NCBI GenBank assembly: GCA_035506275.1
Contig: DATJPT010000010.1
Coordinates: forward strand, 1-64,000
Direction: 5' to 3'
Length of the DNA: 64,000 bases
From: Bacteroidota bacterium
GTDB taxonomy: Bacteria > Bacteroidota > Ignavibacteria > UBA10030 > UBA8401
Under the pieces are notes generated by a model. The model searched no databases, was not told where the DNA came from, and saw nothing but the letters and a program-made list of their open reading frames with translations. A program made the position numbers and the translations under genes. Positions within the stretch are counted from its first letter, which is position 1, and each line of letters begins with the position of its first letter. Shown here in pieces: positions 1 through 64,000 of the stretch.

Positions 1-2
1 AA

Positions 3-125
3 GCGGTGAAGCTTGGGTGGGCTCACGGGGCATTGCTGACGAGCTTTCCGGGGGATACAACGATGGCAACAGTCGAACAGGTCCGCGCGTTTGCCAAAGG
101 CGGATCGGCTCGCATTCAACGATAA
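3..125 (+). CDS. C-terminal end of a PfkB-family sugar kinase (KDG-kinase-like), partial
   Basis: An open frame enters from the left edge and stops with TAA at 123-125, giving about 40 residues. The tail contains a PGDTTMAT stretch followed by a Glu-rich helix and ends GGSARIQR. This resembles the last helix of PfkB (ribokinase-fold) sugar kinases, especially 2-dehydro-3-deoxygluconokinases, which phosphorylate KDG at O6. The catalytic DTxGAGD-type motif lies outside the window, so the substrate cannot be confirmed. The next gene, 6-phosphogluconate dehydrogenase, begins 31 bases after the stop on the same strand. That fits a sugar-acid catabolic operon running into the window. The family call rests on recall of the tail sequence only. 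Confidence 0.55.
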   Translation, partial: AVKLGWAHGALLTSFPGDTTMATVEQVRAFAKGGSARIQR

Positions 126-156
126 CAACAGCAAGCAGAAAGAGAACAGAATAACA

Positions 157-1611
157 ATGAATGAAAAATCAGATTTCGGATTGGTCGGCCTCGCGGTGAT
201 GGGAGAAAATCTTGTTCTGAACGTCGAAAGCCGCGGGTTTACGGTTTCAGTTTACAACAGGACGTTGCAAAAGGTGGACAATTTTATTCATGGACGGGCA
301 AAAGGGAAGAACATTGCCGGCACGCATTCCATCGAAGAGCTCGTCGGTTCGCTTAAAACTCCCCGCAAAGTGATGTTGATGGTGAAGGCAGGAAAGCCGG
401 TCGATGAATTCATCGAACAGCTCATTCCACATCTTCAGCGCGGAGACATCATTATCGACGGCGGCAATTCCCATTTCCCCGACACAATCCGGCGAACAAA
501 ATATCTCGAATCGAAGGGGCTGCTTTTTATTGGAACCGGAGTCTCGGGGGGCGAAGAAGGAGCGCTCCGCGGACCGTCGATCATGCCGGGGGGCTCGCCG
601 GCAGCATGGCCTGCCGTCAAGCCGATTTTCCAATCGATAGCAGCGAAGGTGGGCGATGGAACGCCGTGCTGCGATTGGGTTGGTGAGAACGGCGCCGGAC
701 ATTTTGTGAAAATGGTCCATAACGGAATCGAGTACGGAGATATGCAGTTGATCTGCGAAGTCTATCAGATCATGAAGGACCTTCTGCATATGTCCGCCGA
801 GCAGATGCATGATGTCTTTGCAGAATGGAATCAAGGAGAGCTTGACAGCTATCTTATCGAAATTACGCGCGATATTCTTGCCTTCAAAGACACGGATGGC
901 ACGCCACTGGTTAACAAAATCCTTGACACCGCCGGGCAAAAAGGGACGGGGAAGTGGACGAGCGTTGCGTCGCTTGACCTTGGTATTCCATTGACGATGA
1001 TCAGCGAAGCCGTTTACGGCCGCTGTCTCTCGGCGGCGAAAGAAGAGCGCGTGGAAGCCTCGAAGATTCTTCAGGGACCAACGCCTGAATTTAAGGGAGA
1101 TAAGAAAGCCTTTCTGAGCGATTTGGAGAAAGCGTTGTATGCATCCAAGATCGTATCGTACACTCAAGGATACGTTCTTCTCAGAGCCGCTGCAGAAGAA
1201 TATATGTGGAACTTAAATTACGGGGGTATTGCGCTTCTCTGGCGCGGCGGCTGCATCATTCGCTCGAAGTTTCTGGGAAGGATCAAAGATGCGTTCGATA
1301 AGAACCCGAAGCTGACCAACCTCTTGTTAGATCCATTCTTTAGGGAGACAGTCGAGCACTCGCAGGGAGCGTGGCGCCGCGTCCTTTCGACGGCAGTGCT
1401 TAACGGCATCTGGTCCCCCGCCATGGCGACCGCGCTTAATTACTTTGACGGATTCAGGAATTCCCGGCTTCCGGCGAATTTGCTCCAGGCACAACGGGAT
1501 TATTTTGGTGCACATATGTATGAGAGAATTGACAAGCCGCGCGGCGAATTTTTTCACACCAACTGGACCGGCCGGGGGGGAGAAACAGCTTCCTCGACAT
1601 ATGTGGTGTGA
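157..1611 (+). CDS. gnd: 6-phosphogluconate dehydrogenase, decarboxylating
   Basis: Cytosolic enzyme that oxidises and decarboxylates 6-phosphogluconate to ribulose 5-phosphate, producing NADPH (or NADH). The ATG at 157 gives 484 residues, normal for the long homodimeric form. A longer frame opens at 91, but its extra 22 residues are polar and overlap the preceding kinase gene. Visible motifs in order are the N-terminal dinucleotide-binding GLAVMGENL, GGEEGALRGPSIMPGG, the catalytic-lysine region KMVHNGIEYGDMQLICE and GTGKWT, and the family-typical helical C-terminal half ends near HTNWTG. All key residues appear intact. It sits between a PfkB kinase and a glucuronoyl esterase, which suggests a role in sugar-acid breakdown as well as general pentose-phosphate flux. 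A 306-residue antisense frame inside it is a shadow. Confidence 0.95.
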   Translation: MNEKSDFGLVGLAVMGENLVLNVESRGFTVSVYNRTLQKVDNFIHGRAKGKNIAGTHSIEELVGSLKTPRKVMLMVKAGKPVDEFIEQLIPHLQRGDIIIDGGNSHFPDTIRRTKYLESKGLLFIGTGVSGGEEGALRGPSIMPGGSPAAWPAVKPIFQSIAAKVGDGTPCCDWVGENGAGHFVKMVHNGIEYGDMQLICEVYQIMKDLLHMSAEQMHDVFAEWNQGELDSYLIEITRDILAFKDTDGTPLVNKILDTAGQKGTGKWTSVASLDLGIPLTMISEAVYGRCLSAAKEERVEASKILQGPTPEFKGDKKAFLSDLEKALYASKIVSYTQGYVLLRAAAEEYMWNLNYGGIALLWRGGCIIRSKFLGRIKDAFDKNPKLTNLLLDPFFRETVEHSQGAWRRVLSTAVLNGIWSPAMATALNYFDGFRNSRLPANLLQAQRDYFGAHMYERIDKPRGEFFHTNWTGRGGETASSTYVV

Positions 1612-1641
1612 TGGCGCAAGGAATTTCCCGAAGCTTTTCAA

Positions 1642-2847
1642 ATGAAGAAATTTCTTCTCGTACTTACTTTTGTCATTGGAATGCTTCCTCTAACTCCTCT
1701 CTATGCTCAGGATAAACAAATCTCTTCCGGCCTCCCGCCGGGACAATACGATGAATCAAAAGTCCCGGCGTACACCTTGCCCGACCCACTCATTCTGATG
1801 AACGGTGAAAAAGTTATCGACACCGCTGTTTGGAATGCGAAACGCAGGCCTGAAATTTTACGGCTGTTCGAGGAGAATGTTTATGGAAAAGCCCCCGCAG
1901 GCAGGCCGGAAGGCATGCATTGGAAGGTGATCAGCGAGGATTCGCAGGCGCTCGGTGGTTTAGCTGTCAAAAGAAAGGTTACGATCTGTCTTTCTTCGAC
2001 AGAGAACTGGCCAAAGCTTGATGTTGATATTACGTTACCAAAAAACGACAAGCCTGTTCCGGTCTTTTTAGTCTCCACATGGACTCCCGATGCACAGCTG
2101 GTGATTGGCAAGGGATTCGGGTTGGTGACATTCGATGCACGAGAGATCGAACCGGACGACAAAGACAGCGCCTATGCAGAGGGAATCCGAAAATATTTCG
2201 ACCCGGGCGGAAGAGAAAAACCCGAGCCGGATGAATGGGGGACAATTGCTGCGTGGTCGTGGTCGATGAGAAGAGTGATGGATTATGTTGAGACGGACCC
2301 TTCTATCGACGCAAAAAAAGTGTGCCTGCTCGGCTTTTCCCGTTTCGGCAAAGCGGCGTTGTGGGCTGGAGCACAGGATCAGCGTTTCGCGATCGTCTTT
2401 TCCTGCGAATCGGGTTGCGGCGGCGCCGCAATCGCGCGCAGGGAGTTTGGCGAGACGGTGAAATTGATCAACAATCAATTTCCTCATTGGTTTGCGGGCA
2501 GTTTCAAAAAATTCAACGATCGGGTCGATGATCTTTCCCTTGATTGGCACATGCTTGTCGCGCTGATTGCTCCTCGACCAGTTTATGTCTCAACGGCTCA
2601 GGAGGATTTGTGGGGAGATCCGCGGGGATCATTCCTGGCCGCAAAAGCCGCGGAGCCGGTCTATCAATTGTTCGGCGAAGAGGGGTTGGAGACATCAGAG
2701 ATGCCGGGTGTCGATACGCCAGTGGGGAATTTTATCGGTTATCATATGCGGCAGGGGAAACATGGATTGAACGATTACGATACCGAACGCTTTATACAAT
2801 TTGCCAAGAGACACTTTACCCCACGCGAATCTAAGGCAGATCGATAA
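1642..2847 (+). CDS. Secreted CE15-type glucuronoyl (4-O-methylglucuronoyl methyl) esterase
   Basis: 401 residues with a clear signal peptide (MKKFLLVLTFVIGMLPL, then cleavage near YAQ). The alpha/beta-hydrolase core shows GFSRFGKAAL, matching the CE15 nucleophile-elbow pattern G-C/F-S-R-x-G-K. It is followed by an acidic ESGCGGAA stretch and, near the C terminus, HGLNDYD with the presumed catalytic His. Known members hydrolyse the ester linking glucuronoxylan side chains to lignin alcohols. The fold also resembles acetyl-xylan esterases, so exact specificity is inferred. The start is 30 bases after gnd with no strong Shine-Dalgarno. Its place in a run of sugar genes with a glycoside hydrolase supports hemicellulose or uronic-acid use. 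The protein probably acts in the periplasm, since no T9SS tail is present. Confidence 0.82.
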   Translation: MKKFLLVLTFVIGMLPLTPLYAQDKQISSGLPPGQYDESKVPAYTLPDPLILMNGEKVIDTAVWNAKRRPEILRLFEENVYGKAPAGRPEGMHWKVISEDSQALGGLAVKRKVTICLSSTENWPKLDVDITLPKNDKPVPVFLVSTWTPDAQLVIGKGFGLVTFDAREIEPDDKDSAYAEGIRKYFDPGGREKPEPDEWGTIAAWSWSMRRVMDYVETDPSIDAKKVCLLGFSRFGKAALWAGAQDQRFAIVFSCESGCGGAAIARREFGETVKLINNQFPHWFAGSFKKFNDRVDDLSLDWHMLVALIAPRPVYVSTAQEDLWGDPRGSFLAAKAAEPVYQLFGEEGLETSEMPGVDTPVGNFIGYHMRQGKHGLNDYDTERFIQFAKRHFTPRESKADR

Positions 2848-2943
2848 GCTGCCTGGGTCCCTTTCTTCTTATCCAGGAATTTCGCTTATCCGATTTGCCT
2901 TTCACTTTAATCCTAACGATGCAAAGCTAATTCACTCGGCCTG

Positions 2944-4716
2944 ATGAGCAGTTTTACGAAATTTCCATTTATCAAAGTCGAAGGAGCCTATCAGGTCTGG
3001 GAAGGCTGGAAGGATATTTGTGATAAGATCGTTCAGTCAGCTTCTTCCATCCAGCAAGACAAACAAATTGTCGTCATAGAGTATTATCATGGAGTGCTTG
3101 AGGAAGAGACAACATCGAGCATTATATCATGGATCCATCCGGTTGAGGTCATCCGCGCTAAAAAGTGCATGCGGGATGAGCAAAAGATCGAAGAGATGGT
3201 TTTCCCTTATGTGACCGATGACAGACTATTCGGCCGCATGTCCGATCTTGTTATCGACGATTATTTTGATCCTGCCAAAATAGATCAGGCCCGGAAACGA
3301 ATAGCTGACGCCGACGCGGGGATCGTTCTCGTCATCGGAACTGGCGCTTCACGTATCGCTGATCGACGCGACCTGCTTGTCTACGCCGATATGGCTCGAT
3401 GGGAAATTCAGAAAAGGATGCGCAAGCACCTGGTCGATAATGTCGGCGTATCCAACCGGTCCTTTGCAGACTGGGATCGTCTCTACAGGCAGGGCTACTT
3501 TCTTGACTGGCGGGTCTGCGACAGGTTGAAAAGGGATCTGATGGGGAAATGGGATTATCTCCTCGATACGAACGACCGCCGTAATCCCAAAATGGTCGAG
3601 GCTCGGGCGATTTCCGCAGGCTTGGCGGAAGCTGTGACGCGTCCCTTCAGCGTTGTGCCGTTCTTTGATCCAGGGCCATGGGGAGGGCAATGGATGAAAC
3701 ATCGTTTCGATCTTGATCCATCGGCTCCGAACTATGCATGGTGTTTTAATTGCGTTCCGGAAGAAAACAGTTTATTGCTCAAGTTCGGAGAAGCCGTTCT
3801 TGAGCTCCCTTCTATCGACCTGGTATTTGCGCATCCGTACGAGCTTCTCGGAGACGATATCGTCAATCGATTCGGTGCAGAGTTTCCAGTTCGATTCGAC
3901 TATTTGGATACGTTCGAGGGGGGCAACCTGAGCCTCCAGGTCCATCCGACCACCCGGTATATTCGCGACAATTTCGGCGTCAACTATACTCAGGATGAAA
4001 GTTATTATATCATGGAGGGAAAACAAGGGGCGGTTGTTTATCTTGGCCTTCGAGAGAATGTCGATCCATCCCGGATGATTGCCGAGCTTGAGGCGGCGGA
4101 GAAGAATGGAAGCCATTTCGACGCCGACCACTATCTTCAGACCTGGCCGGTCAGGAAACATGATCATTTTCTAATTCCGGCCGGGACGGTTCATTGCTCC
4201 GGCAAGGACAGTCTTGTCCTTGAGATCAGCGCGACCCCGTATATCTTCACCTTCAAGCTCTGGGATTGGGGGCGCCTCGGAATGGACGGCGAGCCTCGTC
4301 CGATCAACATTGAACACGGGAAAAAAGTGATCGACTGGAAAAGAACTACCACGTGGACGAAGACACAACTGGTCAACCGGACGGAGATCATTGCCGAAGG
4401 AGACGGATGGAAGGAAGAGCGGACCGGATTGCACGAAACCGAGTTCATCGAGACAAGGCGGCATTGGTTCTCGAAGAGTGTTAGGCATGACACCGAAGGA
4501 ACGGTCAACGTGTTGAATCTTGTCGAAGGGGATGAAGCGATCGTCGAAAGTCCCGGCGGCACGTTCGCCCCGTTCGTCGTTCACTATGCCGAAACATTCA
4601 TCGTGCCCGCCGCGATCGGAGAGTACACGATCCGGCCTTGCGGAACGAGTCTCGGTAAGGAGTGCGCGACGATCAAAGCATTCGTTCGAAAGATGAGTTC
4701 CTCATCGTACGTGTGA
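2944..4716 (+). CDS. Long class I mannose-6-phosphate isomerase-like protein with extra N-terminal domain
   Basis: 590 residues, roughly 200-280 longer than ordinary type I phosphomannose isomerases. The C-terminal half (from about residue 310) carries the cupin metal-site pattern: LSLQVHP (Gln/His), DESYYIME (Glu) and PAGTVHCSG (His). This predicts a zinc-dependent ketose/aldose-phosphate isomerase. The N-terminal 290 residues form a mixed alpha/beta domain (VVIEYYHGVLEE, IVLVIGTGASRIADRRDL) that looks somewhat like a nucleotide-kinase fold but has no visible Walker A (GxxGxGK[ST]). Long homologues of this type occur in Bacteroidota and are usually annotated as class I mannose-6-phosphate isomerase. 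No signal peptide. The gene follows the CE15 esterase by 96 bases and precedes a hydrolase by 24 bases. The real substrate may be another hexose or uronate phosphate. Confidence 0.75.
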   Translation: MSSFTKFPFIKVEGAYQVWEGWKDICDKIVQSASSIQQDKQIVVIEYYHGVLEEETTSSIISWIHPVEVIRAKKCMRDEQKIEEMVFPYVTDDRLFGRMSDLVIDDYFDPAKIDQARKRIADADAGIVLVIGTGASRIADRRDLLVYADMARWEIQKRMRKHLVDNVGVSNRSFADWDRLYRQGYFLDWRVCDRLKRDLMGKWDYLLDTNDRRNPKMVEARAISAGLAEAVTRPFSVVPFFDPGPWGGQWMKHRFDLDPSAPNYAWCFNCVPEENSLLLKFGEAVLELPSIDLVFAHPYELLGDDIVNRFGAEFPVRFDYLDTFEGGNLSLQVHPTTRYIRDNFGVNYTQDESYYIMEGKQGAVVYLGLRENVDPSRMIAELEAAEKNGSHFDADHYLQTWPVRKHDHFLIPAGTVHCSGKDSLVLEISATPYIFTFKLWDWGRLGMDGEPRPINIEHGKKVIDWKRTTTWTKTQLVNRTEIIAEGDGWKEERTGLHETEFIETRRHWFSKSVRHDTEGTVNVLNLVEGDEAIVESPGGTFAPFVVHYAETFIVPAAIGEYTIRPCGTSLGKECATIKAFVRKMSSSSYV

Positions 4717-4740
4717 CGTTCCACTGTCGAGGTCTATATC

Positions 4741-6186
4741 ATGCAAGAATCGCAATCAACAAAGCTTATCATCGCCCGAGTAAACACAGATATCGTACGC
4801 CACACAATGCGCGGCGGCATTGGCGCATCATGGCATGCGATGTCGAAGGACATACCGCTCGAGAACGAAAAGTACGATTACCCGGTGAGGCATGTCAATC
4901 CTCGAGGAAGCGGCTATGGAGGGAATCCTCCGGTATCAGCAAAGGAGACATGGGATCAGATTTACCGGCACGCGTCATGGCTCGGCTTGAATTTCATACG
5001 CGTCGAACTCAGCCAGCGGATGTACGAACCGGCGCGCGGTGCCTTCGATTGGGAGAACGAGGAGATGCTGGCGCTGTATAACATTCTCGACTGGTGCGAA
5101 TCCAACCAAGCCGACGTCTTTCTTCAGCAAATGTGGGGACATGTCGAGTGGAATGCGTTTCCCGGCGTCCATCCTCTTCTGAGCGCTCCCCGGTCAGTCG
5201 ATGATTTTGCAGAAGGAATTAAAAAGCTTCTGGATCAACTTATCAAGAAGAGGAAATATTCCTGCATCAAGTATTTTTGTATAACGAATGAACCGCCTGG
5301 GGGGACATGGGGATATTGGTGGTCGCATGGTTCGGGCTCAGGAACGATAACTCCAGCGCTTAGAAAAACGCGGCAGCGGCTGGATGATGCCGGAATAGAT
5401 ATTCCGCTGTCCGGGCCCGACTGGACGAGCCTCCCTCCATTGGACCCTTCGAAAATAGACTTTGACGATTTTGTCGGCGCATACGACATCCACTCCTACG
5501 ACGGTATCGACAAGAGCCGCGCAACGATCATCGGAGATTGGGTCGGATGGGCCCACGGAAAGAACAAGCCGTTCTTTCTGACCGAATTGGGGAATATGAA
5601 ATTAGGATGGGGAGGGGACAACCCGGGGCCGAAAAGTTTCGGCGCTGCATTGTCGAATGCCTCCGACATCGTGACTTGCCTGAACCTGGGAGTGGATGGA
5701 ATCAACCGCTGGAGTTTTGTCAATCGGGGAGACATGGACGGCCAATGGCAGTTGATTCAAACGTGGGACCGGGGACGGAAAATGTTTTTGAAGCAGGTTC
5801 AACCGGAGAGTTTTGCCTACTATGGCTTTGGCGTGTTGAGCAGGTTTATCGGCAAGTACGCCGCTGCTCTTGAATCGACCGTCAATTCAGAAGACATTAA
5901 GCTGGCAGCAGTTAAAAACAAGACGGGCGAGATCTCCATTTTTCTGCTGAATTCCAGCGACGCTGATCAATCGGTTGCTTTGACAATAACGGGAAACGCC
6001 TCCCGGATAGGGATGTTTCTCTATCAAGTCTCGGAGAAGCTGATCGCCTCAGGAAATTTCAGACTGGAAGGAAAGATAGAGAAGGAAACTGCATCAGGGG
6101 AAAGAACGATCGTCCTTCCTGCGAAAAGCATTTCGGCATTAACAAGCTTGCACTTGAAGCCCGATTCTCCCGGCATCATCATCTAA
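4741..6186 (+). CDS. Clan GH-A glycoside hydrolase (cellulase-like TIM barrel)
   Basis: 481 residues from the ATG at 4741; an in-frame ATG at 4807 just before RGGIGASWHAM is an alternative start. The barrel shows LGLNFIRVEL near strand 2, FCITNEPPG (acid/base Glu after Asn) and FFLTELGN (nucleophile Glu), the two-glutamate arrangement of retaining clan GH-A enzymes. The last ~110 residues form a beta-sandwich of the kind seen after GH30/GH39/GH5 barrels (ISIFLLNSS, VALTITG). I cannot assign a family number from sight. No signal peptide is present, so it probably acts on imported oligosaccharides in the cytoplasm. The other possibility is that it is exported from an unseen start. It closes the plus-strand sugar cluster and converges with the minus-strand gene ending at 6200. 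Confidence 0.75.
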   Translation: MQESQSTKLIIARVNTDIVRHTMRGGIGASWHAMSKDIPLENEKYDYPVRHVNPRGSGYGGNPPVSAKETWDQIYRHASWLGLNFIRVELSQRMYEPARGAFDWENEEMLALYNILDWCESNQADVFLQQMWGHVEWNAFPGVHPLLSAPRSVDDFAEGIKKLLDQLIKKRKYSCIKYFCITNEPPGGTWGYWWSHGSGSGTITPALRKTRQRLDDAGIDIPLSGPDWTSLPPLDPSKIDFDDFVGAYDIHSYDGIDKSRATIIGDWVGWAHGKNKPFFLTELGNMKLGWGGDNPGPKSFGAALSNASDIVTCLNLGVDGINRWSFVNRGDMDGQWQLIQTWDRGRKMFLKQVQPESFAYYGFGVLSRFIGKYAAALESTVNSEDIKLAAVKNKTGEISIFLLNSSDADQSVALTITGNASRIGMFLYQVSEKLIASGNFRLEGKIEKETASGERTIVLPAKSISALTSLHLKPDSPGIII

Positions 6187-6199
6187 ACTCTGCGGGAAG

Positions 6200-7441
6200 T
6201 CAAAAAAGGTGAGAAGCGGCGAAGCTTTGCGGAGCCGTCATATCCTTTTTGAATTTGTGCTTCAGCGACCTCAGGTATGCCGGACGAAGGGGCATCCAGA
6301 CTTCCATCCAGCTTAGAAAATAGGGGGAATAATATTCCGGATGACTTGCTGCGGTCTCAAAGATCAGAAATGAACAGCTTTGCTCAACCATTTCTTTGAT
6401 TCGTCTGCCATGCAAACGATTCAGGGCTGATAGTTTTTCTGCAGAATGTTTCGTCATAGCAACGAGGCGCTCCGCAACGCAATCGAGATTCCCGGCTGAG
6501 GCGGCGCGGGTAAAGGGCGTAGAATGGAGGTTGATGGTATCCTCCTCGACATCCCGGATGTCGTCGAGAAGCTGGAGAACGACTCCGTATTCGAAAAATG
6601 CGTCCATCTGCTCCGGTGTCAAGGCGCCGGCCGCCAGGTATCCATCCACTAGAACTGAAGTTCCCCCTTTTTCAACAGTAATCTCCGACAATAGTTCTTC
6701 GCTGTACTCCGAGTGAACATTGTGGAGCAGGAGACTCCTGGTTTGCGCTGAGTGGATCGCGTAGAGACTCATGTACACTTCCGAAAAAATTGCCGACGGA
6801 TATTCTTTTTCGATCATCAGCAGAAGCTCCGCAATTTTTGCGGTCCAATCGTCCATCGGCCCGTATTTATTCCCATGAAACCATTGGTCGAGCCATTGAA
6901 TGTATGTCCGTTTTTCTTCGGAAGTTCTCTCCTTGCTGTCCAGGCCGTTATCTGTGTAAGGATAAAGGAGGGAATACGCGAACGATGAGGGGGTTAAAGA
7001 TATTTGTTGCCCTGCGATCATCTGAATGTTGTTGAAGACCCAGAGGTTCCTCAGCGCTTGATGGATGTCGCTTTGCGAAAGCGAGGGATCGAATGTTTTG
7101 GCCTCCTCGACAAACTGCCGCGTTGTGGCTTCGCTCTTTTTGAAATAGTCCGCGTCGGCATCCTCGCTCTGCAGCGACGAAGAGCCGGTCAGCAGCTTCA
7201 GAGTATCGAATGCGATCGGAACGGATCGGGCATTTGGCTGGCCGTGAACTTCACCTAATGTCTTCGAGTGCAGTTTGAGCTGCCTGTCAAGTTGCTTCTC
7301 GTTCTCCCGCTGCTGCCGGGGAGAAAATCGTCGTGAAAGCTCGATCTCGCCCGCGGGGAGATTAAGCCAGAAGTATGTATAGTTTTCTGTAAGATTCCTG
7401 ATGGAGTCTTTGAACGATTCTGTGTAGGAGACCGTGTTCAC
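6200..7441 (-). CDS. Class I isoprenoid-synthase-fold protein, orphan
   Basis: 413 residues, all-helical, beginning with GTG at 7441. Two acidic motifs fit the class I terpenoid-synthase fold. A DNGLD (DxxxD) lies in YPYTDNGLDS near residue 165, and a richer motif lies in LLDDIRDVEED near residue 295. In squalene/phytoene-synthase and polyprenyl-diphosphate-synthase relatives such motifs hold the Mg2+ ions that bind the diphosphate. The family is generally annotated only as 'class 1 isoprenoid biosynthesis enzyme'. No signal peptide or membrane segment is visible. It stands alone between convergent and divergent neighbours, with no other terpenoid gene nearby, so substrate and product are unknown. 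The fold call is by motif recognition, not by search. Confidence 0.6.
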   Translation of the reverse strand: MNTVSYTESFKDSIRNLTENYTYFWLNLPAGEIELSRRFSPRQQRENEKQLDRQLKLHSKTLGEVHGQPNARSVPIAFDTLKLLTGSSSLQSEDADADYFKKSEATTRQFVEEAKTFDPSLSQSDIHQALRNLWVFNNIQMIAGQQISLTPSSFAYSLLYPYTDNGLDSKERTSEEKRTYIQWLDQWFHGNKYGPMDDWTAKIAELLLMIEKEYPSAIFSEVYMSLYAIHSAQTRSLLLHNVHSEYSEELLSEITVEKGGTSVLVDGYLAAGALTPEQMDAFFEYGVVLQLLDDIRDVEEDTINLHSTPFTRAASAGNLDCVAERLVAMTKHSAEKLSALNRLHGRRIKEMVEQSCSFLIFETAASHPEYYSPYFLSWMEVWMPLRPAYLRSLKHKFKKDMTAPQSFAASHLF

Positions 7442-7809
7442 AACCCAGCCGCGAATTAATTGGACGAAACTCGTATATTCTTACGGGAAAAAGCAAATAA
7501 AGATTCGGCGTCGGACAAAATTCCCGCCATACCTCGATCTTGCGGTGAGATGTTCTTTCATGCCTCGCCCGTCGCAAAGGGTATTCAGATGTCATGCAAA
7601 GATCACTTTGCGCTTTTGCGCGGATGGTCGTATTTTCTTTCTCATGGCGGCTCATCCCTATCGTGTGATATGCCGCTGATCGAGCATACTTCAACTTTCA
7701 CCAATGGGAACGGCGTCATCCTTTTTTTGATCGAAGTACGGGCTTCACCTCTTTGTTGCTGCGACCACGATGCGAAATGGTTTCATTGAAATGACGGATA
7801 TCGATTAAT
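7442..7809. other. Divergent intergenic region, no gene seen
   Basis: 368 bases separate the divergently read isoprenoid-fold gene and the FG-GAP gene. Short frames here (up to about 110 codons) overlap one another on both strands and show no recognisable protein pattern or ribosome binding site. It presumably holds the promoters of both neighbours; I could not pick a convincing pair of boxes. Confidence 0.5.
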
Positions 7810-9018
7810 ATGCTCCATTACTTTCGCTGCATTTTCCTTCTCCTGACCGTCACGACGGCGTCAGTCTTCCCACAGCTTCAATTCGCGGCTAAAAAAGATC
7901 TTCCGACAGGGGAAGGGCCGATCTCGATTGCTCTCGGCGATTTCAACGGCGATGGAAAGCTTGATATTGTTTGTGCGAACTATAAATCCAATACCATCTC
8001 GTTGCTGCTTAATGCCACTCCCCCGGATGGATCGGCGCCTTCCTTCCTGCCCAAAATAGACCTGCACACAGAAGAAAAGCCGATGGCAGTTGCCGTCGGT
8101 GATTTTAACGGTGACGGCAAACCAGACTTTGTGGTCGCGAACTATCTTTCCAATAACATTTCGATCTTTCTCAATACATCACGGCAAGACTCAGCCAGCC
8201 CCTCATTTGCAGTAAAAGAAGATGTTCCGACTGAAGAAAGGCCTATTTCCCTCTTTGTTGCGGATTTCAACGGCGATGGAAGGCCTGATCTAGCGGTTGC
8301 GAACTACAAGTCAAACTCGATCTCCGTATTTCTCAACACGACTTCGCGCGGCAGTTCATCCGTTTCTTTCGCACAGCGAATTGACCTTCCGGCTGGAACG
8401 CGTCCGGTTTTCGTAACCGCCGGAGATCTGAACGGTGACGGCCGTCCCGACATTGTGGCTGCAAATTATCGCTCCAATTCCATTTCAATATTTTTCAATG
8501 AAACCCCGGCGAACGGAACGGCTCCTGTTTTTTCAAGGGGGACGGAAGTGCAGGCGGGGGAACGTCCGATGACTGTTGCTATTGGAGATGTAAATGGAGA
8601 CGAGAAAAACGATATTCTTGTCGCCGATCAGGGATCGAATTCAATCTCCGTGTTGATGAACGCCGCTGAAAGGGGAGCTGCAACGCCGTTGTTTTTGGTG
8701 AAAACAGAATTGATCACGGGGGCCAATCCGCAGGCAGTCTGTTTTATCGATGCAGTTGGAAAAGGGAAGAGTGATGTTGCGGCAGGAAACTATAATTCGG
8801 GGACGATCTCAATTTTCATCAATACAACGGTTCATGGATCGACCGTCCCCGCGTTTTCATTGAAAAAGGACATTCCCTCCGGGGTCGGTCCTTCATTTCT
8901 GGCCGTGGGAAATTTATCTGGTTCAGGCTTGAACGATCTTGCAGTTGCTAATTACGGTTCAAATTCGATCTCGGTCTTCTTCATCTCAAATGCTTCGGGC
9001 CGTCAGCCGCCTAAATAG
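7810..9018 (+). CDS. Secreted FG-GAP/VCBS-repeat beta-propeller protein
   Basis: 402 residues with a signal peptide (hydrophobic to about residue 20, then FPQLQFAAKK). The rest is about seven repeats of roughly 50 residues. Each has a calcium-binding loop such as DFNGDGKLDI or DLNGDGRPDI, followed by VANYxSNSISVFLN. This is the integrin-alpha-like FG-GAP/VCBS propeller; the DxNxDGxxD loops bind Ca2+. The fifth loop has a modified motif (DVNGDEKND), and the sixth and seventh have lost the acidic pattern, which is common in the last blades. No T9SS tail or lipobox is visible, so the final location is periplasm or cell surface. Such proteins usually serve adhesion or carbohydrate binding. It ends 27 bases from the convergent TonB-receptor gene, with no obvious terminator between. 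Confidence 0.85.
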   Translation: MLHYFRCIFLLLTVTTASVFPQLQFAAKKDLPTGEGPISIALGDFNGDGKLDIVCANYKSNTISLLLNATPPDGSAPSFLPKIDLHTEEKPMAVAVGDFNGDGKPDFVVANYLSNNISIFLNTSRQDSASPSFAVKEDVPTEERPISLFVADFNGDGRPDLAVANYKSNSISVFLNTTSRGSSSVSFAQRIDLPAGTRPVFVTAGDLNGDGRPDIVAANYRSNSISIFFNETPANGTAPVFSRGTEVQAGERPMTVAIGDVNGDEKNDILVADQGSNSISVLMNAAERGAATPLFLVKTELITGANPQAVCFIDAVGKGKSDVAAGNYNSGTISIFINTTVHGSTVPAFSLKKDIPSGVGPSFLAVGNLSGSGLNDLAVANYGSNSISVFFISNASGRQPPK

Positions 9019-9045
9019 CGCTCGAAATTCCCGCCGCAACTCCCC

Positions 9046-11271
9046 CTAAAAATTCCACCCAAGCGAAAGATTGAAGATCGTTGGAAGCTGATAGACCACG
9101 TTCCCGGTGATGTTGTTGATGTAAAAAACATTCTTCGTATCCAGGAGATTGATCAGTGTTCCCTGGAGATTAAAACTGGTCCAGCCGAGGTTCAAGTCGT
9201 ACGATGCGCTCAGGTCCAGGCTTTTATACCCGGGGAGCCGTGCGGAGTTTATTTTGCCGAAAAGCGCCTGCGCGTAAAGCGCCTGATTCGTGTACGACGG
9301 CAGATCCGAGGGATCAAATTGGATCGTTCCGAAATACCCGCTGACCGGCGTGTACGGCAGACCACTTGTTAATTTCAGCCTCGCGCGAAACCAAAGATCT
9401 TTGAGGGGTTCAACGCCGCCGGAAAGGTTGAGCTGGTCACGAACATCATACCGGGGAAAATATGTCTCTCCTGAAAAGGACCTCGTTGTATAGCTGTACG
9501 AATACCCTCCCTGAATGTAAAAACTCTCTCCCGCATCATATTTTACGCTGACATCGGCTCCGTAGGCGCTCCCCGTCCCAAAAATGAAATCGCTCTCATA
9601 GTCATAGACTTTGTCCAGATTCACCTCCGCAAGGTTTGAGAGAGTTTTGTAATAGAGTTCGATTTTCACCGACGTCAAGATGGTCGGCTCCATCTTGCAG
9701 CCCAGAACGTATTGATTTGACGCTTCGTCTCCGTTGTTCTCGGGAAGGGGAGCAAGGACGTCGAACGGCGTGAAGACAAGGTTCTCATCGTTCAGGTCCA
9801 TGATGCGCTGATGATAAATCCCGAAATTTGCGTAGAGAGCGATCTGGTCCTCTGGTTTAACGGTGACCGTAATGCGGGGTTCCGGCAGGTATCCTCCCGG
9901 CGCGCCGGCAAGCCGCTGAAATGTCCGCTGCATGTCGGAGCGGAGTCCAACCTCAAAGGAGAACCTCCCCTGGGGGTTGAAAATATATTTCGTCCATATC
10001 TGGGGCTCGATCTCCGGGACATTCTCCTGTATCGAACCTCCGTATTTGTTCGTGAAGGTATAATTGTACGTCGGGAATGTAAAGAGGAGTCCGAGGTCGA
10101 ACTGATCGCGCGAGTCGCTGAAGGACGTGACGTCGCCGTAGAACGACGGCGTCGTAATTTCGTCGAGCTGGTACCCGACGTCCTGCGATTGCTTGGGGAG
10201 CTGTTCAGCGCGGTAGCTTGTGTATGAGATCGAAAATTTCAGATCGAACTGGTCGCCGACGATGAAACTTCCGGAGACGGCTCCGGAATTGTTTCCCCAT
10301 GTGAAGTCGGGTTCATCGACGCTCTGCTGCCTGACCCTGTCGCCGCTTGTCATGTATTCGGCGTTGACGTGTCCCTGTCCAGGAAAATCCACGGTCGCCT
10401 TTGCAAAGCCGTCGTCGTAATCGAACGGAAGGCCGAGCGAATAGAATTTCTGAAGCGTGTTTTGAAAAAGGGGGCGGCGATAAAAGGCGACGAAACTGCT
10501 GTTGCCGTCCCCGAAAAGAGGACCGGTCAGGAGTGCATCGGTGGAGAGCAAATCGAACGTTCCCTTCGCTTTGAATTCGTTCTTATCTCCGTCGATGGTT
10601 TGAATGTCGAATACCGACGAAAGCCGTCCGCCGTATTCCGACTGAAAACCGCCTACGCTGAAATTGGCGACCTTCACGATCATGGGGTCGACAAAACTCA
10701 ATAAGCCGAAGGCGTGCGAGAGGTTATAGACCTGCATGCCGTCCAGCAGAACAAGGTTTTCATCCGGACCTCCGCCGCGCACATAGTATTGGCTCGAGAT
10801 GCCGCTCACCGTCACCACGCCGGGCAGCTGGGTGACGTATTGCACCACGTCATTCTTGAATATTCCCGTGGTATTCTGCAGCTGCGTCGGCGTGATGATC
10901 GTGGTCCCGGCTGTCCCCGTAACGCTTTTTCCGACCACTTCGACTGTCGGCATCGTCATGGGAGACTCGGGAATCTTAAGGTTCATGATGACGGGCTCGT
11001 CGCCGTGACGTTCAACACGGAAATCCTTGGACTGATATCCGACAGCCGATGCACGGACGCTGGCGTTCTCAGGGTGAACATTTCGCAGAATGAAATACCC
11101 GTTCACATCGGCCATGGTTCCGGCCAACGTGCCGACGATCGAAACGGAGGCGTACGGTATACGCTCACCGCTCGCGCTGTCGACGACCGCGCCGGTGATG
11201 GTGATAGCCGGCTCCTGCGCAACGAGCGGAGAGGCCCATAACAGAATGGATATGAAGCAGAAAACTTTCAA
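9046..11271 (-). CDS. TonB-dependent outer-membrane receptor with CarboxypepD_reg-like N-terminal domain
   Basis: 741 residues, starting with TTG at 11271, whose TTGA overlaps the stop of the DUF4249 gene by four bases (translational coupling). Domains in order: signal peptide (to about LVAQ, residue 19), a carboxypeptidase-regulatory-like beta-sandwich (ITGAVVDSASGERIPYASV, residues ~22-100), a plug domain (VEVVGKSVTG; YYVRGGGPDENLVLLDGM) and a beta-barrel ending in an aromatic residue (SLGWNF). It should import a substrate across the outer membrane using TonB energy. The substrate is unknown; no SusD partner is present. The pairing with a DUF4249 lipoprotein is common in Bacteroidota. It is the last gene of a three-gene minus-strand operon. 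Confidence 0.9.
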   Translation of the reverse strand: MKVFCFISILLWASPLVAQEPAITITGAVVDSASGERIPYASVSIVGTLAGTMADVNGYFILRNVHPENASVRASAVGYQSKDFRVERHGDEPVIMNLKIPESPMTMPTVEVVGKSVTGTAGTTIITPTQLQNTTGIFKNDVVQYVTQLPGVVTVSGISSQYYVRGGGPDENLVLLDGMQVYNLSHAFGLLSFVDPMIVKVANFSVGGFQSEYGGRLSSVFDIQTIDGDKNEFKAKGTFDLLSTDALLTGPLFGDGNSSFVAFYRRPLFQNTLQKFYSLGLPFDYDDGFAKATVDFPGQGHVNAEYMTSGDRVRQQSVDEPDFTWGNNSGAVSGSFIVGDQFDLKFSISYTSYRAEQLPKQSQDVGYQLDEITTPSFYGDVTSFSDSRDQFDLGLLFTFPTYNYTFTNKYGGSIQENVPEIEPQIWTKYIFNPQGRFSFEVGLRSDMQRTFQRLAGAPGGYLPEPRITVTVKPEDQIALYANFGIYHQRIMDLNDENLVFTPFDVLAPLPENNGDEASNQYVLGCKMEPTILTSVKIELYYKTLSNLAEVNLDKVYDYESDFIFGTGSAYGADVSVKYDAGESFYIQGGYSYSYTTRSFSGETYFPRYDVRDQLNLSGGVEPLKDLWFRARLKLTSGLPYTPVSGYFGTIQFDPSDLPSYTNQALYAQALFGKINSARLPGYKSLDLSASYDLNLGWTSFNLQGTLINLLDTKNVFYINNITGNVVYQLPTIFNLSLGWNF

Positions 11272-12176
11272 TACAGGAAGATCCTTGTCGTGTCGACGCA
11301 GGCGCCGGCGACAATGCCGGTCCCTGCGCTATTGAAGATGTTGGAGAATACGATCTTATCTGTCCTCATGAGCAGCGGAGTGTCCGTGTGGGTTGAGGTA
11401 ATGAAATACCGGTAAAGGTTATCATCGACCTGCGTTGCAATGATATCGACGTAGAGATGATACGGCCTCAAATTCTGAGAAAACCGGTCTGCAAGATCGA
11501 ACGCAGTTTTATAGTCGGAGGTATCGACGGTTATTGGATATTTCGTCGAGGACAATTCAATGAACGGGTTCAATGAGTCGACTGGGATGACGTTGAAATA
11601 TGCGGTGGTGAATCTCCCGGTTTGGTCTATGCCCCTGCATTCGACGAGCATTTGAACGAACGCCGCGCTTGCCAGTTCCGATAAATTGACCGTGAGCTGG
11701 ATCTGTTGATGCAGATGCTTCGGGTTCTGAAGTCCATCATAGGTCGCCTGGTCAGGAATCGCGGCGTAGCTGTACGGCACATCGACGTTCGCCACTGCGG
11801 TAGGGTATCCGGCTTGGCTGACAGAAACGGAATACGATCCGCCCGGGAGGACTTTCACAGGAGCATAGTAGAAAGAGGTTGTATCGCCGCCGATCACCGC
11901 CGTTGTATCCCTTAGGATCTCAACTCCTGTCAGCCCGGAGCCTTCAAGGGTCACCGACGCACCGTGAACTTGGGCAGATACACCCGAGGGGGATTCCGAT
12001 ACAGGCATAACCCTTACGTAAACGACTGGGGCGTTTGCAAGGAGAACAGAATAAACGTTAAGCTTCGGAGAGTATTGAACTTCAGGCTGGAACGGATTGT
12101 TGCAGCTGCACAAAGCCAGAACTCCGGGGAGCACTACGAACAACGATACTTTTTTGAAAATGATGTTCACACTCAT
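11268..12176 (-). CDS. DUF4249-like outer-membrane lipoprotein
   Basis: 302 residues with a lipoprotein signal: hydrophobic VVLPGVLALCSC followed by NN, giving lipidation at the Cys of the LCSC box. The mature part is beta-rich. It has an early VYSVLLANAPVVYVRV segment and a VTLEGSGLTG / LPGGSYSVSVSQAGYPTAVA segment, which resembles the DUF4249 family. Members of that family are nearly always encoded next to TonB-dependent receptors and are thought to be surface-exposed or periplasmic partners, with no biochemical role established. Here the gene starts 16 bases after the upstream propeller gene and overlaps the receptor by four bases, so all three are probably co-transcribed. Moderately sure of the family, sure of the lipoprotein nature. 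Confidence 0.72.
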   Translation of the reverse strand: MSVNIIFKKVSLFVVLPGVLALCSCNNPFQPEVQYSPKLNVYSVLLANAPVVYVRVMPVSESPSGVSAQVHGASVTLEGSGLTGVEILRDTTAVIGGDTTSFYYAPVKVLPGGSYSVSVSQAGYPTAVANVDVPYSYAAIPDQATYDGLQNPKHLHQQIQLTVNLSELASAAFVQMLVECRGIDQTGRFTTAYFNVIPVDSLNPFIELSSTKYPITVDTSDYKTAFDLADRFSQNLRPYHLYVDIIATQVDDNLYRYFITSTHTDTPLLMRTDKIVFSNIFNSAGTGIVAGACVDTTRIFLY

Positions 12177-12192
12177 CGTTGGGAATATTGGT

Positions 12193-14328
12193 CTACTTGA
12201 TAAGCATCATTTTCTCAACCTTCGTGTATTCTCCTGCGGTCAGCCGATAAAGGTACACGCCGCTCGTAAGATTGCGGGCGTTGAAAATCACAGAATGGCT
12301 TCCAGCGCCTTCGTGTTCATGCACTAATTCCGCCACTTCCCTCCCGAGAATATCGAAGATTTTGAGCGAGACAGCGCTGTTTTCCGGTAATTGATAACTG
12401 ATCACCGTACTCGGGTTGAAGGGATTAGGATAGTTTTGGAATAGTTTGTACGAATGCGGGGCGGTCGATTTTTCATGGACTGCAAGCGATATGCTCCCCC
12501 CCTTGAATAAGCCGTTGGTCGTTCCTGCGTACAGATTCCCATTTATGTCTGCTTCCAGTGCGGTGATATTTGAATCGCTTAACCCCATGTCCTCCGGCTG
12601 CCAGGTCAATCCGCGGTCTGTCGAAATAAACAGTCCGCTGTCAGCCGTGCCCGCAAGATAAAGGGAAATATTGTCTGTCAGGAAACAGGTCGCGTTTCTT
12701 CCTCTGATCGATGGAATACCGAGCCAATTGACTCCTGCATCATCGGAGTAATATGCGCCGCCGGTATCAGTCCCGGCAAATATTCTCCCTTCAGGATCCA
12801 TCATGACCGTGTTGACAGTGCAAAAGATGAGAGATGTGTTGATCCCTACCTGGCTCCAAAAAAAGCCGCCGTCAGTACTCCGGAAAATTCCATCGTACAA
12901 AGTGCCGACCACCAAATCGTTCGAGGAATCGATCACGATAGAATGAACATCGGTACTCGGGAGGCCGACTGTTTGCATGAAGTTCCAGATATCCTCTTGT
13001 CCGATGGCGTTGAGGATTCCGCCGGCTGTGCCCGAATATTTGCCGACGGATGACTCGGCAAAGCTGAACGCGGGGAGTTTAGTGAGGGGAATCCAATAGT
13101 TGCTGTTGTCCGGCAAATATGACAGCCCATTGCCTGTAGCGCCGTACAATCTCTTTTCAGGAGCCGAATATTGAAGCTGGTAGACATTGGACGTGGCAAG
13201 CCCGTTGCTGATTCTTCTCCATTGTTTGTCGGAAGAATCCTGTTCAAAAACGCCGTCGGTCGTCCCGGCGTAAAGATTGTTAAAGGAATCGAAACTCAAC
13301 GACGAAATTGATGCCGGCTGAATGCCGCATTGGATCCATTCCTGGGAAGATTTTTTCCAGAAAAAAACGCCGTCACCCTGAGTTCCAGCATAGATCGTCC
13401 CGTTCGAGGTGTAGGCGGCGGAGGTGATCGATGCCGAGGAGACTGCTTCTGTTGCGCTTTTCCAACTCTTTGACGAACTGCTGTATACAAATATTCCCAT
13501 GTCTGCCGCCAAGGCAGTTTCCCCCTCGCTGCCCGATACAAGGGCGTTCACCATTGTCACCCAATACGGGATCCCCGAAGAGTCTCCCTTCCATTCGTTT
13601 TCACCAGGTGTTAGGGAAAAAATCAATCCGTGGAGGTAGGTGCTCGGCTGGGCAATTGCATAAACTTTTCCCAGGTCGTCAACAAGAACGGAGGTTATCG
13701 GATAAAACGGCCCTCCTTCAAATATCCAGGAATTGCCGCTGTCGGATGAAACATAGACGCCGCCTCCGTAAGGGGAAGCCGGTGGACGCGGCTCGTAGCG
13801 TTTCAGTCCTGCATAAAGTTTCCCCGACCGGTCTTCAGCGATCGAAAGTACGGGGGCGTTATCGTTTGTCACATGAAGGGGAGACCACGATTGTCCCCCG
13901 TCGCTTGAGAGAGAGACTTGTTGGACCTGACCGACGCAGATTCTGTTTCCGGAGAGGGCGGTTGCACAATAAACACTGCCGTTCAAATTCACCTTCCCCC
14001 ACGTCGATCCATGATCGGTCGATTCGAATAAGCCTTGGAAGCTGTTCCCTGCGTAAATATTTCCCGATGAATCCACGGTCAGATAGGAAGGCCCGAATTC
14101 TAGATAGAGCCCCAAGGCCGACCAGTTCGATCCCTCATCGGTCGAGCGGCAAATTCCCGTGGCAGTTGCGGCGAAAATGTTTCCCGATCGGTCAATCGCA
14201 AGCAGCGGCACTGCGCCCGAGAAAGGCCCGACGTTCGGCGACCATGATATTGCCTGCGCGTTGATCTGAAATAGGGGGATTCCAACTGTCAGGATAAGTG
14301 AAGAGCGTAAAAGCCTTGAACTTCTCAA
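12193..14328 (-). CDS. Secreted BNR-like beta-propeller protein with T9SS type A sorting domain
   Basis: 711 residues. The start is TTG at 14328, with AAGGA seven bases upstream; no in-frame ATG precedes it. After a signal peptide (LILTVGIPLFQINAQA) come many propeller blades of the BNR/photosystem-stability type (GICRSTDEGSNWSALG, GLFESTDHGSTWGKV, IFRSTDGGFFWSQVG, GLFISTDRGLTWQP). Interspersed are 'NIYAGTxxG' strands, as in sortilin-like or two-component-regulator propellers. The last ~85 residues begin FQNYPNPFNPSTVISYQLP and end KMMLIK, the type A T9SS sorting domain that is cleaved during export to the surface. First gene of the operon with the DUF4249 lipoprotein and TonB receptor. The combination suggests a surface binder feeding a receptor, but that is inference. 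Confidence 0.85.
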   Translation of the reverse strand: MRSSRLLRSSLILTVGIPLFQINAQAISWSPNVGPFSGAVPLLAIDRSGNIFAATATGICRSTDEGSNWSALGLYLEFGPSYLTVDSSGNIYAGNSFQGLFESTDHGSTWGKVNLNGSVYCATALSGNRICVGQVQQVSLSSDGGQSWSPLHVTNDNAPVLSIAEDRSGKLYAGLKRYEPRPPASPYGGGVYVSSDSGNSWIFEGGPFYPITSVLVDDLGKVYAIAQPSTYLHGLIFSLTPGENEWKGDSSGIPYWVTMVNALVSGSEGETALAADMGIFVYSSSSKSWKSATEAVSSASITSAAYTSNGTIYAGTQGDGVFFWKKSSQEWIQCGIQPASISSLSFDSFNNLYAGTTDGVFEQDSSDKQWRRISNGLATSNVYQLQYSAPEKRLYGATGNGLSYLPDNSNYWIPLTKLPAFSFAESSVGKYSGTAGGILNAIGQEDIWNFMQTVGLPSTDVHSIVIDSSNDLVVGTLYDGIFRSTDGGFFWSQVGINTSLIFCTVNTVMMDPEGRIFAGTDTGGAYYSDDAGVNWLGIPSIRGRNATCFLTDNISLYLAGTADSGLFISTDRGLTWQPEDMGLSDSNITALEADINGNLYAGTTNGLFKGGSISLAVHEKSTAPHSYKLFQNYPNPFNPSTVISYQLPENSAVSLKIFDILGREVAELVHEHEGAGSHSVIFNARNLTSGVYLYRLTAGEYTKVEKMMLIK

Positions 14329-14756
14329 TAGTACATCCTTGTCATGACTTCACGGCGCGTTTAAGAAGCGACTTCATCATCAATATTGGAAAACATGAAT
14401 TGACTTGCAAGAATCTTTATTAGGAGCTAACTCAGCGATATGACACTCATAATTCGCAACCAGCTCCCTTTGAGAAGAACATCCCCCAATTAAGGGCATG
14501 TCCGGTGCAGTCATCCCTTCGGGAGAAGGAACAATCCGCCTCCCCTAATTTAGCCCTTGCTTATTATTCTCCCGAATAATAAGTTACTTCTATTGCTGAG
14601 GGGAGACTCTCTCCCCGAATGAACCCTCGTGACCATTAGTTTGATCAAGAATTTCAATTCTAGCGGATTGAGTAACGCCGCTGATCCTCTGTATTGTTTT
14701 GTACACTCGTATCGGGATGGAGTAAGCCAATCAAGGAAAAAATACAGCTCGGAGGG
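14329..14756. other. Divergent intergenic region with two short hairpins
   Basis: 428 bases between the divergent propeller and GLUG genes, with no supported reading frame. It holds two close hairpins (see the entry at 14560-14616). A TTGACT hexamer at 14400-14405 could be a -35 element for the plus-strand gene, but no convincing -10 follows at standard spacing. Promoters for both operons must lie here. Confidence 0.5.
14560..14616. promoter_or_regulatory. Pair of perfect hairpins upstream of the GLUG gene
   Basis: First inverted repeat: CTTATTATT (14560-14568) and AATAATAAG (14575-14583), nine perfect pairs around CTCCCG. Second: GGGGAGA (14600-14606) and TCTCCCC (14610-14616), seven perfect pairs around CTC. 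Neither is followed by a clean T run. They lie 140-200 bases before the start at 14757 and may be an operator or a 5' UTR structure; the role is not known. Confidence 0.4.
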
Positions 14757-17700
14757 ATGATGAAAATCTATGGCTACAAGTGTGTTGCAATATTGGTTTT
14801 GGCTCTGTTCGTGGCGGCAGACTCTTTTTCGCAGACAGCGACCATGCCAACAGGCAGCGGAACTTCTGACGATCCGTACATCATCGCGACGCTGAATAAT
14901 CTTTACTGGATAACCCAGAATTCCGGCGCTTGGGGAGCATATTTCACGCAAACAGCGAACATTGATGCATCCTCCGATTCGGCCTGGAGTTCCGGCAGCG
15001 GCTTCTCTCCCATAGGAAACGGTTCCTATTTTACCGGGACTTATGACGGACTAGGGCATACGATTACAGGATTGTTTATTTCCAGGGGAAGTTCTGACTA
15101 CATCGGAATGTTTGGTCAAATGCAAGGCGCAACGATAAAGAACCTTGGATTGCTGAATGCTCGAATAACAGGAAGGCAGTACACCGGAGGAATCGTGGGT
15201 TACAATTTCAAGGCTAGCGTTGTGAATTGTTCAATAACGGGGAGCGTGACCGGCAACAGCGACTACGTTGGAGGTCTGGTCGGATATAGCGATGGGGGCG
15301 CCGTCAGCAACAGTTACAGCAGCGCAGCCGTCACCGGCGCGGCCGGATGGGTCGGCGGACTTGTCGGCAGCAATACGAACAACACTAGTGTCATCTCCAC
15401 CATCAGCAGCAGCTATGCGACAGGGAACGTCACCGGCGTCAGCACCTATGCCGGCGGACTTGTAGGGGAAAGCCTGTATGGTTCGAAAATAGAAAAAAGT
15501 TACAGCACAGGACGAGTGAGCGGGGGGAATTATGTCGGCGGGTTCATCGGCCAGAATTACTATACCACCACCTCTATCGACAGCAGCTATGCGACGGGAA
15601 GTGTCAGCGGCAGCGTCGGCGTTGGGGGCTTCGCGGGGGGAAACGACCACAGCGCGACTATAAGCAACAGTTCCAGCACGGGAAATGTTGTCTGTTCGGG
15701 GGACAACTCCGGTGGTTTCGTGGGATATAATTCCAATTTCGGCTCGGTTTCCGGTTGCTATGCCACGGGCAGCGACAGCGGCGGGGATTATTCGGGCGGT
15801 TTTGTCGGATCAAACCAATTATATTCTACCGTCAGCGGATGTTACAGCACTGGGAATGTGGTAGGGGGGACAAATGTCGGCGGATTTGCCGGGAATAGCG
15901 GGAGTACGTACGGCGGGGAGCAAATATCGAACTGTTACGCGACTGGTAATGTCGTTGCCAGTGGGAACTTTGTCGGGGGACTTGTCGGCAATAATTATTT
16001 AGGCGCTATCAGCACATGCTACAGCAAAGGGGCGGTGAGCGGCACATCTCCCGTAGGAGGGCTCGTCGGCTATAATAACATAACTTCATCAAATTCATTC
16101 TGGGATACGCAAACTTCGGGGCAATCGAGCAGCGGCTCCGGAGACAATGGCGAGAACACTTCGCAGATGAAGACGCAATCCACATTCACCAATGCCGGAT
16201 GGGACTTTGCGAATACATGGGCGATCGATCCGACCGTGAATAATGGTTACCCCGGATTGAGCTGGCAAACTCAGTACGTGGCCAGCGGACCGTCGGCAGT
16301 AACGAATGCAGGCACCAATATTGCTTCGTCTACAGCCACGCTGAATGGAAACGTGAGCCCGCATAAGAGTTCCACCATCGTCAAATTCGTTTACGGGACA
16401 ACGTCGGGAATTTACCCGGACACCGTTACTGCCGCTCAGAGCCCGATCTACGGCTGGGGCGCAACTTCTGTGTCCGCGAATGTGACCGGCCTCGCCTTCA
16501 GCACGACCTACTACTATAGGGTCATTTCGACTAATGCGTACGGTTCTTCACAAGGGAGCGAGCAGAATTTCGCCACGTTTCCGGCCCCATCAATACCGAC
16601 GACAACGACCAGCGCCGCGACGAGCGTTACCAGCACGGGGGCAACGTTCAACGGATCTGTCGATCCGAACGGAGATACAACCGCCGTTCGGTTCCTTTTT
16701 GGCACTGCCTCAGGTACTTACACGGATAGCATCGTTGCATCGCAAAGCCCTTTGACGGGAGAAACTTCCCAAGCGGTCTCGGCTTCCGTCTCGGGTTTAA
16801 ATTCTGGCGCGACATATTACGTTCGCGCCGCTGCCGTCAACGCGCAAGGATATGCACGCGGATCAGAGGTCAGTTTTCTCACCCCGATCGCGAAGGCACG
16901 CCCGTCGGCGGGGGACGGGTCGGTAGGAAACCCTTTCCAGATCTCCTCGCTGGCAAATCTCATCTGGATCGCAGACACCGTAGACAATTCCTCGGCGTCG
17001 TTGCAGGGAGTTTATCTTATTCAAACTCAAAACATCAGCGCGGCTGCAACAAAGCAGGCAGATTACAACAGCGGAGAGGGATTTATCCCCATAGGATCAA
17101 ACGCCGTAACGCGCTTTCTGGGCTCGTATGACGGTCAAGGGTACAATATCGACAGCCTGTTCGTTTCCCGAACAGGTAACGGCAATAACTGCATAGGCCT
17201 GTTCGGAGTCATCGGGTTCTCTGCCGTTGTTAAGAACCTGGGCATAACGAATGCCAGTGTTTCCGGGTATGATTTTGTCGGAGCGTTGGTCGGAATGGAT
17301 TCCGCAGGTGCTTCCATCGAGAACTGTTTCAGTACCGGGAACGTGTATGCGGCGTACGGAGATTGCGGAGGGCTTATCGGGCAGCACATCGGGTCGGTTG
17401 CGACAAGCTACAGCAGCTGTGGGGTGACGGGAGGCTCGAATTACAGCATGGGCGGATTCATCGGATATTCCTCCGCCGGCACAATCGCGAACTGCTATAG
17501 CACCGGCGGGGTGCATGTCTCTTGCCCCGGCGCCGGAGGCCTGGTGGGGAACCACTCGGGCGCCGACATCAGCGATTGCTACAGCGTCAGCAAGGTGAGC
17601 GCATCGTCGACCTATGGCGGGTTGATCGGAGGCAACTATGGCGGCACGGTCACCAATTCATTTTATGATACTGACAGCACCGGCAGCAGCGCAGCCGGTA

Positions 17701-18464
17701 CCGCGGAGAATTCTGCCGCCATGCGGACCCTCTCCACATTCATTACTGCCGGCTGGGATTTTGAGCTCGAAACCGCTAACGGCACGAATGATTATTGGGA
17801 CATGGATACCACGCATCACACAATCAATAGTGGTTATCCATTTCTCTCCTGGCAGAATGGGTCTGCGATCGCACTCCCCGTGGAGCTGACGAATTTTTCA
17901 GCGGCAGCCAATGACGGGAATATTGAATTGAACTGGAAAACGGCGACGGAACAGAATTGTGAAGGGTTTGAGGTGGACAGAAAGAACTCTTCAAGTGCAC
18001 TGTCGGGGGGAAGCGCGGTGCAATGGCTGAAGCTCGGCTTTATTTCGGGGAGCGGCACCAGTAACAGTCCGCATAAGTATTCATACACTGATAATTCGGG
18101 AGTATCCGGTACGCTGGCCTATCGGCTCAAAGAAATTGACCGCAACGGCGTATTCAGGTATTCGCAGGAAATAGAGGTTACTGCGGATGCGGTGCCGAGA
18201 GTATTAACGCTCTTCCAAAATTATCCAAACCCATTCAATCCGGCGACAACAATAGAATTCACCGTTCCAAAAGACGGCCGGGCAATCCTGAAAATTTACA
18301 ATACGCTTGGACAGGAGGTGGCAACGCTCTTCGACGGAGTGGCTTCATCAGGAGAGTACCACCGGGCAACATTTGATGCGACGAGGCTGGCGAGCGGCCT
18401 TTATTTCTCACGGCTGGAGTTTGGAGACAAGATGCAATTGAAGAAAATGTTGCTGTTGAAATAG
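14757..18464 (+). CDS. Large secreted GLUG-repeat protein with T9SS type A sorting domain
   Basis: 1235 residues from ATG 14757. GGAGGG lies directly before it, and a second ATG at 14760 is better spaced; the longer frame from 14694 lacks such a site. After the signal peptide (ILVLALFVAADSFSQ) come two GLUG blocks (about residues 50-510 and 790-1000). They consist of ~25-residue repeats such as GGLVGYSDGGAVSNSY and YATGNVTG, the pattern of IgA-peptidase-like and adhesin beta-helices. Between them are two fibronectin-III-like modules (SSTATLNGNVSP; GATFNGSVDPNGDTTAVRFLFG). A further beta-domain (LPVELTNFSA) leads into the sorting domain, which begins FQNYPNPFNPATTIEFTVP and ends KKMLLLK. This predicts a surface-attached or released adhesin or binding protein. 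The gene is monocistronic: 114 bases separate its stop from tRNA-Phe on the other strand. Confidence 0.85.
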   Translation: MMKIYGYKCVAILVLALFVAADSFSQTATMPTGSGTSDDPYIIATLNNLYWITQNSGAWGAYFTQTANIDASSDSAWSSGSGFSPIGNGSYFTGTYDGLGHTITGLFISRGSSDYIGMFGQMQGATIKNLGLLNARITGRQYTGGIVGYNFKASVVNCSITGSVTGNSDYVGGLVGYSDGGAVSNSYSSAAVTGAAGWVGGLVGSNTNNTSVISTISSSYATGNVTGVSTYAGGLVGESLYGSKIEKSYSTGRVSGGNYVGGFIGQNYYTTTSIDSSYATGSVSGSVGVGGFAGGNDHSATISNSSSTGNVVCSGDNSGGFVGYNSNFGSVSGCYATGSDSGGDYSGGFVGSNQLYSTVSGCYSTGNVVGGTNVGGFAGNSGSTYGGEQISNCYATGNVVASGNFVGGLVGNNYLGAISTCYSKGAVSGTSPVGGLVGYNNITSSNSFWDTQTSGQSSSGSGDNGENTSQMKTQSTFTNAGWDFANTWAIDPTVNNGYPGLSWQTQYVASGPSAVTNAGTNIASSTATLNGNVSPHKSSTIVKFVYGTTSGIYPDTVTAAQSPIYGWGATSVSANVTGLAFSTTYYYRVISTNAYGSSQGSEQNFATFPAPSIPTTTTSAATSVTSTGATFNGSVDPNGDTTAVRFLFGTASGTYTDSIVASQSPLTGETSQAVSASVSGLNSGATYYVRAAAVNAQGYARGSEVSFLTPIAKARPSAGDGSVGNPFQISSLANLIWIADTVDNSSASLQGVYLIQTQNISAAATKQADYNSGEGFIPIGSNAVTRFLGSYDGQGYNIDSLFVSRTGNGNNCIGLFGVIGFSAVVKNLGITNASVSGYDFVGALVGMDSAGASIENCFSTGNVYAAYGDCGGLIGQHIGSVATSYSSCGVTGGSNYSMGGFIGYSSAGTIANCYSTGGVHVSCPGAGGLVGNHSGADISDCYSVSKVSASSTYGGLIGGNYGGTVTNSFYDTDSTGSSAAGTAENSAAMRTLSTFITAGWDFELETANGTNDYWDMDTTHHTINSGYPFLSWQNGSAIALPVELTNFSAAANDGNIELNWKTATEQNCEGFEVDRKNSSSALSGGSAVQWLKLGFISGSGTSNSPHKYSYTDNSGVSGTLAYRLKEIDRNGVFRYSQEIEVTADAVPRVLTLFQNYPNPFNPATTIEFTVPKDGRAILKIYNTLGQEVATLFDGVASSGEYHRATFDATRLASGLYFSRLEFGDKMQLKKMLLLK

Positions 18465-18518
18465 CTTCAGCTTTAACGTGAGATGAGGCTTGCCATTGTA
18501 GACCTCCGTACACCAAAA

Positions 18519-18552
18519 AGTGTTAGCAGGACTGTTAGCACCTACTAACACT
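18519..18552. repeat. Inverted repeat with internal direct repeat between the GLUG gene and tRNA-Phe
   Basis: AGTGTTAG (18519-18526) and CTAACACT (18545-18552) are a perfect 8-bp inverted repeat with an 18-base loop; TGTTAGCA also repeats directly at 18521 and 18533. It lies 54 bases after the GLUG stop and 26 bases before the 3' end of tRNA-Phe. It may act as a bidirectional 3'-end structure, but no T run follows. Confidence 0.4.
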
Positions 18553-18577
18553 TGAGGTCAAAAGTGGCGAAGTTGAG

Positions 18578-18650
18578 TGGACAGGGCCAGAATCGAACTG
18601 GCGACACACGGCTTTTCAGGCCGTTGCTCTACCGACTGAGCTACCTGTCC
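18578..18650 (-). tRNA. tRNA-Phe (GAA)
   Basis: Reading the minus strand, the acceptor GGACAGG pairs with CCTGTCC. There is a D-arm GCTC...GAGC, an anticodon loop CTGAAAA with anticodon GAA, a T-arm GCCAG-TTCGATT-CTGGC, and discriminator A. The length is 73 bases. CCA is not encoded. Confidence 0.96.
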
Positions 18651-18720
18651 ATGAATATCAGCGCAGTTAATATATTAAAAATTTTTTTCGTTTCAAAAGA
18701 TTTCTTGCGGATTTAAAAAA

Positions 18721-18778
18721 GAATTCAGAAGACAGAAATCAGAATACATTGAAATTCTGTCTCCTGTCTCCTGAATTC
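18721..18778. repeat. Dispersed hairpin repeat element, copy 1
   Basis: Two 25-base arms (18721-18745 and 18754-18778) are complementary at 21 of 25 positions around an 8-base loop. The arms consist of repeated CAGAAGACAGAA-like / TTCTGTCTCCTG-like units. A second copy follows 100 bases downstream. This is the look of a REP/MITE-like dispersed palindrome; no transposase is present. Confidence 0.65.
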
Positions 18779-18818
18779 TGTATTCATGTCTTCTAGAGAG
18801 ACACCGAGCCAGCTCCAG

Positions 18819-18875
18819 CCTTCAGAAGACAGAAGTCGGAATATGTTGAAATTCTCTCTGCTGTCTTCCGAATTC
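18819..18875. repeat. Dispersed hairpin repeat element, copy 2
   Basis: Arms 18821-18842 and 18851-18872 are complementary at about 17 of 22 positions, again with an 8-base loop ending TTGAA. It matches copy 1 along about 60 bases with under ten differences. It ends 13 bases beyond the stop codon of the pyrophosphatase gene, so it could also act as that gene's 3' end structure. Confidence 0.62.
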
Positions 18876-18888
18876 CGTATTCCTATCA

Positions 18889-21057
18889 TCAAATAAACAA
18901 TGGAGCCAGAACCAACGTCAAGGTCGACAACAGTTTGATCAAGACGTGAAGCGAGGGGCCCGCAGTGTCCTTGAACGGATCGCCGACCGTATCGCCGACG
19001 ACCGAGGCCTTATGCGGTTCTGATTTCTTCCCGCCCAGTGCGCCGGTCTCGATATATTTCTTAGCGTTGTCCCATGCGCCGCCGCCGTTGTTCAGGAAGA
19101 GCGCCATGAGAATGCCGGTGATGGTCCCGACCATCAGGAATCCTCCGATGACCTCGGCGCCGCTCGCGGCCGTAATCAACTGTCCGCCGGCATAGTAGAG
19201 CCATTTGAAGACCAAACCGACACCGACCGTCATGCCGACGATCAACAAGCCGGGAAGCACCATTTTCTGCAAGGCGGCTTTCGTTGCGATGTCGACGCAC
19301 TGTCCGTAATCAGGCTTCGACGTTCCGAGCATGATGCCCGGGTCTTTTTTGAACTGCTCACGAACGTTGTTGATGATCGCGTACGCCGCTTTTCCCACGG
19401 CCTTGATCGCGAGCGAGGAGAAAAGGAATACGAGCACTGCTCCGAGCATCGCGCCGACAAACACTTCCGGTTTGTCAAGATTGATCACCCCCTGGAACGA
19501 GGGCATGTAGTTCCGAACCTCGTCGATGTACGCTCCGAAAAGAAGGAACGCTGCAAGGGCCGCTGAACCCACCGCATACCCTTTTGTCAAGGCCTTTGTA
19601 GTATTGCCCACTGAGTCGAGGCGGTCTGTCTTATCGCGAACTTCCTTCGGCTGCTGACTCATCTCGACGATCCCTCCAGCATTATCCGTGATGGGGCCGA
19701 AGGTGTCCATTGCGAGAATATAAGCGGCCGTTCCGAGCATGCCCATTGTTGCCACCGCAGTCCCGAAAAGTCCTGCATGCGCCAGTCCCGAATACTCGCC
19801 GAGAAGATACGCGCTGATGATAGCGATCGCGATGACGAAGATCGGATAGCCGGTCGATTCCATGCCGACTGCAATTCCGGCGATGATGTTCGTCGCGGGA
19901 CCCGTCTGTGACGCTTCGGCGATCGAAAGTACCGGTCGATACCGGGAGTCGGTATAGTATTGGGTGATAAAAACGAAGGCGACTGATGTCAAGACGCCAA
20001 CGACGCCGCATAGAAAGAAATTAAAATAATAGTCCGCTCCAAGAAGCCATCGCGATGCGATGTAAAACCCCACCATCACAAGGCCAGCCGCAAGGTAATA
20101 GCCGCGGTTGAGCGCGTTCATCGGGTCTTCTTTTTCATTTGTCCTGACCGTCAAGATGCCGATTGCCGATGCGATAATTCCAAACGCGCGCGCGACAAGG
20201 GGGAAGAGAAGTACGCCGAGCAGGGATAATCCCTGGCTTTGGAAGACGGCTGTGTTTGCATTGTACAAGCCGGCTGCAAGGATCATGGCGCCGATGTTTT
20301 CCGCGGCTGTGGATTCGAAGAGATCGGCCCCGCGGCCGGCGCAATCGCCGACGTTGTCGCCGACGAGGTCGGCGATCACTGCCGGGTTGCGCGGATCGTC
20401 TTCCGGAATACCGGCTTCAACTTTTCCAACAAGGTCTGCGCCGACGTCCGCAGCCTTGGTGTAAATTCCGCCGCCAAGCTGTGCGAACAGCGCGACGAAG
20501 CTGGCGCCGAACCCATAGCCGACGATCAAGAGTGGAATGTGTGAAACATCATTCGTGATATCGAGGGCTTTGACAAGGCTGAAGAGCCCCGCGACACCCA
20601 GCAAGCTCATGCAGACAACGAAGAAGCCCGAGACTGCGCCGCCGCGAAGCGCGGTTTGTAACGCGCTGTTCATGTCTTTCAACGCTCCCGCCGCGGTACG
20701 GATGTTCGAACGGATCGCTACCCACATCCCCATATACCCGGCCGCCACGGAGCACGCTGCGCCGAGGATGAATGAAAGGGTCGTCCAGAGGGCAAGATTT
20801 GCGGCGCTTGCCGGATCATGGTCGTTATGCGCTCTGACAAACGCATAGAGGATATAGATAAGGGCGGCCAGCGCAACCGCGAGGTATGCGATGGTTCTGT
20901 TTTGCCGCCGTAAGAAAGCTTCAGCGCCGGTCTTGATGGCGTTGGAAATTTCTTTCATTTTGTCGTTGCCGGTATCCCGGTTCAACACGTTGCGAACGAG
21001 ATACAACGCAAACAAAAGTCCCAGAATACTTATTCCAAATATTAGGGTGAGTTCCAT
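18889..21057 (-). CDS. hppA: Membrane-bound ion-translocating pyrophosphatase
   Basis: 722 residues, polytopic (about 16 membrane helices expected). It hydrolyses cytoplasmic pyrophosphate and pumps H+ (or Na+) outward. The catalytic signatures are intact: DVGADLVGKVE, EDDPRNPAVIADLVGDNVGDCAGRGADLFE (shown only as landmarks), GGGAWDNAKKYIE and VGDTVGDPFKDTAGPSLH. In the segment GNTTKALTKGYAVG the Lys after GNTT and the Thr three residues later match the pattern of K+-independent enzymes; K+-dependent ones have Ala there. So this is predicted to be a K+-independent proton pump. ATG start at 21057 with AAAGGA upstream. The permease upstream on the same strand begins its 3' end 66 bases away. 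A hairpin repeat lies just past the stop. Confidence 0.95.
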   Translation of the reverse strand: MELTLIFGISILGLLFALYLVRNVLNRDTGNDKMKEISNAIKTGAEAFLRRQNRTIAYLAVALAALIYILYAFVRAHNDHDPASAANLALWTTLSFILGAACSVAAGYMGMWVAIRSNIRTAAGALKDMNSALQTALRGGAVSGFFVVCMSLLGVAGLFSLVKALDITNDVSHIPLLIVGYGFGASFVALFAQLGGGIYTKAADVGADLVGKVEAGIPEDDPRNPAVIADLVGDNVGDCAGRGADLFESTAAENIGAMILAAGLYNANTAVFQSQGLSLLGVLLFPLVARAFGIIASAIGILTVRTNEKEDPMNALNRGYYLAAGLVMVGFYIASRWLLGADYYFNFFLCGVVGVLTSVAFVFITQYYTDSRYRPVLSIAEASQTGPATNIIAGIAVGMESTGYPIFVIAIAIISAYLLGEYSGLAHAGLFGTAVATMGMLGTAAYILAMDTFGPITDNAGGIVEMSQQPKEVRDKTDRLDSVGNTTKALTKGYAVGSAALAAFLLFGAYIDEVRNYMPSFQGVINLDKPEVFVGAMLGAVLVFLFSSLAIKAVGKAAYAIINNVREQFKKDPGIMLGTSKPDYGQCVDIATKAALQKMVLPGLLIVGMTVGVGLVFKWLYYAGGQLITAASGAEVIGGFLMVGTITGILMALFLNNGGGAWDNAKKYIETGALGGKKSEPHKASVVGDTVGDPFKDTAGPSLHVLIKLLSTLTLVLAPLFI

Positions 21058-21123
21058 ACTTCTGAAAAGATCCTTTCTCTAATTGCGAAGTTAAAGATTT
21101 GAGTTCTCGTTGATAGTGTGTTT

Positions 21124-22644
21124 TTATGGTGATGAAGCTACACTCTGTTTAGACGAATGCCACAAAAAATATACCGGGATACCAAGCATCACAATGATCA
21201 ACCCCGGCCAGGTAAAATTCGGCCTGACGAAGAGCAAATCGACGCAAATCAGGCTTGCTACGACCACATAGACCAGAGGTACCCCCGGATAACCGACCGC
21301 CTTATACGGCCGTTCGGCATCGGGCATCCTTTTCCTAAGAATGAATATTCCCGAAATTGTGAGGACATAAAATATCAGAACTGCGAAAACGACATAATCG
21401 AGCATGTCGCTGTAGGTCCCCGACAGGCAGAGAATGCTTGCCCAAACTCCCTGAGTCACGAGTCCCTTGGACGGAACGCCGTGCACATTCAACTCTCCGG
21501 CGTCCTTAAATAAGAGCCTGTCCTTTGCCATAGCGTAATAAACGCGCGCACCGGCAAGAATCAAACCATTGTTGCATCCGAACGTCGACACCATAATGAA
21601 CGCCGCCATGACGAATGCGCCGCTCGTCCCGAAGACGACCTGAGCTGCGGCTGTCCCGACTCTGTCCGACGCCGCGAACTGAATTCCCCGCTCGAGAACC
21701 GTTGCGCCGTCCGGCGAACCGGTCAACGGGAGCACCGACAGGTAAACGACGTTCGCCAGAATGTAAAGGAGGCAGACAATTCCCGTTCCAATTGCAAGAC
21801 TGAGAGGAACATTCCTTTTCGGGTTGATCACTTCTCCGGCGGTGAAGGTGATGTTGTTCCATGCATCGGCGGAAAAGAGGGAACCGACCATCGCCGCCCC
21901 CAGCGTGCTGCAGAGCGCGATACCGAAAAGCGGCCGGACGGAAACCTGCCCGTTCTGAACGGCCGTGATCGATGCAGTCCAAAAATTCGAGAGGTTTGCG
22001 CTGATCGCTGCCGAGTTTCTTCCGACAACAAACCCCACGACGATCAATCCGAGGAGAGCGGCCGACTTGGTAAAGGTGAAAATATTCTGGACAATTTTCC
22101 CCCCCTGAATTCCTCTCGTGTTCACCCAGGTCAGCAAACAGATGGAAACGATCGCAAGCAGATTTTGCGTGTGCAAGCCGACGTTATACGGTCCCATCAT
22201 ACCGAACGGCATTTCGTACGGGCCGAACGTACCGACCTTCACGATCCAGCTTGAAGCGGAAATCTGCGGGAAGAAGACGCCGGTGAATTTTGCGAACGCG
22301 ATCGAAACTGCCGCGATGGTGCCGCTTTGTATGACAAGGAACAATGTCCAACCGTACAGGAATCCGGTAAGGGGACCGTATGATTCCCGGAGGTAGACAT
22401 ACTGGCCGCCGGCGCTCGGCATCATCGCCGCAAGTTCGCCGTAACTCAACGCGGCGATCAGGGTGATGAGACCGGTAAGAACCCATGCAGCAAGAAGCAG
22501 CCCCGGGGAACCGATCGTCCGTGCGATGTCGGCGGAGACGATGAAAATTCCGGAACCGATCATCGACCCGACGACGATCGCCGTTGAATCGAGAAGGTTC
22601 AACGCCCGTGTGAACTCATGCTGTCCGGTTGCCTTCATCTCCAC
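21124..22644 (-). CDS. APC-family amino acid permease
   Basis: 506 residues from a GTG at 22644; an ATG two codons on (22638) is equally likely. About 12 hydrophobic helices. Helix 1 carries the APC signature GSMIGSGIFIVSADIAR, and helix 2 the conserved YGELAAMMPSAGGQYVYLRE. Later helices include LFSADAWNNITFTAGEVINPKRNVPLS, read here only as landmarks. Such LeuT-fold transporters move amino acids, by antiport or proton symport; the specific amino acid cannot be read from the sequence. It lies 66 bases upstream of hppA on the same strand, so co-transcription with the pyrophosphatase is possible. It is divergent from the radical SAM gene across a gap of about 280 bases. Confidence 0.88.
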   Translation of the reverse strand: MEMKATGQHEFTRALNLLDSTAIVVGSMIGSGIFIVSADIARTIGSPGLLLAAWVLTGLITLIAALSYGELAAMMPSAGGQYVYLRESYGPLTGFLYGWTLFLVIQSGTIAAVSIAFAKFTGVFFPQISASSWIVKVGTFGPYEMPFGMMGPYNVGLHTQNLLAIVSICLLTWVNTRGIQGGKIVQNIFTFTKSAALLGLIVVGFVVGRNSAAISANLSNFWTASITAVQNGQVSVRPLFGIALCSTLGAAMVGSLFSADAWNNITFTAGEVINPKRNVPLSLAIGTGIVCLLYILANVVYLSVLPLTGSPDGATVLERGIQFAASDRVGTAAAQVVFGTSGAFVMAAFIMVSTFGCNNGLILAGARVYYAMAKDRLLFKDAGELNVHGVPSKGLVTQGVWASILCLSGTYSDMLDYVVFAVLIFYVLTISGIFILRKRMPDAERPYKAVGYPGVPLVYVVVASLICVDLLFVRPNFTWPGLIIVMLGIPVYFLWHSSKQSVASSP

Positions 22645-22927
22645 GCTGTTCTACACTGACGATGCGTTCAAGAAAAAGCTTTCCATCATTGGGAGTTGAC
22701 TGTCAAATGCCGCTTCGGAATTATGCAACGAAAAACGCTCAATTGCGGAAAGTATGATCAGCGAGAAGCCCGTCCGACCTTCCCTTTCAGATCAAGAAAC
22801 CAGCTTCCGGACGCAAAATAAAGTGAACAAACATAAGCTATTTTTCCCTTTTTTGCAATCAGATTTTTGGCAGCAAAGGCGCTTGAATACCGCGCAGGAC
22901 CCTCGTATATTTGCACCAAGGCAGCGT

Positions 22928-23983
22928 ATGGAAGAGGTAAAAGTCCTCAAAGATATTCTTGGCGAGCACACGAAGGAGGGGGAGCTCTACACCCCCATGC
23001 CCGGCGATTGGGTGCGCTGTTTTGCCTGCGGCCATCGATGCAAGATCCCGCCGAACAAAGACGGCATCTGCCGTGTCCGGTTTAATCGCGGCGGCAAGCT
23101 TTTCGTACCGACGGGATACGTCGGGGGACTTCAACTTGACCCCATCGAAAAGAAACCATTTTTCCACGCATTCCCCGGTGCAAAGGCGCTCAGCTTCGGC
23201 ATGCTCGGATGTGACTATCATTGTGCATATTGTCAGAACTGGATCACGTCGCAGGCGCTGCGTGACCCTCTCGCCGAATCATATCCCGAAGAGATCACTC
23301 CTCAGGAATTCGTGAACATTGCGTTGACGCGAGGAGCCAAGGTCGTCACCAGCACGTACAACGAACCGCTCATAACAAGCGAGTGGGCGAAAGAGATTTT
23401 TTCGCTTGCGAAGAATTCCGGTTTGATCACGTCGTATGTATCAAACGGGAACGGTACACGCGAAGTGATCGACTACATCCACCCGCACACCGACCTTTAT
23501 AAAATTGACTTGAAGGGCTTCCGCCAAAAATCCTATGGTCAGCTGGGCGGAATCCTTCAGAACGTGCTCGACACCATTAAAATGATCCATGAACGAAAGA
23601 TCTGGCTTGAAGTTGTGACGCTGATCGTCCCCGGCTTTAACAGCTCGGATGAAGAATTGAAGGATATCGCAGACTTTCTCTTTTCTGTATCGCCCGACAT
23701 TCCATGGCATGTCACCGCTTTTCACCAGGACTATAGAATGACCGACCATGCCAACACGGATGCGGAACTGCTTCTTCGGGCCAGACAGATCGGTTACAAT
23801 GCCGGGCTTCATTACGTCTATGCGGGAAATAGACCGGGGGAAGTGGGGGATTCGGAAAACACATTTTGCCCTTCTTGCCATGCGACGTTGGTGGAACGCC
23901 GGGGCTTTCACGTCAGATCGAATAAGATCATAGGCGGGAAATGCTTTCGATGCGGGACAAGGATCGCCGGGCGCTGGGAGTAA
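22928..23983 (+). CDS. amrS: AmmeMemoRadiSam-system radical SAM protein
   Basis: 351 residues from the ATG at 22928; a longer frame from 22754 adds 58 residues of unlikely sequence. The radical SAM cluster motif CxxxCxxC is in LGCDYHCAYCQNW. N-terminal cysteines (FACGHRC, GICRV) and a C-terminal pair (CPSCH; CFRCGTRIAG) look like zinc or extra cluster ligands. Homologues are named for co-occurrence with AMMECR1 and MEMO proteins and are often misannotated as pyruvate formate-lyase activating enzymes. Their substrate is not established. The partner genes are not in this window, so they are either elsewhere or fused and distant. No Shine-Dalgarno of note. The following SRPBCC gene begins about 100 bases later. 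Confidence 0.88.
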   Translation: MEEVKVLKDILGEHTKEGELYTPMPGDWVRCFACGHRCKIPPNKDGICRVRFNRGGKLFVPTGYVGGLQLDPIEKKPFFHAFPGAKALSFGMLGCDYHCAYCQNWITSQALRDPLAESYPEEITPQEFVNIALTRGAKVVTSTYNEPLITSEWAKEIFSLAKNSGLITSYVSNGNGTREVIDYIHPHTDLYKIDLKGFRQKSYGQLGGILQNVLDTIKMIHERKIWLEVVTLIVPGFNSSDEELKDIADFLFSVSPDIPWHVTAFHQDYRMTDHANTDAELLLRARQIGYNAGLHYVYAGNRPGEVGDSENTFCPSCHATLVERRGFHVRSNKIIGGKCFRCGTRIAGRWE

Positions 23984-24081
23984 CTATCAACGAGTGACAA
24001 TTCCGAACTCGAGCGCTGTTACACTTTCACCTCGCTGTGCTGCGGAAGAGCCATGGAATTACTGCCGAAGGAGAATTCTCG

Positions 24082-24522
24082 ATGAAAAGCACCAAAGCAA
24101 AAAAAACTCCGTCAAAGACCAAGGTGATACGCCAGAAGGCAGCCATTCCTGCTTCACCCGAGGAGGTGTTTGACGCATACATGGATTCGCGGGTGCATGC
24201 CGAGTTCACCGGAGGAGGAAAAGCAACCGTCAGCCGGAAAGTCGGAGGAACAATGACCGCATGGGATGGATACATCAGCGGAAAAAATCTCGAGCTCGTC
24301 CGCGGAAAGCGGATACTGCAGGAATGGATCACGACCGATTGGCTTAAGGATGATCCGGTATCGATCCTTGACCTGCGGCTTTCCAAAAAAGGGAATGGCA
24401 CCGAATTGACAATGATCCATTCCGAAGTCCCTGCACGATTGGCATCTTCCCTTGCCAAGGGATGGAAGGATTACTACTGGAAGCTTCTGAAGAGATATTT
24501 TCAGGAGAGGAATAAGAAATAA
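24082..24522 (+). CDS. SRPBCC / AHSA1-like START-fold protein
   Basis: 146 residues from the ATG at 24082, which has GAAGGAG at good spacing; an upstream frame start at 24037 lacks this. The pattern KAAIPASPEEVFDAYMDSRVH begins the START/Bet v1-like fold, and TMTAWDGYISGKNLELV with ILQEWITTDW is typical of the Aha1-C/AHSA1 family. The sequence ends with the long C-terminal helix (GWKDYYWKLLKRYFQ). These small cytosolic proteins have a hydrophobic cavity. Functions vary and are mostly unknown; similarity to the eukaryotic Hsp90 co-chaperone domain does not imply that role. A strong terminator follows the stop, so it is probably monocistronic or the end of a unit with amrS. Confidence 0.82.
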   Translation: MKSTKAKKTPSKTKVIRQKAAIPASPEEVFDAYMDSRVHAEFTGGGKATVSRKVGGTMTAWDGYISGKNLELVRGKRILQEWITTDWLKDDPVSILDLRLSKKGNGTELTMIHSEVPARLASSLAKGWKDYYWKLLKRYFQERNKK

Positions 24523-24545
24523 CATTGTGGCATCAATGCTTTTTG

Positions 24546-24576
24546 AAGGCAATCTAATGTATGGATTGCCTTTTTT
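24546..24576 (+). terminator. Rho-independent terminator after the SRPBCC gene
   Basis: Perfect 9-bp stem AAGGCAATC (24546-24554) / GATTGCCTT (24564-24572) with a 9-base loop, running into TTTTTATTT. Confidence 0.88.
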
Positions 24577-24694
24577 ATTTCCGGGGAATCAAGCTTGCAT
24601 ACTTCACACTTAGAAGTGATCTCAAATATTTGTCACTTCATCTTCTCCAGCAGGTCTGCGACCCGCAGGGTCGTTGACGATGAGCTCACTCTTT

Positions 24695-24820
24695 TCGCTT
24701 ACTCCCCGAAGAGGTCTTTTGGGAGCAAGCGAGAGGAGCGGACGCGTCAAACGGACAACCTCAACGCACTTGTGCGATCGCTTTTACGTGATTGACTTTC
24801 TATGAATGAGTTGCTAGTTT
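24695..24820 (+). promoter_or_regulatory. Long hairpin and candidate promoter before pdxH
   Basis: TCGCTTACTCCC (24695-24706) and GGGAGCAAGCGA (24721-24732) form a 12-bp stem with one mismatch and a 14-base loop. Downstream, TTGACT (24792-24797) and TAGTTT (24815-24820) are 17 bases apart and would start transcription about at the pdxH ATG (24828), giving an almost leaderless message. If so, the hairpin lies outside the transcript. The rest of the 24577-24827 gap shows no gene. Confidence 0.35.
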
Positions 24821-24827
24821 ATGAACG

Positions 24828-25490
24828 ATGAAAAAGAATATTCATATCATTTCCCCGATCTCCCATCTTCGAAAAGAGTATACTCTTGCCGGGTTGAACG
24901 AAGGGGATGTTGATCCTGATCCCTTTAAGCAATTCAAAAAATGGTTTGATGAAGCGCTCAACGCACAGCTCCCGGAGCCGACTGCGATGACCCTGGCGAC
25001 TGCTACAAAAGAGGGAAGACCATCGGCAAGAATTGTACTCTTGAAGAAATTTGATAAGAATGGATTTGTTTTTTTTTCCAACTATGAAAGCAGAAAAGGG
25101 AAAGAGTTGTCAATGAATCCCTTTGCAGCGCTGGTCTTTCACTGGGTTGGACTTGAACGTCAAGTGCGCATCACCGGCGCGGTGGCGAAAGTAACAAAGA
25201 GGGAATCGGAAGCGTATTTTAATACGCGTCCAGAAGGGAGCCAAATCGCGGCGCTGGCTTCTGCGCAGAGCAGGGTGATTCAAGACCGGAAGATCCTGGA
25301 GAAGCGAGTCGAGGAACTGACTCGACAATATCGGGCAAAGCTAACCCCGCTTCCGCCTTATTGGGGAGGCTACCGGGTCGCTCCGACTGAAATCGAATTT
25401 TGGCAAGGCAGGCCAAGCCGATTGCACGATCGGCTGAGATACCTAAAGAAGAAGAATGGGGAGTGGAAGATTGAAAGGCTCCAACCGTAA
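24828..25490 (+). CDS. pdxH: Pyridoxamine 5'-phosphate oxidase
   Basis: 220 residues, the usual length. FMN-dependent cytosolic enzyme that oxidises pyridoxamine or pyridoxine 5'-phosphate to pyridoxal 5'-phosphate, the last step of vitamin B6 synthesis and salvage. The family landmarks are all present: LRKEYTLAGLNEGDVDPDPFKQF at the N terminus, RPSARIVLLKKFDKNGFVFFSNY, RKGKELSMNPFAALVFHW (FMN contacts), and the C-terminal WGGYRVAPTEIEFWQGRPSRLHDR followed by GEWKIERLQP. There is no strong ribosome binding site; see the possible leaderless promoter upstream. The next gene starts 62 bases later on the same strand. Confidence 0.96.
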   Translation: MKKNIHIISPISHLRKEYTLAGLNEGDVDPDPFKQFKKWFDEALNAQLPEPTAMTLATATKEGRPSARIVLLKKFDKNGFVFFSNYESRKGKELSMNPFAALVFHWVGLERQVRITGAVAKVTKRESEAYFNTRPEGSQIAALASAQSRVIQDRKILEKRVEELTRQYRAKLTPLPPYWGGYRVAPTEIEFWQGRPSRLHDRLRYLKKKNGEWKIERLQP

Positions 25491-25552
25491 AGGACGGAAT
25501 CCAGGAGTCAGAAGACAAATGAAATCAGCCTCATGCAATCCAAAGGCGAAGC

Positions 25553-26674
25553 TTGGCATCCACAGATTTTGAAATAGCTGTTATCGGAGCTGGTGTTGTT
25601 GGATTAGCGATCGCGTCCCGGCTTTCGAAGCTGCATCCGAATATCGTCCTGCTTGAAAGGAACGAGAAGTACGGAATGGAAACTTCTTCCCGGAACAGCG
25701 AGGTGATCCATGCCGGCATCTATTATGTGCCAGGGAGCCTGAAAGCGACCCTTTGCGTCGAAGGCCGGGAGGAGCTGTATGCTATTTGCAAGAAGAATGG
25801 GATTCCATACGCTCGAATCACTAAGATCATAAGCGCCGGAGCCCCCGAAGAGTTGTCTAAGCTGGAGGGAATCAGGAGCAACGCGGCGAAGAACGGGGTG
25901 GAGCTTCAGGAACTTGATGCCCGGCAAACGAAACATTTAGAGCCGAACATAACAACGTTCGGCTCTCTCTTTTCGCCTCATACAGGGATCATCAGCGCTC
26001 ACGGCTTAATGGATTACTACTATCGTGACGCCCGGCAGAATGGCGCAACTGTCCAGCATCGCTGTGAAGTCATCGGGATCGAGCGGACATCGTCCGGCTA
26101 TTCCATTACGATAAACGAATCGGGCGCGGCAAATAAATTCACCGCAGAAAAAGTTGTCAACGCTGCGGGATTGTTCTCCGACCGTGTGGCGGCGTCAGCC
26201 GGGATCGACATCGATGCAGAGGGATACCGTCTTCGCTTCTGCAAAGGTTCGTACTTCAGCATAGCTCCGTCAAAATCAAAATTAATTTCGAGGCTCGTTT
26301 ATCCAGTCCCAACGAAGGACAGCCTTGGCGTTCACGCGCTGCTCGACCTTGGCGGCAGACTTCGCTTCGGTCCGGACGTCGAATACCTTGATCGCAACGA
26401 GCTTGAATATTCGGTCTCCGATACGAAGAAAAATATATTCCTGCAAGCTATCCGGAAGATTCTCCCCGCAGTGACGATCGACGATATCGCCCCCGACATG
26501 TGCGGCATTCGGCCAAAACTACGGTCCGCCGAAGGGCTTGCCCAAGATTATATTATCGCCCATGAAAAAGAGAGAGGGCTCGAGGGCTTTGTCAATCTAA
26601 TCGGGATAGAATCTCCGGGATTGACAGCTTCCCCTGCGATCGCCCGCTTTGTTGAAAAACTCCTTTATTCATGA
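25553..26674 (+). CDS. FAD-dependent oxidoreductase of the L-2-hydroxyglutarate oxidase (DAO) type
   Basis: 373 residues. The start is TTG at 25553; no in-frame ATG lies nearby and a weak AGGCG precedes it. Near the N terminus is the FAD-binding GxGxxG in IAVIGAGVVGLAIASRLSK, followed by SSRNSEVIHAGIYYVPGSLKATLCVEG, a stretch typical of LhgO-like proteins (cited as landmark). The C-terminal part has DMCGIRPKLR and NLIGIESPGLTASPAIA, as in glycine/D-amino-acid oxidase-fold enzymes. LhgO oxidises L-2-hydroxyglutarate to 2-oxoglutarate and passes electrons to quinones; related enzymes take other 2-hydroxyacids. Between pdxH and tgt, with no functional link evident. Confidence 0.8.
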   Translation: MASTDFEIAVIGAGVVGLAIASRLSKLHPNIVLLERNEKYGMETSSRNSEVIHAGIYYVPGSLKATLCVEGREELYAICKKNGIPYARITKIISAGAPEELSKLEGIRSNAAKNGVELQELDARQTKHLEPNITTFGSLFSPHTGIISAHGLMDYYYRDARQNGATVQHRCEVIGIERTSSGYSITINESGAANKFTAEKVVNAAGLFSDRVAASAGIDIDAEGYRLRFCKGSYFSIAPSKSKLISRLVYPVPTKDSLGVHALLDLGGRLRFGPDVEYLDRNELEYSVSDTKKNIFLQAIRKILPAVTIDDIAPDMCGIRPKLRSAEGLAQDYIIAHEKERGLEGFVNLIGIESPGLTASPAIARFVEKLLYS

Positions 26675-26702
26675 TAGAAAGCTTGAGGTTTCTCCGCGTT
26701 GA

Positions 26703-27866
<1,164 letters not shown>

Positions 27867-27908
27867 TTCCACTACATATCTTTTATTTATCGCACGGAGA
27901 ATTTTCGT

Positions 27909-28238
27909 ATGAAGTCATTATTGATCGCAATGGCGCCGCAAGGAGGACAGGGAGGAGACTTTACGACCACCATCCTGATGTTTGCCGTTATCATCGCCAT
28001 ATTCTATTTCATGATCATGCGTCCCCAGCAAAAGAGGCAGAAAGAACGCCAGAAGCTCCTCGATTCTATGAAGAAAGGGGATAAGGTAGTGACCGCGGGA
28101 GGCATTCATGGAACGATCGTCGGCATCGAAGATAAAACACTGTTGCTGCAAATTGCAGACAATGTGAAAGTCAAGGTCGAGCGCGGTTCGATCTCTGTTG
28201 TCAACAAGGTCGGAGAGGTCGAGGCCCCGACCACGTAA
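27909..28238 (+). CDS. yajC: Preprotein translocase accessory subunit YajC
   Basis: 109 residues. An N-terminal membrane helix ([18 protein letters not shown]) is followed by the hallmark [36 protein letters not shown] (landmark) and a small beta-domain. The subunit associates with SecDF in the inner membrane and aids Sec-dependent export; it is not essential in known cases. ATG with CGGAG upstream. It lies between tgt and ribBA, the latter starting 13 bases after the stop, so the three are probably one transcript. Confidence 0.95.
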
Positions 28239-28251
28239 TTGGAAAATAGCC

Positions 28252-29472
28252 ATGAGCAGATTCCATACAGTTGAAGAAGCTATCGCCGAGCTGAAATCGG
28301 GAAGGGTCATCATTGTCGTCGACGACGAAGACCGGGAGAACGAAGGTGACTTTGTCGTTGCGGCGGAATTCATTACCCCCGAGATCGTTAATTTCTTCAC
28401 AAAGGCAGGCCGGGGAATTCTCTGCACGCCTCTGACCGGAGAGCGGGCCAAAACGCTCGGTCTGGACCTGATGGTCGATTCAAACACCTCGCTCCATGAA
28501 ACGCCCTTCACTGTTTCCGTCGACTTCATTCACGGCACGACAACCGGTGTATCTGCCGCCGACCGTGCGGCGACGGTCAGAGCGCTGGCCGATCGGGCAA
28601 CGAAGCCGAGCGACCTTGCACGTCCCGGACATATTTTTCCGTTGAAATCCTCTCCGGGGGGAGTACTTCGGCGGGCAGGACACACCGAGGCGGTTACGGA
28701 TCTTTGCACCCTTGCCGGATTGAAGCCCGTCGGAGCGTTGGTGGAAATCATGAACGATGACGGCTCGATGGCGCGGGTCCCTCAATTGGAACAGATCGCG
28801 AAGTCTCACGGGTTGAAAATGATCACGGTAAAATCGGTCATCGAATACAGGATGCACCGGGAGAAGCTTGTCTCGCGCGTTGTGAGCACCACGCTGCCGA
28901 CCCGGTACGGCACATTTCTTGTCCACATGTATAAATCCGTGACCGACCAGAAAGAGCATATTGCGTTGGTGAAGGGGACCATCGACGAGACGAAACCGAC
29001 GCTCGTTCGAGTGCACTCCGAATGCTTAACGGGGGATGTCTTCGGATCCTTGCGGTGCGATTGCAACGACCAGCTTATTTCAGCCATGAGGATGGTCGAG
29101 AAGGAAGGGAACGGCGTCGTCTTGTATATGCGCCAGGAGGGGCGCGGCATCGGTTTAATGAATAAGCTGAAAGCATACAAACTTCAGGACGAAGGGAAAG
29201 ACACCGTCGAGGCGAATGAAGCGCTCGGTTTTCGGGCGGACTTGAGGGACTACGGGATCGGAGCGCAAATTCTCCGCGATCTGGGGGTAACACGCATGCG
29301 GCTGATGACCAATAATCCGAAAAAGGTTGTCGGACTTGACGCCTATGGGCTGACGATCGTGGAGCGGGTCCCGCTAGAGATTGCGGCCAATTCTAATAAC
29401 GAAAGGTACCTAAAAACAAAAAGGGATAAACTGGGGCATCTTATCCTTATTGACCAGGCCTCAAAGAAATAG
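28252..29472 (+). CDS. ribBA: Bifunctional 3,4-dihydroxy-2-butanone-4-phosphate synthase / GTP cyclohydrolase II
   Basis: 406 residues from the ATG at 28252; the longer frame from 28198 overlaps yajC. The N-terminal RibB domain (about 1-205) has the acidic loop [10 protein letters not shown] and [22 protein letters not shown] (ribulose-5-phosphate to dihydroxybutanone phosphate). The C-terminal RibA domain (about 210-400) has the zinc motif C...[27 protein letters not shown] and NNPKK (GTP to the pyrimidine precursor). Both active sites look intact, so this one protein begins both branches of riboflavin synthesis. No FMN riboswitch is evident upstream, as the gene is packed behind yajC. A terminator follows at 29542. 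Confidence 0.96.
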
Positions 29473-29541
29473 CGCCGCGGCGGAAATTTTTTTCTTGCAT
29501 CTACAAGGAATTTCGTCTACATTTGTGAAGAGAGTTTCTAC

Positions 29542-29576
29542 AGCCATTGTTCCCCCGAACGATGGCTTTTATTTTT
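29542..29576 (+). terminator. Rho-independent terminator between ribBA and greA
   Basis: AGCCATTGTTC (29542-29552) pairs with GAACGATGGCT (29557-29567) over 11 positions (one G-T) around CCCC, followed by TTTATTTTT. It ends the tgt-yajC-ribBA unit; it could also attenuate greA. Confidence 0.88.
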
Positions 29577-29614
29577 GCCCTTAACAAACGCGTGTAATAT
29601 TTTGGGATGTGTGC

Positions 29615-30103
29615 ATGAATGAAGCGAACAACAACGGTGCCGTGTATTTGACGCGCGAACGCCTGGTGGAAATGGAGCAGGAACTGCGGCAGCTGAAGGT
29701 CCATGAGCGGGCGGAAATCGCGGCGAAGATCGCGGAGGCAAGAGGCCATGGCGACCTGAGCGAAAATGCGGAATACGACGCCGCGAAAGAGGCACAGCAG
29801 CACCTCGAGCTAAAGATCGCGAAGCTGGAACAGACCCTGGCCCGGGCTCGCATTATCGAGAGCAAGGATCTTCCGAACGATAAGATCTATATCCTTTCAA
29901 ACGTCACGCTGAAAGATATCAAAACAAAGAAAGTGCTGAAATACAAACTTGTCTCTCCCGAAGAGGCAAATTTCGACGAAAACAAAATTTCTGTGACGTC
30001 GCCGATCGGCAAAGGACTCATCGGAAAGAAAGTCGATGATATCGTGAAGATCGCCGTTCCGGCGGGCCAATTGACGTATCAGATCATCGAGATTTCCAGA
30101 TAG
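29615..30103 (+). CDS. greA: Transcription elongation factor GreA
   Basis: 162 residues from ATG 29615; a GTG two codons earlier (29609) is also open. The N-terminal coiled-coil holds the family signature YLTRERLVEMEQELRQLK, IAEARGHGDLSENAEYDAAKEAQ (with the acidic tip Asp/Glu that reaches the polymerase active site) and LELKIAKLEQTL. The C-terminal FKBP-like domain has VTSPIGKGLIGKKVDDIV and ends LTYQIIEISR. It rescues backtracked RNA polymerase by stimulating transcript cleavage. The GreA-type acidic tip and length are normal. It probably has its own promoter after the terminator at 29542. Confidence 0.95.
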   Translation: MNEANNNGAVYLTRERLVEMEQELRQLKVHERAEIAAKIAEARGHGDLSENAEYDAAKEAQQHLELKIAKLEQTLARARIIESKDLPNDKIYILSNVTLKDIKTKKVLKYKLVSPEEANFDENKISVTSPIGKGLIGKKVDDIVKIAVPAGQLTYQIIEISR

Positions 30104-30169
30104 ATTTTCTAGGCACTTTGTCATACATCTTTACTCTTCCTCTCCCCGTTTCTCCTCATAACACTGCCA

Positions 30170-30694
30170 ATGCCGATAAACCTCGAATTAAAGGCGAAAA
30201 TTACATCCCCAAACAGGGTGCTCCGGATGCTTCGCTCCATTGGAAATCCTGCTGAAGAACTTGCTCAAACGGATACCTATTTTCGTGTAAAACAGGGGCG
30301 ATTAAAGCTTCGCGATGTTGGCGAAAGAGACGGTCAACTGATATTTTACGAAAGGAATGAGGAAAAAGGGGAAAGGTGGTCAAAGTACACGATTCTCAGA
30401 GTCTCGCGCATGAAAGAAATGAAAGATGTTCTAACAAAAGCGTTTGGCGTAGACGTTGTTGTAAAAAAGAGCCGGCAGGTATATATCTATAAGAGGATAG
30501 CGAGAATTCATATTGATAGAGTTGCCGGCCTTGGGAGATTTATAGAGTTTGAAGTGATCCATAAGGGGGATAGGAAGGGGTCTCTGCAACTTTATAGAGA
30601 GCTCCGCAAAATGTTCCACATAGAACGCCGCGACATAGTCCGTTGTTCGTACGCGGATTTAATAAGGAAGAGGACCCCAAGGGAGTCATTTTGA
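30170..30694 (+). CDS. CYTH-domain protein (class IV adenylate cyclase / triphosphatase-like)
   Basis: 174 residues. It opens PINLELKAKI, the ExExK-type signature of the CYTH triphosphate tunnel fold. Next come TDTYFRVKQGRLKLRD, LIFYERNE and VYIYKRIARIHIDRVAGLGRFIEFE, the alternating charged strands that line the tunnel. Members split phosphoanhydrides of nucleotides, inorganic triphosphate or thiamine triphosphate with Mg2+; the class IV adenylate cyclases (CyaB) also belong. The sequence alone does not separate these activities. Cytosolic, no signal peptide. The gene stands between greA (66 bases) and the tRNA cluster. Confidence 0.82.
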   Translation: MPINLELKAKITSPNRVLRMLRSIGNPAEELAQTDTYFRVKQGRLKLRDVGERDGQLIFYERNEEKGERWSKYTILRVSRMKEMKDVLTKAFGVDVVVKKSRQVYIYKRIARIHIDRVAGLGRFIEFEVIHKGDRKGSLQLYRELRKMFHIERRDIVRCSYADLIRKRTPRESF

Positions 30695-30784
30695 ACTGAT
30701 GGTCGTGGCGAGCGTCAATTCAGTGTAACGGTGGGTTTTTCCTTGACTTGCAAATATTGAAAGGTTATATTTCTATAGTTGTTT

Positions 30785-30857
<73 letters not shown>

Positions 30858-30954
30858 CTTTGGTTGTGGGGCAGCTTGATCCCCTTTGGTCACGAATCGA
30901 AGAGAAACGCCGGTTTTTTGGGCGGTTTTTTTTTGATTCAGAAATATTGATATT

Positions 30955-31026
30955 GGCGCCGTACCCAAGTGGTAAGGGAGAGGTCTGCAAAACCTTTATG
31001 CGACGGTTCGAATCCGCCCGGCGCCT
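30955..31026 (+). tRNA. tRNA-Cys (GCA)
   Basis: Acceptor GGCGCCG pairs with CGGCGCC, anticodon loop CTGCAAA with anticodon GCA, T-loop TTCGAAT, discriminator T as expected for cysteine. 72 bases; CCA not encoded. The spacer before it contains T-rich, weakly palindromic sequence (about 30908-30936). Confidence 0.96.
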
Positions 31027-31066
31027 CAAATGTCGGAAAATTTAAGCTAGCCGGAAGGCTCGTGAT

Positions 31067-31152
31067 GCCGGGGTGGCGGAATTGGTAGACGCACAGGACT
31101 TAAAATCCTGAGGGGCGCAAGCTCCGTGCCGGTTCAAGTCCGGCCCTCGGTA
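31067..31152 (+). tRNA. tRNA-Leu (UAA)
   Basis: Acceptor GCCGGGG pairs with CCTCGGT (two G-U pairs). There is a long variable arm typical of class II tRNAs, an anticodon loop CTTAAAA with anticodon TAA, a T-loop TTCAAGT, and discriminator A. 86 bases; CCA not encoded. A terminator follows. Confidence 0.96.
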
Positions 31153-31178
31153 CTTAATGATGAGAGGTTGAACTTTGA

Positions 31179-31206
31179 ATGCTGGCCTTTGGCCGGCATT
31201 TTTTTT
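31179..31206 (+). terminator. Rho-independent terminator after the tRNA cluster
   Basis: AATGCTGGCC (31178-31187) and GGCCGGCATT (31191-31200) form a 10-bp stem (one G-T) around TTT, followed by TTTTTT. Confidence 0.9.
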
Positions 31207-31318
31207 GTACTGATTTGCTCTAGTTGTAACCCATGTATACGTATATATTCGTATTATTTTTCACTCTAGTTCAGCATTTTGGAAGATGCGGAATCGCTTC
31301 CAATGTTCTACAGTGAAT

Positions 31319-31339
31319 ACCGTATATTCAAAATACGGT
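31319..31339. promoter_or_regulatory. Perfect inverted repeat upstream of the MerR-type regulator (candidate operator)
   Basis: ACCGTAT (31319-31325) and ATACGGT (31333-31339) are a perfect 7-bp palindrome with a 7-base AT-rich spacer, 151 bases before the regulator's start. The region 31207-31490 has no gene. TTGGAC (31364) and TATAAA (31384) lie just downstream but with only 14 bases between. An over-short or over-long spacer is a feature of some MerR-controlled promoters, so this could be the regulator's own control site. Confidence 0.45.
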
Positions 31340-31490
31340 GTAAAATCAGATATTTTTGATCAATTGGACTTGCTTCTTAATTCTATAAAAACTAATTTAG
31401 TGGTGGAAAAAGGGTAAAACGCTCATTCAGTTTAATGTGAGAATTTCGTGCAAAAAGATCTTTTAGTTCACTCATGGAGGAGGCAAGCAC

Positions 31491-32414
31491 ATGACTGAGA
31501 TACTCTTTAATACGATGGATGTTTCGAAAATGCTTCAGGTCGACAAGTCGACGGTGAAGCGTTGGACAGACGAAGGCAAATTGAAATGCTTTCGTACGCC
31601 TGGAGGCCATCGAAAATTCCGCGCTGAGGACCTTTATCAGTTTATGTCCGAGTACAACTACGGAATTTCTCCGATCAACTTGTATCCGCAGTTCGCAAGC
31701 GACGATGCGATCGTCCGGCGGATCATTGCCAAAAAGGAATTCAACGTGCTGGCAAACGTCTGCTTCTCCGCTTCGATCAACGGGCGCAAGGATGAGCTCG
31801 TGCGATTATTTTCCGAAGTATACAAAAATGGTTTGACCCTTCCATCGCTGTTCGATGAACTCCTTCGTCCGACCTTGAAACGCATCTACGACCTTAACAT
31901 CTCGGGAAAACTTTCCACCGGCGAAATGCAGCTTGCCTACAATGCACTCTCGAACGCCATTGTGCTCCTCACCGACATCATCGCGAAGCCGGCATCGACC
32001 GGGAAGCGCGCGATCTGTGCAGCAATCGAAGGGGAGAACCGCGACATCGAGCTGAAAGCGCTCGCGGTCCTTCTCGAAAGCGAAGGGTACGAGGTCCTGA
32101 ATCTCGGAGCCGGATCGTCCACCGAAACGATCAGCCAATTGGTCTCAAGCCGGCATCCGCAATACGTCTTCCTCTTCGCATTTCATTTTGCCGACGGCGC
32201 ATCGTTCGTGAAACATCATGCTGCCATCGCGGAAGCGGCCAAAGCGTGCGGCGCAAAACTTATCGTCGGAGGCAATGCATACACGATAAAGGACAGTGCG
32301 ATAGAAGGGGCGGTCACGTTCGATAAGTACTGCGGTTCGTTCAAAGACTTTGCCGATGTTCAACACGAAACTATCTCAGCGCCGTCAACAACGAACGCTG
32401 AAAAGAGAAATTAA
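31491..32414 (+). CDS. MerR-type HTH regulator with degenerate cobalamin-binding-like domain
   Basis: 307 residues, ATG 31491 with GGAGG upstream. Residues ~5-60 form a MerR/excisionase winged helix-turn-helix (MDVSKMLQVDKSTVKRWTDEGKL, CFRTPGGHRKF as landmarks). Residues ~75-170 resemble the helical cap, and ~172-300 the Rossmann-like B12-binding domain of CarA/CarH/LitR regulators. The cobalamin contacts are missing. At 182-187 the family's Glu-x-His-x-x-Gly reads E-N-R-D-I-E, so the axial His is Arg. At 146-147 the cap's usual Glu-His reads Met-Gln by eye alignment. It therefore probably does not bind B12 in the CarH way. It is 225 bases upstream of, and co-directional with, the DUF11 surface-protein operon, which it may control; this is inference from position. 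Confidence 0.8.
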   Translation: MTEILFNTMDVSKMLQVDKSTVKRWTDEGKLKCFRTPGGHRKFRAEDLYQFMSEYNYGISPINLYPQFASDDAIVRRIIAKKEFNVLANVCFSASINGRKDELVRLFSEVYKNGLTLPSLFDELLRPTLKRIYDLNISGKLSTGEMQLAYNALSNAIVLLTDIIAKPASTGKRAICAAIEGENRDIELKALAVLLESEGYEVLNLGAGSSTETISQLVSSRHPQYVFLFAFHFADGASFVKHHAAIAEAAKACGAKLIVGGNAYTIKDSAIEGAVTFDKYCGSFKDFADVQHETISAPSTTNAEKRN

Positions 32415-32438
32415 ATTATCAAAGAGAAGAACAACAAC

Positions 32439-32495
32439 ATGACAACGACCAACAATAACAAAGGAGACCTGACCATGGAAACCTTGTCCCCTTAG
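32439..32495 (+). other. Short leader ORF / duplicated translation-start region
   Basis: An 18-codon frame runs from ATG 32439 to TAG 32493. Its internal ATG at 32475 has AAAGGAG at ideal distance and is followed by GAAACC. The real next gene starts with almost the same layout (AAAGGAG, eight bases, ATG, GGAACG) at 32640. A frame shifted by one base after 32475 reads a short hydrophobic peptide (LVPLGAAFTAVVTTVL) ending at a stop near 32530. It may be a leader peptide or the remains of a decayed copy of the gene start. Confidence 0.3.
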
Positions 32496-32639
32496 GTGCG
32501 GCATTCACGGCGGTGGTAACAACGGTCTTAACTCAACAGTGAAAGTATAAAGATGAAAACAATGACAATACAAAACGACGAACAAAAAGTAAAACAAACT
32601 ACACTCATCAATCACACCTCTAATAAAGGAGATACAAAC

Positions 32640-34496
32640 ATGGGAACGCACAATCTGTTCTCTCGGCTCGGAGCCATGCTGATAGCATGTGCTCTTCTCC
32701 TGGTTGCTTCAGGAGAGTATTCCTACGCCTCAGGTACACGCGCGGGAACGCAAATTACCAGCAATGCAAGTGCAACGTATCATGACCAGGTAGGAGGCGG
32801 CTCGTACAGTGCTTCGGCGACTGCGCTGAGCATTTACGTCGCCTACAAACCGGTCTCCACCATCACTGTTGTCACTTCGCCGCAAACCGGCGTTGACAGC
32901 AGCTACGTGGTCTATCAACTGAACGTGACCAACAGCGGGAACTACGGCGATGCATATGCGGTGGAGTTTAATTCTGCATCGACGAGGTACGACAGCATCG
33001 GCTACTATTCAAATGCCGGGTTGACCGCAGCCTTGGGCGGCACGGCGAAGAATATTCTCCGAGACACCATCCCGACCGACGGCAACGTGAACGTGTATGC
33101 GAAGCTGTATATCAAGTATGACGCGACCTTCAATTCGTACGACGCGCAGACGATCGTCGGCACGTTCAGAAGCCGTTCGACCCGCGACGTTTCCGCGGAC
33201 TCCGGTATTCTGATCTCCGGCTCGAACTACGTGCCGGTCGGCGGCGCCGGACAAAATGCGACGTTCAACGCCTCGGGCAGCACAACGACGACGATTGCCC
33301 AGTCGATCTACAGCATCACGGCGAGCCCGCTCCGCGGCACCGTCCGCCCGGGCGACACCCTCAGCTTTAACATTGCGTACAACAATACCGGCAGCGCGGC
33401 CGATACGGGCGTGAAAATATTTGTCACGTACCCGGCCAACATGACCTACAGCGCCCAGTCGTCGGCCAATTGGTCGAATCAGGGAACCTACGCCGTGTAT
33501 TCGGTCGGCAACGTTGCAGCCACGAGCGGTTCGATCAGCATTGCAAATCCTCTCATCCTCAGCGTTACAAACTCTGCCGCGCTCGTGGAGGGGACTCCGA
33601 CCTCGCTCGGCTCGTTTGGCATCATCTATAAACAAAATGCGACGAACGGCCTGACGCAGACACGCGTGAAGACTCCGACCTTCAACACTGCGAATTATGC
33701 ATTCAAGGCATTTGCCAACACGAGGACCGCAGCGGCTGCCGACACGGCGATTCAAGCCCAGGCAGGCGACTCGATCACCGTAAAGTGGATCGTCAAGAAC
33801 AACAGCAACGGCTCGGATGCTTATACGATTAAATTCGTCTCCGCATCGGAAGGCACCTGGGGCGCAGGCTATTATTATGAATCCAATCCCCAGTCGGGCG
33901 GCACGTACACGAGCGGAACCGACCCGCGCTTCAACAACGCTGCTTATCCGTCCGCCCAGTATGTGACCACGCCGACGATCGCCCGCGGAACCGATACGAC
34001 CATCTATATCCGAACGATGGTTCCGTCAGGCTTGAGCGGCGCGGTGGTTCACCTTGTCATTCAGATCTCGTCCGTTCGCGACTCGGCAACGGTCAGCGGC
34101 GAAGCGGTCGGCGGGACAGTGACGCCCCTCCTCCCGAATATCGTTGTCTCGCGGGCCCGCGTCATAAATCCGGCGGACAGCGTCGGGTCGGGTGCAACTG
34201 TTTCGGTTGTCCCGGGCGGCACGGTGACCTACTACATTTATGTAAGCAACACGGGAACCGGAACTGCCTCGACCGTGGTCATCACGGACAACGTCTCGGC
34301 GACCGGCGGTTACACCAATGCGCCGACATCGGCGACAATCAACGACGGGTCCGACCATGTCATCAACCCGATTCCGGGAGGTAATGCCGCGACCTACGGC
34401 TCTATCGCCACCAACGGAACCGGCGTCGTGATCACTATTAATACGCTGGCCCCCGGCGGAAGCAGAATCATCCATTACGCAACCACCGTTCAATAA
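32640..34496 (+). CDS. Exported DUF11-type repeat protein, first of the surface operon
   Basis: 618 residues from ATG 32640, chosen over 32553 because AAAGGAG precedes it and the signal peptide follows at once (MLIACALLLVASGEYSYAS). The mature protein begins SGTRAGTQITSNASATYHD, a module repeated at the start of two later proteins of this locus. Several beta-sandwich modules with 'NVTNSGN' and 'NTGSAADTGV' cores follow. A DUF11 (conserved repeat) domain sits at about 499-618 (GGTVTYYIYVSNTGTGTASTVVITDN; ending in IVITINTLAPGGSR-like strand and IHYATTVQ). No T9SS tail, no Cys, Ser/Thr/Asn-rich. A strong hairpin after the stop suggests this message segment is protected, so the protein may be the most abundant subunit. 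Function unknown. Confidence 0.78.
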   Translation: MGTHNLFSRLGAMLIACALLLVASGEYSYASGTRAGTQITSNASATYHDQVGGGSYSASATALSIYVAYKPVSTITVVTSPQTGVDSSYVVYQLNVTNSGNYGDAYAVEFNSASTRYDSIGYYSNAGLTAALGGTAKNILRDTIPTDGNVNVYAKLYIKYDATFNSYDAQTIVGTFRSRSTRDVSADSGILISGSNYVPVGGAGQNATFNASGSTTTTIAQSIYSITASPLRGTVRPGDTLSFNIAYNNTGSAADTGVKIFVTYPANMTYSAQSSANWSNQGTYAVYSVGNVAATSGSISIANPLILSVTNSAALVEGTPTSLGSFGIIYKQNATNGLTQTRVKTPTFNTANYAFKAFANTRTAAAADTAIQAQAGDSITVKWIVKNNSNGSDAYTIKFVSASEGTWGAGYYYESNPQSGGTYTSGTDPRFNNAAYPSAQYVTTPTIARGTDTTIYIRTMVPSGLSGAVVHLVIQISSVRDSATVSGEAVGGTVTPLLPNIVVSRARVINPADSVGSGATVSVVPGGTVTYYIYVSNTGTGTASTVVITDNVSATGGYTNAPTSATINDGSDHVINPIPGGNAATYGSIATNGTGVVITINTLAPGGSRIIHYATTVQ

Positions 34497-34507
34497 TCGC
34501 TCTTCGG

Positions 34508-34534
34508 AGCTGCCCGGAGTGATACCGGGCAGCT
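34508..34534 (+). promoter_or_regulatory. Strong intercistronic hairpin without T run
   Basis: AGCTGCCCGG (34508-34517) and CCGGGCAGCT (34525-34534) make a perfect 10-bp GC-rich stem with a 7-base loop. It lies between the first and second genes of the surface operon, 12 bases before the next ATG. Without a T run it is more likely an mRNA-stabilising or processing structure than a terminator. Confidence 0.7.
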
Positions 34535-34546
34535 TCACTACGACAA

Positions 34547-37500
34547 ATGAACCTTCGTCAACTCACATATAGCCTCATCATCCTGCTCGCCGCGGCATCG
34601 ACTGCGTTCGGACAGAAGCTCGTCATTGTCGAGCCGAAGCCGAATACCGTCAGCTTGTTGACCCGCCAGGCAGTGATCGTCAATGGCGCAGCAGGGCGGA
34701 AGGTTCTTCTGGAAGTCAACGGCGCCCCCGTTGATACGGGCGTTGTACGGATCGACGGCGTGTGCGATTTCCTCGGCGTGCCGGTGCCGGTTGGATCGAT
34801 CGAGTTCAAAGTTTCTTACATCGGCGCTTTCACGGAAGCCGATTCGGTCGGCATTCACGTTGCAGGCCAGCCTCATTCGATCGAGATCGTCACGGATGAA
34901 ACAACGTTCCTCGCTGATGGAAAATCAGTGACGCATTTTGACCTCGTTGTGAAAGATACGTTCGGCGTCGCGATCCCGTCGTCGTACATCATCACGGTGA
35001 AATCGGACACCGGAACGATCATTTCTCCGGATATGGACCCGAACGAGGACGGCATTCAACGAAAGATCGAGAACGGAAAAGTCGCCATCGACCTCCAATC
35101 TCCCGCACAAGCCGCGGTGGCGACGATTTCAGCGTCGTGGGGAAATGCAAAAGCAGAAAAGCAGGTCGAGTTCACGACGCCGATAGAACCGCTGATGCTC
35201 GTCGGTTCCGCGAACGGGACGGTCAACTCCCTCCATACGGGCGGCCTCATCTCCGACAGCTCCTTCGCGCTCCTGAAGGATCAACATTCGATCTCCGACG
35301 GGATTCACACGGACGGACGGCTGGCGTTCTACGGCCGCGGTTCCATCTGGAGCAACTATCTGCTGACCGCCTCTTACGATAACCAACGGATGCAGCAGGA
35401 TCGGCTCTTCAAGGACCTTGATCCCGACGTGCTCTATTCAATTTACGGCGACAACAGCAATGTCGATTACACTGCGCAGACCAGCAGCCCGCTCTTTGTG
35501 AAACTCGAACACAACCGCTCGTACCTTATGTTCGGCGACTTCAATACCGCGTTTGCGCAGAACGAGCTCGCGCGTTACGACAGAAGCTTCACCGGCGTGA
35601 AGGCTCACTACGAAACGAAGACGGATAAGGTCGATGCATTTGGAACAGTGACCGACCGCCAGGTCGTGCAAAAAGAAATCCGCGGCGAAGGAATCTCGGG
35701 GTACTACTTCCTCGACAACAGCAATGTGTTCGAAGGCTCCGAAAAGGTTCGGATCGAAGTGCGCGATAAGCTTCATTCCGAAGTCGTTCTGAACCGTGCC
35801 GACAAGACAAGGATCAATGATTACCAGATCGATTATGTGCAGGGAACACTCTTCTTTACGCAGCCCGTTCCGAGCATCGACCTCAACGGAAACCCGGTGT
35901 ATATCGTTGTCTCGTACGAAGCTCAATCCGGTTTTCCGGACAATTACGTTGCCGGCGCTCAAGGCGAGAAAGAAATTGCAAAGGGGCTTACCATCGGGGC
36001 TTCTGCGGTGACCGAAGAACGCCAGCCGAAAAATTATACGCTGCTCGGCGCCAACACCGGGTACACGGCCGGAAGTTCGTTGAAAGTGATCGGAGAAATC
36101 GCGCAGGGGCAGGATAATGAACAGCATGGCGCGGCGTGGAACGTCGAGGCAAGCGGTTCACCGATCGAGCAGCTTAACCTGAAATCGTATTTCCGAAAGG
36201 TCGAAGCCGGATTCCTGAACCCGACAGTCGGAAGCGGCGGGCTCACAGACGGTCTGGGCGGAACGAGCACCGAGCGGTACGGCGCCGGCGGGACCTTTGA
36301 ACCGCTTGCCGGAACGAAATTGACGGGGGACTATTATCACACGATATCGCAAGCCGCAACAGGAACGGTGACATCAAATTCCGTGTCTGGCGGAATCGAG
36401 CATTCGTTCGGCAGCGCCGTTACTTCTTCCTTGAGCGTACAGAATGCACAGTATGAGAGCGTCTCAAGCGACACCCTTCCGGAAGATAAGCGGCAGGCAA
36501 CGTTGGTGGACGCGAAAACGACAGTTCACGCCACAAACCGTCTTAACCTCACCGGAGAGTACGTCGACAACCTTGGTTCATCAGCGGAAGATGCGATACA
36601 GCCTTCTGTCGGTACGATTGGCGCCGACTACCGCATAATCGACCCGGTGACCTTATCTCTAGAAGAGAAAATTTATCAGGGCTCGGGCAATTCTTCGGTC
36701 GTAGGGCTCAGTTCTTCCGTCGGATTCGGCACGACCGTCACCGGAAAATATGAACTCGGCAACGGCATTAGCGGGCGACGCAACGAAGCGAGCATCGGAT
36801 TAAAGAACACGACAAAGCTCACCGACGACCTTACCTCAGAGTTGATGTACGAAAAAACAAGAGACCTCGACAGGAATGTCCTGGAGACCGCAACTCCCGA
36901 CCATAATTCCTTCTCTCTCGGACTGGAATATTTGCCGAAGGCCTCCTACAAAGCGACGATCAAAGGCGAGATCGCCAGCGACGGACAGAGCACAAAACGG
37001 GATCTGACCTTTGGCGGAGACCTCCGGCTCGCGCGCGACTTCACCCTCATCGAAAAATTGACGTATTACGAGGAAGTCAGGTCTCAATCGCAGGACACGA
37101 CCAACAGCTTTGCAGGGGGCACGTTGTCGGCGAATCCGCTGGACCAGATCGGTACGCCACTATCGAGCGGCATTCTGAAGAACTTCCACAATACCATAGG
37201 TATTGCATATCGACCTGTGGCGTGGGACTGGCTGAACGCGATCGGCAAGTTCGAACAGAAGCTGACGTACAACGGAATGGTCTCTCCCGAGACATACGAC
37301 AACGCGCAGATCGTTTCTCTCCATACGTTTATCGAGCCGTTCCGGAGACTCGAAATGGGATTGAAATATGCTTTGAAGCTCGACGATGAAACCTCGTACG
37401 GATTGACTGCAAAAACGATGACCGACTTCTATCTTCTGCATGCGGAATACGACCTCAACTGGCACAATTTTGACGTCGCCGGCGAATACAGAGTTTTGAA

Positions 37501-37699
37501 TCAGCATGATGCAAACGATGCAAAAGTCGGGTACAGCGCTGAACTCGGTTATGTTCTTTTACAAAACGTTCACGTTGCGGTCGGTTACAACTTTATCGGA
37601 AACAAGGACCGCGACCTGGTAGAATATACGTACTGGTCAAAGGGGCCGTACGTGACAATGGGAGTGAAATTCACTGAGAAAATCTTCAATGCTTTCTAA
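34547..37699 (+). CDS. Putative outer-membrane beta-barrel protein with N-terminal Ig-like domains
   Basis: 1050 residues with a signal peptide (LIILLAAASTAFGQ). Residues ~22-110 and ~110-210 look like Ig-like beta-sandwiches (VNGAAGRKVLLEVNGAPVD; IEIVTDETTFLADGKSVTHFDLVVKD). From ~230 to the end, strands alternate polar and aromatic/hydrophobic residues (GRGSIWSNYLLTASYDNQ; LYSIYGDNSNVDY; YLMFGDFNTAFAQNELARYDRSFTGVKAHYET). The sequence ends in a strand with terminal aromatic (VTMGVKFTEKIFNAF), as in outer-membrane barrels. The N-terminal part has no TonB box or plug. I recall similar 'YGD'-motif barrels beside DUF11/OmpA proteins in other phyla, but cannot check this. The gene's last 11 bases overlap the giant gene that follows. 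It could export, anchor or display its neighbours. Confidence 0.65.
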   Translation: MNLRQLTYSLIILLAAASTAFGQKLVIVEPKPNTVSLLTRQAVIVNGAAGRKVLLEVNGAPVDTGVVRIDGVCDFLGVPVPVGSIEFKVSYIGAFTEADSVGIHVAGQPHSIEIVTDETTFLADGKSVTHFDLVVKDTFGVAIPSSYIITVKSDTGTIISPDMDPNEDGIQRKIENGKVAIDLQSPAQAAVATISASWGNAKAEKQVEFTTPIEPLMLVGSANGTVNSLHTGGLISDSSFALLKDQHSISDGIHTDGRLAFYGRGSIWSNYLLTASYDNQRMQQDRLFKDLDPDVLYSIYGDNSNVDYTAQTSSPLFVKLEHNRSYLMFGDFNTAFAQNELARYDRSFTGVKAHYETKTDKVDAFGTVTDRQVVQKEIRGEGISGYYFLDNSNVFEGSEKVRIEVRDKLHSEVVLNRADKTRINDYQIDYVQGTLFFTQPVPSIDLNGNPVYIVVSYEAQSGFPDNYVAGAQGEKEIAKGLTIGASAVTEERQPKNYTLLGANTGYTAGSSLKVIGEIAQGQDNEQHGAAWNVEASGSPIEQLNLKSYFRKVEAGFLNPTVGSGGLTDGLGGTSTERYGAGGTFEPLAGTKLTGDYYHTISQAATGTVTSNSVSGGIEHSFGSAVTSSLSVQNAQYESVSSDTLPEDKRQATLVDAKTTVHATNRLNLTGEYVDNLGSSAEDAIQPSVGTIGADYRIIDPVTLSLEEKIYQGSGNSSVVGLSSSVGFGTTVTGKYELGNGISGRRNEASIGLKNTTKLTDDLTSELMYEKTRDLDRNVLETATPDHNSFSLGLEYLPKASYKATIKGEIASDGQSTKRDLTFGGDLRLARDFTLIEKLTYYEEVRSQSQDTTNSFAGGTLSANPLDQIGTPLSSGILKNFHNTIGIAYRPVAWDWLNAIGKFEQKLTYNGMVSPETYDNAQIVSLHTFIEPFRRLEMGLKYALKLDDETSYGLTAKTMTDFYLLHAEYDLNWHNFDVAGEYRVLNQHDANDAKVGYSAELGYVLLQNVHVAVGYNFIGNKDRDLVEYTYWSKGPYVTMGVKFTEKIFNAF

Positions 37700-40600
37700 A
37701 ACAATGCCGATCGCGGGAATAAAAAATTTGGATGTACGCGTGATTGCGGGATCAACTAAGGACCACCGTCCGAATGGGCGATTTCGACCGTTAGCTCTTT
37801 TGTTGAGCGGAATGCTTCTCCTTGCCAGCATATCACTCCGTGCACAAAGTATTGCGAACTACGCTCCGGTGACCCGTACGACCGGGATTATCTACTCGTC
37901 GGACTCGGCAACGGGGAATGCCTTCCCGGCTTGGAGGAACAATACTGCAGGCAATTCAAATCAGGACGATAACCGGAGCTATCCTGTCAACATCGGCTTT
38001 GATTTTTGGTATGACGGCGTCCGCTATACCCAATTCAGCGCATCAACAAACGGTTTTATGGACCTGTCTTCGGCGACATTTGACGGAGGTCCAGCTTCCC
38101 GTCCGTACGGCCCATATGACGCGGACTTGAGCACTAATTCACAATCCGGAGGAACGGTCCTCGGTATCGCCCCTCTCTATTATGATCTCACAACTCAGGG
38201 GGAAGTCGACCCGCTCGGAAACAGCATTAAATACCTTACGACCGGGACCGCTCCCAACAGAGTGTTGACGGTCGAATGGCTCAACATGTCCGAGTGGCCT
38301 AATCACAGCTCGAATACGAATTTTCAGGTGAAGCTGTTCGAATCGACCGGAGTCATAGAATTCCTGTACGGGTCGATGAGCCCCGGTAGCGGCTTCACCT
38401 GGTCATACACCCTCGGTATCAACGGCCCAAGTTTGAGCAACACGCCGGCGGCATCGGAATTACTGATTCAACAAACCCAGAACACGACGACGTTCAATAA
38501 CACTGTTCAAAACAGCCTGGCGACTCTCCCAGCTTCGTATTCTATGCTCACGTTCACCCCGCCGACGCCGGCCGATCCGACCAACCTCACATTCACGAGC
38601 GTGCAGCTTACGTCGATGAATTTGAATTGGACGGACAATGCCAACAACGAAGTCGGATACGTGATCTATCGCTCCGATGACGGCGGTGCGACGTATAACT
38701 TTATCCACCAACTTGCTGCAAACTCCACATCATCGACGGAGACAGGCCTGCTTGCGGGGACGACGTATTACTGGAAAGTGTACGCCGTAACGGAGGGGAG
38801 ACTCAGTAACGCGCTGGCAGGAAGTCAGACGACCAGCCCGGCGCCGAATGTGATCTCGGCGCAGACCGGTCCGTGGAATACCGGATCGACATGGATTGGC
38901 GGCATCGTGCCGGCGTCAACCGCAAATGTGATCATCGCCGATAATACGACAGTCACACTTGACGGCAGCAACACGGCGAACAGCGTAACTGTCGGACAAG
39001 GAGGCAGCGGCGCCACATTGATTATCGGCAACAGTGCGACAGCGCGGGCGCTGACGGTCAACGGTTCGATCACGGTCAATTCGGGGGCTTCCCTCGCCGT
39101 GAACAGCGCTTTTTCGCAAACTGCACATCAAATCAATGTCTCGGGAGACATCCTGAACTCCGGAACATTCAATATGGAAACAGGCCCGGCGAGCCGGTGC
39201 GTCGTTGTGTTCAACAGGAACGGCGCTCAAAATATTGAGGGGGGAGGGACGACCCGCTTCGGAAAGATCACGCTGAATATGGGTTCATCAAGCTCGAATA
39301 TTCTCGACGTTTCGGCCACGAATTTCGTGGACACTGTTGCAAACTTTTTGACGTTGTCGAACGGAACATTCAGGCTTTCAACGGGAGCTACCATCACTCC
39401 ATTCCAGGGAAATGTCGCGATTCCGATGTCGGCGGGGTTATGGCTCTACAGCAATTCGCCGGCGGTGACGATCCAGGACAGCCTCATCGTCGCCGGTTCG
39501 CTGCGCGTCAGCAGCGGTACATTGACGATCGGCAACGCAGCGGATGCACGGCTGATGTCCGACGGCGGTACGTTTACGATCGAGGGAGGTACGTTAAACA
39601 TTGCCGGAAGGTTTGCTCCCTATAATGGCTTCACGACGACAAGCTTTACGATGTCCGGCGGGGTGTTGAATGTCCCGACCATCGGATCGACCAGCACAAC
39701 GGATGCGCCGTTCTCGATGACCGTCGCAGGCTCGTATTTCGAGATGACCGGCGGAACGATCATCATCAAACACTCCGGCGGCTCGCACCTTGGGTTCCTC
39801 AACACGGGGGGGTCGACGTATTCAGTGACCGGCGGTACCCTCCAGATCGGGGATGCTTCAACGTCGAGCAGCGATACCATTGCTGTGAAAACTATTTCCC
39901 CCGTCTACAATTTGCTTGCTGCAGGAACAACGCCAACGGTGACCGCGAGGCTTGACACTTCGCTGACCGTGAAAAATAATATCACCATCAATTTGGGAAA
40001 CTCCCTAAACGCCAACACCTTCAACATCAGCGTTGCCGGTCTATGGAGCGATGCCGGAACGTTCGCCCCTTCGACCGCCGCGGCGATTTTTAACGGAACA
40101 TCTGCCCAGACCATCAGCAAGACATCGAGCGCGGAAACCTTCAATAAGCTGACGATAAACAATTCTGCTTCCGTGTCCCTCGCAGCAAGCACGAACGCGA
40201 CGGTCGCAGATTCTTTCCAGATCTTGCAGGGGACATTTGCGGTCGCCTCAAACACGCTGACGCTGAACGGCGGCGTCGCCAGCAGCGGCACGCTGACGTC
40301 CAACGCCGCCGGAACTGTTTCCTATAACAAAAGCTCGGCCGGACAATCGGTGATCGCAGCGAATTACGGGAACCTGATATTCAGCAATTTTACAAAAACG
40401 CTTCCATCCAGCGGAACTGTTGGGATCGCCAGCGCTTTTACACCCGGTACTGCCGCAGGGCATACAATTACCGGAAGCACGGTGGATTTCAACGGCTCGG
40501 GTGCGCAAACCATACCATGGTTCCTGTTCAATAATCTGAACGTCAGCACCAGCGGGACCAAAACACTGTCTGTGTCGACCGCAGATACCGTCTTAGGAAA

Positions 40601-43600
40601 CTTCACGATCAATTCCGGAGCGATATTTGCCGACGGCGGTTTCAGTCTTCGGGTAGCTAAGAATGTTACAAACAATAATGCGCATACGGGATCCGGCAAT
40701 ATCACTCTCATTGCGGGGTCCGCTGCACATTCGTTGTCAGGGACGGGAACTTATACCAACCTAATCCTCAATGATGCAAACGGCGCGACGCTCTCGAATA
40801 ACCTGACGGTGAACGGAGTATTGACGTTTACAAACGGCATCATCACCACTTCCGCCGTGGATACGGTAATCATTTCGGCCGGAGCGAGCGTCAGCAGGAC
40901 AAGCGGCCATGTCAACGGCAATCTCGAAAAGAATTTTTCGACGGGAAGTAATGTCCTTCGTTTGTTCGAGATCGGCGACGCTGCGACTTTCGCTCCGGAC
41001 ACAATTACTTTTGCCTCGGTGACCGCTGCCGGTAATCTTACCTGTTCGGTCACGGCGGGGGATAATCCCACAATAGCGAGTTCCGGCGTCGACCCGAATC
41101 ACAGCGTGAACCGGTATTGGACGATCTCGAACAACGGCATCGCGTTCACGACCTACAAGGCGACATTCGATTTCACGGCGGGCGATATCGATGCGGGCTC
41201 TACAACGGGAACGTTTATTGTCGGAAAACTCGACGCAGCGTGGAGCCTCACCGGGGTCGGGACGAGAACGGGGACGTCCACTCAAGCAACAGGGATGAAC
41301 AGCATCTATGCGTCAGGATCATCTTTTGTAATAGGAAACGTCGCCACGACGGCAACGAACTCCTACAGGTCGGTTGCAACGGGAAACTGGAATGCCACAG
41401 CAACATGGCAGAGATATAATGGTACTTCTTGGGTTGCCGCTGCCGCTGTACCGGACAGTACCGTTCAATCGATAGAACTGCAAAGCCCGTACACGGTCAC
41501 GATGACGGCGAGCACGAATGCGGATCAGTTGCAGATCGATGCCGGCGCGACGCTGGTGATCAACAGCGGCCAAACGTTCACACTGCATGACGGGGCTGGC
41601 ACAGACCTTACGACCCTCGGAACGCTGACAAACTCCGGAACCATTACACAGGGAACGGCGACGATCACCGTGGCCAGCGGCGGCGTGTACACGCACAACA
41701 CCAACAGCACAGCGAATATCAAAGCCACCTGGGATCCAAATTCCACCTGCCAATTCACAGGAGTTACGAACGGTACTCCGGCAAATTTTGCACAGACCTT
41801 CGGACACTTCACCTGGAATTGTGCGAGTCAAACTGCAACGATCAGCATAGCGGGGGTTCTGACGACGATCGCAGGCAATTTTACTATGACGTCAACTGGA
41901 ACGGGCGAGCTGGATCTTGCTGCCACACAGAGTCAGACCACAACGATCGGAGGAAATTATTCCCAAACCGGGGGCACTTTCGGGCTCTCTACCGGGAACG
42001 GGGCCCCGACGGTTAGCATCGCAGGAAATTTCTCGATGAGCGGCGGTACTCTCCGGATGAAGGGAACGGCGGCTGGCGGTAATTTTAGCGGCGTGTCGAC
42101 GATGAACGTGGGCGGGAATTTTTCCTTCACTTCCGGAACGATCAGCAGAAAGTCAACGAACACGGGCGGCAAAGGATTGATCGTTTTTAATGGGACCGGT
42201 ATACAGAGCTATACCTCAGGCGGAACGATCGCAACCACCGACAGCATTGGGTTTACCGTCAACAGCGGCGCTACGCTTTATGTCGGCACAAGCAGCATTA
42301 TCGGAGGAGGGACCTTTACACTATCGAGCGGCGCGGTTCTCGGAATTGGTTCGACCAATGGGATAACTGCGAGCGGAGCGACCGGCAACGTCCAGACGAC
42401 CGGCAGAGCATACAACACGGGAGCCAGCTACGTCTACAACGGTTCATCCCTACAAAGCACCGGCAATGGTCTCCCCGCCACCGTGAATAAGCTGACGATC
42501 AATAATGGGGCGGGCGTCAACCTGACCAACGCGACTCAGACCGACTCGCTGTATTTGACGTCCGGTACGTTCAACGTTAATGCCGCTGTGACCCTTACGA
42601 TCAACAATCTTGTCGTCGTCGGGGCCGGATCGCTCACAAGCGCGGCAACGGGGACGGTGAATTATAGCAAGCCATCAAACGGCCAAAGCTTGATCATCGG
42701 CAGTTACGGAAATCTGACGTTCAGTAATTTTTCAAAGATATTTCCATCCTCTGGGACTCTCTCCATTGCCGGAACATTTACTCAAGGGACGGGAACGGGA
42801 CACGTGGTTGCCGGCAGCACCGTGGCGTTTAACGGAACATCAAGCCAGGTGATCCCGGCGTTCGCATTCAATAACCTGACAACGAGCGGGAGTTGGAAGG
42901 GGCTGGGCGGAGCTGTGTCGGTCGCGGGCAATTTGACCATCACGTCGGGGGTCCTCTCGGACAGCAGCTTCATTCTTACTGTGAACGGAAACATCGCGAA
43001 TAGTGCCGTTCACAAGAGTGGATCGGGGGAGATCTATTTGAGCGGCGGCGCGTCCGCGCACGTAGTATCGGGCGGCGGGACATTCGCGAATGTGGAACTG
43101 AATGACGGATATGGGATCACGACATCAGGAAATCTGAATGTCGGCGGCACGCTGACGCTGACACGCGGCATTATTACTACGGCTGCCGACTCCGTGGTGA
43201 TCGTTTCCGGCGGAGCCGTCAGCCGGGCAGTCACCGGTCTGCCGAGGCATGTGTACGGGAATCTGAAAATGTATGTTGCGACAGGGTCTCCCGTCACGCT
43301 GACCATGCATGTCGGCGATGCTTCCACGTACGCGCCGATCGGACTGACGTTTGCCTCCGTTTCAGCTGCAGGGTACATCGTCGCATCCACGGTCGGCAGC
43401 GAACATCCAGCATTAAAGATTTCGGGCATTGATCAAACAAGCGATGCAAACCGGTACTGGACGATCGCCGATCTGGGAACGACCTTCACAACGTATGCTC
43501 TTACACTCAACTTCGCATCGTCAGACCTCGACCCGACGGCAAACACAAGCTACTTCTTTATTCGAAGATACAGTTCGCCTCTCTGGTACGGTACAAATAC

Positions 43601-46058
43601 TTCTGCCAGAACGTCTTCAAGCACTCAATCAGTCGGGCTGGGACCGACAGACTTCGGCGATTTCGCTGTGGGCCAGGTCCAAGGATATTTCCGCTGGACG
43701 GGGATCGGCGGGGACACGAAATGGAGCACCGCGGCAAACTGGAGCCTGAACAGCGTGCCCACATCGATGAACGATGTGGTGCTCGATACTACTGCGATCA
43801 TTAACAGCGTCACTGCAACCGACTCGTGCCGAAGTTTAACGATATCGAACAGCGGAATTCAACTCTCGGTGACCACAGGAACGCTGACCGTGGCCGGCAA
43901 TTTGTCAATGTCCGCGGGAAGTCTTTTTACGCAAACCGCCTTTCCGTCGATTACGGGTACGATATCGTTGACGGGGGGAAAGGTGGGTTTCAACGGAACG
44001 GGCGCGCAAACGATCCCTGCGTACAGTTATTATGACCTCTCGACAAGCGGCGCCCATACGACCAACAATCTAACCCTGGCCCCCGGGACAATTTCGGTTG
44101 CCGACAGCTTTACAAATTCAGCGACGTTCACGACAGGCTCATGGGTCAATACCGGAAATACGTTCATATACAACGGCTCGGCAGCTCAGCTCGTTGGAGC
44201 GATCATGTACAACAATCTTTCGATCATCAACGCACGCGGTTCAAACAATATCACGTTCTCGGCTTCGGACACGGTTCATATCGCGGGAACGTTAACGGCC
44301 TCTGCAACCTTCAGCAGCAATTATGGGTACGTCCTTACAGGTACAATTTTCGACTACAACGGCGCCGGATCGCAGACCGTCCCATGCATGGCCTACAACT
44401 CGCTTCGCATCAGCGGCGCGCGGAGCACAAACACATTGACCCTTTCTTCAACGGACACAATTCATGTTGCAGGCACATTCAGCCCGGCTGCGACCTTCTC
44501 CGGCACCGGGGGCTATCAATCCGCCGGAACGGTCTTCGAATATAACGGTGCGGCGGCGCAGAATATCGCCGCATTTACCTATAACAATCTCGTATTGACG
44601 AACGGCGGCGCTTCGGCAAAAACATTCACGGGAACAGACAGCGTCAAGGGAAATCTGGTCATTAACAACGGCGCGACCGGGGCGGGGGGAACCGGAACGG
44701 TTGTTCTCTTCGGGAATTGGACAAATAACGGATCGTTCACCCCATCGAACTCTGTTGTGGAATTTGGGGGCGTTCCTTCGGCGGCGATCAGCGGTGCAAC
44801 GGCCTTCTCCACATTGAACGTCAATAAACATGATTCTGCAACCGCTGTCACGTTGAATAACAACATAAATGTCGGTACCTTGAACATGTTGTATGGCACG
44901 ATGCAGACCGGAGCAAATTCCGTGACAATAACAACGGCCAGAACGGGGAACGGACTTGTTCTGGGTACCGTTACGCGGACACAGGCCTTTGCATTGTCGA
45001 CCGCGTATGCATTTGAAGGACCAAATACGTTGATTACATTTACAGCCGGCTCGGTTCCTAGTTCTGTGACCGTGACAGTTTCCCAGACAGCTCCGTCAAA
45101 TACGATCATGATGCCGGTGAACCGGTCGGTGACTATTTCAAACACCGGCGGAAGTTTTACCGCAACCGTTCGTCTGCATTATGAAAATATTGAAACGAAC
45201 AGCCTCGACGAGACATTGTTGAAATTGTGGGAATACACGGGCGGTGCATGGGTGAATATGGGAGGCACGAGCCATGACTCCGTTAACAATTATGTCGAAA
45301 CAACGGGGATCACGTCTTTCAGCCCTTCCTGGGCCATCGGGGCGAGCGCTTCTTCGAAAACGTTCGTTGACCTGAGCGGGGGAGGTCCGAAAGTCGGCGA
45401 TACGCTTGCCTATACTGTCACTGTTTTCAACCCATACAAAATTACCAAGTCGAGCGTTACCGTCAGCGATCCGCTGCCGGCGAATTTCATTCTCGTCCCC
45501 GGGAGCATCAGCAACAGCGGCTCCGTGTCCGGACAGGTGCTGACGGGAAAGAACCTTGAAGGGGGTACGATCACATGGCCGGCGTTTTCGCTTGCAGGCG
45601 ACGGATCTCTTACGAGGACATTCCGGGTCTGTTCTGATTCTACTATCGGTTCCTCGCAGACGATCACCAATACGGCACAGATCAACTATGGAGGAAGCGC
45701 GAGTGAATACGTTTCAGTCCCGGTGACGATCGCGAACCTCCCAAATCTCGCGATTGCTAATTCCGTGAACAACCCGAACCCGATCCCGGGAAACGTTCTG
45801 ACCTACACGATATCGATAAAGAACAATGGAACGGCGAACGCGACAAACATAACGCTGAACACCGCCGTCCCGGCCAACACGACATTTAATGCCAATGCAT
45901 ATGGTGCCGGCATGGGGGTGCAGGTGAACGGAGTGGCGATGACAAACGCGGCAGACGCCGACGCCGTCACGGTAAGCGGCACGTCGATCACGGTAACGAT
46001 CGCATCTATTGCTGCCGGTGCAACGACTCAGATAGTTTATCAAACGACCGTCAATTAG
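37689..46058 (+). CDS. Giant secreted repeat protein (FN3, beta-helix-like repeats, C-terminal DUF11)
   Basis: 2789 residues. ATG 37689 overlaps the barrel gene's end by 11 bases. It is preceded by a ~30-residue n-region before the signal peptide (LALLLSGMLLLASISLRAQ). A beta-domain with VNIGFDFWYDGVRYTQFSASTNGF precedes a fibronectin-III module (about 290-384, YVIYRSDDGGATYNF ... GTTYYWKVYAV). A long series of beta-helix or G8-like segments follows ('WxxGxTW', 'TLTVNG', 'AGNFTMTSTG'), including at least eight copies of an 'hNGxxxQTIPxxxYNNL' motif. Two DUF11 domains end it (about 2556-2789). There are almost no Cys residues, no autotransporter barrel and no T9SS tail, so surface delivery must use another partner, possibly the overlapping barrel gene. 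Probably an adhesin or fibre; function unknown. Confidence 0.75.
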   Translation: MLSKTMPIAGIKNLDVRVIAGSTKDHRPNGRFRPLALLLSGMLLLASISLRAQSIANYAPVTRTTGIIYSSDSATGNAFPAWRNNTAGNSNQDDNRSYPVNIGFDFWYDGVRYTQFSASTNGFMDLSSATFDGGPASRPYGPYDADLSTNSQSGGTVLGIAPLYYDLTTQGEVDPLGNSIKYLTTGTAPNRVLTVEWLNMSEWPNHSSNTNFQVKLFESTGVIEFLYGSMSPGSGFTWSYTLGINGPSLSNTPAASELLIQQTQNTTTFNNTVQNSLATLPASYSMLTFTPPTPADPTNLTFTSVQLTSMNLNWTDNANNEVGYVIYRSDDGGATYNFIHQLAANSTSSTETGLLAGTTYYWKVYAVTEGRLSNALAGSQTTSPAPNVISAQTGPWNTGSTWIGGIVPASTANVIIADNTTVTLDGSNTANSVTVGQGGSGATLIIGNSATARALTVNGSITVNSGASLAVNSAFSQTAHQINVSGDILNSGTFNMETGPASRCVVVFNRNGAQNIEGGGTTRFGKITLNMGSSSSNILDVSATNFVDTVANFLTLSNGTFRLSTGATITPFQGNVAIPMSAGLWLYSNSPAVTIQDSLIVAGSLRVSSGTLTIGNAADARLMSDGGTFTIEGGTLNIAGRFAPYNGFTTTSFTMSGGVLNVPTIGSTSTTDAPFSMTVAGSYFEMTGGTIIIKHSGGSHLGFLNTGGSTYSVTGGTLQIGDASTSSSDTIAVKTISPVYNLLAAGTTPTVTARLDTSLTVKNNITINLGNSLNANTFNISVAGLWSDAGTFAPSTAAAIFNGTSAQTISKTSSAETFNKLTINNSASVSLAASTNATVADSFQILQGTFAVASNTLTLNGGVASSGTLTSNAAGTVSYNKSSAGQSVIAANYGNLIFSNFTKTLPSSGTVGIASAFTPGTAAGHTITGSTVDFNGSGAQTIPWFLFNNLNVSTSGTKTLSVSTADTVLGNFTINSGAIFADGGFSLRVAKNVTNNNAHTGSGNITLIAGSAAHSLSGTGTYTNLILNDANGATLSNNLTVNGVLTFTNGIITTSAVDTVIISAGASVSRTSGHVNGNLEKNFSTGSNVLRLFEIGDAATFAPDTITFASVTAAGNLTCSVTAGDNPTIASSGVDPNHSVNRYWTISNNGIAFTTYKATFDFTAGDIDAGSTTGTFIVGKLDAAWSLTGVGTRTGTSTQATGMNSIYASGSSFVIGNVATTATNSYRSVATGNWNATATWQRYNGTSWVAAAAVPDSTVQSIELQSPYTVTMTASTNADQLQIDAGATLVINSGQTFTLHDGAGTDLTTLGTLTNSGTITQGTATITVASGGVYTHNTNSTANIKATWDPNSTCQFTGVTNGTPANFAQTFGHFTWNCASQTATISIAGVLTTIAGNFTMTSTGTGELDLAATQSQTTTIGGNYSQTGGTFGLSTGNGAPTVSIAGNFSMSGGTLRMKGTAAGGNFSGVSTMNVGGNFSFTSGTISRKSTNTGGKGLIVFNGTGIQSYTSGGTIATTDSIGFTVNSGATLYVGTSSIIGGGTFTLSSGAVLGIGSTNGITASGATGNVQTTGRAYNTGASYVYNGSSLQSTGNGLPATVNKLTINNGAGVNLTNATQTDSLYLTSGTFNVNAAVTLTINNLVVVGAGSLTSAATGTVNYSKPSNGQSLIIGSYGNLTFSNFSKIFPSSGTLSIAGTFTQGTGTGHVVAGSTVAFNGTSSQVIPAFAFNNLTTSGSWKGLGGAVSVAGNLTITSGVLSDSSFILTVNGNIANSAVHKSGSGEIYLSGGASAHVVSGGGTFANVELNDGYGITTSGNLNVGGTLTLTRGIITTAADSVVIVSGGAVSRAVTGLPRHVYGNLKMYVATGSPVTLTMHVGDASTYAPIGLTFASVSAAGYIVASTVGSEHPALKISGIDQTSDANRYWTIADLGTTFTTYALTLNFASSDLDPTANTSYFFIRRYSSPLWYGTNTSARTSSSTQSVGLGPTDFGDFAVGQVQGYFRWTGIGGDTKWSTAANWSLNSVPTSMNDVVLDTTAIINSVTATDSCRSLTISNSGIQLSVTTGTLTVAGNLSMSAGSLFTQTAFPSITGTISLTGGKVGFNGTGAQTIPAYSYYDLSTSGAHTTNNLTLAPGTISVADSFTNSATFTTGSWVNTGNTFIYNGSAAQLVGAIMYNNLSIINARGSNNITFSASDTVHIAGTLTASATFSSNYGYVLTGTIFDYNGAGSQTVPCMAYNSLRISGARSTNTLTLSSTDTIHVAGTFSPAATFSGTGGYQSAGTVFEYNGAAAQNIAAFTYNNLVLTNGGASAKTFTGTDSVKGNLVINNGATGAGGTGTVVLFGNWTNNGSFTPSNSVVEFGGVPSAAISGATAFSTLNVNKHDSATAVTLNNNINVGTLNMLYGTMQTGANSVTITTARTGNGLVLGTVTRTQAFALSTAYAFEGPNTLITFTAGSVPSSVTVTVSQTAPSNTIMMPVNRSVTISNTGGSFTATVRLHYENIETNSLDETLLKLWEYTGGAWVNMGGTSHDSVNNYVETTGITSFSPSWAIGASASSKTFVDLSGGGPKVGDTLAYTVTVFNPYKITKSSVTVSDPLPANFILVPGSISNSGSVSGQVLTGKNLEGGTITWPAFSLAGDGSLTRTFRVCSDSTIGSSQTITNTAQINYGGSASEYVSVPVTIANLPNLAIANSVNNPNPIPGNVLTYTISIKNNGTANATNITLNTAVPANTTFNANAYGAGMGVQVNGVAMTNAADADAVTVSGTSITVTIASIAAGATTQIVYQTTVN
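40310..41343 (+). repeat. Large internal duplication in the giant gene, copy 1
   Basis: Encodes a block from GTVSYNKSSAGQS through SSFVIGNV. It shares order and many residues with copy 2: 'YGNLxFSNFxK', 'PSSGTxxIAxxFT', 'NRYWTI', 'TFASVxAAG'. It is about 1.03 kb long, almost equal to copy 2. Confidence 0.65.
42651..43683 (+). repeat. Large internal duplication in the giant gene, copy 2
   Basis: Encodes the block from GTVNYSKPSNGQS to DFAVGQV, parallel to copy 1, starting about 2.34 kb later. The DNA has diverged, so the duplication is old and seen at protein level. Confidence 0.65.
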
Positions 46059-46089
46059 GAACTTTTCTCAATTTTTCAGGAGTGACGCC

Positions 46090-47202
46090 ATGAAGTATAT
46101 TCTTTCTTTTATCGCAGCATTGTTCCTTGTGATTTCTGAATCGCAGCTCCAGGCTCAGACATCGCAATTGAAAATGGGAGACTACACGATCACCGCCGCT
46201 GTTTCTCCAAAAAAGGAGGCGGGAGCCGTCGCTTTTGTGAGCGCGGCCTTCCCGAAAGCGGCCAAAGGGATGAAAGGGTTTGGCTTCTTTTATGCCCGGA
46301 ATGAAAACGCCCTGTCCGACGTCGTCCTTGAAATTGCCGATGCGGGAACAAAGACGATCATAAAAAATATCACGGCTTCGGACCTTGCCGGAGCTTCGAA
46401 GACCGAGACGCAAAACAAAGGGGGGAGAAACGTCGCGACGTACCAATTCGGCGCCGGCGCCGACGGGTTAGAATTGCAGGTCTCTACCGAGCTGGTCAAC
46501 GACGACACTGCACCTCTCGGAAAGAAAGTTGTTATCACCTACAAAGTGAGGCTTGCGAAAGATTCCCAGGTGAATGCCGTACTTCGTTTGAAGACCGACG
46601 GCAGCGCCCAGAAGGTCGGCACCGCCGGATTTTCTGCGAGCAGAATGGAAAACGGTTCCGCAACCTATCCTGCGATCATCATGACCTCCTTGAATCCTGT
46701 CAACGTCGATGTCGCTCCCCGTTCGGGGGACATTCAACAGGTCTCTGTCCAGACAATGAACGTTGCTTCGAAAGCCAAAACATGGGCGACGCTGTTTTCA
46801 TTCGAGGCGGTCGGCACAACTGTGAACGATGCCGGCAAAGCTTCGGAACAAGCGGCCAGGATCGCATCGAGAATCGAGTCGAAAGAAGCGAAGCCTGACC
46901 TCGTTATCTTTAATACGGCATCTCCTATCAATACCGTTCCGGGAGATACTGTCACGTACACTATTTCCTATTGTAACATCGGCAATGCGCTGGCGCAGGA
47001 CGCTGAAATTACGAATCCGGTGGCCGACGGCGTCACCCTGATCGAGAAGTCCGTAGAATCAAAGGATGCTGTGGTCACCATCGACCGTAAACCGGCAACC
47101 TCTGCCGATGCTGGCGCCCCGTCGCTGGTCCGTTGGAAGATCACAAAGAAAATCATGCCTGGAGAGGAAGGGACGCTGACAATGAAGGTCGTCGTCCGAT
47201 AA
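46090..47202 (+). CDS. Exported protein with C-terminal DUF11-like domain (surface operon)
   Basis: 370 residues, ATG 46090 with CAGGAG upstream, 31 bases after the giant gene. Signal peptide MKYILSFIAALFLVISESQLQAQ. The N-terminal ~250 residues are a beta/alpha mixture unlike the other members (KMGDYTITAAVSPKKEAGAVAFVSAAF; GFGFFYARNENALSDVVLEI) and rich in Lys. Residues ~272-370 form a DUF11-like module (PINTVPGDTVTYTISYCNIGNALAQDAEITNPV) ending GTLTMKVVVR. No homologue recognised for the first domain. Its small size and unique first domain suggest a connector, cap or chaperone-like component of the assembly; this is a guess from context. No T9SS tail. Confidence 0.65.
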   Translation: MKYILSFIAALFLVISESQLQAQTSQLKMGDYTITAAVSPKKEAGAVAFVSAAFPKAAKGMKGFGFFYARNENALSDVVLEIADAGTKTIIKNITASDLAGASKTETQNKGGRNVATYQFGAGADGLELQVSTELVNDDTAPLGKKVVITYKVRLAKDSQVNAVLRLKTDGSAQKVGTAGFSASRMENGSATYPAIIMTSLNPVNVDVAPRSGDIQQVSVQTMNVASKAKTWATLFSFEAVGTTVNDAGKASEQAARIASRIESKEAKPDLVIFNTASPINTVPGDTVTYTISYCNIGNALAQDAEITNPVADGVTLIEKSVESKDAVVTIDRKPATSADAGAPSLVRWKITKKIMPGEEGTLTMKVVVR

Positions 47203-47254
47203 GTCGATGAAAAAAGGTTCATTATATCGAGTGTTGATTGTGGAAAATCCTGTC

Positions 47255-48901
47255 ATGAAGTCGGCACGGCTATGGCTTGCCGCGGCCGTTCTCCTTGCGT
47301 TCAGTGCCACGACTACTTTTGCATCGGGGACGCCGGCGGGGACCGTTATCACAAGCAGAGTGAAAGTGACCTACACCGACATATCCGGTGTCACCGCCGA
47401 CAGCGCCTTTTCCAACTTCGTATCCGTAACGGTTGCGCAGGTCGCCGCCGTGAACGTCACGCCGCCGAACGGAGCAGTCACTACCTCCTCCGACAGCGTG
47501 AACGCCGATTATGCGCTGACAGTGACCAACTCAGGAAACGGAACGGATAAATTTGCTCTTTCGAAGATCTCGTCGAAAGGATGGACGGTTCTATTCTACA
47601 AAGACCTCAACGGCAACGGGCTTCTTGATGCCGCCGAGCTAGCAGCCGGCGCGATTGCGGCGACCGATTCTGTCAAGGAGGATTCGACATTTAAGATCAT
47701 TGCAAGGGTCGTTGTTCCCAGGAATTCCGCGTTGAATAATCAGATCGACACAACGACGGCCACTGCCACGTCGCAATTCAGCAATTCGAAGAGCGCCGGC
47801 AGCATTCTGATGACAAGCGTTCACACGGTGAATTTCAGCAATATCGGAAACGGCTTGACTGTCGACAACGCAACCCCGGCTCCCGGACAGAATGTGACAT
47901 ACACTTTTACGTTTACAAACAACGGTTCGGTCCCGGCGACAGGTGTCAGCCTGTCCGACCTGCTTACCGGTTTTACCTTTGTCTCAGCAACAAGCTCGCA
48001 AGGGAGTTTTAATTCGACCGCTAATCCCGTTCTTTGGAGCATCGGTACCGTAAACGTCGGCGCTTCCGTGTCAGTAACGATCACGTTAAACGTCCCCCTC
48101 AGCACGACCAGCGGGACAGTACTGAATAATATCGTCAGCGCCACCTATACCGCCGGTACAAATACCTTCATCGTCTCGAGCAACGGCCGTTCAATTACGG
48201 TCGGCACGGCTTACGGCGTGTCTATCTCTCCGGACAGCGCAGCCAACTCGAAGGAACCGCAAGACTCAGTGAAATATTATTTCACCGTCAGGAACACGGG
48301 CGCACTAAAAGATGTCATCGAATTGTCGGCAGCATCGTCAGAGCCCCTCGCATGGACCTTCATCAAGGATGTCAACAACAATCACCTCCTCGACGGAGCT
48401 GACGTGCCCTTGACCAATACCAACGGGAAAGCCGGAGTTGACGTAGATTCTGTTGCCTCGGGAGACAGCGTTCACGTTTTTGCCCTTGCGATCCTTCCGA
48501 TGGTTCAGTTCGATCAAACAAAAGACGTTACGACGATCACGGCGACGTCGTCCGCGAATTCATCAAAATTCCAGTCCATGGTAGCGACAACCACGACGAA
48601 CATTCCGGTGTTGACGGTCGCCATTTCCGTCTCGCCGCTCCCCAGCCAGCCGCAGCCGCCGGGAGGCGTGCTGACGTACACGATCTCGTATGCAAACAAC
48701 GGACACGCCGATATTGACACTTCATACACTGTTGCGGCACGAATTCCGGACAGTACATCGTACGTTCCGGGAAGCGTGAAGTTGGGGGCGCTTTCGCTCC
48801 CCGATTCAGCGGCGATCCAGAATGGTACGGTGTCGATAAAAACGGCAGGCTTAAAACAATCGACAAACGGCACGGTACAATTCAAGGTGAAAATTAAATA
48901 A
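47255..48901 (+). CDS. Exported multi-DUF11 protein (surface operon)
   Basis: 548 residues from ATG 47255, where a normal signal peptide begins (MKSARLWLAAAVLLAFSATTTFAS); an ATG at 47207 would add 16 residues. The mature start SGTPAGTVITSRVKVTYTD closely parallels that of the 618-residue protein, so the two are paralogous subunits. Three or four modules of ~110-120 residues follow. Two are recognisable DUF11 domains (about 200-310, VTYTFTFTNNGSVPATGVSLSDLL, and about 455-548, PPGGVLTYTISYANNG), with a 'DGxDVPLTNTNG' acidic loop region between that may bind Ca2+. No T9SS tail or lipobox. The stop is two bases before the next start, so the pair is likely translationally coupled. Confidence 0.72.
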   Translation: MKSARLWLAAAVLLAFSATTTFASGTPAGTVITSRVKVTYTDISGVTADSAFSNFVSVTVAQVAAVNVTPPNGAVTTSSDSVNADYALTVTNSGNGTDKFALSKISSKGWTVLFYKDLNGNGLLDAAELAAGAIAATDSVKEDSTFKIIARVVVPRNSALNNQIDTTTATATSQFSNSKSAGSILMTSVHTVNFSNIGNGLTVDNATPAPGQNVTYTFTFTNNGSVPATGVSLSDLLTGFTFVSATSSQGSFNSTANPVLWSIGTVNVGASVSVTITLNVPLSTTSGTVLNNIVSATYTAGTNTFIVSSNGRSITVGTAYGVSISPDSAANSKEPQDSVKYYFTVRNTGALKDVIELSAASSEPLAWTFIKDVNNNHLLDGADVPLTNTNGKAGVDVDSVASGDSVHVFALAILPMVQFDQTKDVTTITATSSANSSKFQSMVATTTTNIPVLTVAISVSPLPSQPQPPGGVLTYTISYANNGHADIDTSYTVAARIPDSTSYVPGSVKLGALSLPDSAAIQNGTVSIKTAGLKQSTNGTVQFKVKIK

Positions 48902-48903
48902 GC

Positions 48904-51900
48904 ATGATTGAGATGTTCATACCGCGACTAAAAAAATATCTAGAGGACTTTCACCGAAGCGCCCCTCTCATGATGCTCGTGCTGATCGGGCTATCGTTTG
49001 TAGCAGGGAATGTTGCGCAGGCGCAGACTGCGGGAGGAACCCAGATTTCCGTTCAGGCGGTCGGAAAATATACGTACAAAACTGTACCGTTCAATGTTGC
49101 CAGCCCCACTGTCACCGTTACGGTGGGAAGTCTGCCTAACTTCGAGATTCATTACTCGCTGAAAGACTCCAACGTCGTGTACAAAGACATCGCCAATGTA
49201 TGGATCGTATTCACGAATATCGGCAATGCTTCGGCAGACACGGTAACGATCCAAAGCACGCTCCCCCCGTCGGGAACGAATGTTGTGGGCATTTCGAACA
49301 ACGGCACGCTCAGCGGCAATGTGATTTCCTGGAGGGAGTTCAATGTCGCCTCGGCGAAGCGTGATTCGTTCCTGGTTCAGCTGAAAATCGACACGACAAC
49401 TGCCGGGCAAGCGGTCCTTCCGATGAGTTCGATCTTGACGTGGCAGGGAAAATCGGTCGGCGCATCGCAAGACCTCATTGTCGGCAATTTCGCCAGATTG
49501 ATCTTGACAAATTCGACTTCGCTGATGTATGTCGGCTCAGGGCGCCAGCTTGATTACCAGCTGCAAGTGTCGAACACGGGCAATGTTAAATCCGATTCCA
49601 CGATCCTGATCGACACGATTTCATCGAACGGCACATATGCCGGCGCGAGCATCACGCCGACCAGCATCAGCGCGAACAAGAGGGTAGTACAATGGAACCT
49701 TGGAACGCTTCCGGCGGTGACAGGAGCGCAAAATATTCGTTTGACAGTTCAAGTCGCCCCCAATCTTGCTATGAGTTTACTGAAGAACGATGCGAACGTT
49801 CACTCAACGGCCGTTGCTTCGGTAACGGCTCCTGAAGTCGTTACGACGATCGTTCCAGTCCGTCCAGCCGCGATGAATTTGACGTTGTCGGAAAAGAATG
49901 TTTGGGGGAGTGCAAACCGTGACAGTTCCGATATCGTCGCCGCGGTTTCCGATTCGCTTGGCAACCCGATCCCGGACGGCATCCCGGTCACGTTCACCAC
50001 GACGCTCGGTTTTTTTGACAATGGCACTAGATCGATAACAGCAGTTACCAGCGGAGGAAGCGCCAGCACGTATCTTGTTTCCGAAGATGTCAACAATGTT
50101 GTGAAGCACGGCGTCATTACCGCCATTGCCGGGGTGGTTCAGTCGGGCACGCTGAGCGGGACGATCCCGGTCACGATGTATCCCGGGGCAGTGACAGGCA
50201 TCGTTCGCGCCTATACTCGCGTAGGATCGGGCATGCAGCAGCTTCCTTATAAAGGAGCGATCGCCGAAGTCTTCGACAATGTCCCCCAATTGGTGGGAAG
50301 CGACACCACAGGGAGCGACGGAGTGTTCTTTATTCCTTTGAATAAGGAAGTGATGATGTACACGCTCAAGATCTTTGTCATCGATGAGTTCGGAGACACC
50401 TTGTCCGCGTCATCCGGCATGTCGTCCGATACGCTGTTTGACCGCAAGGCAGTGAAGATCCTGAACACTATTGCTGGAAGGCTCCAGTATTCGAACGTCA
50501 ATTCGCCGATCTCCGTTCAAGGGGTCGATGTCTTTCTTGATTCACTGTCGGCTTCCTCCTCCGGCAGGCCGGGAACGAAGAAAGTTCAGGGTATCTCATC
50601 GCCGTTCGTTTACAGCCGCATCCGGTCGACAACAACCGATGCTCTTGGAAGATTTAAATTCGAAAATCTTGAGCCGGCTGTTTATCAGGTGAGCGTAGAT
50701 ACTGTGAGATTTCCGAATTATTCGGGCACGACGGTCATTTACGACACTTCAGGGGGGACGTTCACCATCAATCTCAATATTCTTGTCCGACCGACGGTGA
50801 CCGTGGCGCTTTCAGTGTCAACGCAGCCGACCGCTCCCGCCGGTGATACAATCAGGTATGTCATCAGGTATCAAAACCTCGGCAACATCTTCCACTCCAA
50901 CGTGGTACTCACCGATACGCTGCCGAAGTATACGTCATTGATCTCTGGCGTGAAGGGACCTTTCAAGACGCTCTCATACGATACGACACAGCGGATCGTC
51001 AAATGGACGATGGACAGCCTTGCCGTTGGAACATCGGACTCGGTCTCGCTGAATGTGTCGATCGCAAAGAACGTCCCCGACAGCACGGTCATCATGAACC
51101 GTCCCTGGTTCAGCTCAAACCAGATAACGGGGCAAAGCAGCCAGGCCCTGACTGTGGTTCATTCGGCTCCGCTTATGTCGATGCAGAACTTCGTCCTTCA
51201 GAACAAGGACAGCGTTGTTGCGGGGGACAGCGTTCAATTTGAGATTTGGTACCGCAATGCGGGGACGGATTCTCTTCGTTCGGTCAAGATCGTCGATTCC
51301 GTTTTTAATGCAGGCCGAAGCGTTCTGCGCTATAATCACTGGACTGCAAATAGACCGGGAAATGATACGACGGTGGTTGACAGCGTTATTGTCTGGAACG
51401 TCGGCAGCATTCCCCCAGGAAAGGTCGATTCACTCATTCTTTCCCTGCGTACCGATTACACCCTTCCAACAGGGAAGAAGATCCAAACATCGGCGTCCAT
51501 TTTAAAGAACGGAGTCACGGTAACCAGCGCGTCTGCTTCGGTCGTTCTCAAGGTCAACACGCAATTTTCCACCTATCTTCAGGTCCTGAAGTCCGCCGAC
51601 AAAACCGTCGCGGAGATCGGTGATGTGGTCACGTATCAGGTCGCGATCACGAACAACAGTCCAACCCTTATGAAGGGGCTGACCATCATCGATCAGCTGC
51701 CTCACGCGTTCAAGTATTACGCCAGGTCGGCGAGATACAACGGCGTTCCTGTTGAACCCCAGGCCTTGTCGAACAATACCATTCTGCAGTGGACGCTTGC
51801 ATCTGCCTCTCGCGATACGTTGAAAGCCGGCGCAACCTCGATCCTTGTCTATCAGTTGGTGCTCGGAGCGGATGCGATGGAAAGCCAGGGGCTGAACACG

Positions 51901-53685
51901 GTGTATGCGACTGCCAAAGACACTGTCGGGACGATCTTTGTCGCGGCCCCTTCGCAAAAACAGATCACCGTCCAGCCGGGAGTCTTTACGGAAAAAGGCC
52001 TGATCATTGGGAAGGTCTTTTATGATGATGACCGAGATTCATACCAAAGCGAAGGGGAAGCCGGTATCAAGGGAGTCGAGCTGTGGATGGAGGATGGAAC
52101 GCGGGTTGTGACGGGCGATGACGGCAAATTCTCTCTTCCGGAGGTTAAACCCGGGCAGCACGTGCTGCGCGTCAATGAACGTTCGCTCCCCCCAAGAACG
52201 GAACTGCTGAAAGGCGGACGGGACTTTGCCGGCGATGCCAGCTCGCGGTTTGTGCGTGTGACCGAAAGCGGGATCGCTCGTGCAAACTTTTTTGTAAAAC
52301 GGGTCCTGAAGGATAGCATCAGACAGAAGGTCGGGAAAGTAGGGAAGACTGCGGCCTTGCGGAGCGGCTCACCGCGGAATCTCTATATGCGCAGCGGTGA
52401 AGCGGGAGGCAAATCAAACCTCGTTCAATTCAGCGTCCATATCAATTATTCGGGCGGCACGTGGCTGCAGCGGATACAGGTGTTCGACGATCTTCCCGCC
52501 GGATTCAGCTATGTTGAGGGATCAGCCGCGTTCAACGGGAGAAAAGTCTCTCCGGCCGTATCCGGTAATCATCTGACGTGGACGTTGGGAAGAGGCTCCT
52601 CGCTGTTTGATGGTACGCTTCAATACAGTGTCGAGGTCGCGCGGTCGGGCGCTCAACAATCCAGCCTCGAATCCCGTTCGCTCGTGGAATTGATGACCTC
52701 GGACAGCGTGATGATCCAAACCGACACGCTCAAAACGCTGACCAAAGTTGAAAGGATCCCGTTTGTCGAATCGTCATACCCCATCGAGTCGTTAATGTTC
52801 GCCCCCGGAGAATCGGCGCTGCGGAAAGACGCATTGAAGATTTTCCAGCCGATCATCAACATCATCAAGAAATATCACTTTGCCGATATCATCGTCGTGG
52901 GATATCCCGACATGCCGGTCAAACAGGGGACGGTAGTCTCGGGCTTGCAGAAACTTGCCGAAGAGCGGGCGAGCGTGGCGGTCGATTTTCTGTCCAGACG
53001 GATCAAGCTTGACTCGATTCGCATTACTCCGTGCAGCGTCTTCCGCTGTGATACGAGCAAGGATCCGATGACAGCGATGAAAGAACATTCGAGAGGGACA
53101 ACGAAACCGCACGACCTGGAGATCCGCGTGCAGAATTATTTTACCAACGGACTCGTGCTGCGCGACACCGGATCAAGCCAGTCTCAGATCTCGCTCGTGA
53201 CGACCCTTCCGCATTCGGAAAGAGATTTCAGCGATTCGGTCTACGTGGTCCCCGGGGACGATCTTGTCTTTAAGTACGATCTTTTTTCGAACCCATCGGC
53301 CGCGCTGATGGACGCAAGGATCGTCGATTCAACTGCGAAAGATTTCTCCTTTACGAGCGGGGCGTTTACCCTGAACCAGATTCCGATCATTTCGGGTGCG
53401 CAGTTCAACGGCGTCTATTCTTCGTCTGTAACACAGCTGATCAAAAAAGGGAAGAATGTAATGGAATTTGCGGTCAGCGTCCCGTTCGACGAGCAAAACG
53501 TCCGCCTCAGTCATAGCCTTTATTACCGGAGAATGAATGCGTTCGGCGAAACATCCGTCGAACGCTCAAATGTGGTCACCCTCTACGTAAAAGGCATCAA
53601 TCTTTCGTTGCTTGAAAATGCTGTGAAACGAGAAAGAGAATTGGCTGGAAAAGAGGGAACGCCCAAGGCAACGACCGCTAACTAG
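48904..53685 (+). CDS. Giant envelope protein with Big_1, DUF11, SdrD_B-like and OmpA-like domains
   Basis: 1593 residues. A long n-region precedes the signal peptide (LMMLVLIGLSFVAGNVAQAQ), then the locus-specific start AGGTQISVQAVGKYTY. Domains in order: DUF11-like modules (to ~310); invasin-type Big_1 Ig domain (~320-430, VSDSLGNPIPDGIPVTFTTTLG); two carboxypeptidase-regulatory-like sandwiches (~430-630); more DUF11 modules (~635-1020); an SdrD_B/CnaB-like domain (~1027-1136, IGKVFYDDDRDSYQSEGEAG). An OmpA-like region (~1289-1412) ends in the peptidoglycan-binding-type helix LAEERASVAVDFLSRR. A final DUF11-like module (to 1593) closes it. OmpA domains normally end a protein; here one is internal. 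It may tie the surface assembly to peptidoglycan. Last gene of the operon. Confidence 0.78.
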   Translation: MIEMFIPRLKKYLEDFHRSAPLMMLVLIGLSFVAGNVAQAQTAGGTQISVQAVGKYTYKTVPFNVASPTVTVTVGSLPNFEIHYSLKDSNVVYKDIANVWIVFTNIGNASADTVTIQSTLPPSGTNVVGISNNGTLSGNVISWREFNVASAKRDSFLVQLKIDTTTAGQAVLPMSSILTWQGKSVGASQDLIVGNFARLILTNSTSLMYVGSGRQLDYQLQVSNTGNVKSDSTILIDTISSNGTYAGASITPTSISANKRVVQWNLGTLPAVTGAQNIRLTVQVAPNLAMSLLKNDANVHSTAVASVTAPEVVTTIVPVRPAAMNLTLSEKNVWGSANRDSSDIVAAVSDSLGNPIPDGIPVTFTTTLGFFDNGTRSITAVTSGGSASTYLVSEDVNNVVKHGVITAIAGVVQSGTLSGTIPVTMYPGAVTGIVRAYTRVGSGMQQLPYKGAIAEVFDNVPQLVGSDTTGSDGVFFIPLNKEVMMYTLKIFVIDEFGDTLSASSGMSSDTLFDRKAVKILNTIAGRLQYSNVNSPISVQGVDVFLDSLSASSSGRPGTKKVQGISSPFVYSRIRSTTTDALGRFKFENLEPAVYQVSVDTVRFPNYSGTTVIYDTSGGTFTINLNILVRPTVTVALSVSTQPTAPAGDTIRYVIRYQNLGNIFHSNVVLTDTLPKYTSLISGVKGPFKTLSYDTTQRIVKWTMDSLAVGTSDSVSLNVSIAKNVPDSTVIMNRPWFSSNQITGQSSQALTVVHSAPLMSMQNFVLQNKDSVVAGDSVQFEIWYRNAGTDSLRSVKIVDSVFNAGRSVLRYNHWTANRPGNDTTVVDSVIVWNVGSIPPGKVDSLILSLRTDYTLPTGKKIQTSASILKNGVTVTSASASVVLKVNTQFSTYLQVLKSADKTVAEIGDVVTYQVAITNNSPTLMKGLTIIDQLPHAFKYYARSARYNGVPVEPQALSNNTILQWTLASASRDTLKAGATSILVYQLVLGADAMESQGLNTVYATAKDTVGTIFVAAPSQKQITVQPGVFTEKGLIIGKVFYDDDRDSYQSEGEAGIKGVELWMEDGTRVVTGDDGKFSLPEVKPGQHVLRVNERSLPPRTELLKGGRDFAGDASSRFVRVTESGIARANFFVKRVLKDSIRQKVGKVGKTAALRSGSPRNLYMRSGEAGGKSNLVQFSVHINYSGGTWLQRIQVFDDLPAGFSYVEGSAAFNGRKVSPAVSGNHLTWTLGRGSSLFDGTLQYSVEVARSGAQQSSLESRSLVELMTSDSVMIQTDTLKTLTKVERIPFVESSYPIESLMFAPGESALRKDALKIFQPIINIIKKYHFADIIVVGYPDMPVKQGTVVSGLQKLAEERASVAVDFLSRRIKLDSIRITPCSVFRCDTSKDPMTAMKEHSRGTTKPHDLEIRVQNYFTNGLVLRDTGSSQSQISLVTTLPHSERDFSDSVYVVPGDDLVFKYDLFSNPSAALMDARIVDSTAKDFSFTSGAFTLNQIPIISGAQFNGVYSSSVTQLIKKGKNVMEFAVSVPFDEQNVRLSHSLYYRRMNAFGETSVERSNVVTLYVKGINLSLLENAVKRERELAGKEGTPKATTAN

Positions 53686-53841
53686 CGTTGGGCTTTTCAT
53701 TGACCATTCTTTCTGATGAGAGAGCTGTGGTCAGAGATCCTTCTGCTCGCAAAAGTTGCCCCACGCCCTATGGGTGAAACTGTAGTGCGATCCTCGAACC
53801 CGTGGTTCCCGGCCCGGGACCTCCTGCTCTCCCCGTTTTCA

Positions 53842-53872
53842 TTGGCTCGAAAAGAACGGAATAAAATCTTTG
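53842..53872 (+). promoter_or_regulatory. Candidate Bacteroidota-type promoter for the ECF sigma operon
   Basis: TTGG at 53842 and AATCTTTG at 53865-53872 (7 of 8 to TAnnTTTG with two free positions), 20 bases apart, fit the -33/-7 pattern of Bacteroidota housekeeping promoters. They would start transcription about 10 bases before the sigma gene. The 53686-53890 gap has no gene. A weak CGCTA/TAGCG hairpin over the preceding stop is the only terminator candidate. Confidence 0.33.
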
Positions 53873-53890
53873 CCGAGACTGTCTAATTAG

Positions 53891-54457
53891 TTGGAAAATG
53901 ACCTGAAAAAGAAGCCTGACGAAGAGCTGCTGCAACGCTCGCGCAAAGGCGATGCCGGCGCGTTCAAGGAACTGGTGAGGCGTTACGAGGCGAAAGTCGC
54001 GGCAACAGTGATAGGCATGGTCGGGCGGAATGACGAGGCGGATGATATCGGGCAGGAGACGTTTATCCGGTTCTACAATGCCCTCAACAGCTTTCGAGGC
54101 GATTCTTCGATAGGCACCTACATCACCCGCATTGCAATGAACTTGTCGTTGAACGCGCTGCGGCGGCGCGAACGGCGAAGGTTTCTGTTTAAGAGCATTG
54201 ATACTGAAAACGAATTACAGGAGCCGGCCGCTGAGAACGGGGCCGGCCGTTTTGAACAAAGTGAAATTCTCCGCTCGGCGATGCAGCGGCTTTCTCCGAA
54301 GTATCGCGCTGTCGTCACGCTGCGGCTGGCGCAGGGATATTCGACTGAGGAAACGGCCCGCATGCTGCGGATTCCCGTCGGCACGGTGCTCTCACGTTTA
54401 CAGCGGGCGCAGAAGAAGTTACAAACCCTTTTACGGGCATATAAGGAGGATTTTTGA
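53891..54457 (+). CDS. ECF-type RNA polymerase sigma factor
   Basis: 188 residues, TTG start at 53891 (the nearby ATG at 53898 is out of frame). Region 2 shows GAFKELVRRYEAKVAATVIGMV, DEADDIGQETFIRFYNAL and FRGDSSIGTYITRIAMNLSLNALRRR (landmarks). Region 4 shows LSPKYRAVVTLRLAQGYSTEETARML and IPVGTVLSRLQRAQKKL, the -35-binding helix-turn-helix. Region 3 is absent, as in the ECF group. It directs polymerase to a small stress regulon, usually including its own operon. The stop overlaps the next ATG by one base (TGATG), and that gene has the features of its membrane anti-sigma factor. It lies 205 bases after the surface operon, on the same strand. Confidence 0.92.
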   Translation: MENDLKKKPDEELLQRSRKGDAGAFKELVRRYEAKVAATVIGMVGRNDEADDIGQETFIRFYNALNSFRGDSSIGTYITRIAMNLSLNALRRRERRRFLFKSIDTENELQEPAAENGAGRFEQSEILRSAMQRLSPKYRAVVTLRLAQGYSTEETARMLRIPVGTVLSRLQRAQKKLQTLLRAYKEDF

Positions 54458-54858
54458 TGGACCCAAATCTCTACAATTTGCTCCTTCGTTCGTTCGATTC
54501 AAAGCTTCGCGAATCGGACCAACGCCGTCTCGATGACGGTCTTGCTTCGTCGGAAGACCTCCGTCGGGCGAGAAATGACATTGCCACGCTTCGCCGCCGG
54601 CTGGGGGAAATGAAAGAACCCTCGTTCAAACCGTTCTTTGCAGAACGGGTTGTGCAACGTCTCGGCCGAGTTGAATCGTCGTTGATGGAACAGTATCTCT
54701 CGGTGTTCCGCAGCGTGGCGATCGGAGCCGCCGTCCTTGTGATCATTTGCGGCGCCTATAACATCAGCAGGGACAATTCCGTCTCATTCGACTCTGCCCT
54801 CGGGTTTCCGCATCAAACGCTTGAACAAATCCTCGCCTTGGAGCCGCCGCTCGAATGA
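54457..54858 (+). CDS. Probable membrane anti-sigma factor without zinc motif
   Basis: 133 residues from ATG 54457, with AAGGAGGA six bases upstream inside the sigma gene. The N-terminal ~75 residues are charged and helical (LRESDQRRLDDGLASSEDLRRARNDIATLRRRLGEM) and predicted cytosolic. One membrane helix follows (VAIGAAVLVIICGAYNI, about residues 86-102), then a short ~30-residue periplasmic tail. This is the topology of ECF anti-sigma factors. The zinc-anti-sigma HxxxCxxC motif is missing; the only Cys is in the membrane helix. Identification rests on position, length and topology. It is coupled to both neighbours by 1-base and 4-base overlaps. Confidence 0.7.
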   Translation: MDPNLYNLLLRSFDSKLRESDQRRLDDGLASSEDLRRARNDIATLRRRLGEMKEPSFKPFFAERVVQRLGRVESSLMEQYLSVFRSVAIGAAVLVIICGAYNISRDNSVSFDSALGFPHQTLEQILALEPPLE

Positions 54859-55535
54859 CCGCCAAACTCAAAGTGACGGGGATTATTGTCGCGACGTTGA
54901 TCATCGGGATCGTTCTCGGCTTTGTCGGCCGCGGCGCGTTGATGAAACATCATCGGAGAAAGAACGATGCGGTTGAACGGACTGAATTTTTCCTTTCCCG
55001 AGTCGGCGAAATTGTCCAGCCGGACTCCGCGCAAAAGCCAAAGGTGCAGGAAATTGCAAAGCGCACGGCTCAAAGGATCGAAATTCTCTTCGACCATCAT
55101 CAGGCCGAAATGGCCGTGATCGTCGATTCGATGAAACGCGAGCTTGCCGGCGTTCTCCGCCCAGAACAGGAACAACGGCTGGAGCGGGAGCTCACGATGA
55201 CGCAGCCGGGCGACAGCACGCATGAAAAGCTAGGAGTCTCGATGGCCTTTTCGTACGAGTATGCCGAATGGCTGCAGCGCGAACTGAACCTCGACAGCAC
55301 GCAGACGGAAAACCTGCTGCTGTTGATCCGCTCGTCGCACGACAAAATTATGAAGGAGGCAAGACCGGGGATGGAAAACTCGCCGGCGGCGCGGAAACGG
55401 CGTGAAGAATTCCTCGAAGAGACGAACAAAAAAATTGAATCACTGCTGAACGAAAAGCAGAAAGAGCAATTCCGTCAGCTGCAGCACGAACGGGACCGGT
55501 TCGTCGAGCACGAGTTGCGGGAAGAAGAAGATTAA
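54855..55535 (+). CDS. Membrane-anchored periplasmic CpxP/Spy-like (LTXXQ) sensor protein
   Basis: 226 residues; the ATGA at 54855 overlaps the anti-sigma stop by four bases. One N-terminal membrane helix (VTGIIVATLIIGIVLGFVG) is followed by a wholly helical, highly charged periplasmic domain. This holds two related halves of the CpxP/Spy/CnrX type (RVGEIVQPDSAQKPKVQEI...VLRPEQEQRLE, and LNLDSTQTENLLLLIRSSHDKIM...LLNEKQKEQFRQLQ), where 'L-x-x-x-Q' turns correspond to LTXXQ motifs. Such proteins bind misfolded envelope proteins or metals and hand the signal to a sigma/anti-sigma pair, as CnrX does. No Met/His-rich metal site stands out, so misfolded-protein sensing is the better guess. No T run follows. 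Confidence 0.7.
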   Translation: MTAKLKVTGIIVATLIIGIVLGFVGRGALMKHHRRKNDAVERTEFFLSRVGEIVQPDSAQKPKVQEIAKRTAQRIEILFDHHQAEMAVIVDSMKRELAGVLRPEQEQRLERELTMTQPGDSTHEKLGVSMAFSYEYAEWLQRELNLDSTQTENLLLLIRSSHDKIMKEARPGMENSPAARKRREEFLEETNKKIESLLNEKQKEQFRQLQHERDRFVEHELREEED

Positions 55536-55575
55536 CTGCGGCAGGAAGCTGCAAGGGGAAAGATGGAGCGTTTCT

Positions 55576-56445
55576 TTAGGCGAGAAGCTGGATCAGCCCC
55601 TTGCTTTTTTCAAAATCCCCAATTAATTCTTGACCGACCTCGCCCGGAGCCCTCTGACCAAAGGAGGGCTCTGCGGCCTTCAGGATATTCCAACATGCAT
55701 CATCCTCGATTGAAAATCCCTCCGGTTGTTCATTGATTCCGTGTCCCCACTGCTCGCACAAAAGGTCAGCAAATCGGACAACCGCGGTCAGTACAGGGTC
55801 GACTGTTGCTTCCGCGGCTTCGTGGTGGGATTGCATCACCTCGACAAATTCTGGGGGAATCGCCCATTTTGTCCCTAAATGCCCCCCGATCTCCGTGTGC
55901 GAGATGGCGAGCGTTTGCCTCTCAGCTTCAACGTCGCGCATTCCCAGCTCCTTGATCATCGAGCGGGTCACGCTGAGCGAATCCGGAAAATATTGGATCA
56001 GCACGAGCTTCCCCATGTCGTGAAGAAGGCCTGCCGTGAATTCCTTTTCCCCGGTTTTGAACTTGAAGCGTGAAGCGATGACCCTGGCCAATGCCGCTGT
56101 TGAGATCGAGTGCTTCCAGAGAGATTCGAGATTTCCCCACTGCTGCATGTTCAGAAAGATCAACCGCTGTTTCATATGATACGCTAAAAGCAGGCGGCTT
56201 GTCTCGTCCAGCCCGACCAGGGCGATAGCGCTCGTAACGTTCTTCACATATCCGCGAATTCCATAGTACGGCGCATTGGCTGCACGTAAGATGTTGGCGG
56301 TGAGCGCGGGGTCGGCTTCGATGAGGCGTGTGATCTTTCCCGTGGACACATCATCCTTGCTGAGCGCCGTCAGAATTTCCGTGATGACCGCCGGAAAGGG
56401 AACGATCTCGTTGATTTCATCTATTTCTGTACGGATGTCCCGCAT
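55576..56445 (-). CDS. HDOD-domain protein
   Basis: 289 residues from ATG 56445 (MRDIRTEIDEINEIVPFPAV); the frame stays open to 56526 but the extra part reads poorly. The HDOD domain fills most of it: LPxxP-like start VPFPAVITEILTALSKDD, ITRLIEADPALTANILRAANAPYYG, VTSAIALVGLDETSRLLL, then EFTAGLLHDMGKLVLIQYFP with an HD pair, and the following ISHTEIGGHLGTKWAIP / VMQSHHEAAE. It is a catalytically altered relative of HD-GYP phosphohydrolases that usually takes part in signalling as a scaffold. It points toward the sigma-factor operon tail (41 bases apart, convergent). Cytosolic. Confidence 0.88.
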   Translation of the reverse strand: MRDIRTEIDEINEIVPFPAVITEILTALSKDDVSTGKITRLIEADPALTANILRAANAPYYGIRGYVKNVTSAIALVGLDETSRLLLAYHMKQRLIFLNMQQWGNLESLWKHSISTAALARVIASRFKFKTGEKEFTAGLLHDMGKLVLIQYFPDSLSVTRSMIKELGMRDVEAERQTLAISHTEIGGHLGTKWAIPPEFVEVMQSHHEAAEATVDPVLTAVVRFADLLCEQWGHGINEQPEGFSIEDDACWNILKAAEPSFGQRAPGEVGQELIGDFEKSKGLIQLLA

Positions 56446-56658
56446 AAACGGATTTCCGATGTAGGATTGAACATTGACCGAGTAAATGTATGAGGAATAG
56501 GGAGAATAATCAAGAAACAAATGCACCGATCAAGGGATCCGTTTTACGATCAGATGTTCGCTTACGCGGTTGTTCTCCGAACCGTTGACTATTCTGTGAA
56601 ATAATTACATATTTCGCCGCTTTATAATTATCCGGTGAAAGTGAATCATGGGAAACAT

Positions 56659-57378
56659 ATGGAACAGAAATTAACTCTTACCTCTCTCGCAAAGCTGATC
56701 GATCATTCGCTCCTTCACCCGACGATGACGGATGCGGAGATCGCATCGGGCTGCAAGACGGCGGCGAAATACCATGTTGCAACAGTGTGCATCAAGCCAT
56801 ACGCGATCGAACAATGCAGAAAGCTGCTCGAGGGAAGCGGCGTGGGCATCTGCTCTGTCGTGACATTTCCCCACGGAAACAGCACAACTGCGATGAAGGT
56901 CGCTGAAACGAAGGAAGCGCTAGCTCTCGGGGCGACGGAAATCGATATGGTTGTCAACATCGGGAAAGTGCTGGGAGGCGATTGGAGTTATGTTTCTGAG
57001 GAGATCAAAGAAGTTAACGATACGGTGGTACAAGGGAAGGCTCTTCTCAAAGTGATTTTCGAGAATGATTATCTGAAGGATGAGCATATCATTAGACTCT
57101 GCGAGATATGCTCGGTGCATGATGTTGCATTCATAAAAACATCGACGGGATACGGGTTTGTGAAACAGCCGAATGGAATGTATGCATACAAAGGAGCCGT
57201 CGACCGTCATCTGAAGCTCATGAGAGAAACAAGTGCCGCCGGCGTTCAGGTAAAAGCAGCCGGGGGAGTTCGGACTCTTGACGATGTCCTTCGGGTCCGC
57301 TCGCTCGGCGTTACCCGTATCGGAGCCACTGCCACAGCGGAAATAATGGAAGAAGCCAGGAAGCGGGGAATACCATAA
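56659..57378 (+). CDS. deoC: Deoxyribose-phosphate aldolase
   Basis: 239 residues from ATG 56659; a GTG at 56635 adds eight residues. Cytosolic class I aldolase that cleaves 2-deoxyribose 5-phosphate to glyceraldehyde 3-phosphate and acetaldehyde in deoxynucleoside breakdown. Visible: LAKLIDHSLLHPTMTDAEI, SVVTFPHGNSTTAMKVAETKEAL, GATEIDMVVNIGKVL, the Schiff-base lysine in AFIKTSTGYGF, and VKAAGGVRTLDDVL with the second lysine. All active-site residues are present. Upstream, TTGACT at 56585-56590 is a plausible -35 element. The secreted hydrolase gene starts 16 bases after the stop, so the two may be co-transcribed though unrelated in function. Confidence 0.95.
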   Translation: MEQKLTLTSLAKLIDHSLLHPTMTDAEIASGCKTAAKYHVATVCIKPYAIEQCRKLLEGSGVGICSVVTFPHGNSTTAMKVAETKEALALGATEIDMVVNIGKVLGGDWSYVSEEIKEVNDTVVQGKALLKVIFENDYLKDEHIIRLCEICSVHDVAFIKTSTGYGFVKQPNGMYAYKGAVDRHLKLMRETSAAGVQVKAAGGVRTLDDVLRVRSLGVTRIGATATAEIMEEARKRGIP

Positions 57379-57394
57379 ACTTGAAATCACGACG

Positions 57395-58852
57395 ATGAAA
57401 CATCCGCTGCTACTATTGATTTTCCTTTCATCTTTGTCTTTGATCGCGCAGGTCGAGTATGATCACGGAAAGCTTAAGGTCTCTTCCGGCGGTCATTATC
57501 TGCAGTGCGAAGACGGCACCCCCTTTTTTTGGCTGGGCGATACCGGATGGGAATTGTTTCACAGGCTCACACGAGAAGAGGCCGTCTTTTACCTGCAAAC
57601 GAGAAAAGAACAAGGGTTCAATGTCATTCAAGCAGTGCTGCTGTCTGAGTTCGACGGTTTGAACACTCCCAACGCCTACGGAATGACGCCGCTCTTTAAC
57701 AATGATCCCATGCGCCTGAATCTTGACACCACACGGCCGAATGGATATGGCTATTGGGACCACGTCGACTTCATTATCAACAAAGCCGCTGAACTCGGAA
57801 TGTATATTGCTCTCCTTCCGTGTTGGGGAGAATACGTCATCCCTCGCGAAGGGCGAGCGATCATTAACACCGAAATTCAAGCCTACGCGTACGGCAACCT
57901 TGTCGGAAAGCGCTACAGTCGTCAGAAGAATATCATCTGGGTGCTCGGCGGAGATCGATTGCCGGACGAACGCGCCAACGGGATAGCGCTCGAACGGGCG
58001 TTGGCGAAGGGAATCGCGGATGGCGTGAACGGCGTCAATGACATCAACGGCACGACGGATTATTCCACGACGCTCATGACGTACCACTGTTTTGCTTCAT
58101 CATCCATATGGTTTCAAAACGATCCATGGCTCGACATCAATATGTGGTCCTCTTTTCATTCCGACTACAGCATCACGCGTGCATTTGAACAATCGTACGC
58201 CGACTGGACGCTGCCCAACCCAAAACCGGAACTGAACGGGGAGCCTGCTTATGAGGAGCACCCTGTGAATTGGCTTGACCACAACGGTGAGTTCAACGCA
58301 TACGATGTTCGTCAGATCGCGTACTGGTCCGTTTTTGCAGGCGCCTGCGGACACACCTATGGCTGCAATGCCGTATGGCAATTCTATGATTCGACGAGAG
58401 ATCGGATAAATTTTGTACACACCCCATGGAGGCAGGCATTGAAGGATGAGGGGGCCTCGCAGCTAAAATTCTTAAAGGCCCTGATCGAATCGAGACCAAT
58501 GCTCGAAAGAGTTCCCGACCAATCGCTCATTGTGAAAGGAGAAGGGGAGGGCTCCAACCATTGCGTCGGCACCAGAGGTCGCTCGTACTTCTTCGTGTAT
58601 GTCCCGACCGGCTACACTCTAACGGTTCGTTTGGGAAGGATTTCGGGGGACTCAATTACGGCATGGTGGTTCAATCCAAGAAACGGTGAATCGACTGAAA
58701 TCGGACAATACAAAAATTCCGGCGAAATTGAATTTACTCCGCCGGGCATCTCGAAAGAATTGCAATGGCTGAGAACCGGTCGGGGGTGCGATTGGATTTT
58801 AGTCGGGGACGATGTGAAGGCCGCCTTTGGAAAACCGGGGAATTTGCAGTAA
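57395..58852 (+). CDS. Secreted DUF4038 / GH140 apiosidase-like glycoside hydrolase
   Basis: 485 residues with a short signal peptide (LLLLIFLSSLSLIAQ). The domain begins GGHYLQCEDGTPFFWLGDTGWELFHRLTREEAVFYLQTRKEQGFNVIQ (landmark), the hallmark of DUF4038 TIM-barrel proteins. GYWDHVDFIINKAAELGMYIALLPCWG, NIIWVLGGDRLPD and YHCFASSSIWF follow. The final ~95 residues (VGTRGRSYFFVYVPTGYTLTVRLG ... WWFNPRNGES) match the small 'putative collagen-binding' beta-domain that usually follows. Characterised relatives (GH140) release apiose from the pectin rhamnogalacturonan II; other relatives act on different plant sugars. Acts in the periplasm or outside. No T9SS tail. Confidence 0.82.
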   Translation: MKHPLLLLIFLSSLSLIAQVEYDHGKLKVSSGGHYLQCEDGTPFFWLGDTGWELFHRLTREEAVFYLQTRKEQGFNVIQAVLLSEFDGLNTPNAYGMTPLFNNDPMRLNLDTTRPNGYGYWDHVDFIINKAAELGMYIALLPCWGEYVIPREGRAIINTEIQAYAYGNLVGKRYSRQKNIIWVLGGDRLPDERANGIALERALAKGIADGVNGVNDINGTTDYSTTLMTYHCFASSSIWFQNDPWLDINMWSSFHSDYSITRAFEQSYADWTLPNPKPELNGEPAYEEHPVNWLDHNGEFNAYDVRQIAYWSVFAGACGHTYGCNAVWQFYDSTRDRINFVHTPWRQALKDEGASQLKFLKALIESRPMLERVPDQSLIVKGEGEGSNHCVGTRGRSYFFVYVPTGYTLTVRLGRISGDSITAWWFNPRNGESTEIGQYKNSGEIEFTPPGISKELQWLRTGRGCDWILVGDDVKAAFGKPGNLQ

Positions 58853-58906
58853 CAGTCTTGACAAACGCCTCGCGGCGCCGGTTCGCTTGACAGAATCGAA
58901 AATGAA

Positions 58907-59305
58907 CTACGGAGTTGCCTTAAAGGGGGAGCCGAGGAATTTCTTGATGTGGCCGACGAACTCGCCGGCTCTTACAGGTTTCGTAAGGTATAGATCGGCT
59001 CCCGACGTTTTTGCTTCTTCTTTATCCGACTGACTCTGAAGGGCGCTCACCACGATGACCGGCGTTTTCTTCGTTCCTTCGTAACTCCTGATCTTTCGGC
59101 ACATTTCGAACCCGTTCATGTCAGGCATAACGAGATCCACGACGATCAGGTCAGGGATTATCTCGCGGATTTTCTGCATTGCTTCCTGTCCGTTCGAAGC
59201 CGTCATCACGTCGTACCCCGCAAGGACAATGTCATGCTGCAAGACGGCTCTGGTCAGGCGCTCGTCATCCACGATCAGAATCTTCTTGCGTTGTTCTGTC
59301 TTCAT
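58907..59305 (-). CDS. Stand-alone response-regulator receiver protein (CheY-like)
   Basis: 132 residues, just one receiver domain. Acidic pair D13-D14 in ILIVDDERL, phosphorylation site D57 in IVVDLVMPDMNGFEM, switch Ser in VIVVSAL, and Lys in LYLTKPV. There is no output domain, so it either relays phosphate or binds a partner when phosphorylated. No histidine kinase is encoded nearby. ATG 59305. It stands alone between the GH140 gene and the esterase operon; the 59306-59578 gap shows no gene. Confidence 0.93.
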   Translation of the reverse strand: MKTEQRKKILIVDDERLTRAVLQHDIVLAGYDVMTASNGQEAMQKIREIIPDLIVVDLVMPDMNGFEMCRKIRSYEGTKKTPVIVVSALQSQSDKEEAKTSGADLYLTKPVRAGEFVGHIKKFLGSPFKATP

Positions 59306-59578
59306 CGAACGGTAAAAGAGGTTGTCGGTATTGCGCGAACATTGTGTTGCTGCACTTCAAAATGTATGGGGTTTCAATTGGAATGTCAACAGATTTAGCC
59401 TGGCAGCTGTTGTTACGATCTTAGATTCGAGCGATTGCCAAGGAGTTGATCGCTCCTCATCGGTGATTGAAGGCATCTATTTCTCGATGTCTTCACGCGA
59501 AAGACAAATGAGCGGCTCCGCCGCCCTGAGTGAGGGTGGGAGGGGGGATACAAATTCTAAGACAGTAATATTGCCCGT

Positions 59579-61159
59579 CTATTCCTTCCCGAATCCAACC
59601 TGATCTAAAAACAAATACCTTCCCCGATCGTAATCCGGAGTAACTTCGGGTTTCGGTTTAAGATGGATAATCCGGTAGTCGTCCTTTGTATACGCCGGCC
59701 ACGTGGGCAGTCCCGGGCCGTTCGGGTCCCCGGATTTCGCAAAATTTGTCCAATAAGAAGACATGAGCTCGGAAACCTGATGGTCTTCGTCCCTCCACGT
59801 GAGATTCTTCGATGAAAGTACTCTGAAGACATATTCAATTTCCCATGCATGCGCTGCCCGGGGTTCGGATCCCGAAGCCGCACCGGCAGGAAGCGGCAGC
59901 GTTTGCTCGAACTTGTACCGGTACACCGGACTGCCGCCGGTGTTGAGGTGCGTTTCGATCCATTTCCAGGTAGAGTAACCAGTGGATTTATCCCCCATAA
60001 AATCCTGTGCCGCCCGCTTCGTTTGTGAATCCGTGACAGCCGGGTAAAGTTTGAGGAAAGTCTTCGCGTTTGTACCAAAGAGAGTGTCTGCATGCGCCGC
60101 ATAATTCCCTACGGTCGGAGCGTCCTGCCCGAAATACGATCCATAGCTCCCTTCGTCCAGATTCCATCCGGCAAGGAGTGCAACATGGCTCTGACGTCCG
60201 GCTGCATAGATTGAAACGCAATCCTCCGGCAGGAAATAACCGTCAACGTCCGCCCTAAAGTTCTTTCTCGGGATTTTAAGAGCGGCGTCCAGTATCTGCT
60301 GTGCAGGGAGCGCCCGAAGTTGCGCAAGAGAGGATGTTCTGAATGCACCCTGCGTGAACGCCACTCCCGCTGTTTCAGCCTCTGCACGGGACCGCATCGG
60401 ATTGAAGTGGTTGAAAAAAGCTCCGCTCTCCCCGATGGCGCGTTTGAAAAGCCCCTTTGCCAGGGGTGATGCGATCAAAGCGCAGACCGACGACGAGCCT
60501 GCAGACTCGCCGAAGATCGTTACATTGTCGGGATCGCCACCGAAGGCTGCAATATTTTTTCGAACCCATTGGAGAGCGGCCACCTGATCGAGCAATCCAT
60601 AGTTGCCGGATGCATTATGCACCGATTCCTTTGCCAATTCCGGGAGTGCGAGGAATCCGAACACGCCAAGACGATAGTTGAAGCTGACCACCAATACACC
60701 TTTCTTGCACAGATTGCCTCCGTCCTGGCGCGGCTCGGAAGAAGAGCCTGCCGCAAATCCTCCCCCGTGAATCCATACCATCACTGGCAGTCTCTGGTGC
60801 GGATAATTTTCGGGGAGCCACAGATTCAGATAGAGACAGTCTTCGCTTGGCCCGTCATCGTGGAAGATCATATCATCCCAAATATGTCCTTGCATGGCCC
60901 GCTTCTGGTAGTTGACCGCTTTGAGCACCCCCTGCCAGGGTATCGGAGGCTGCGGTGGCTTCCACCGGAGCGAGTCGACCGGAGGGGCGGCATACGGAAT
61001 ACCTTTGAACGTACGGACCTTTCCGTCGGCACTGACGACTCCTTCGACAATGCCGTCGGAGATGCGCGTCTGCACGTGGCGCAATTCCTGGCTATATAAA
61101 TAATTCACGGTAATTAGAATAAGAAGAACTAAATATTCCGTACGGCGAACGATCTTCAT
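59579..61159 (-). CDS. Secreted type B carboxylesterase
   Basis: 526 residues, alpha/beta-hydrolase of the cholinesterase/carboxylesterase family. Signal peptide LVLLILITVNYLYSQ. Landmarks: VRTFKGIPYAAPPVDSLRWKPP, EDCLYLNLWLP, the oxyanion hole WIHGGGFAAGS, and the nucleophile elbow FGESAGSSSV (catalytic Ser). The acid and His lie in the C-terminal half; AHAWEIEYVF fits the catalytic His region. It hydrolyses carboxylic esters; the natural substrate is unknown. Its ATG overlaps the stop of a GNAT gene by four bases, so it is the last gene of a three-gene minus-strand operon. Final location periplasmic or extracellular. Confidence 0.9.
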   Translation of the reverse strand: MKIVRRTEYLVLLILITVNYLYSQELRHVQTRISDGIVEGVVSADGKVRTFKGIPYAAPPVDSLRWKPPQPPIPWQGVLKAVNYQKRAMQGHIWDDMIFHDDGPSEDCLYLNLWLPENYPHQRLPVMVWIHGGGFAAGSSSEPRQDGGNLCKKGVLVVSFNYRLGVFGFLALPELAKESVHNASGNYGLLDQVAALQWVRKNIAAFGGDPDNVTIFGESAGSSSVCALIASPLAKGLFKRAIGESGAFFNHFNPMRSRAEAETAGVAFTQGAFRTSSLAQLRALPAQQILDAALKIPRKNFRADVDGYFLPEDCVSIYAAGRQSHVALLAGWNLDEGSYGSYFGQDAPTVGNYAAHADTLFGTNAKTFLKLYPAVTDSQTKRAAQDFMGDKSTGYSTWKWIETHLNTGGSPVYRYKFEQTLPLPAGAASGSEPRAAHAWEIEYVFRVLSSKNLTWRDEDHQVSELMSSYWTNFAKSGDPNGPGLPTWPAYTKDDYRIIHLKPKPEVTPDYDRGRYLFLDQVGFGKE

Positions 61160-61731
61160 AAGTTTTCCTTTGATGCATTGTTCTGCACAGCGTTGTTAAA
61201 ATCCCGTTGCGAAAGCTTATACAGAACATGACGTCTGAGCGGATGTCCAGGTTCAACATTCGGGTGGTCAAATTCACTGTCGAACGACATGCCGATCTTT
61301 TCCATAACGCGAATCGACCTTTTGTTGATCACGGAAGTAAAAGAAACAATTTCTTTTAAGTCGAGAACAGAGAAAGCATGTACGAGGCAGGCCTTTGCTC
61401 CTTCTGTGGCAAGACCCCGATTCCAATATCGTTGGTCCAATCGCCATCCGATTTCAACGCAAGGCGTAAAGTATGACGAAAACGACGGACGATTGAGACC
61501 GATGAATCCGATAAACTGGTTCGACATCTTTTCTACCGCCGCGTAAAGACCGAAGCCGTTCTGCGCAATGAACGTTGTTATCCTCTCATAAAGCTCCTCG
61601 GTCTCACGTTCGGCCAGCGTGTTGGGGAAGAACTCCATGACTTCAGGGCTGCTGTTCAATAATGAAAAGGGGAGAAGGTCCGATTCCAGCCATGTTCTAA
61701 GAATAAGGCGCTCTGTCTCGACAATGATCAA
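61156..61731 (-). CDS. GNAT N-acetyltransferase (RimJ/RimL-like)
   Basis: 191 residues. A TTG start at 61731 directly abuts the stop of the upstream acetyltransferase. Begins VETERLILRTWLESDLLPFSLLNSSPEVMEFFP, the usual opening of ribosomal-protein-alanine acetyltransferase-like proteins. The acetyl-CoA loop is YWNRGLATEGAKACL, preceded by EIGWRLD and followed by SFTSVINKRSIRVMEKIGM. Related enzymes acetylate ribosomal proteins, other proteins or small amines and antibiotics; the substrate is not predictable. Cytosolic. Its stop overlaps the esterase start by four bases. Confidence 0.88.
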   Translation of the reverse strand: MIIVETERLILRTWLESDLLPFSLLNSSPEVMEFFPNTLAERETEELYERITTFIAQNGFGLYAAVEKMSNQFIGFIGLNRPSFSSYFTPCVEIGWRLDQRYWNRGLATEGAKACLVHAFSVLDLKEIVSFTSVINKRSIRVMEKIGMSFDSEFDHPNVEPGHPLRRHVLYKLSQRDFNNAVQNNASKENL

Positions 61732-62208
61732 TCAGACGTTCCCTGTAAAAGATGAGTGCGGCGGCGCGGGGTCCGGTTCGCGGGCATAGAGATATTGCAT
61801 GCCCGGGGCATTGTGCGGCCTGGAAACAAATCCATGCTTTTCGTAAAAACCATGCTTGTCCGCAGCAGCGAACAGCTGAATGTCCCTGATCCTGTTCGAT
61901 TTGCATTTTTCAGTCAGTCCATCCAGAATAAAGGATCCGATCCCCTTGTTTTGATATTGAGGGCGAACGATGATGTCGACAATGAGGGCATGATGAACAC
62001 CGTCGGATATGATCCTGCCGAATCCGACGAGGGTTCCTGAATCGTAAATAGACAAACGATACCAGCTGTGAGCGATTGCAATGCCCAGGTCGGCTTTTGT
62101 AAAGCTATACTCGTCGTTCCAACCGGTTGTTTGAAATAGATCCCAGTAATCATCAATAAGAGGAAGCTCCTCGCTGGTTTTGAACGAAGCAGGCCGTTGA
62201 TCCTTCAT
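61732..62208 (-). CDS. GNAT N-acetyltransferase
   Basis: 158 residues from ATG 62208; the frame remains open to 62277 but the upstream part is unlikely protein. The acetyl-CoA binding motif is VDIIVRPQYQNKGIGSFIL (Q-x-x-G-x-G). LFAAADKHGFYEKHGFVSRP after it fits the C-terminal Tyr region, and PGMQYLY closes the fold. The substrate is unknown. First gene of the GNAT-GNAT-esterase operon; the two acetyltransferases are not close duplicates of each other. Confidence 0.87.
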   Translation of the reverse strand: MKDQRPASFKTSEELPLIDDYWDLFQTTGWNDEYSFTKADLGIAIAHSWYRLSIYDSGTLVGFGRIISDGVHHALIVDIIVRPQYQNKGIGSFILDGLTEKCKSNRIRDIQLFAAADKHGFYEKHGFVSRPHNAPGMQYLYAREPDPAPPHSSFTGNV

Positions 62209-62727
62209 CGCATTCTCGCGGATTTGGCGTTTCGGAAAAGATGGACAGAGATGATTCAGTGGGCACGGCTGATCCACAATAACACCGTGACGAAGCTAAA
62301 CTAAAATAAATCGGGGGAAAATGCAACCGATGCCGTCAACGGGTAGCGCTACAGTTTTCCTCATTCCTCATCTCCGATCGGGAACGGAGTAAATATTTCA
62401 GCCAAGGCCAAGATACCGACGCTGCTCCGAACTGAGTTTGGGAGCGAGTGGGGGAATGCTCATCCTGTATAACCACCCAGCAATCTATTCATTTGACATT
62501 CCGGCGAAATTGCTCCATATTTGCGTGGAAACTTTCCCGCGAATTGCTTCCTTTCGACGGTAAAGGTTCCGTTGCATTGACCCCGGTACAACGGGGACTC
62601 CTATGTGCAGGGAATTGTGACGCAAGAGAAATTAGAAGCCTCTGTTGGCAACGCCGGCAGAGGCTATTTTATTTTGAGCCTGTCATTCCGGCCGGGCACT
62701 CCACGGAAGCAATGCGATGGTTCACTT
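62209..62727. other. Divergent intergenic region with one hairpin
   Basis: 519 bases between the GNAT operon and the ABC permease pair. Two frames that cross it (from 62448 and 62605) have no support. GCCTCTG (62638-62644) and CAGAGGC (62658-62664) form a perfect 7-bp stem with a 13-base loop followed by TATTTTATTTT. This is a terminator-like structure in the probable 5' leader of the permease gene, so it may be an attenuator or the end of an unseen small RNA. Confidence 0.45.
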
Positions 62728-63858
62728 ATGATCAACCGGGTTTTTGCTATAGTCAAAAAGGAATTAAGGCAGGTCGTTCGCGACAAACGAACTCTGGGCA
62801 TTCTCGTGGTCGTTCCCGCCTTCATGATCGTCATGTTCGGCTATGCGCTGAATTTCGACGTCAAGCACACGACCCTCGCACTTTACGACGAGGAAAAGAG
62901 CTGTGAAAGCAGGGCGTTCACCGAAGAATTTCTTCATTCGGAATATTTCGATTTCAAGTACGTACTCAAGGACAAAAGTGAGATCGATGATCTGCTGGGG
63001 CGAGAACAATGCAGGATCGTCATCGTTATCCCGCGCGATTTTTCCCATCATTTGAAGGAAGGGGTTGAAGCGCCGGTTCAGTTCATCGCCGATGGGGCCA
63101 ACTCGAATGCCGCCACCACCGCCATCGGATATGTCATGGCGATCACGCAGGAATACTCCACCAAGATCGTTCTGCAGTCCCTTCAACGAGAAGGAAGAAC
63201 TGATATTTCCATGCCGATCGATTTTCGCCCCCGGGTGTGGTATAATCCTGAGCTTCGAAGCGCCAAATTCCTCGTTCCGGGCCTGATCGCGTTCATCCTG
63301 ATGGTGACCGCAGTCGTCTCCACTTCGCTCTCCGTCGTGCGCGAAAAAGAGAGGAATACCATCGAACAAATTATCGTCTCGCAGACCCGTCCTGTCGATT
63401 TCATCCTTGGCAAGACCATCCCGTACATGATCCTTTCGTTCGCGGCATCGCTCATCATCCTTCTGGTGAGTTATCTCCTTTTTGACGTCGCAATAAAAGG
63501 GAACATAATTCTTCTTCTCGCTCTTACGCTTATCTTTCTGACCGGCTGTCTGGGGCTCGGGCTGCTTATTTCGACGCTCGCTGAAACTCAGCAGGTCGCG
63601 TTCATGCTGGCCGTGATGCTCACAATGCTCCCGACGTTTCTTCTTTCAGGATTCGTGTTCCCGATCAGAAACATGCCCGTCGTGATCCAGGCTATAACGT
63701 ATCTGATCCCCGCACGATATTTCCTGGTCATTCTTAGAGGGATCATTCTCAAGGGAGTTGGATTGAGGGCGATATTCCCTGAGGTTATCATGTTGATCGT
63801 ATTCGCCGCTATCGTTTTAACGGTCAGTGCTGCAAGGATGAAGAAGAGGAGCTGGTAG
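62728..63858 (+). CDS. ABC-2 type transporter permease
   Basis: 376 residues from ATG 62728 (MINRVFAIVKKELRQVVRDKR). One N-terminal membrane helix (TLGILVVVPAFMIVMFGYAL) is followed by a ~200-residue extracytoplasmic domain (to about 210; VPxDFSHHLKEG-like, TTAIGYVMAITQEY). Five more helices then start at FLVPGLIAFILMVTAVVSTSL, with the ABC-2 loop EKERNTIEQIIVSQTRPVDFILGKTIPY. This is the YhbR/YbhS type of efflux permease (drugs or other hydrophobic compounds). The next gene is a second permease 4 bases later; the two would form a heterodimer. No ATPase or membrane-fusion gene lies upstream within the window, so these probably follow downstream or are elsewhere. Confidence 0.9.
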   Translation: MINRVFAIVKKELRQVVRDKRTLGILVVVPAFMIVMFGYALNFDVKHTTLALYDEEKSCESRAFTEEFLHSEYFDFKYVLKDKSEIDDLLGREQCRIVIVIPRDFSHHLKEGVEAPVQFIADGANSNAATTAIGYVMAITQEYSTKIVLQSLQREGRTDISMPIDFRPRVWYNPELRSAKFLVPGLIAFILMVTAVVSTSLSVVREKERNTIEQIIVSQTRPVDFILGKTIPYMILSFAASLIILLVSYLLFDVAIKGNIILLLALTLIFLTGCLGLGLLISTLAETQQVAFMLAVMLTMLPTFLLSGFVFPIRNMPVVIQAITYLIPARYFLVILRGIILKGVGLRAIFPEVIMLIVFAAIVLTVSAARMKKRSW

Positions 63859-63862
63859 TCGC

Positions 63863-64000
63863 ATGGAGACCATCCTGACCTTCATCCAAAAAGAGTTCCA
63901 GCAGCTCCGACGCGACCCGAAGATGATCGCGATCAATTTTTTTGCGCCGATTTTCCAATTGATCATCCTCGGGTACGCCGCAACGCTGGATGTGCGCGAT
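63863..64000 (+). CDS. Second ABC-2 type permease, cut by the window edge
   Basis: 46 codons from ATG 63863: LTFIQKEFQQLRRDPKMIAI, then a membrane helix with NFFAPIFQLIILGYAATLDV. It begins like the preceding permease (KE-QxxRD-K, helix, GYA), so it is a paralogous partner subunit. The sequence runs off the right edge. Confidence 0.85.
   Translation, partial: METILTFIQKEFQQLRRDPKMIAINFFAPIFQLIILGYAATLDVRD

Follow-up and report, generated by a model that had tools for sequence, protein, structure and literature searches.

The gene at positions 31491-32414 of the window (the whole stretch of 64,000 nucleotides analysed here) encodes a relative of the B12-dependent light sensors, and sequence comparison confirms that it has been stripped of its ligand residues while its DNA-binding head is intact. 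We consider it probable, with room for doubt, that this protein works without B12 and is dedicated to controlling the transcription of its own gene and of the neighbouring surface-protein operon. In the mechanism that we propose, the BldC-type helix-turn-helix (HTH) would bind a tandem array of 9-bp repeats (31401-31472), cooperatively and head to tail, and this binding would probably repress transcription both of the regulator's own gene and of those downstream of it. Retaining its fold and presumably no longer holding adenosylcobalamin (AdoCbl), the former cobalamin domain would most likely serve as an oligomerisation module and as a docking site for another signal, be it a protein partner or some other small molecule accommodated in a remodelled pocket.

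31491-32414, forward strand: regulator gene, an open reading frame of 307 amino acids

Domain organisation and predicted fold

The regulator comprises a BldC-type HTH (residues ~1-58), a linker, a four-helix cap (~72-165) and a Rossmann domain (~172-290). Among the NCBIfam profiles, that of the BldC-type HTH (NF033787) ranks first, with an E-value of 3.6e-15 and 55.5 bits, below its cut-off of 77, and the curated CarH profile NF052513 is not reached (36.4 bits against a cut-off of 400). In Pfam, HTH_17 (39.7 bits, cut-off 27) and MerR_1 (28.3 bits, cut-off 21.6) both score above threshold, and the B12-domain profiles PF02310 (30.9 bits against 32.1) and PF02607 (16.3 against 23) both remain below it. 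The closest solved sequence is that of CtMerR (8jbs; E 3e-26, across residues 5-300). The first-pass annotation had described the overall layout as that of the CarH/LitR-type light/B12 regulators; this stands for the order of HTH, cap and Rossmann domain, but the head is of the BldC type rather than a classical MerR head, and CtMerR (8jbs/8jbt) rather than CarH/LitR comes closest among the solved relatives. No second regulator of this type was found in the source genome.

The AlphaFold model of the regulator, for which 56 relatives served as input, has a pLDDT of 91.2 and a pTM of 0.77. CtMerR ranks first against this model in both Foldseek and VIA-align (TM 0.92 on the target; Z 28.2 and rmsd 1.9 Å over 221 residues), followed in the VIA-align order by photocobilins (Z 23) and then by methionine synthase, the AppA SCHIC domain and CarH (Z 17-19). 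Since the fold alignments nearly superpose CtMerR, the model preserves both the cap and the Rossmann domain, in agreement with the initial impression that the fold is kept.

Loss of the cobalamin contacts

CtMerR, an AdoCbl photoreceptor, is characterised by the signature GxxW, EH, GxxH and GxxxP (PMC11796333). Alignment of the regulator with TtCarH and CtMerR reveals that all four pocket residues are replaced, W131 by N134, E141 by M146, H142 by Q147 and the axial H177 by R184, so that both the W-x9-EH contacts of the cap to the adenosyl group and the axial His of the D/E-x-H-x-x-G motif (here E182-N-R184) are absent. The Pro of the GxxxP element is also gone, LGPNTP having become LGAGSS with S210 at its position. 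The by-eye assignment from which the analysis started, E182-N-R184-D-I-E187 and M146-Q147 in place of the cofactor contacts, proves exact in its residue numbers, as do the reading frame and its length, and the cap Trp and the GxxxP Pro are two losses beyond those it listed. An axial His supplied from another part of the domain, which that annotation had named as evidence against its reading, was looked for among the orthologues, and no conserved replacement was found. One candidate, H232, was rejected: it sits on the strand with the usual S-x-T/V motif and is Asp or another residue in the orthologues.

From these replacements we infer that the regulator would no longer bind B12. The contrary reading, that a corrinoid is still bound without the axial His, either base-on or weakly, and that the B12/light switch is retained, could appeal to the near-identity of the fold to that of CtMerR and to one orthologue (L039) that has the axial His, but appears very improbable given that nearly all orthologues have lost the whole set together (Trp, Glu and His in the cap, the axial His, the Pro) and that, as reported from modelling of a different protein, AdoCbl has limited room when Arg occupies the axial position (PMC11796333).

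Distribution of the ligand-free state and patterns of selection

Relatives for the phylogeny were taken from the family, order and phylum of the source; they were found by a genome-contig search with an alignment, a single-protein search having returned nothing, and the four contact columns were left out of tree building. The 18 Ignavibacteria sequences that lack the Trp-Glu-His cap group together in a single clade (SH-aLRT 97), and the remaining 47 rows are intact (WEHH or YEHH), some of them sharing genomes with ligand-free paralogues. A separate loss, L015, lies outside the 18-sequence clade, and the 110-row tree, a quick tree without a mixture model, needs at least six changes between the intact and the lost state. 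The suggestion that the substitution might be common to a clade of regulators beside DUF11 loci is thereby upheld, a conserved DUF11 operon lying alongside. Across clade A the axial position reads R, N, N, D, D, N, N, N, N, E and H; L039 is the sole one among the 18 cap-less sequences to keep the axial His, which hints at a stepwise loss.

Ligand losses are also observed in other BldC-headed B12-type regulators, namely in Acidobacteriota (L119, L129, L136 and L141; for example LERC) and in Myxococcota and Deltaproteobacteria (L167, L169, L171 and L179; Myxococcota states TEHS and CQHN). These losses are independent.

The lost pocket does not drift freely, since all 16 sequences of clades A and b have Gln or His where CarH has His142, and most carry a polar residue in the axial place, Asn in 10 of the 16. 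Such constancy would be understandable if the pocket had been remodelled to fit a different ligand, such as heme or some other tetrapyrrole (compare AppA SCHIC), the regulator then being a one-component sensor of that ligand, and the AppA SCHIC domain (4heh) does align with the model (Z 18.8). We nevertheless regard this as a doubtful, if possible, alternative, for the clade shows poor conservation in the C-terminal Rossmann half, where the cobalamin tail used to sit, and a by-eye look for a conserved Cys/His pair fit for heme found none.

Within one genus, dN of the DNA-binding domain is about 0 at a dS of 0.8-1.9, that of the cap is 0.08-0.11 and that of the C-terminal Rossmann part is 0.26-0.40; dN/dS of the cobalamin-binding domain is roughly 0.05-0.3. 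The mean pairwise identity of the C-terminal Rossmann half is 0.22 in the ligand-free clade against 0.33 in the intact relatives. The near-zero dN of the DNA-binding domain, the low dN/dS and this lower identity together indicate that the gene is under selection and that its C-terminal Rossmann half is looser; by these measures, constraint on the regulator is weakest in the former cobalamin-tail region. Pseudogene decay is ruled out by dN/dS. A milder version, in which only the sensor half decays and leaves a protein that simply binds DNA constitutively, would accord with the poor conservation of that C-terminal half, but is unlikely, because purifying selection persists on the cap and the N-terminal Rossmann half, where D122, P127, K140, E145, N151, G199 and G206 are invariant, and because the model is confident across the whole domain.

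A predicted operator of 9-bp direct repeats

The region between the tRNA cluster and the regulator contains the following elements:

31177-31201, forward strand: terminator-like hairpin after the tRNA cluster
31225-31235, forward strand: TGTAACCCATG element, common far upstream to most orthologous loci
31401-31472, forward strand: predicted operator, made up of eight 9-bp direct repeats in phase, G at position 3: TGGTGGAAA AAGGGTAAA ACGCTCATT CAGTTTAAT GTGAGAATT TCGTGCAAA AAGATCTTT TAGTTCACT

The sites of BldC are 9-bp direct repeats, along which it binds head to tail (PMC5859096), and CarH operators consist of 11-bp repeats, the same DNA being recognised by CarA (PMC9304148). The array directly precedes the start codon of the regulator, and eight in-phase G at period 9 are reached by a fraction of 0.0003 of Markov shuffles. 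In the autocorrelation of the anchored upstream block lag 9 is strongest (z 7.3; lag 8, z 3.8), and a search of the same block for an 11-bp operator of the CarH type gave no signal at lag 11. The BldC-type trait, 9-bp direct repeats with an AT-rich part and a fixed G/C, is present in the sequence upstream of the regulator. The orthologues have AAAMCGCTCAWT in common as the array core; under a leave-one-out matrix the site in the window reaches 41.7 and the runner-up in the window 7.6, and a search of the 3.7-Mb genome with the 24-base core pattern, tolerating up to 2 mismatches, gave a single occurrence. A long in-phase array is confined to the window and G301; elsewhere there are 2-5 repeats, several single loci being within chance, and in-phase 9-bp repeats are detected upstream in G300. 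The intact relatives display the same periodicity (lag 9 z 13, from shuffles that ignore relatedness; for example ACCGTTCAA AACGAACAT AACATACAT), and their 9-bp code, AWCGNNCAW, matches that of the ligand-free clade. As relatives from other phyla exhibit a weaker periodicity, with lags 7 and 14 rising too, we claim this code firmly for Ignavibacteria only.

Repression is suggested by the position of the repeats after promoter-like sequence in several relatives; in the window, a promoter scan upstream of the regulator on the forward strand found none, so that the repressor geometry gets no promoter support there. The terminator-like hairpin, one found by a consensus scan against 1.5 expected in shuffles, suggests that the regulator heads its own transcription unit. 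Rfam returned only tRNAs above cut-off across the region and no riboswitch. Upstream of the repeats, 160-310 nt before the regulator start, most loci of clades A and b have a TGTAACCYAT element (31225-31235 in the window), with 14 occurrences where shuffles would give about 1, and words resembling it also occur upstream of a regulator-less operon in G240. ATTAGA-N4/5-TCTAAT palindromes were seen in the AT-rich upstream regions of five loci (L083, L072, L084, L085 and L066).

The presumed surface-protein operon and its putative leader peptide

The genes downstream of the regulator are as follows:

32475-32495, forward strand: micro-ORF of six codons, METLSP-stop, with a strong Shine-Dalgarno sequence (M-x-x-[KRE]-P-P-stop in relatives)
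32553-34496, forward strand: first structural gene after the regulator, encoding a DUF11 surface protein
34547-37699, forward strand: probable outer-membrane protein of 1050 amino acids, conserved third gene, with a weak Big_1/Invasin_D3-like domain below cut-offs
37689-46058, forward strand: giant surface protein of 2789 amino acids, conserved fourth gene (fn3, DUF11)
46090-53685, forward strand: three more DUF11 surface proteins (370, 564 and 1593 amino acids), presumed part of the operon

We assume that the surface genes are transcribed as one operon. A member of the DUF11/giant-surface-protein operon is the next gene in 10/10 orthologous loci, and the 1050-aa protein then comes in all seven loci with enough contig, at about 50-55% identity; large surface proteins are also found beside clade b members. 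Against a dedicated regulator counts G240, in which the surface operon occurs without it. Several further arrangements deserve mention. In G304 (contig 26) two different ligand-free regulators, L079 and L086, flank one surface operon ~24 kb apart. In the window, an ECF sigma factor gene and two unassigned genes, possibly anti-sigma, come right after the surface operon (53891-55532). Three intact B12-type regulators (L074, L075 and L088) are found near FAD-dependent amine-oxidase-type genes of the phytoene-desaturase kind, neighbourhoods which suggest light-controlled carotenoids in Ignavibacteria, with a presumed carotenoid role for these genes.

The micro-ORF between regulator and operon takes the form ATG-NNN-NNN-NNN-Pro-Pro-stop with a strong ribosome site in 9/11 clade A loci, for which chance is about 1e-4 per spacer; the window version ends in Ser-Pro-stop rather than Pro-Pro-stop. 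It is also found in L071, L072, L076-L081, L083 and L181, and varies at third codon positions and stop codons, as a coding sequence would. Because G240 carries it without a regulator, we assign the micro-ORF to the operon, where it is a putative leader peptide. Pro-Pro ahead of a stop codon promotes stalling and trans-translation at termination (PMC3985003). A more elaborate and quite tentative proposal is that Ignavibacteria recruited a former B12 photosensor as a novel type of sensor for a surface-matrix operon, with a clade-specific pocket (an E-x-Q/H cap and Asn for the axial His), the ancestral 9-bp operator code being kept and a second layer of control being provided by the M-x-x-[KRE]-Pro-Pro-stop leader peptide, which would pause the ribosome between the regulator and the surface genes.

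Comparison with known systems

What emerges is a photosensor family that has been re-wired, the DNA-binding half and the operator code having been kept, the cofactor site erased and the target genes exchanged. From the 9-bp code, operators can also be predicted for the many BldC-headed B12 regulators that await characterisation, CtMerR among them. B12-independent relatives are already known in CarA, AppA and perhaps BluR; a literature search turned up no paper on degenerate cobalamin domains joined to a BldC head.

CtMerR of Chloracidobacterium thermophilum (8jbs/8jbt) resembles the regulator in its domain order, its HTH and its nearly superposable cobalamin domain, but binds AdoCbl as a light sensor through the W, EH, H and P contacts, all of which are replaced in the regulator. 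CarH/LitR of Thermus thermophilus has the same layout of HTH, cap and Rossmann domain and likewise a tandem direct-repeat operator near its gene; it differs in its classical MerR head, 11-bp repeats and carotenoid genes, where the regulator has lost the contacts and is associated with 9-bp repeats and surface genes. BldC of Streptomyces has a related HTH that binds 9-bp direct repeats cooperatively and head to tail, but, unlike the regulator, is without a sensor domain. As to the fate of the sensor half, the AppA SCHIC domain of Rhodobacter sphaeroides uses the cobalamin-domain fold without cobalamin, as proposed here, although AppA is a flavoprotein antirepressor and no DNA-binding regulator. 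The MerR-like BluR/MlrA of Escherichia coli may offer another parallel, BluR being thought to have lost its ligand and to be controlled by a protein partner, and CarA of Myxococcus xanthus is, as we propose for the regulator, a B12-independent relative of CarH, its repression being relieved by the partner protein CarS.
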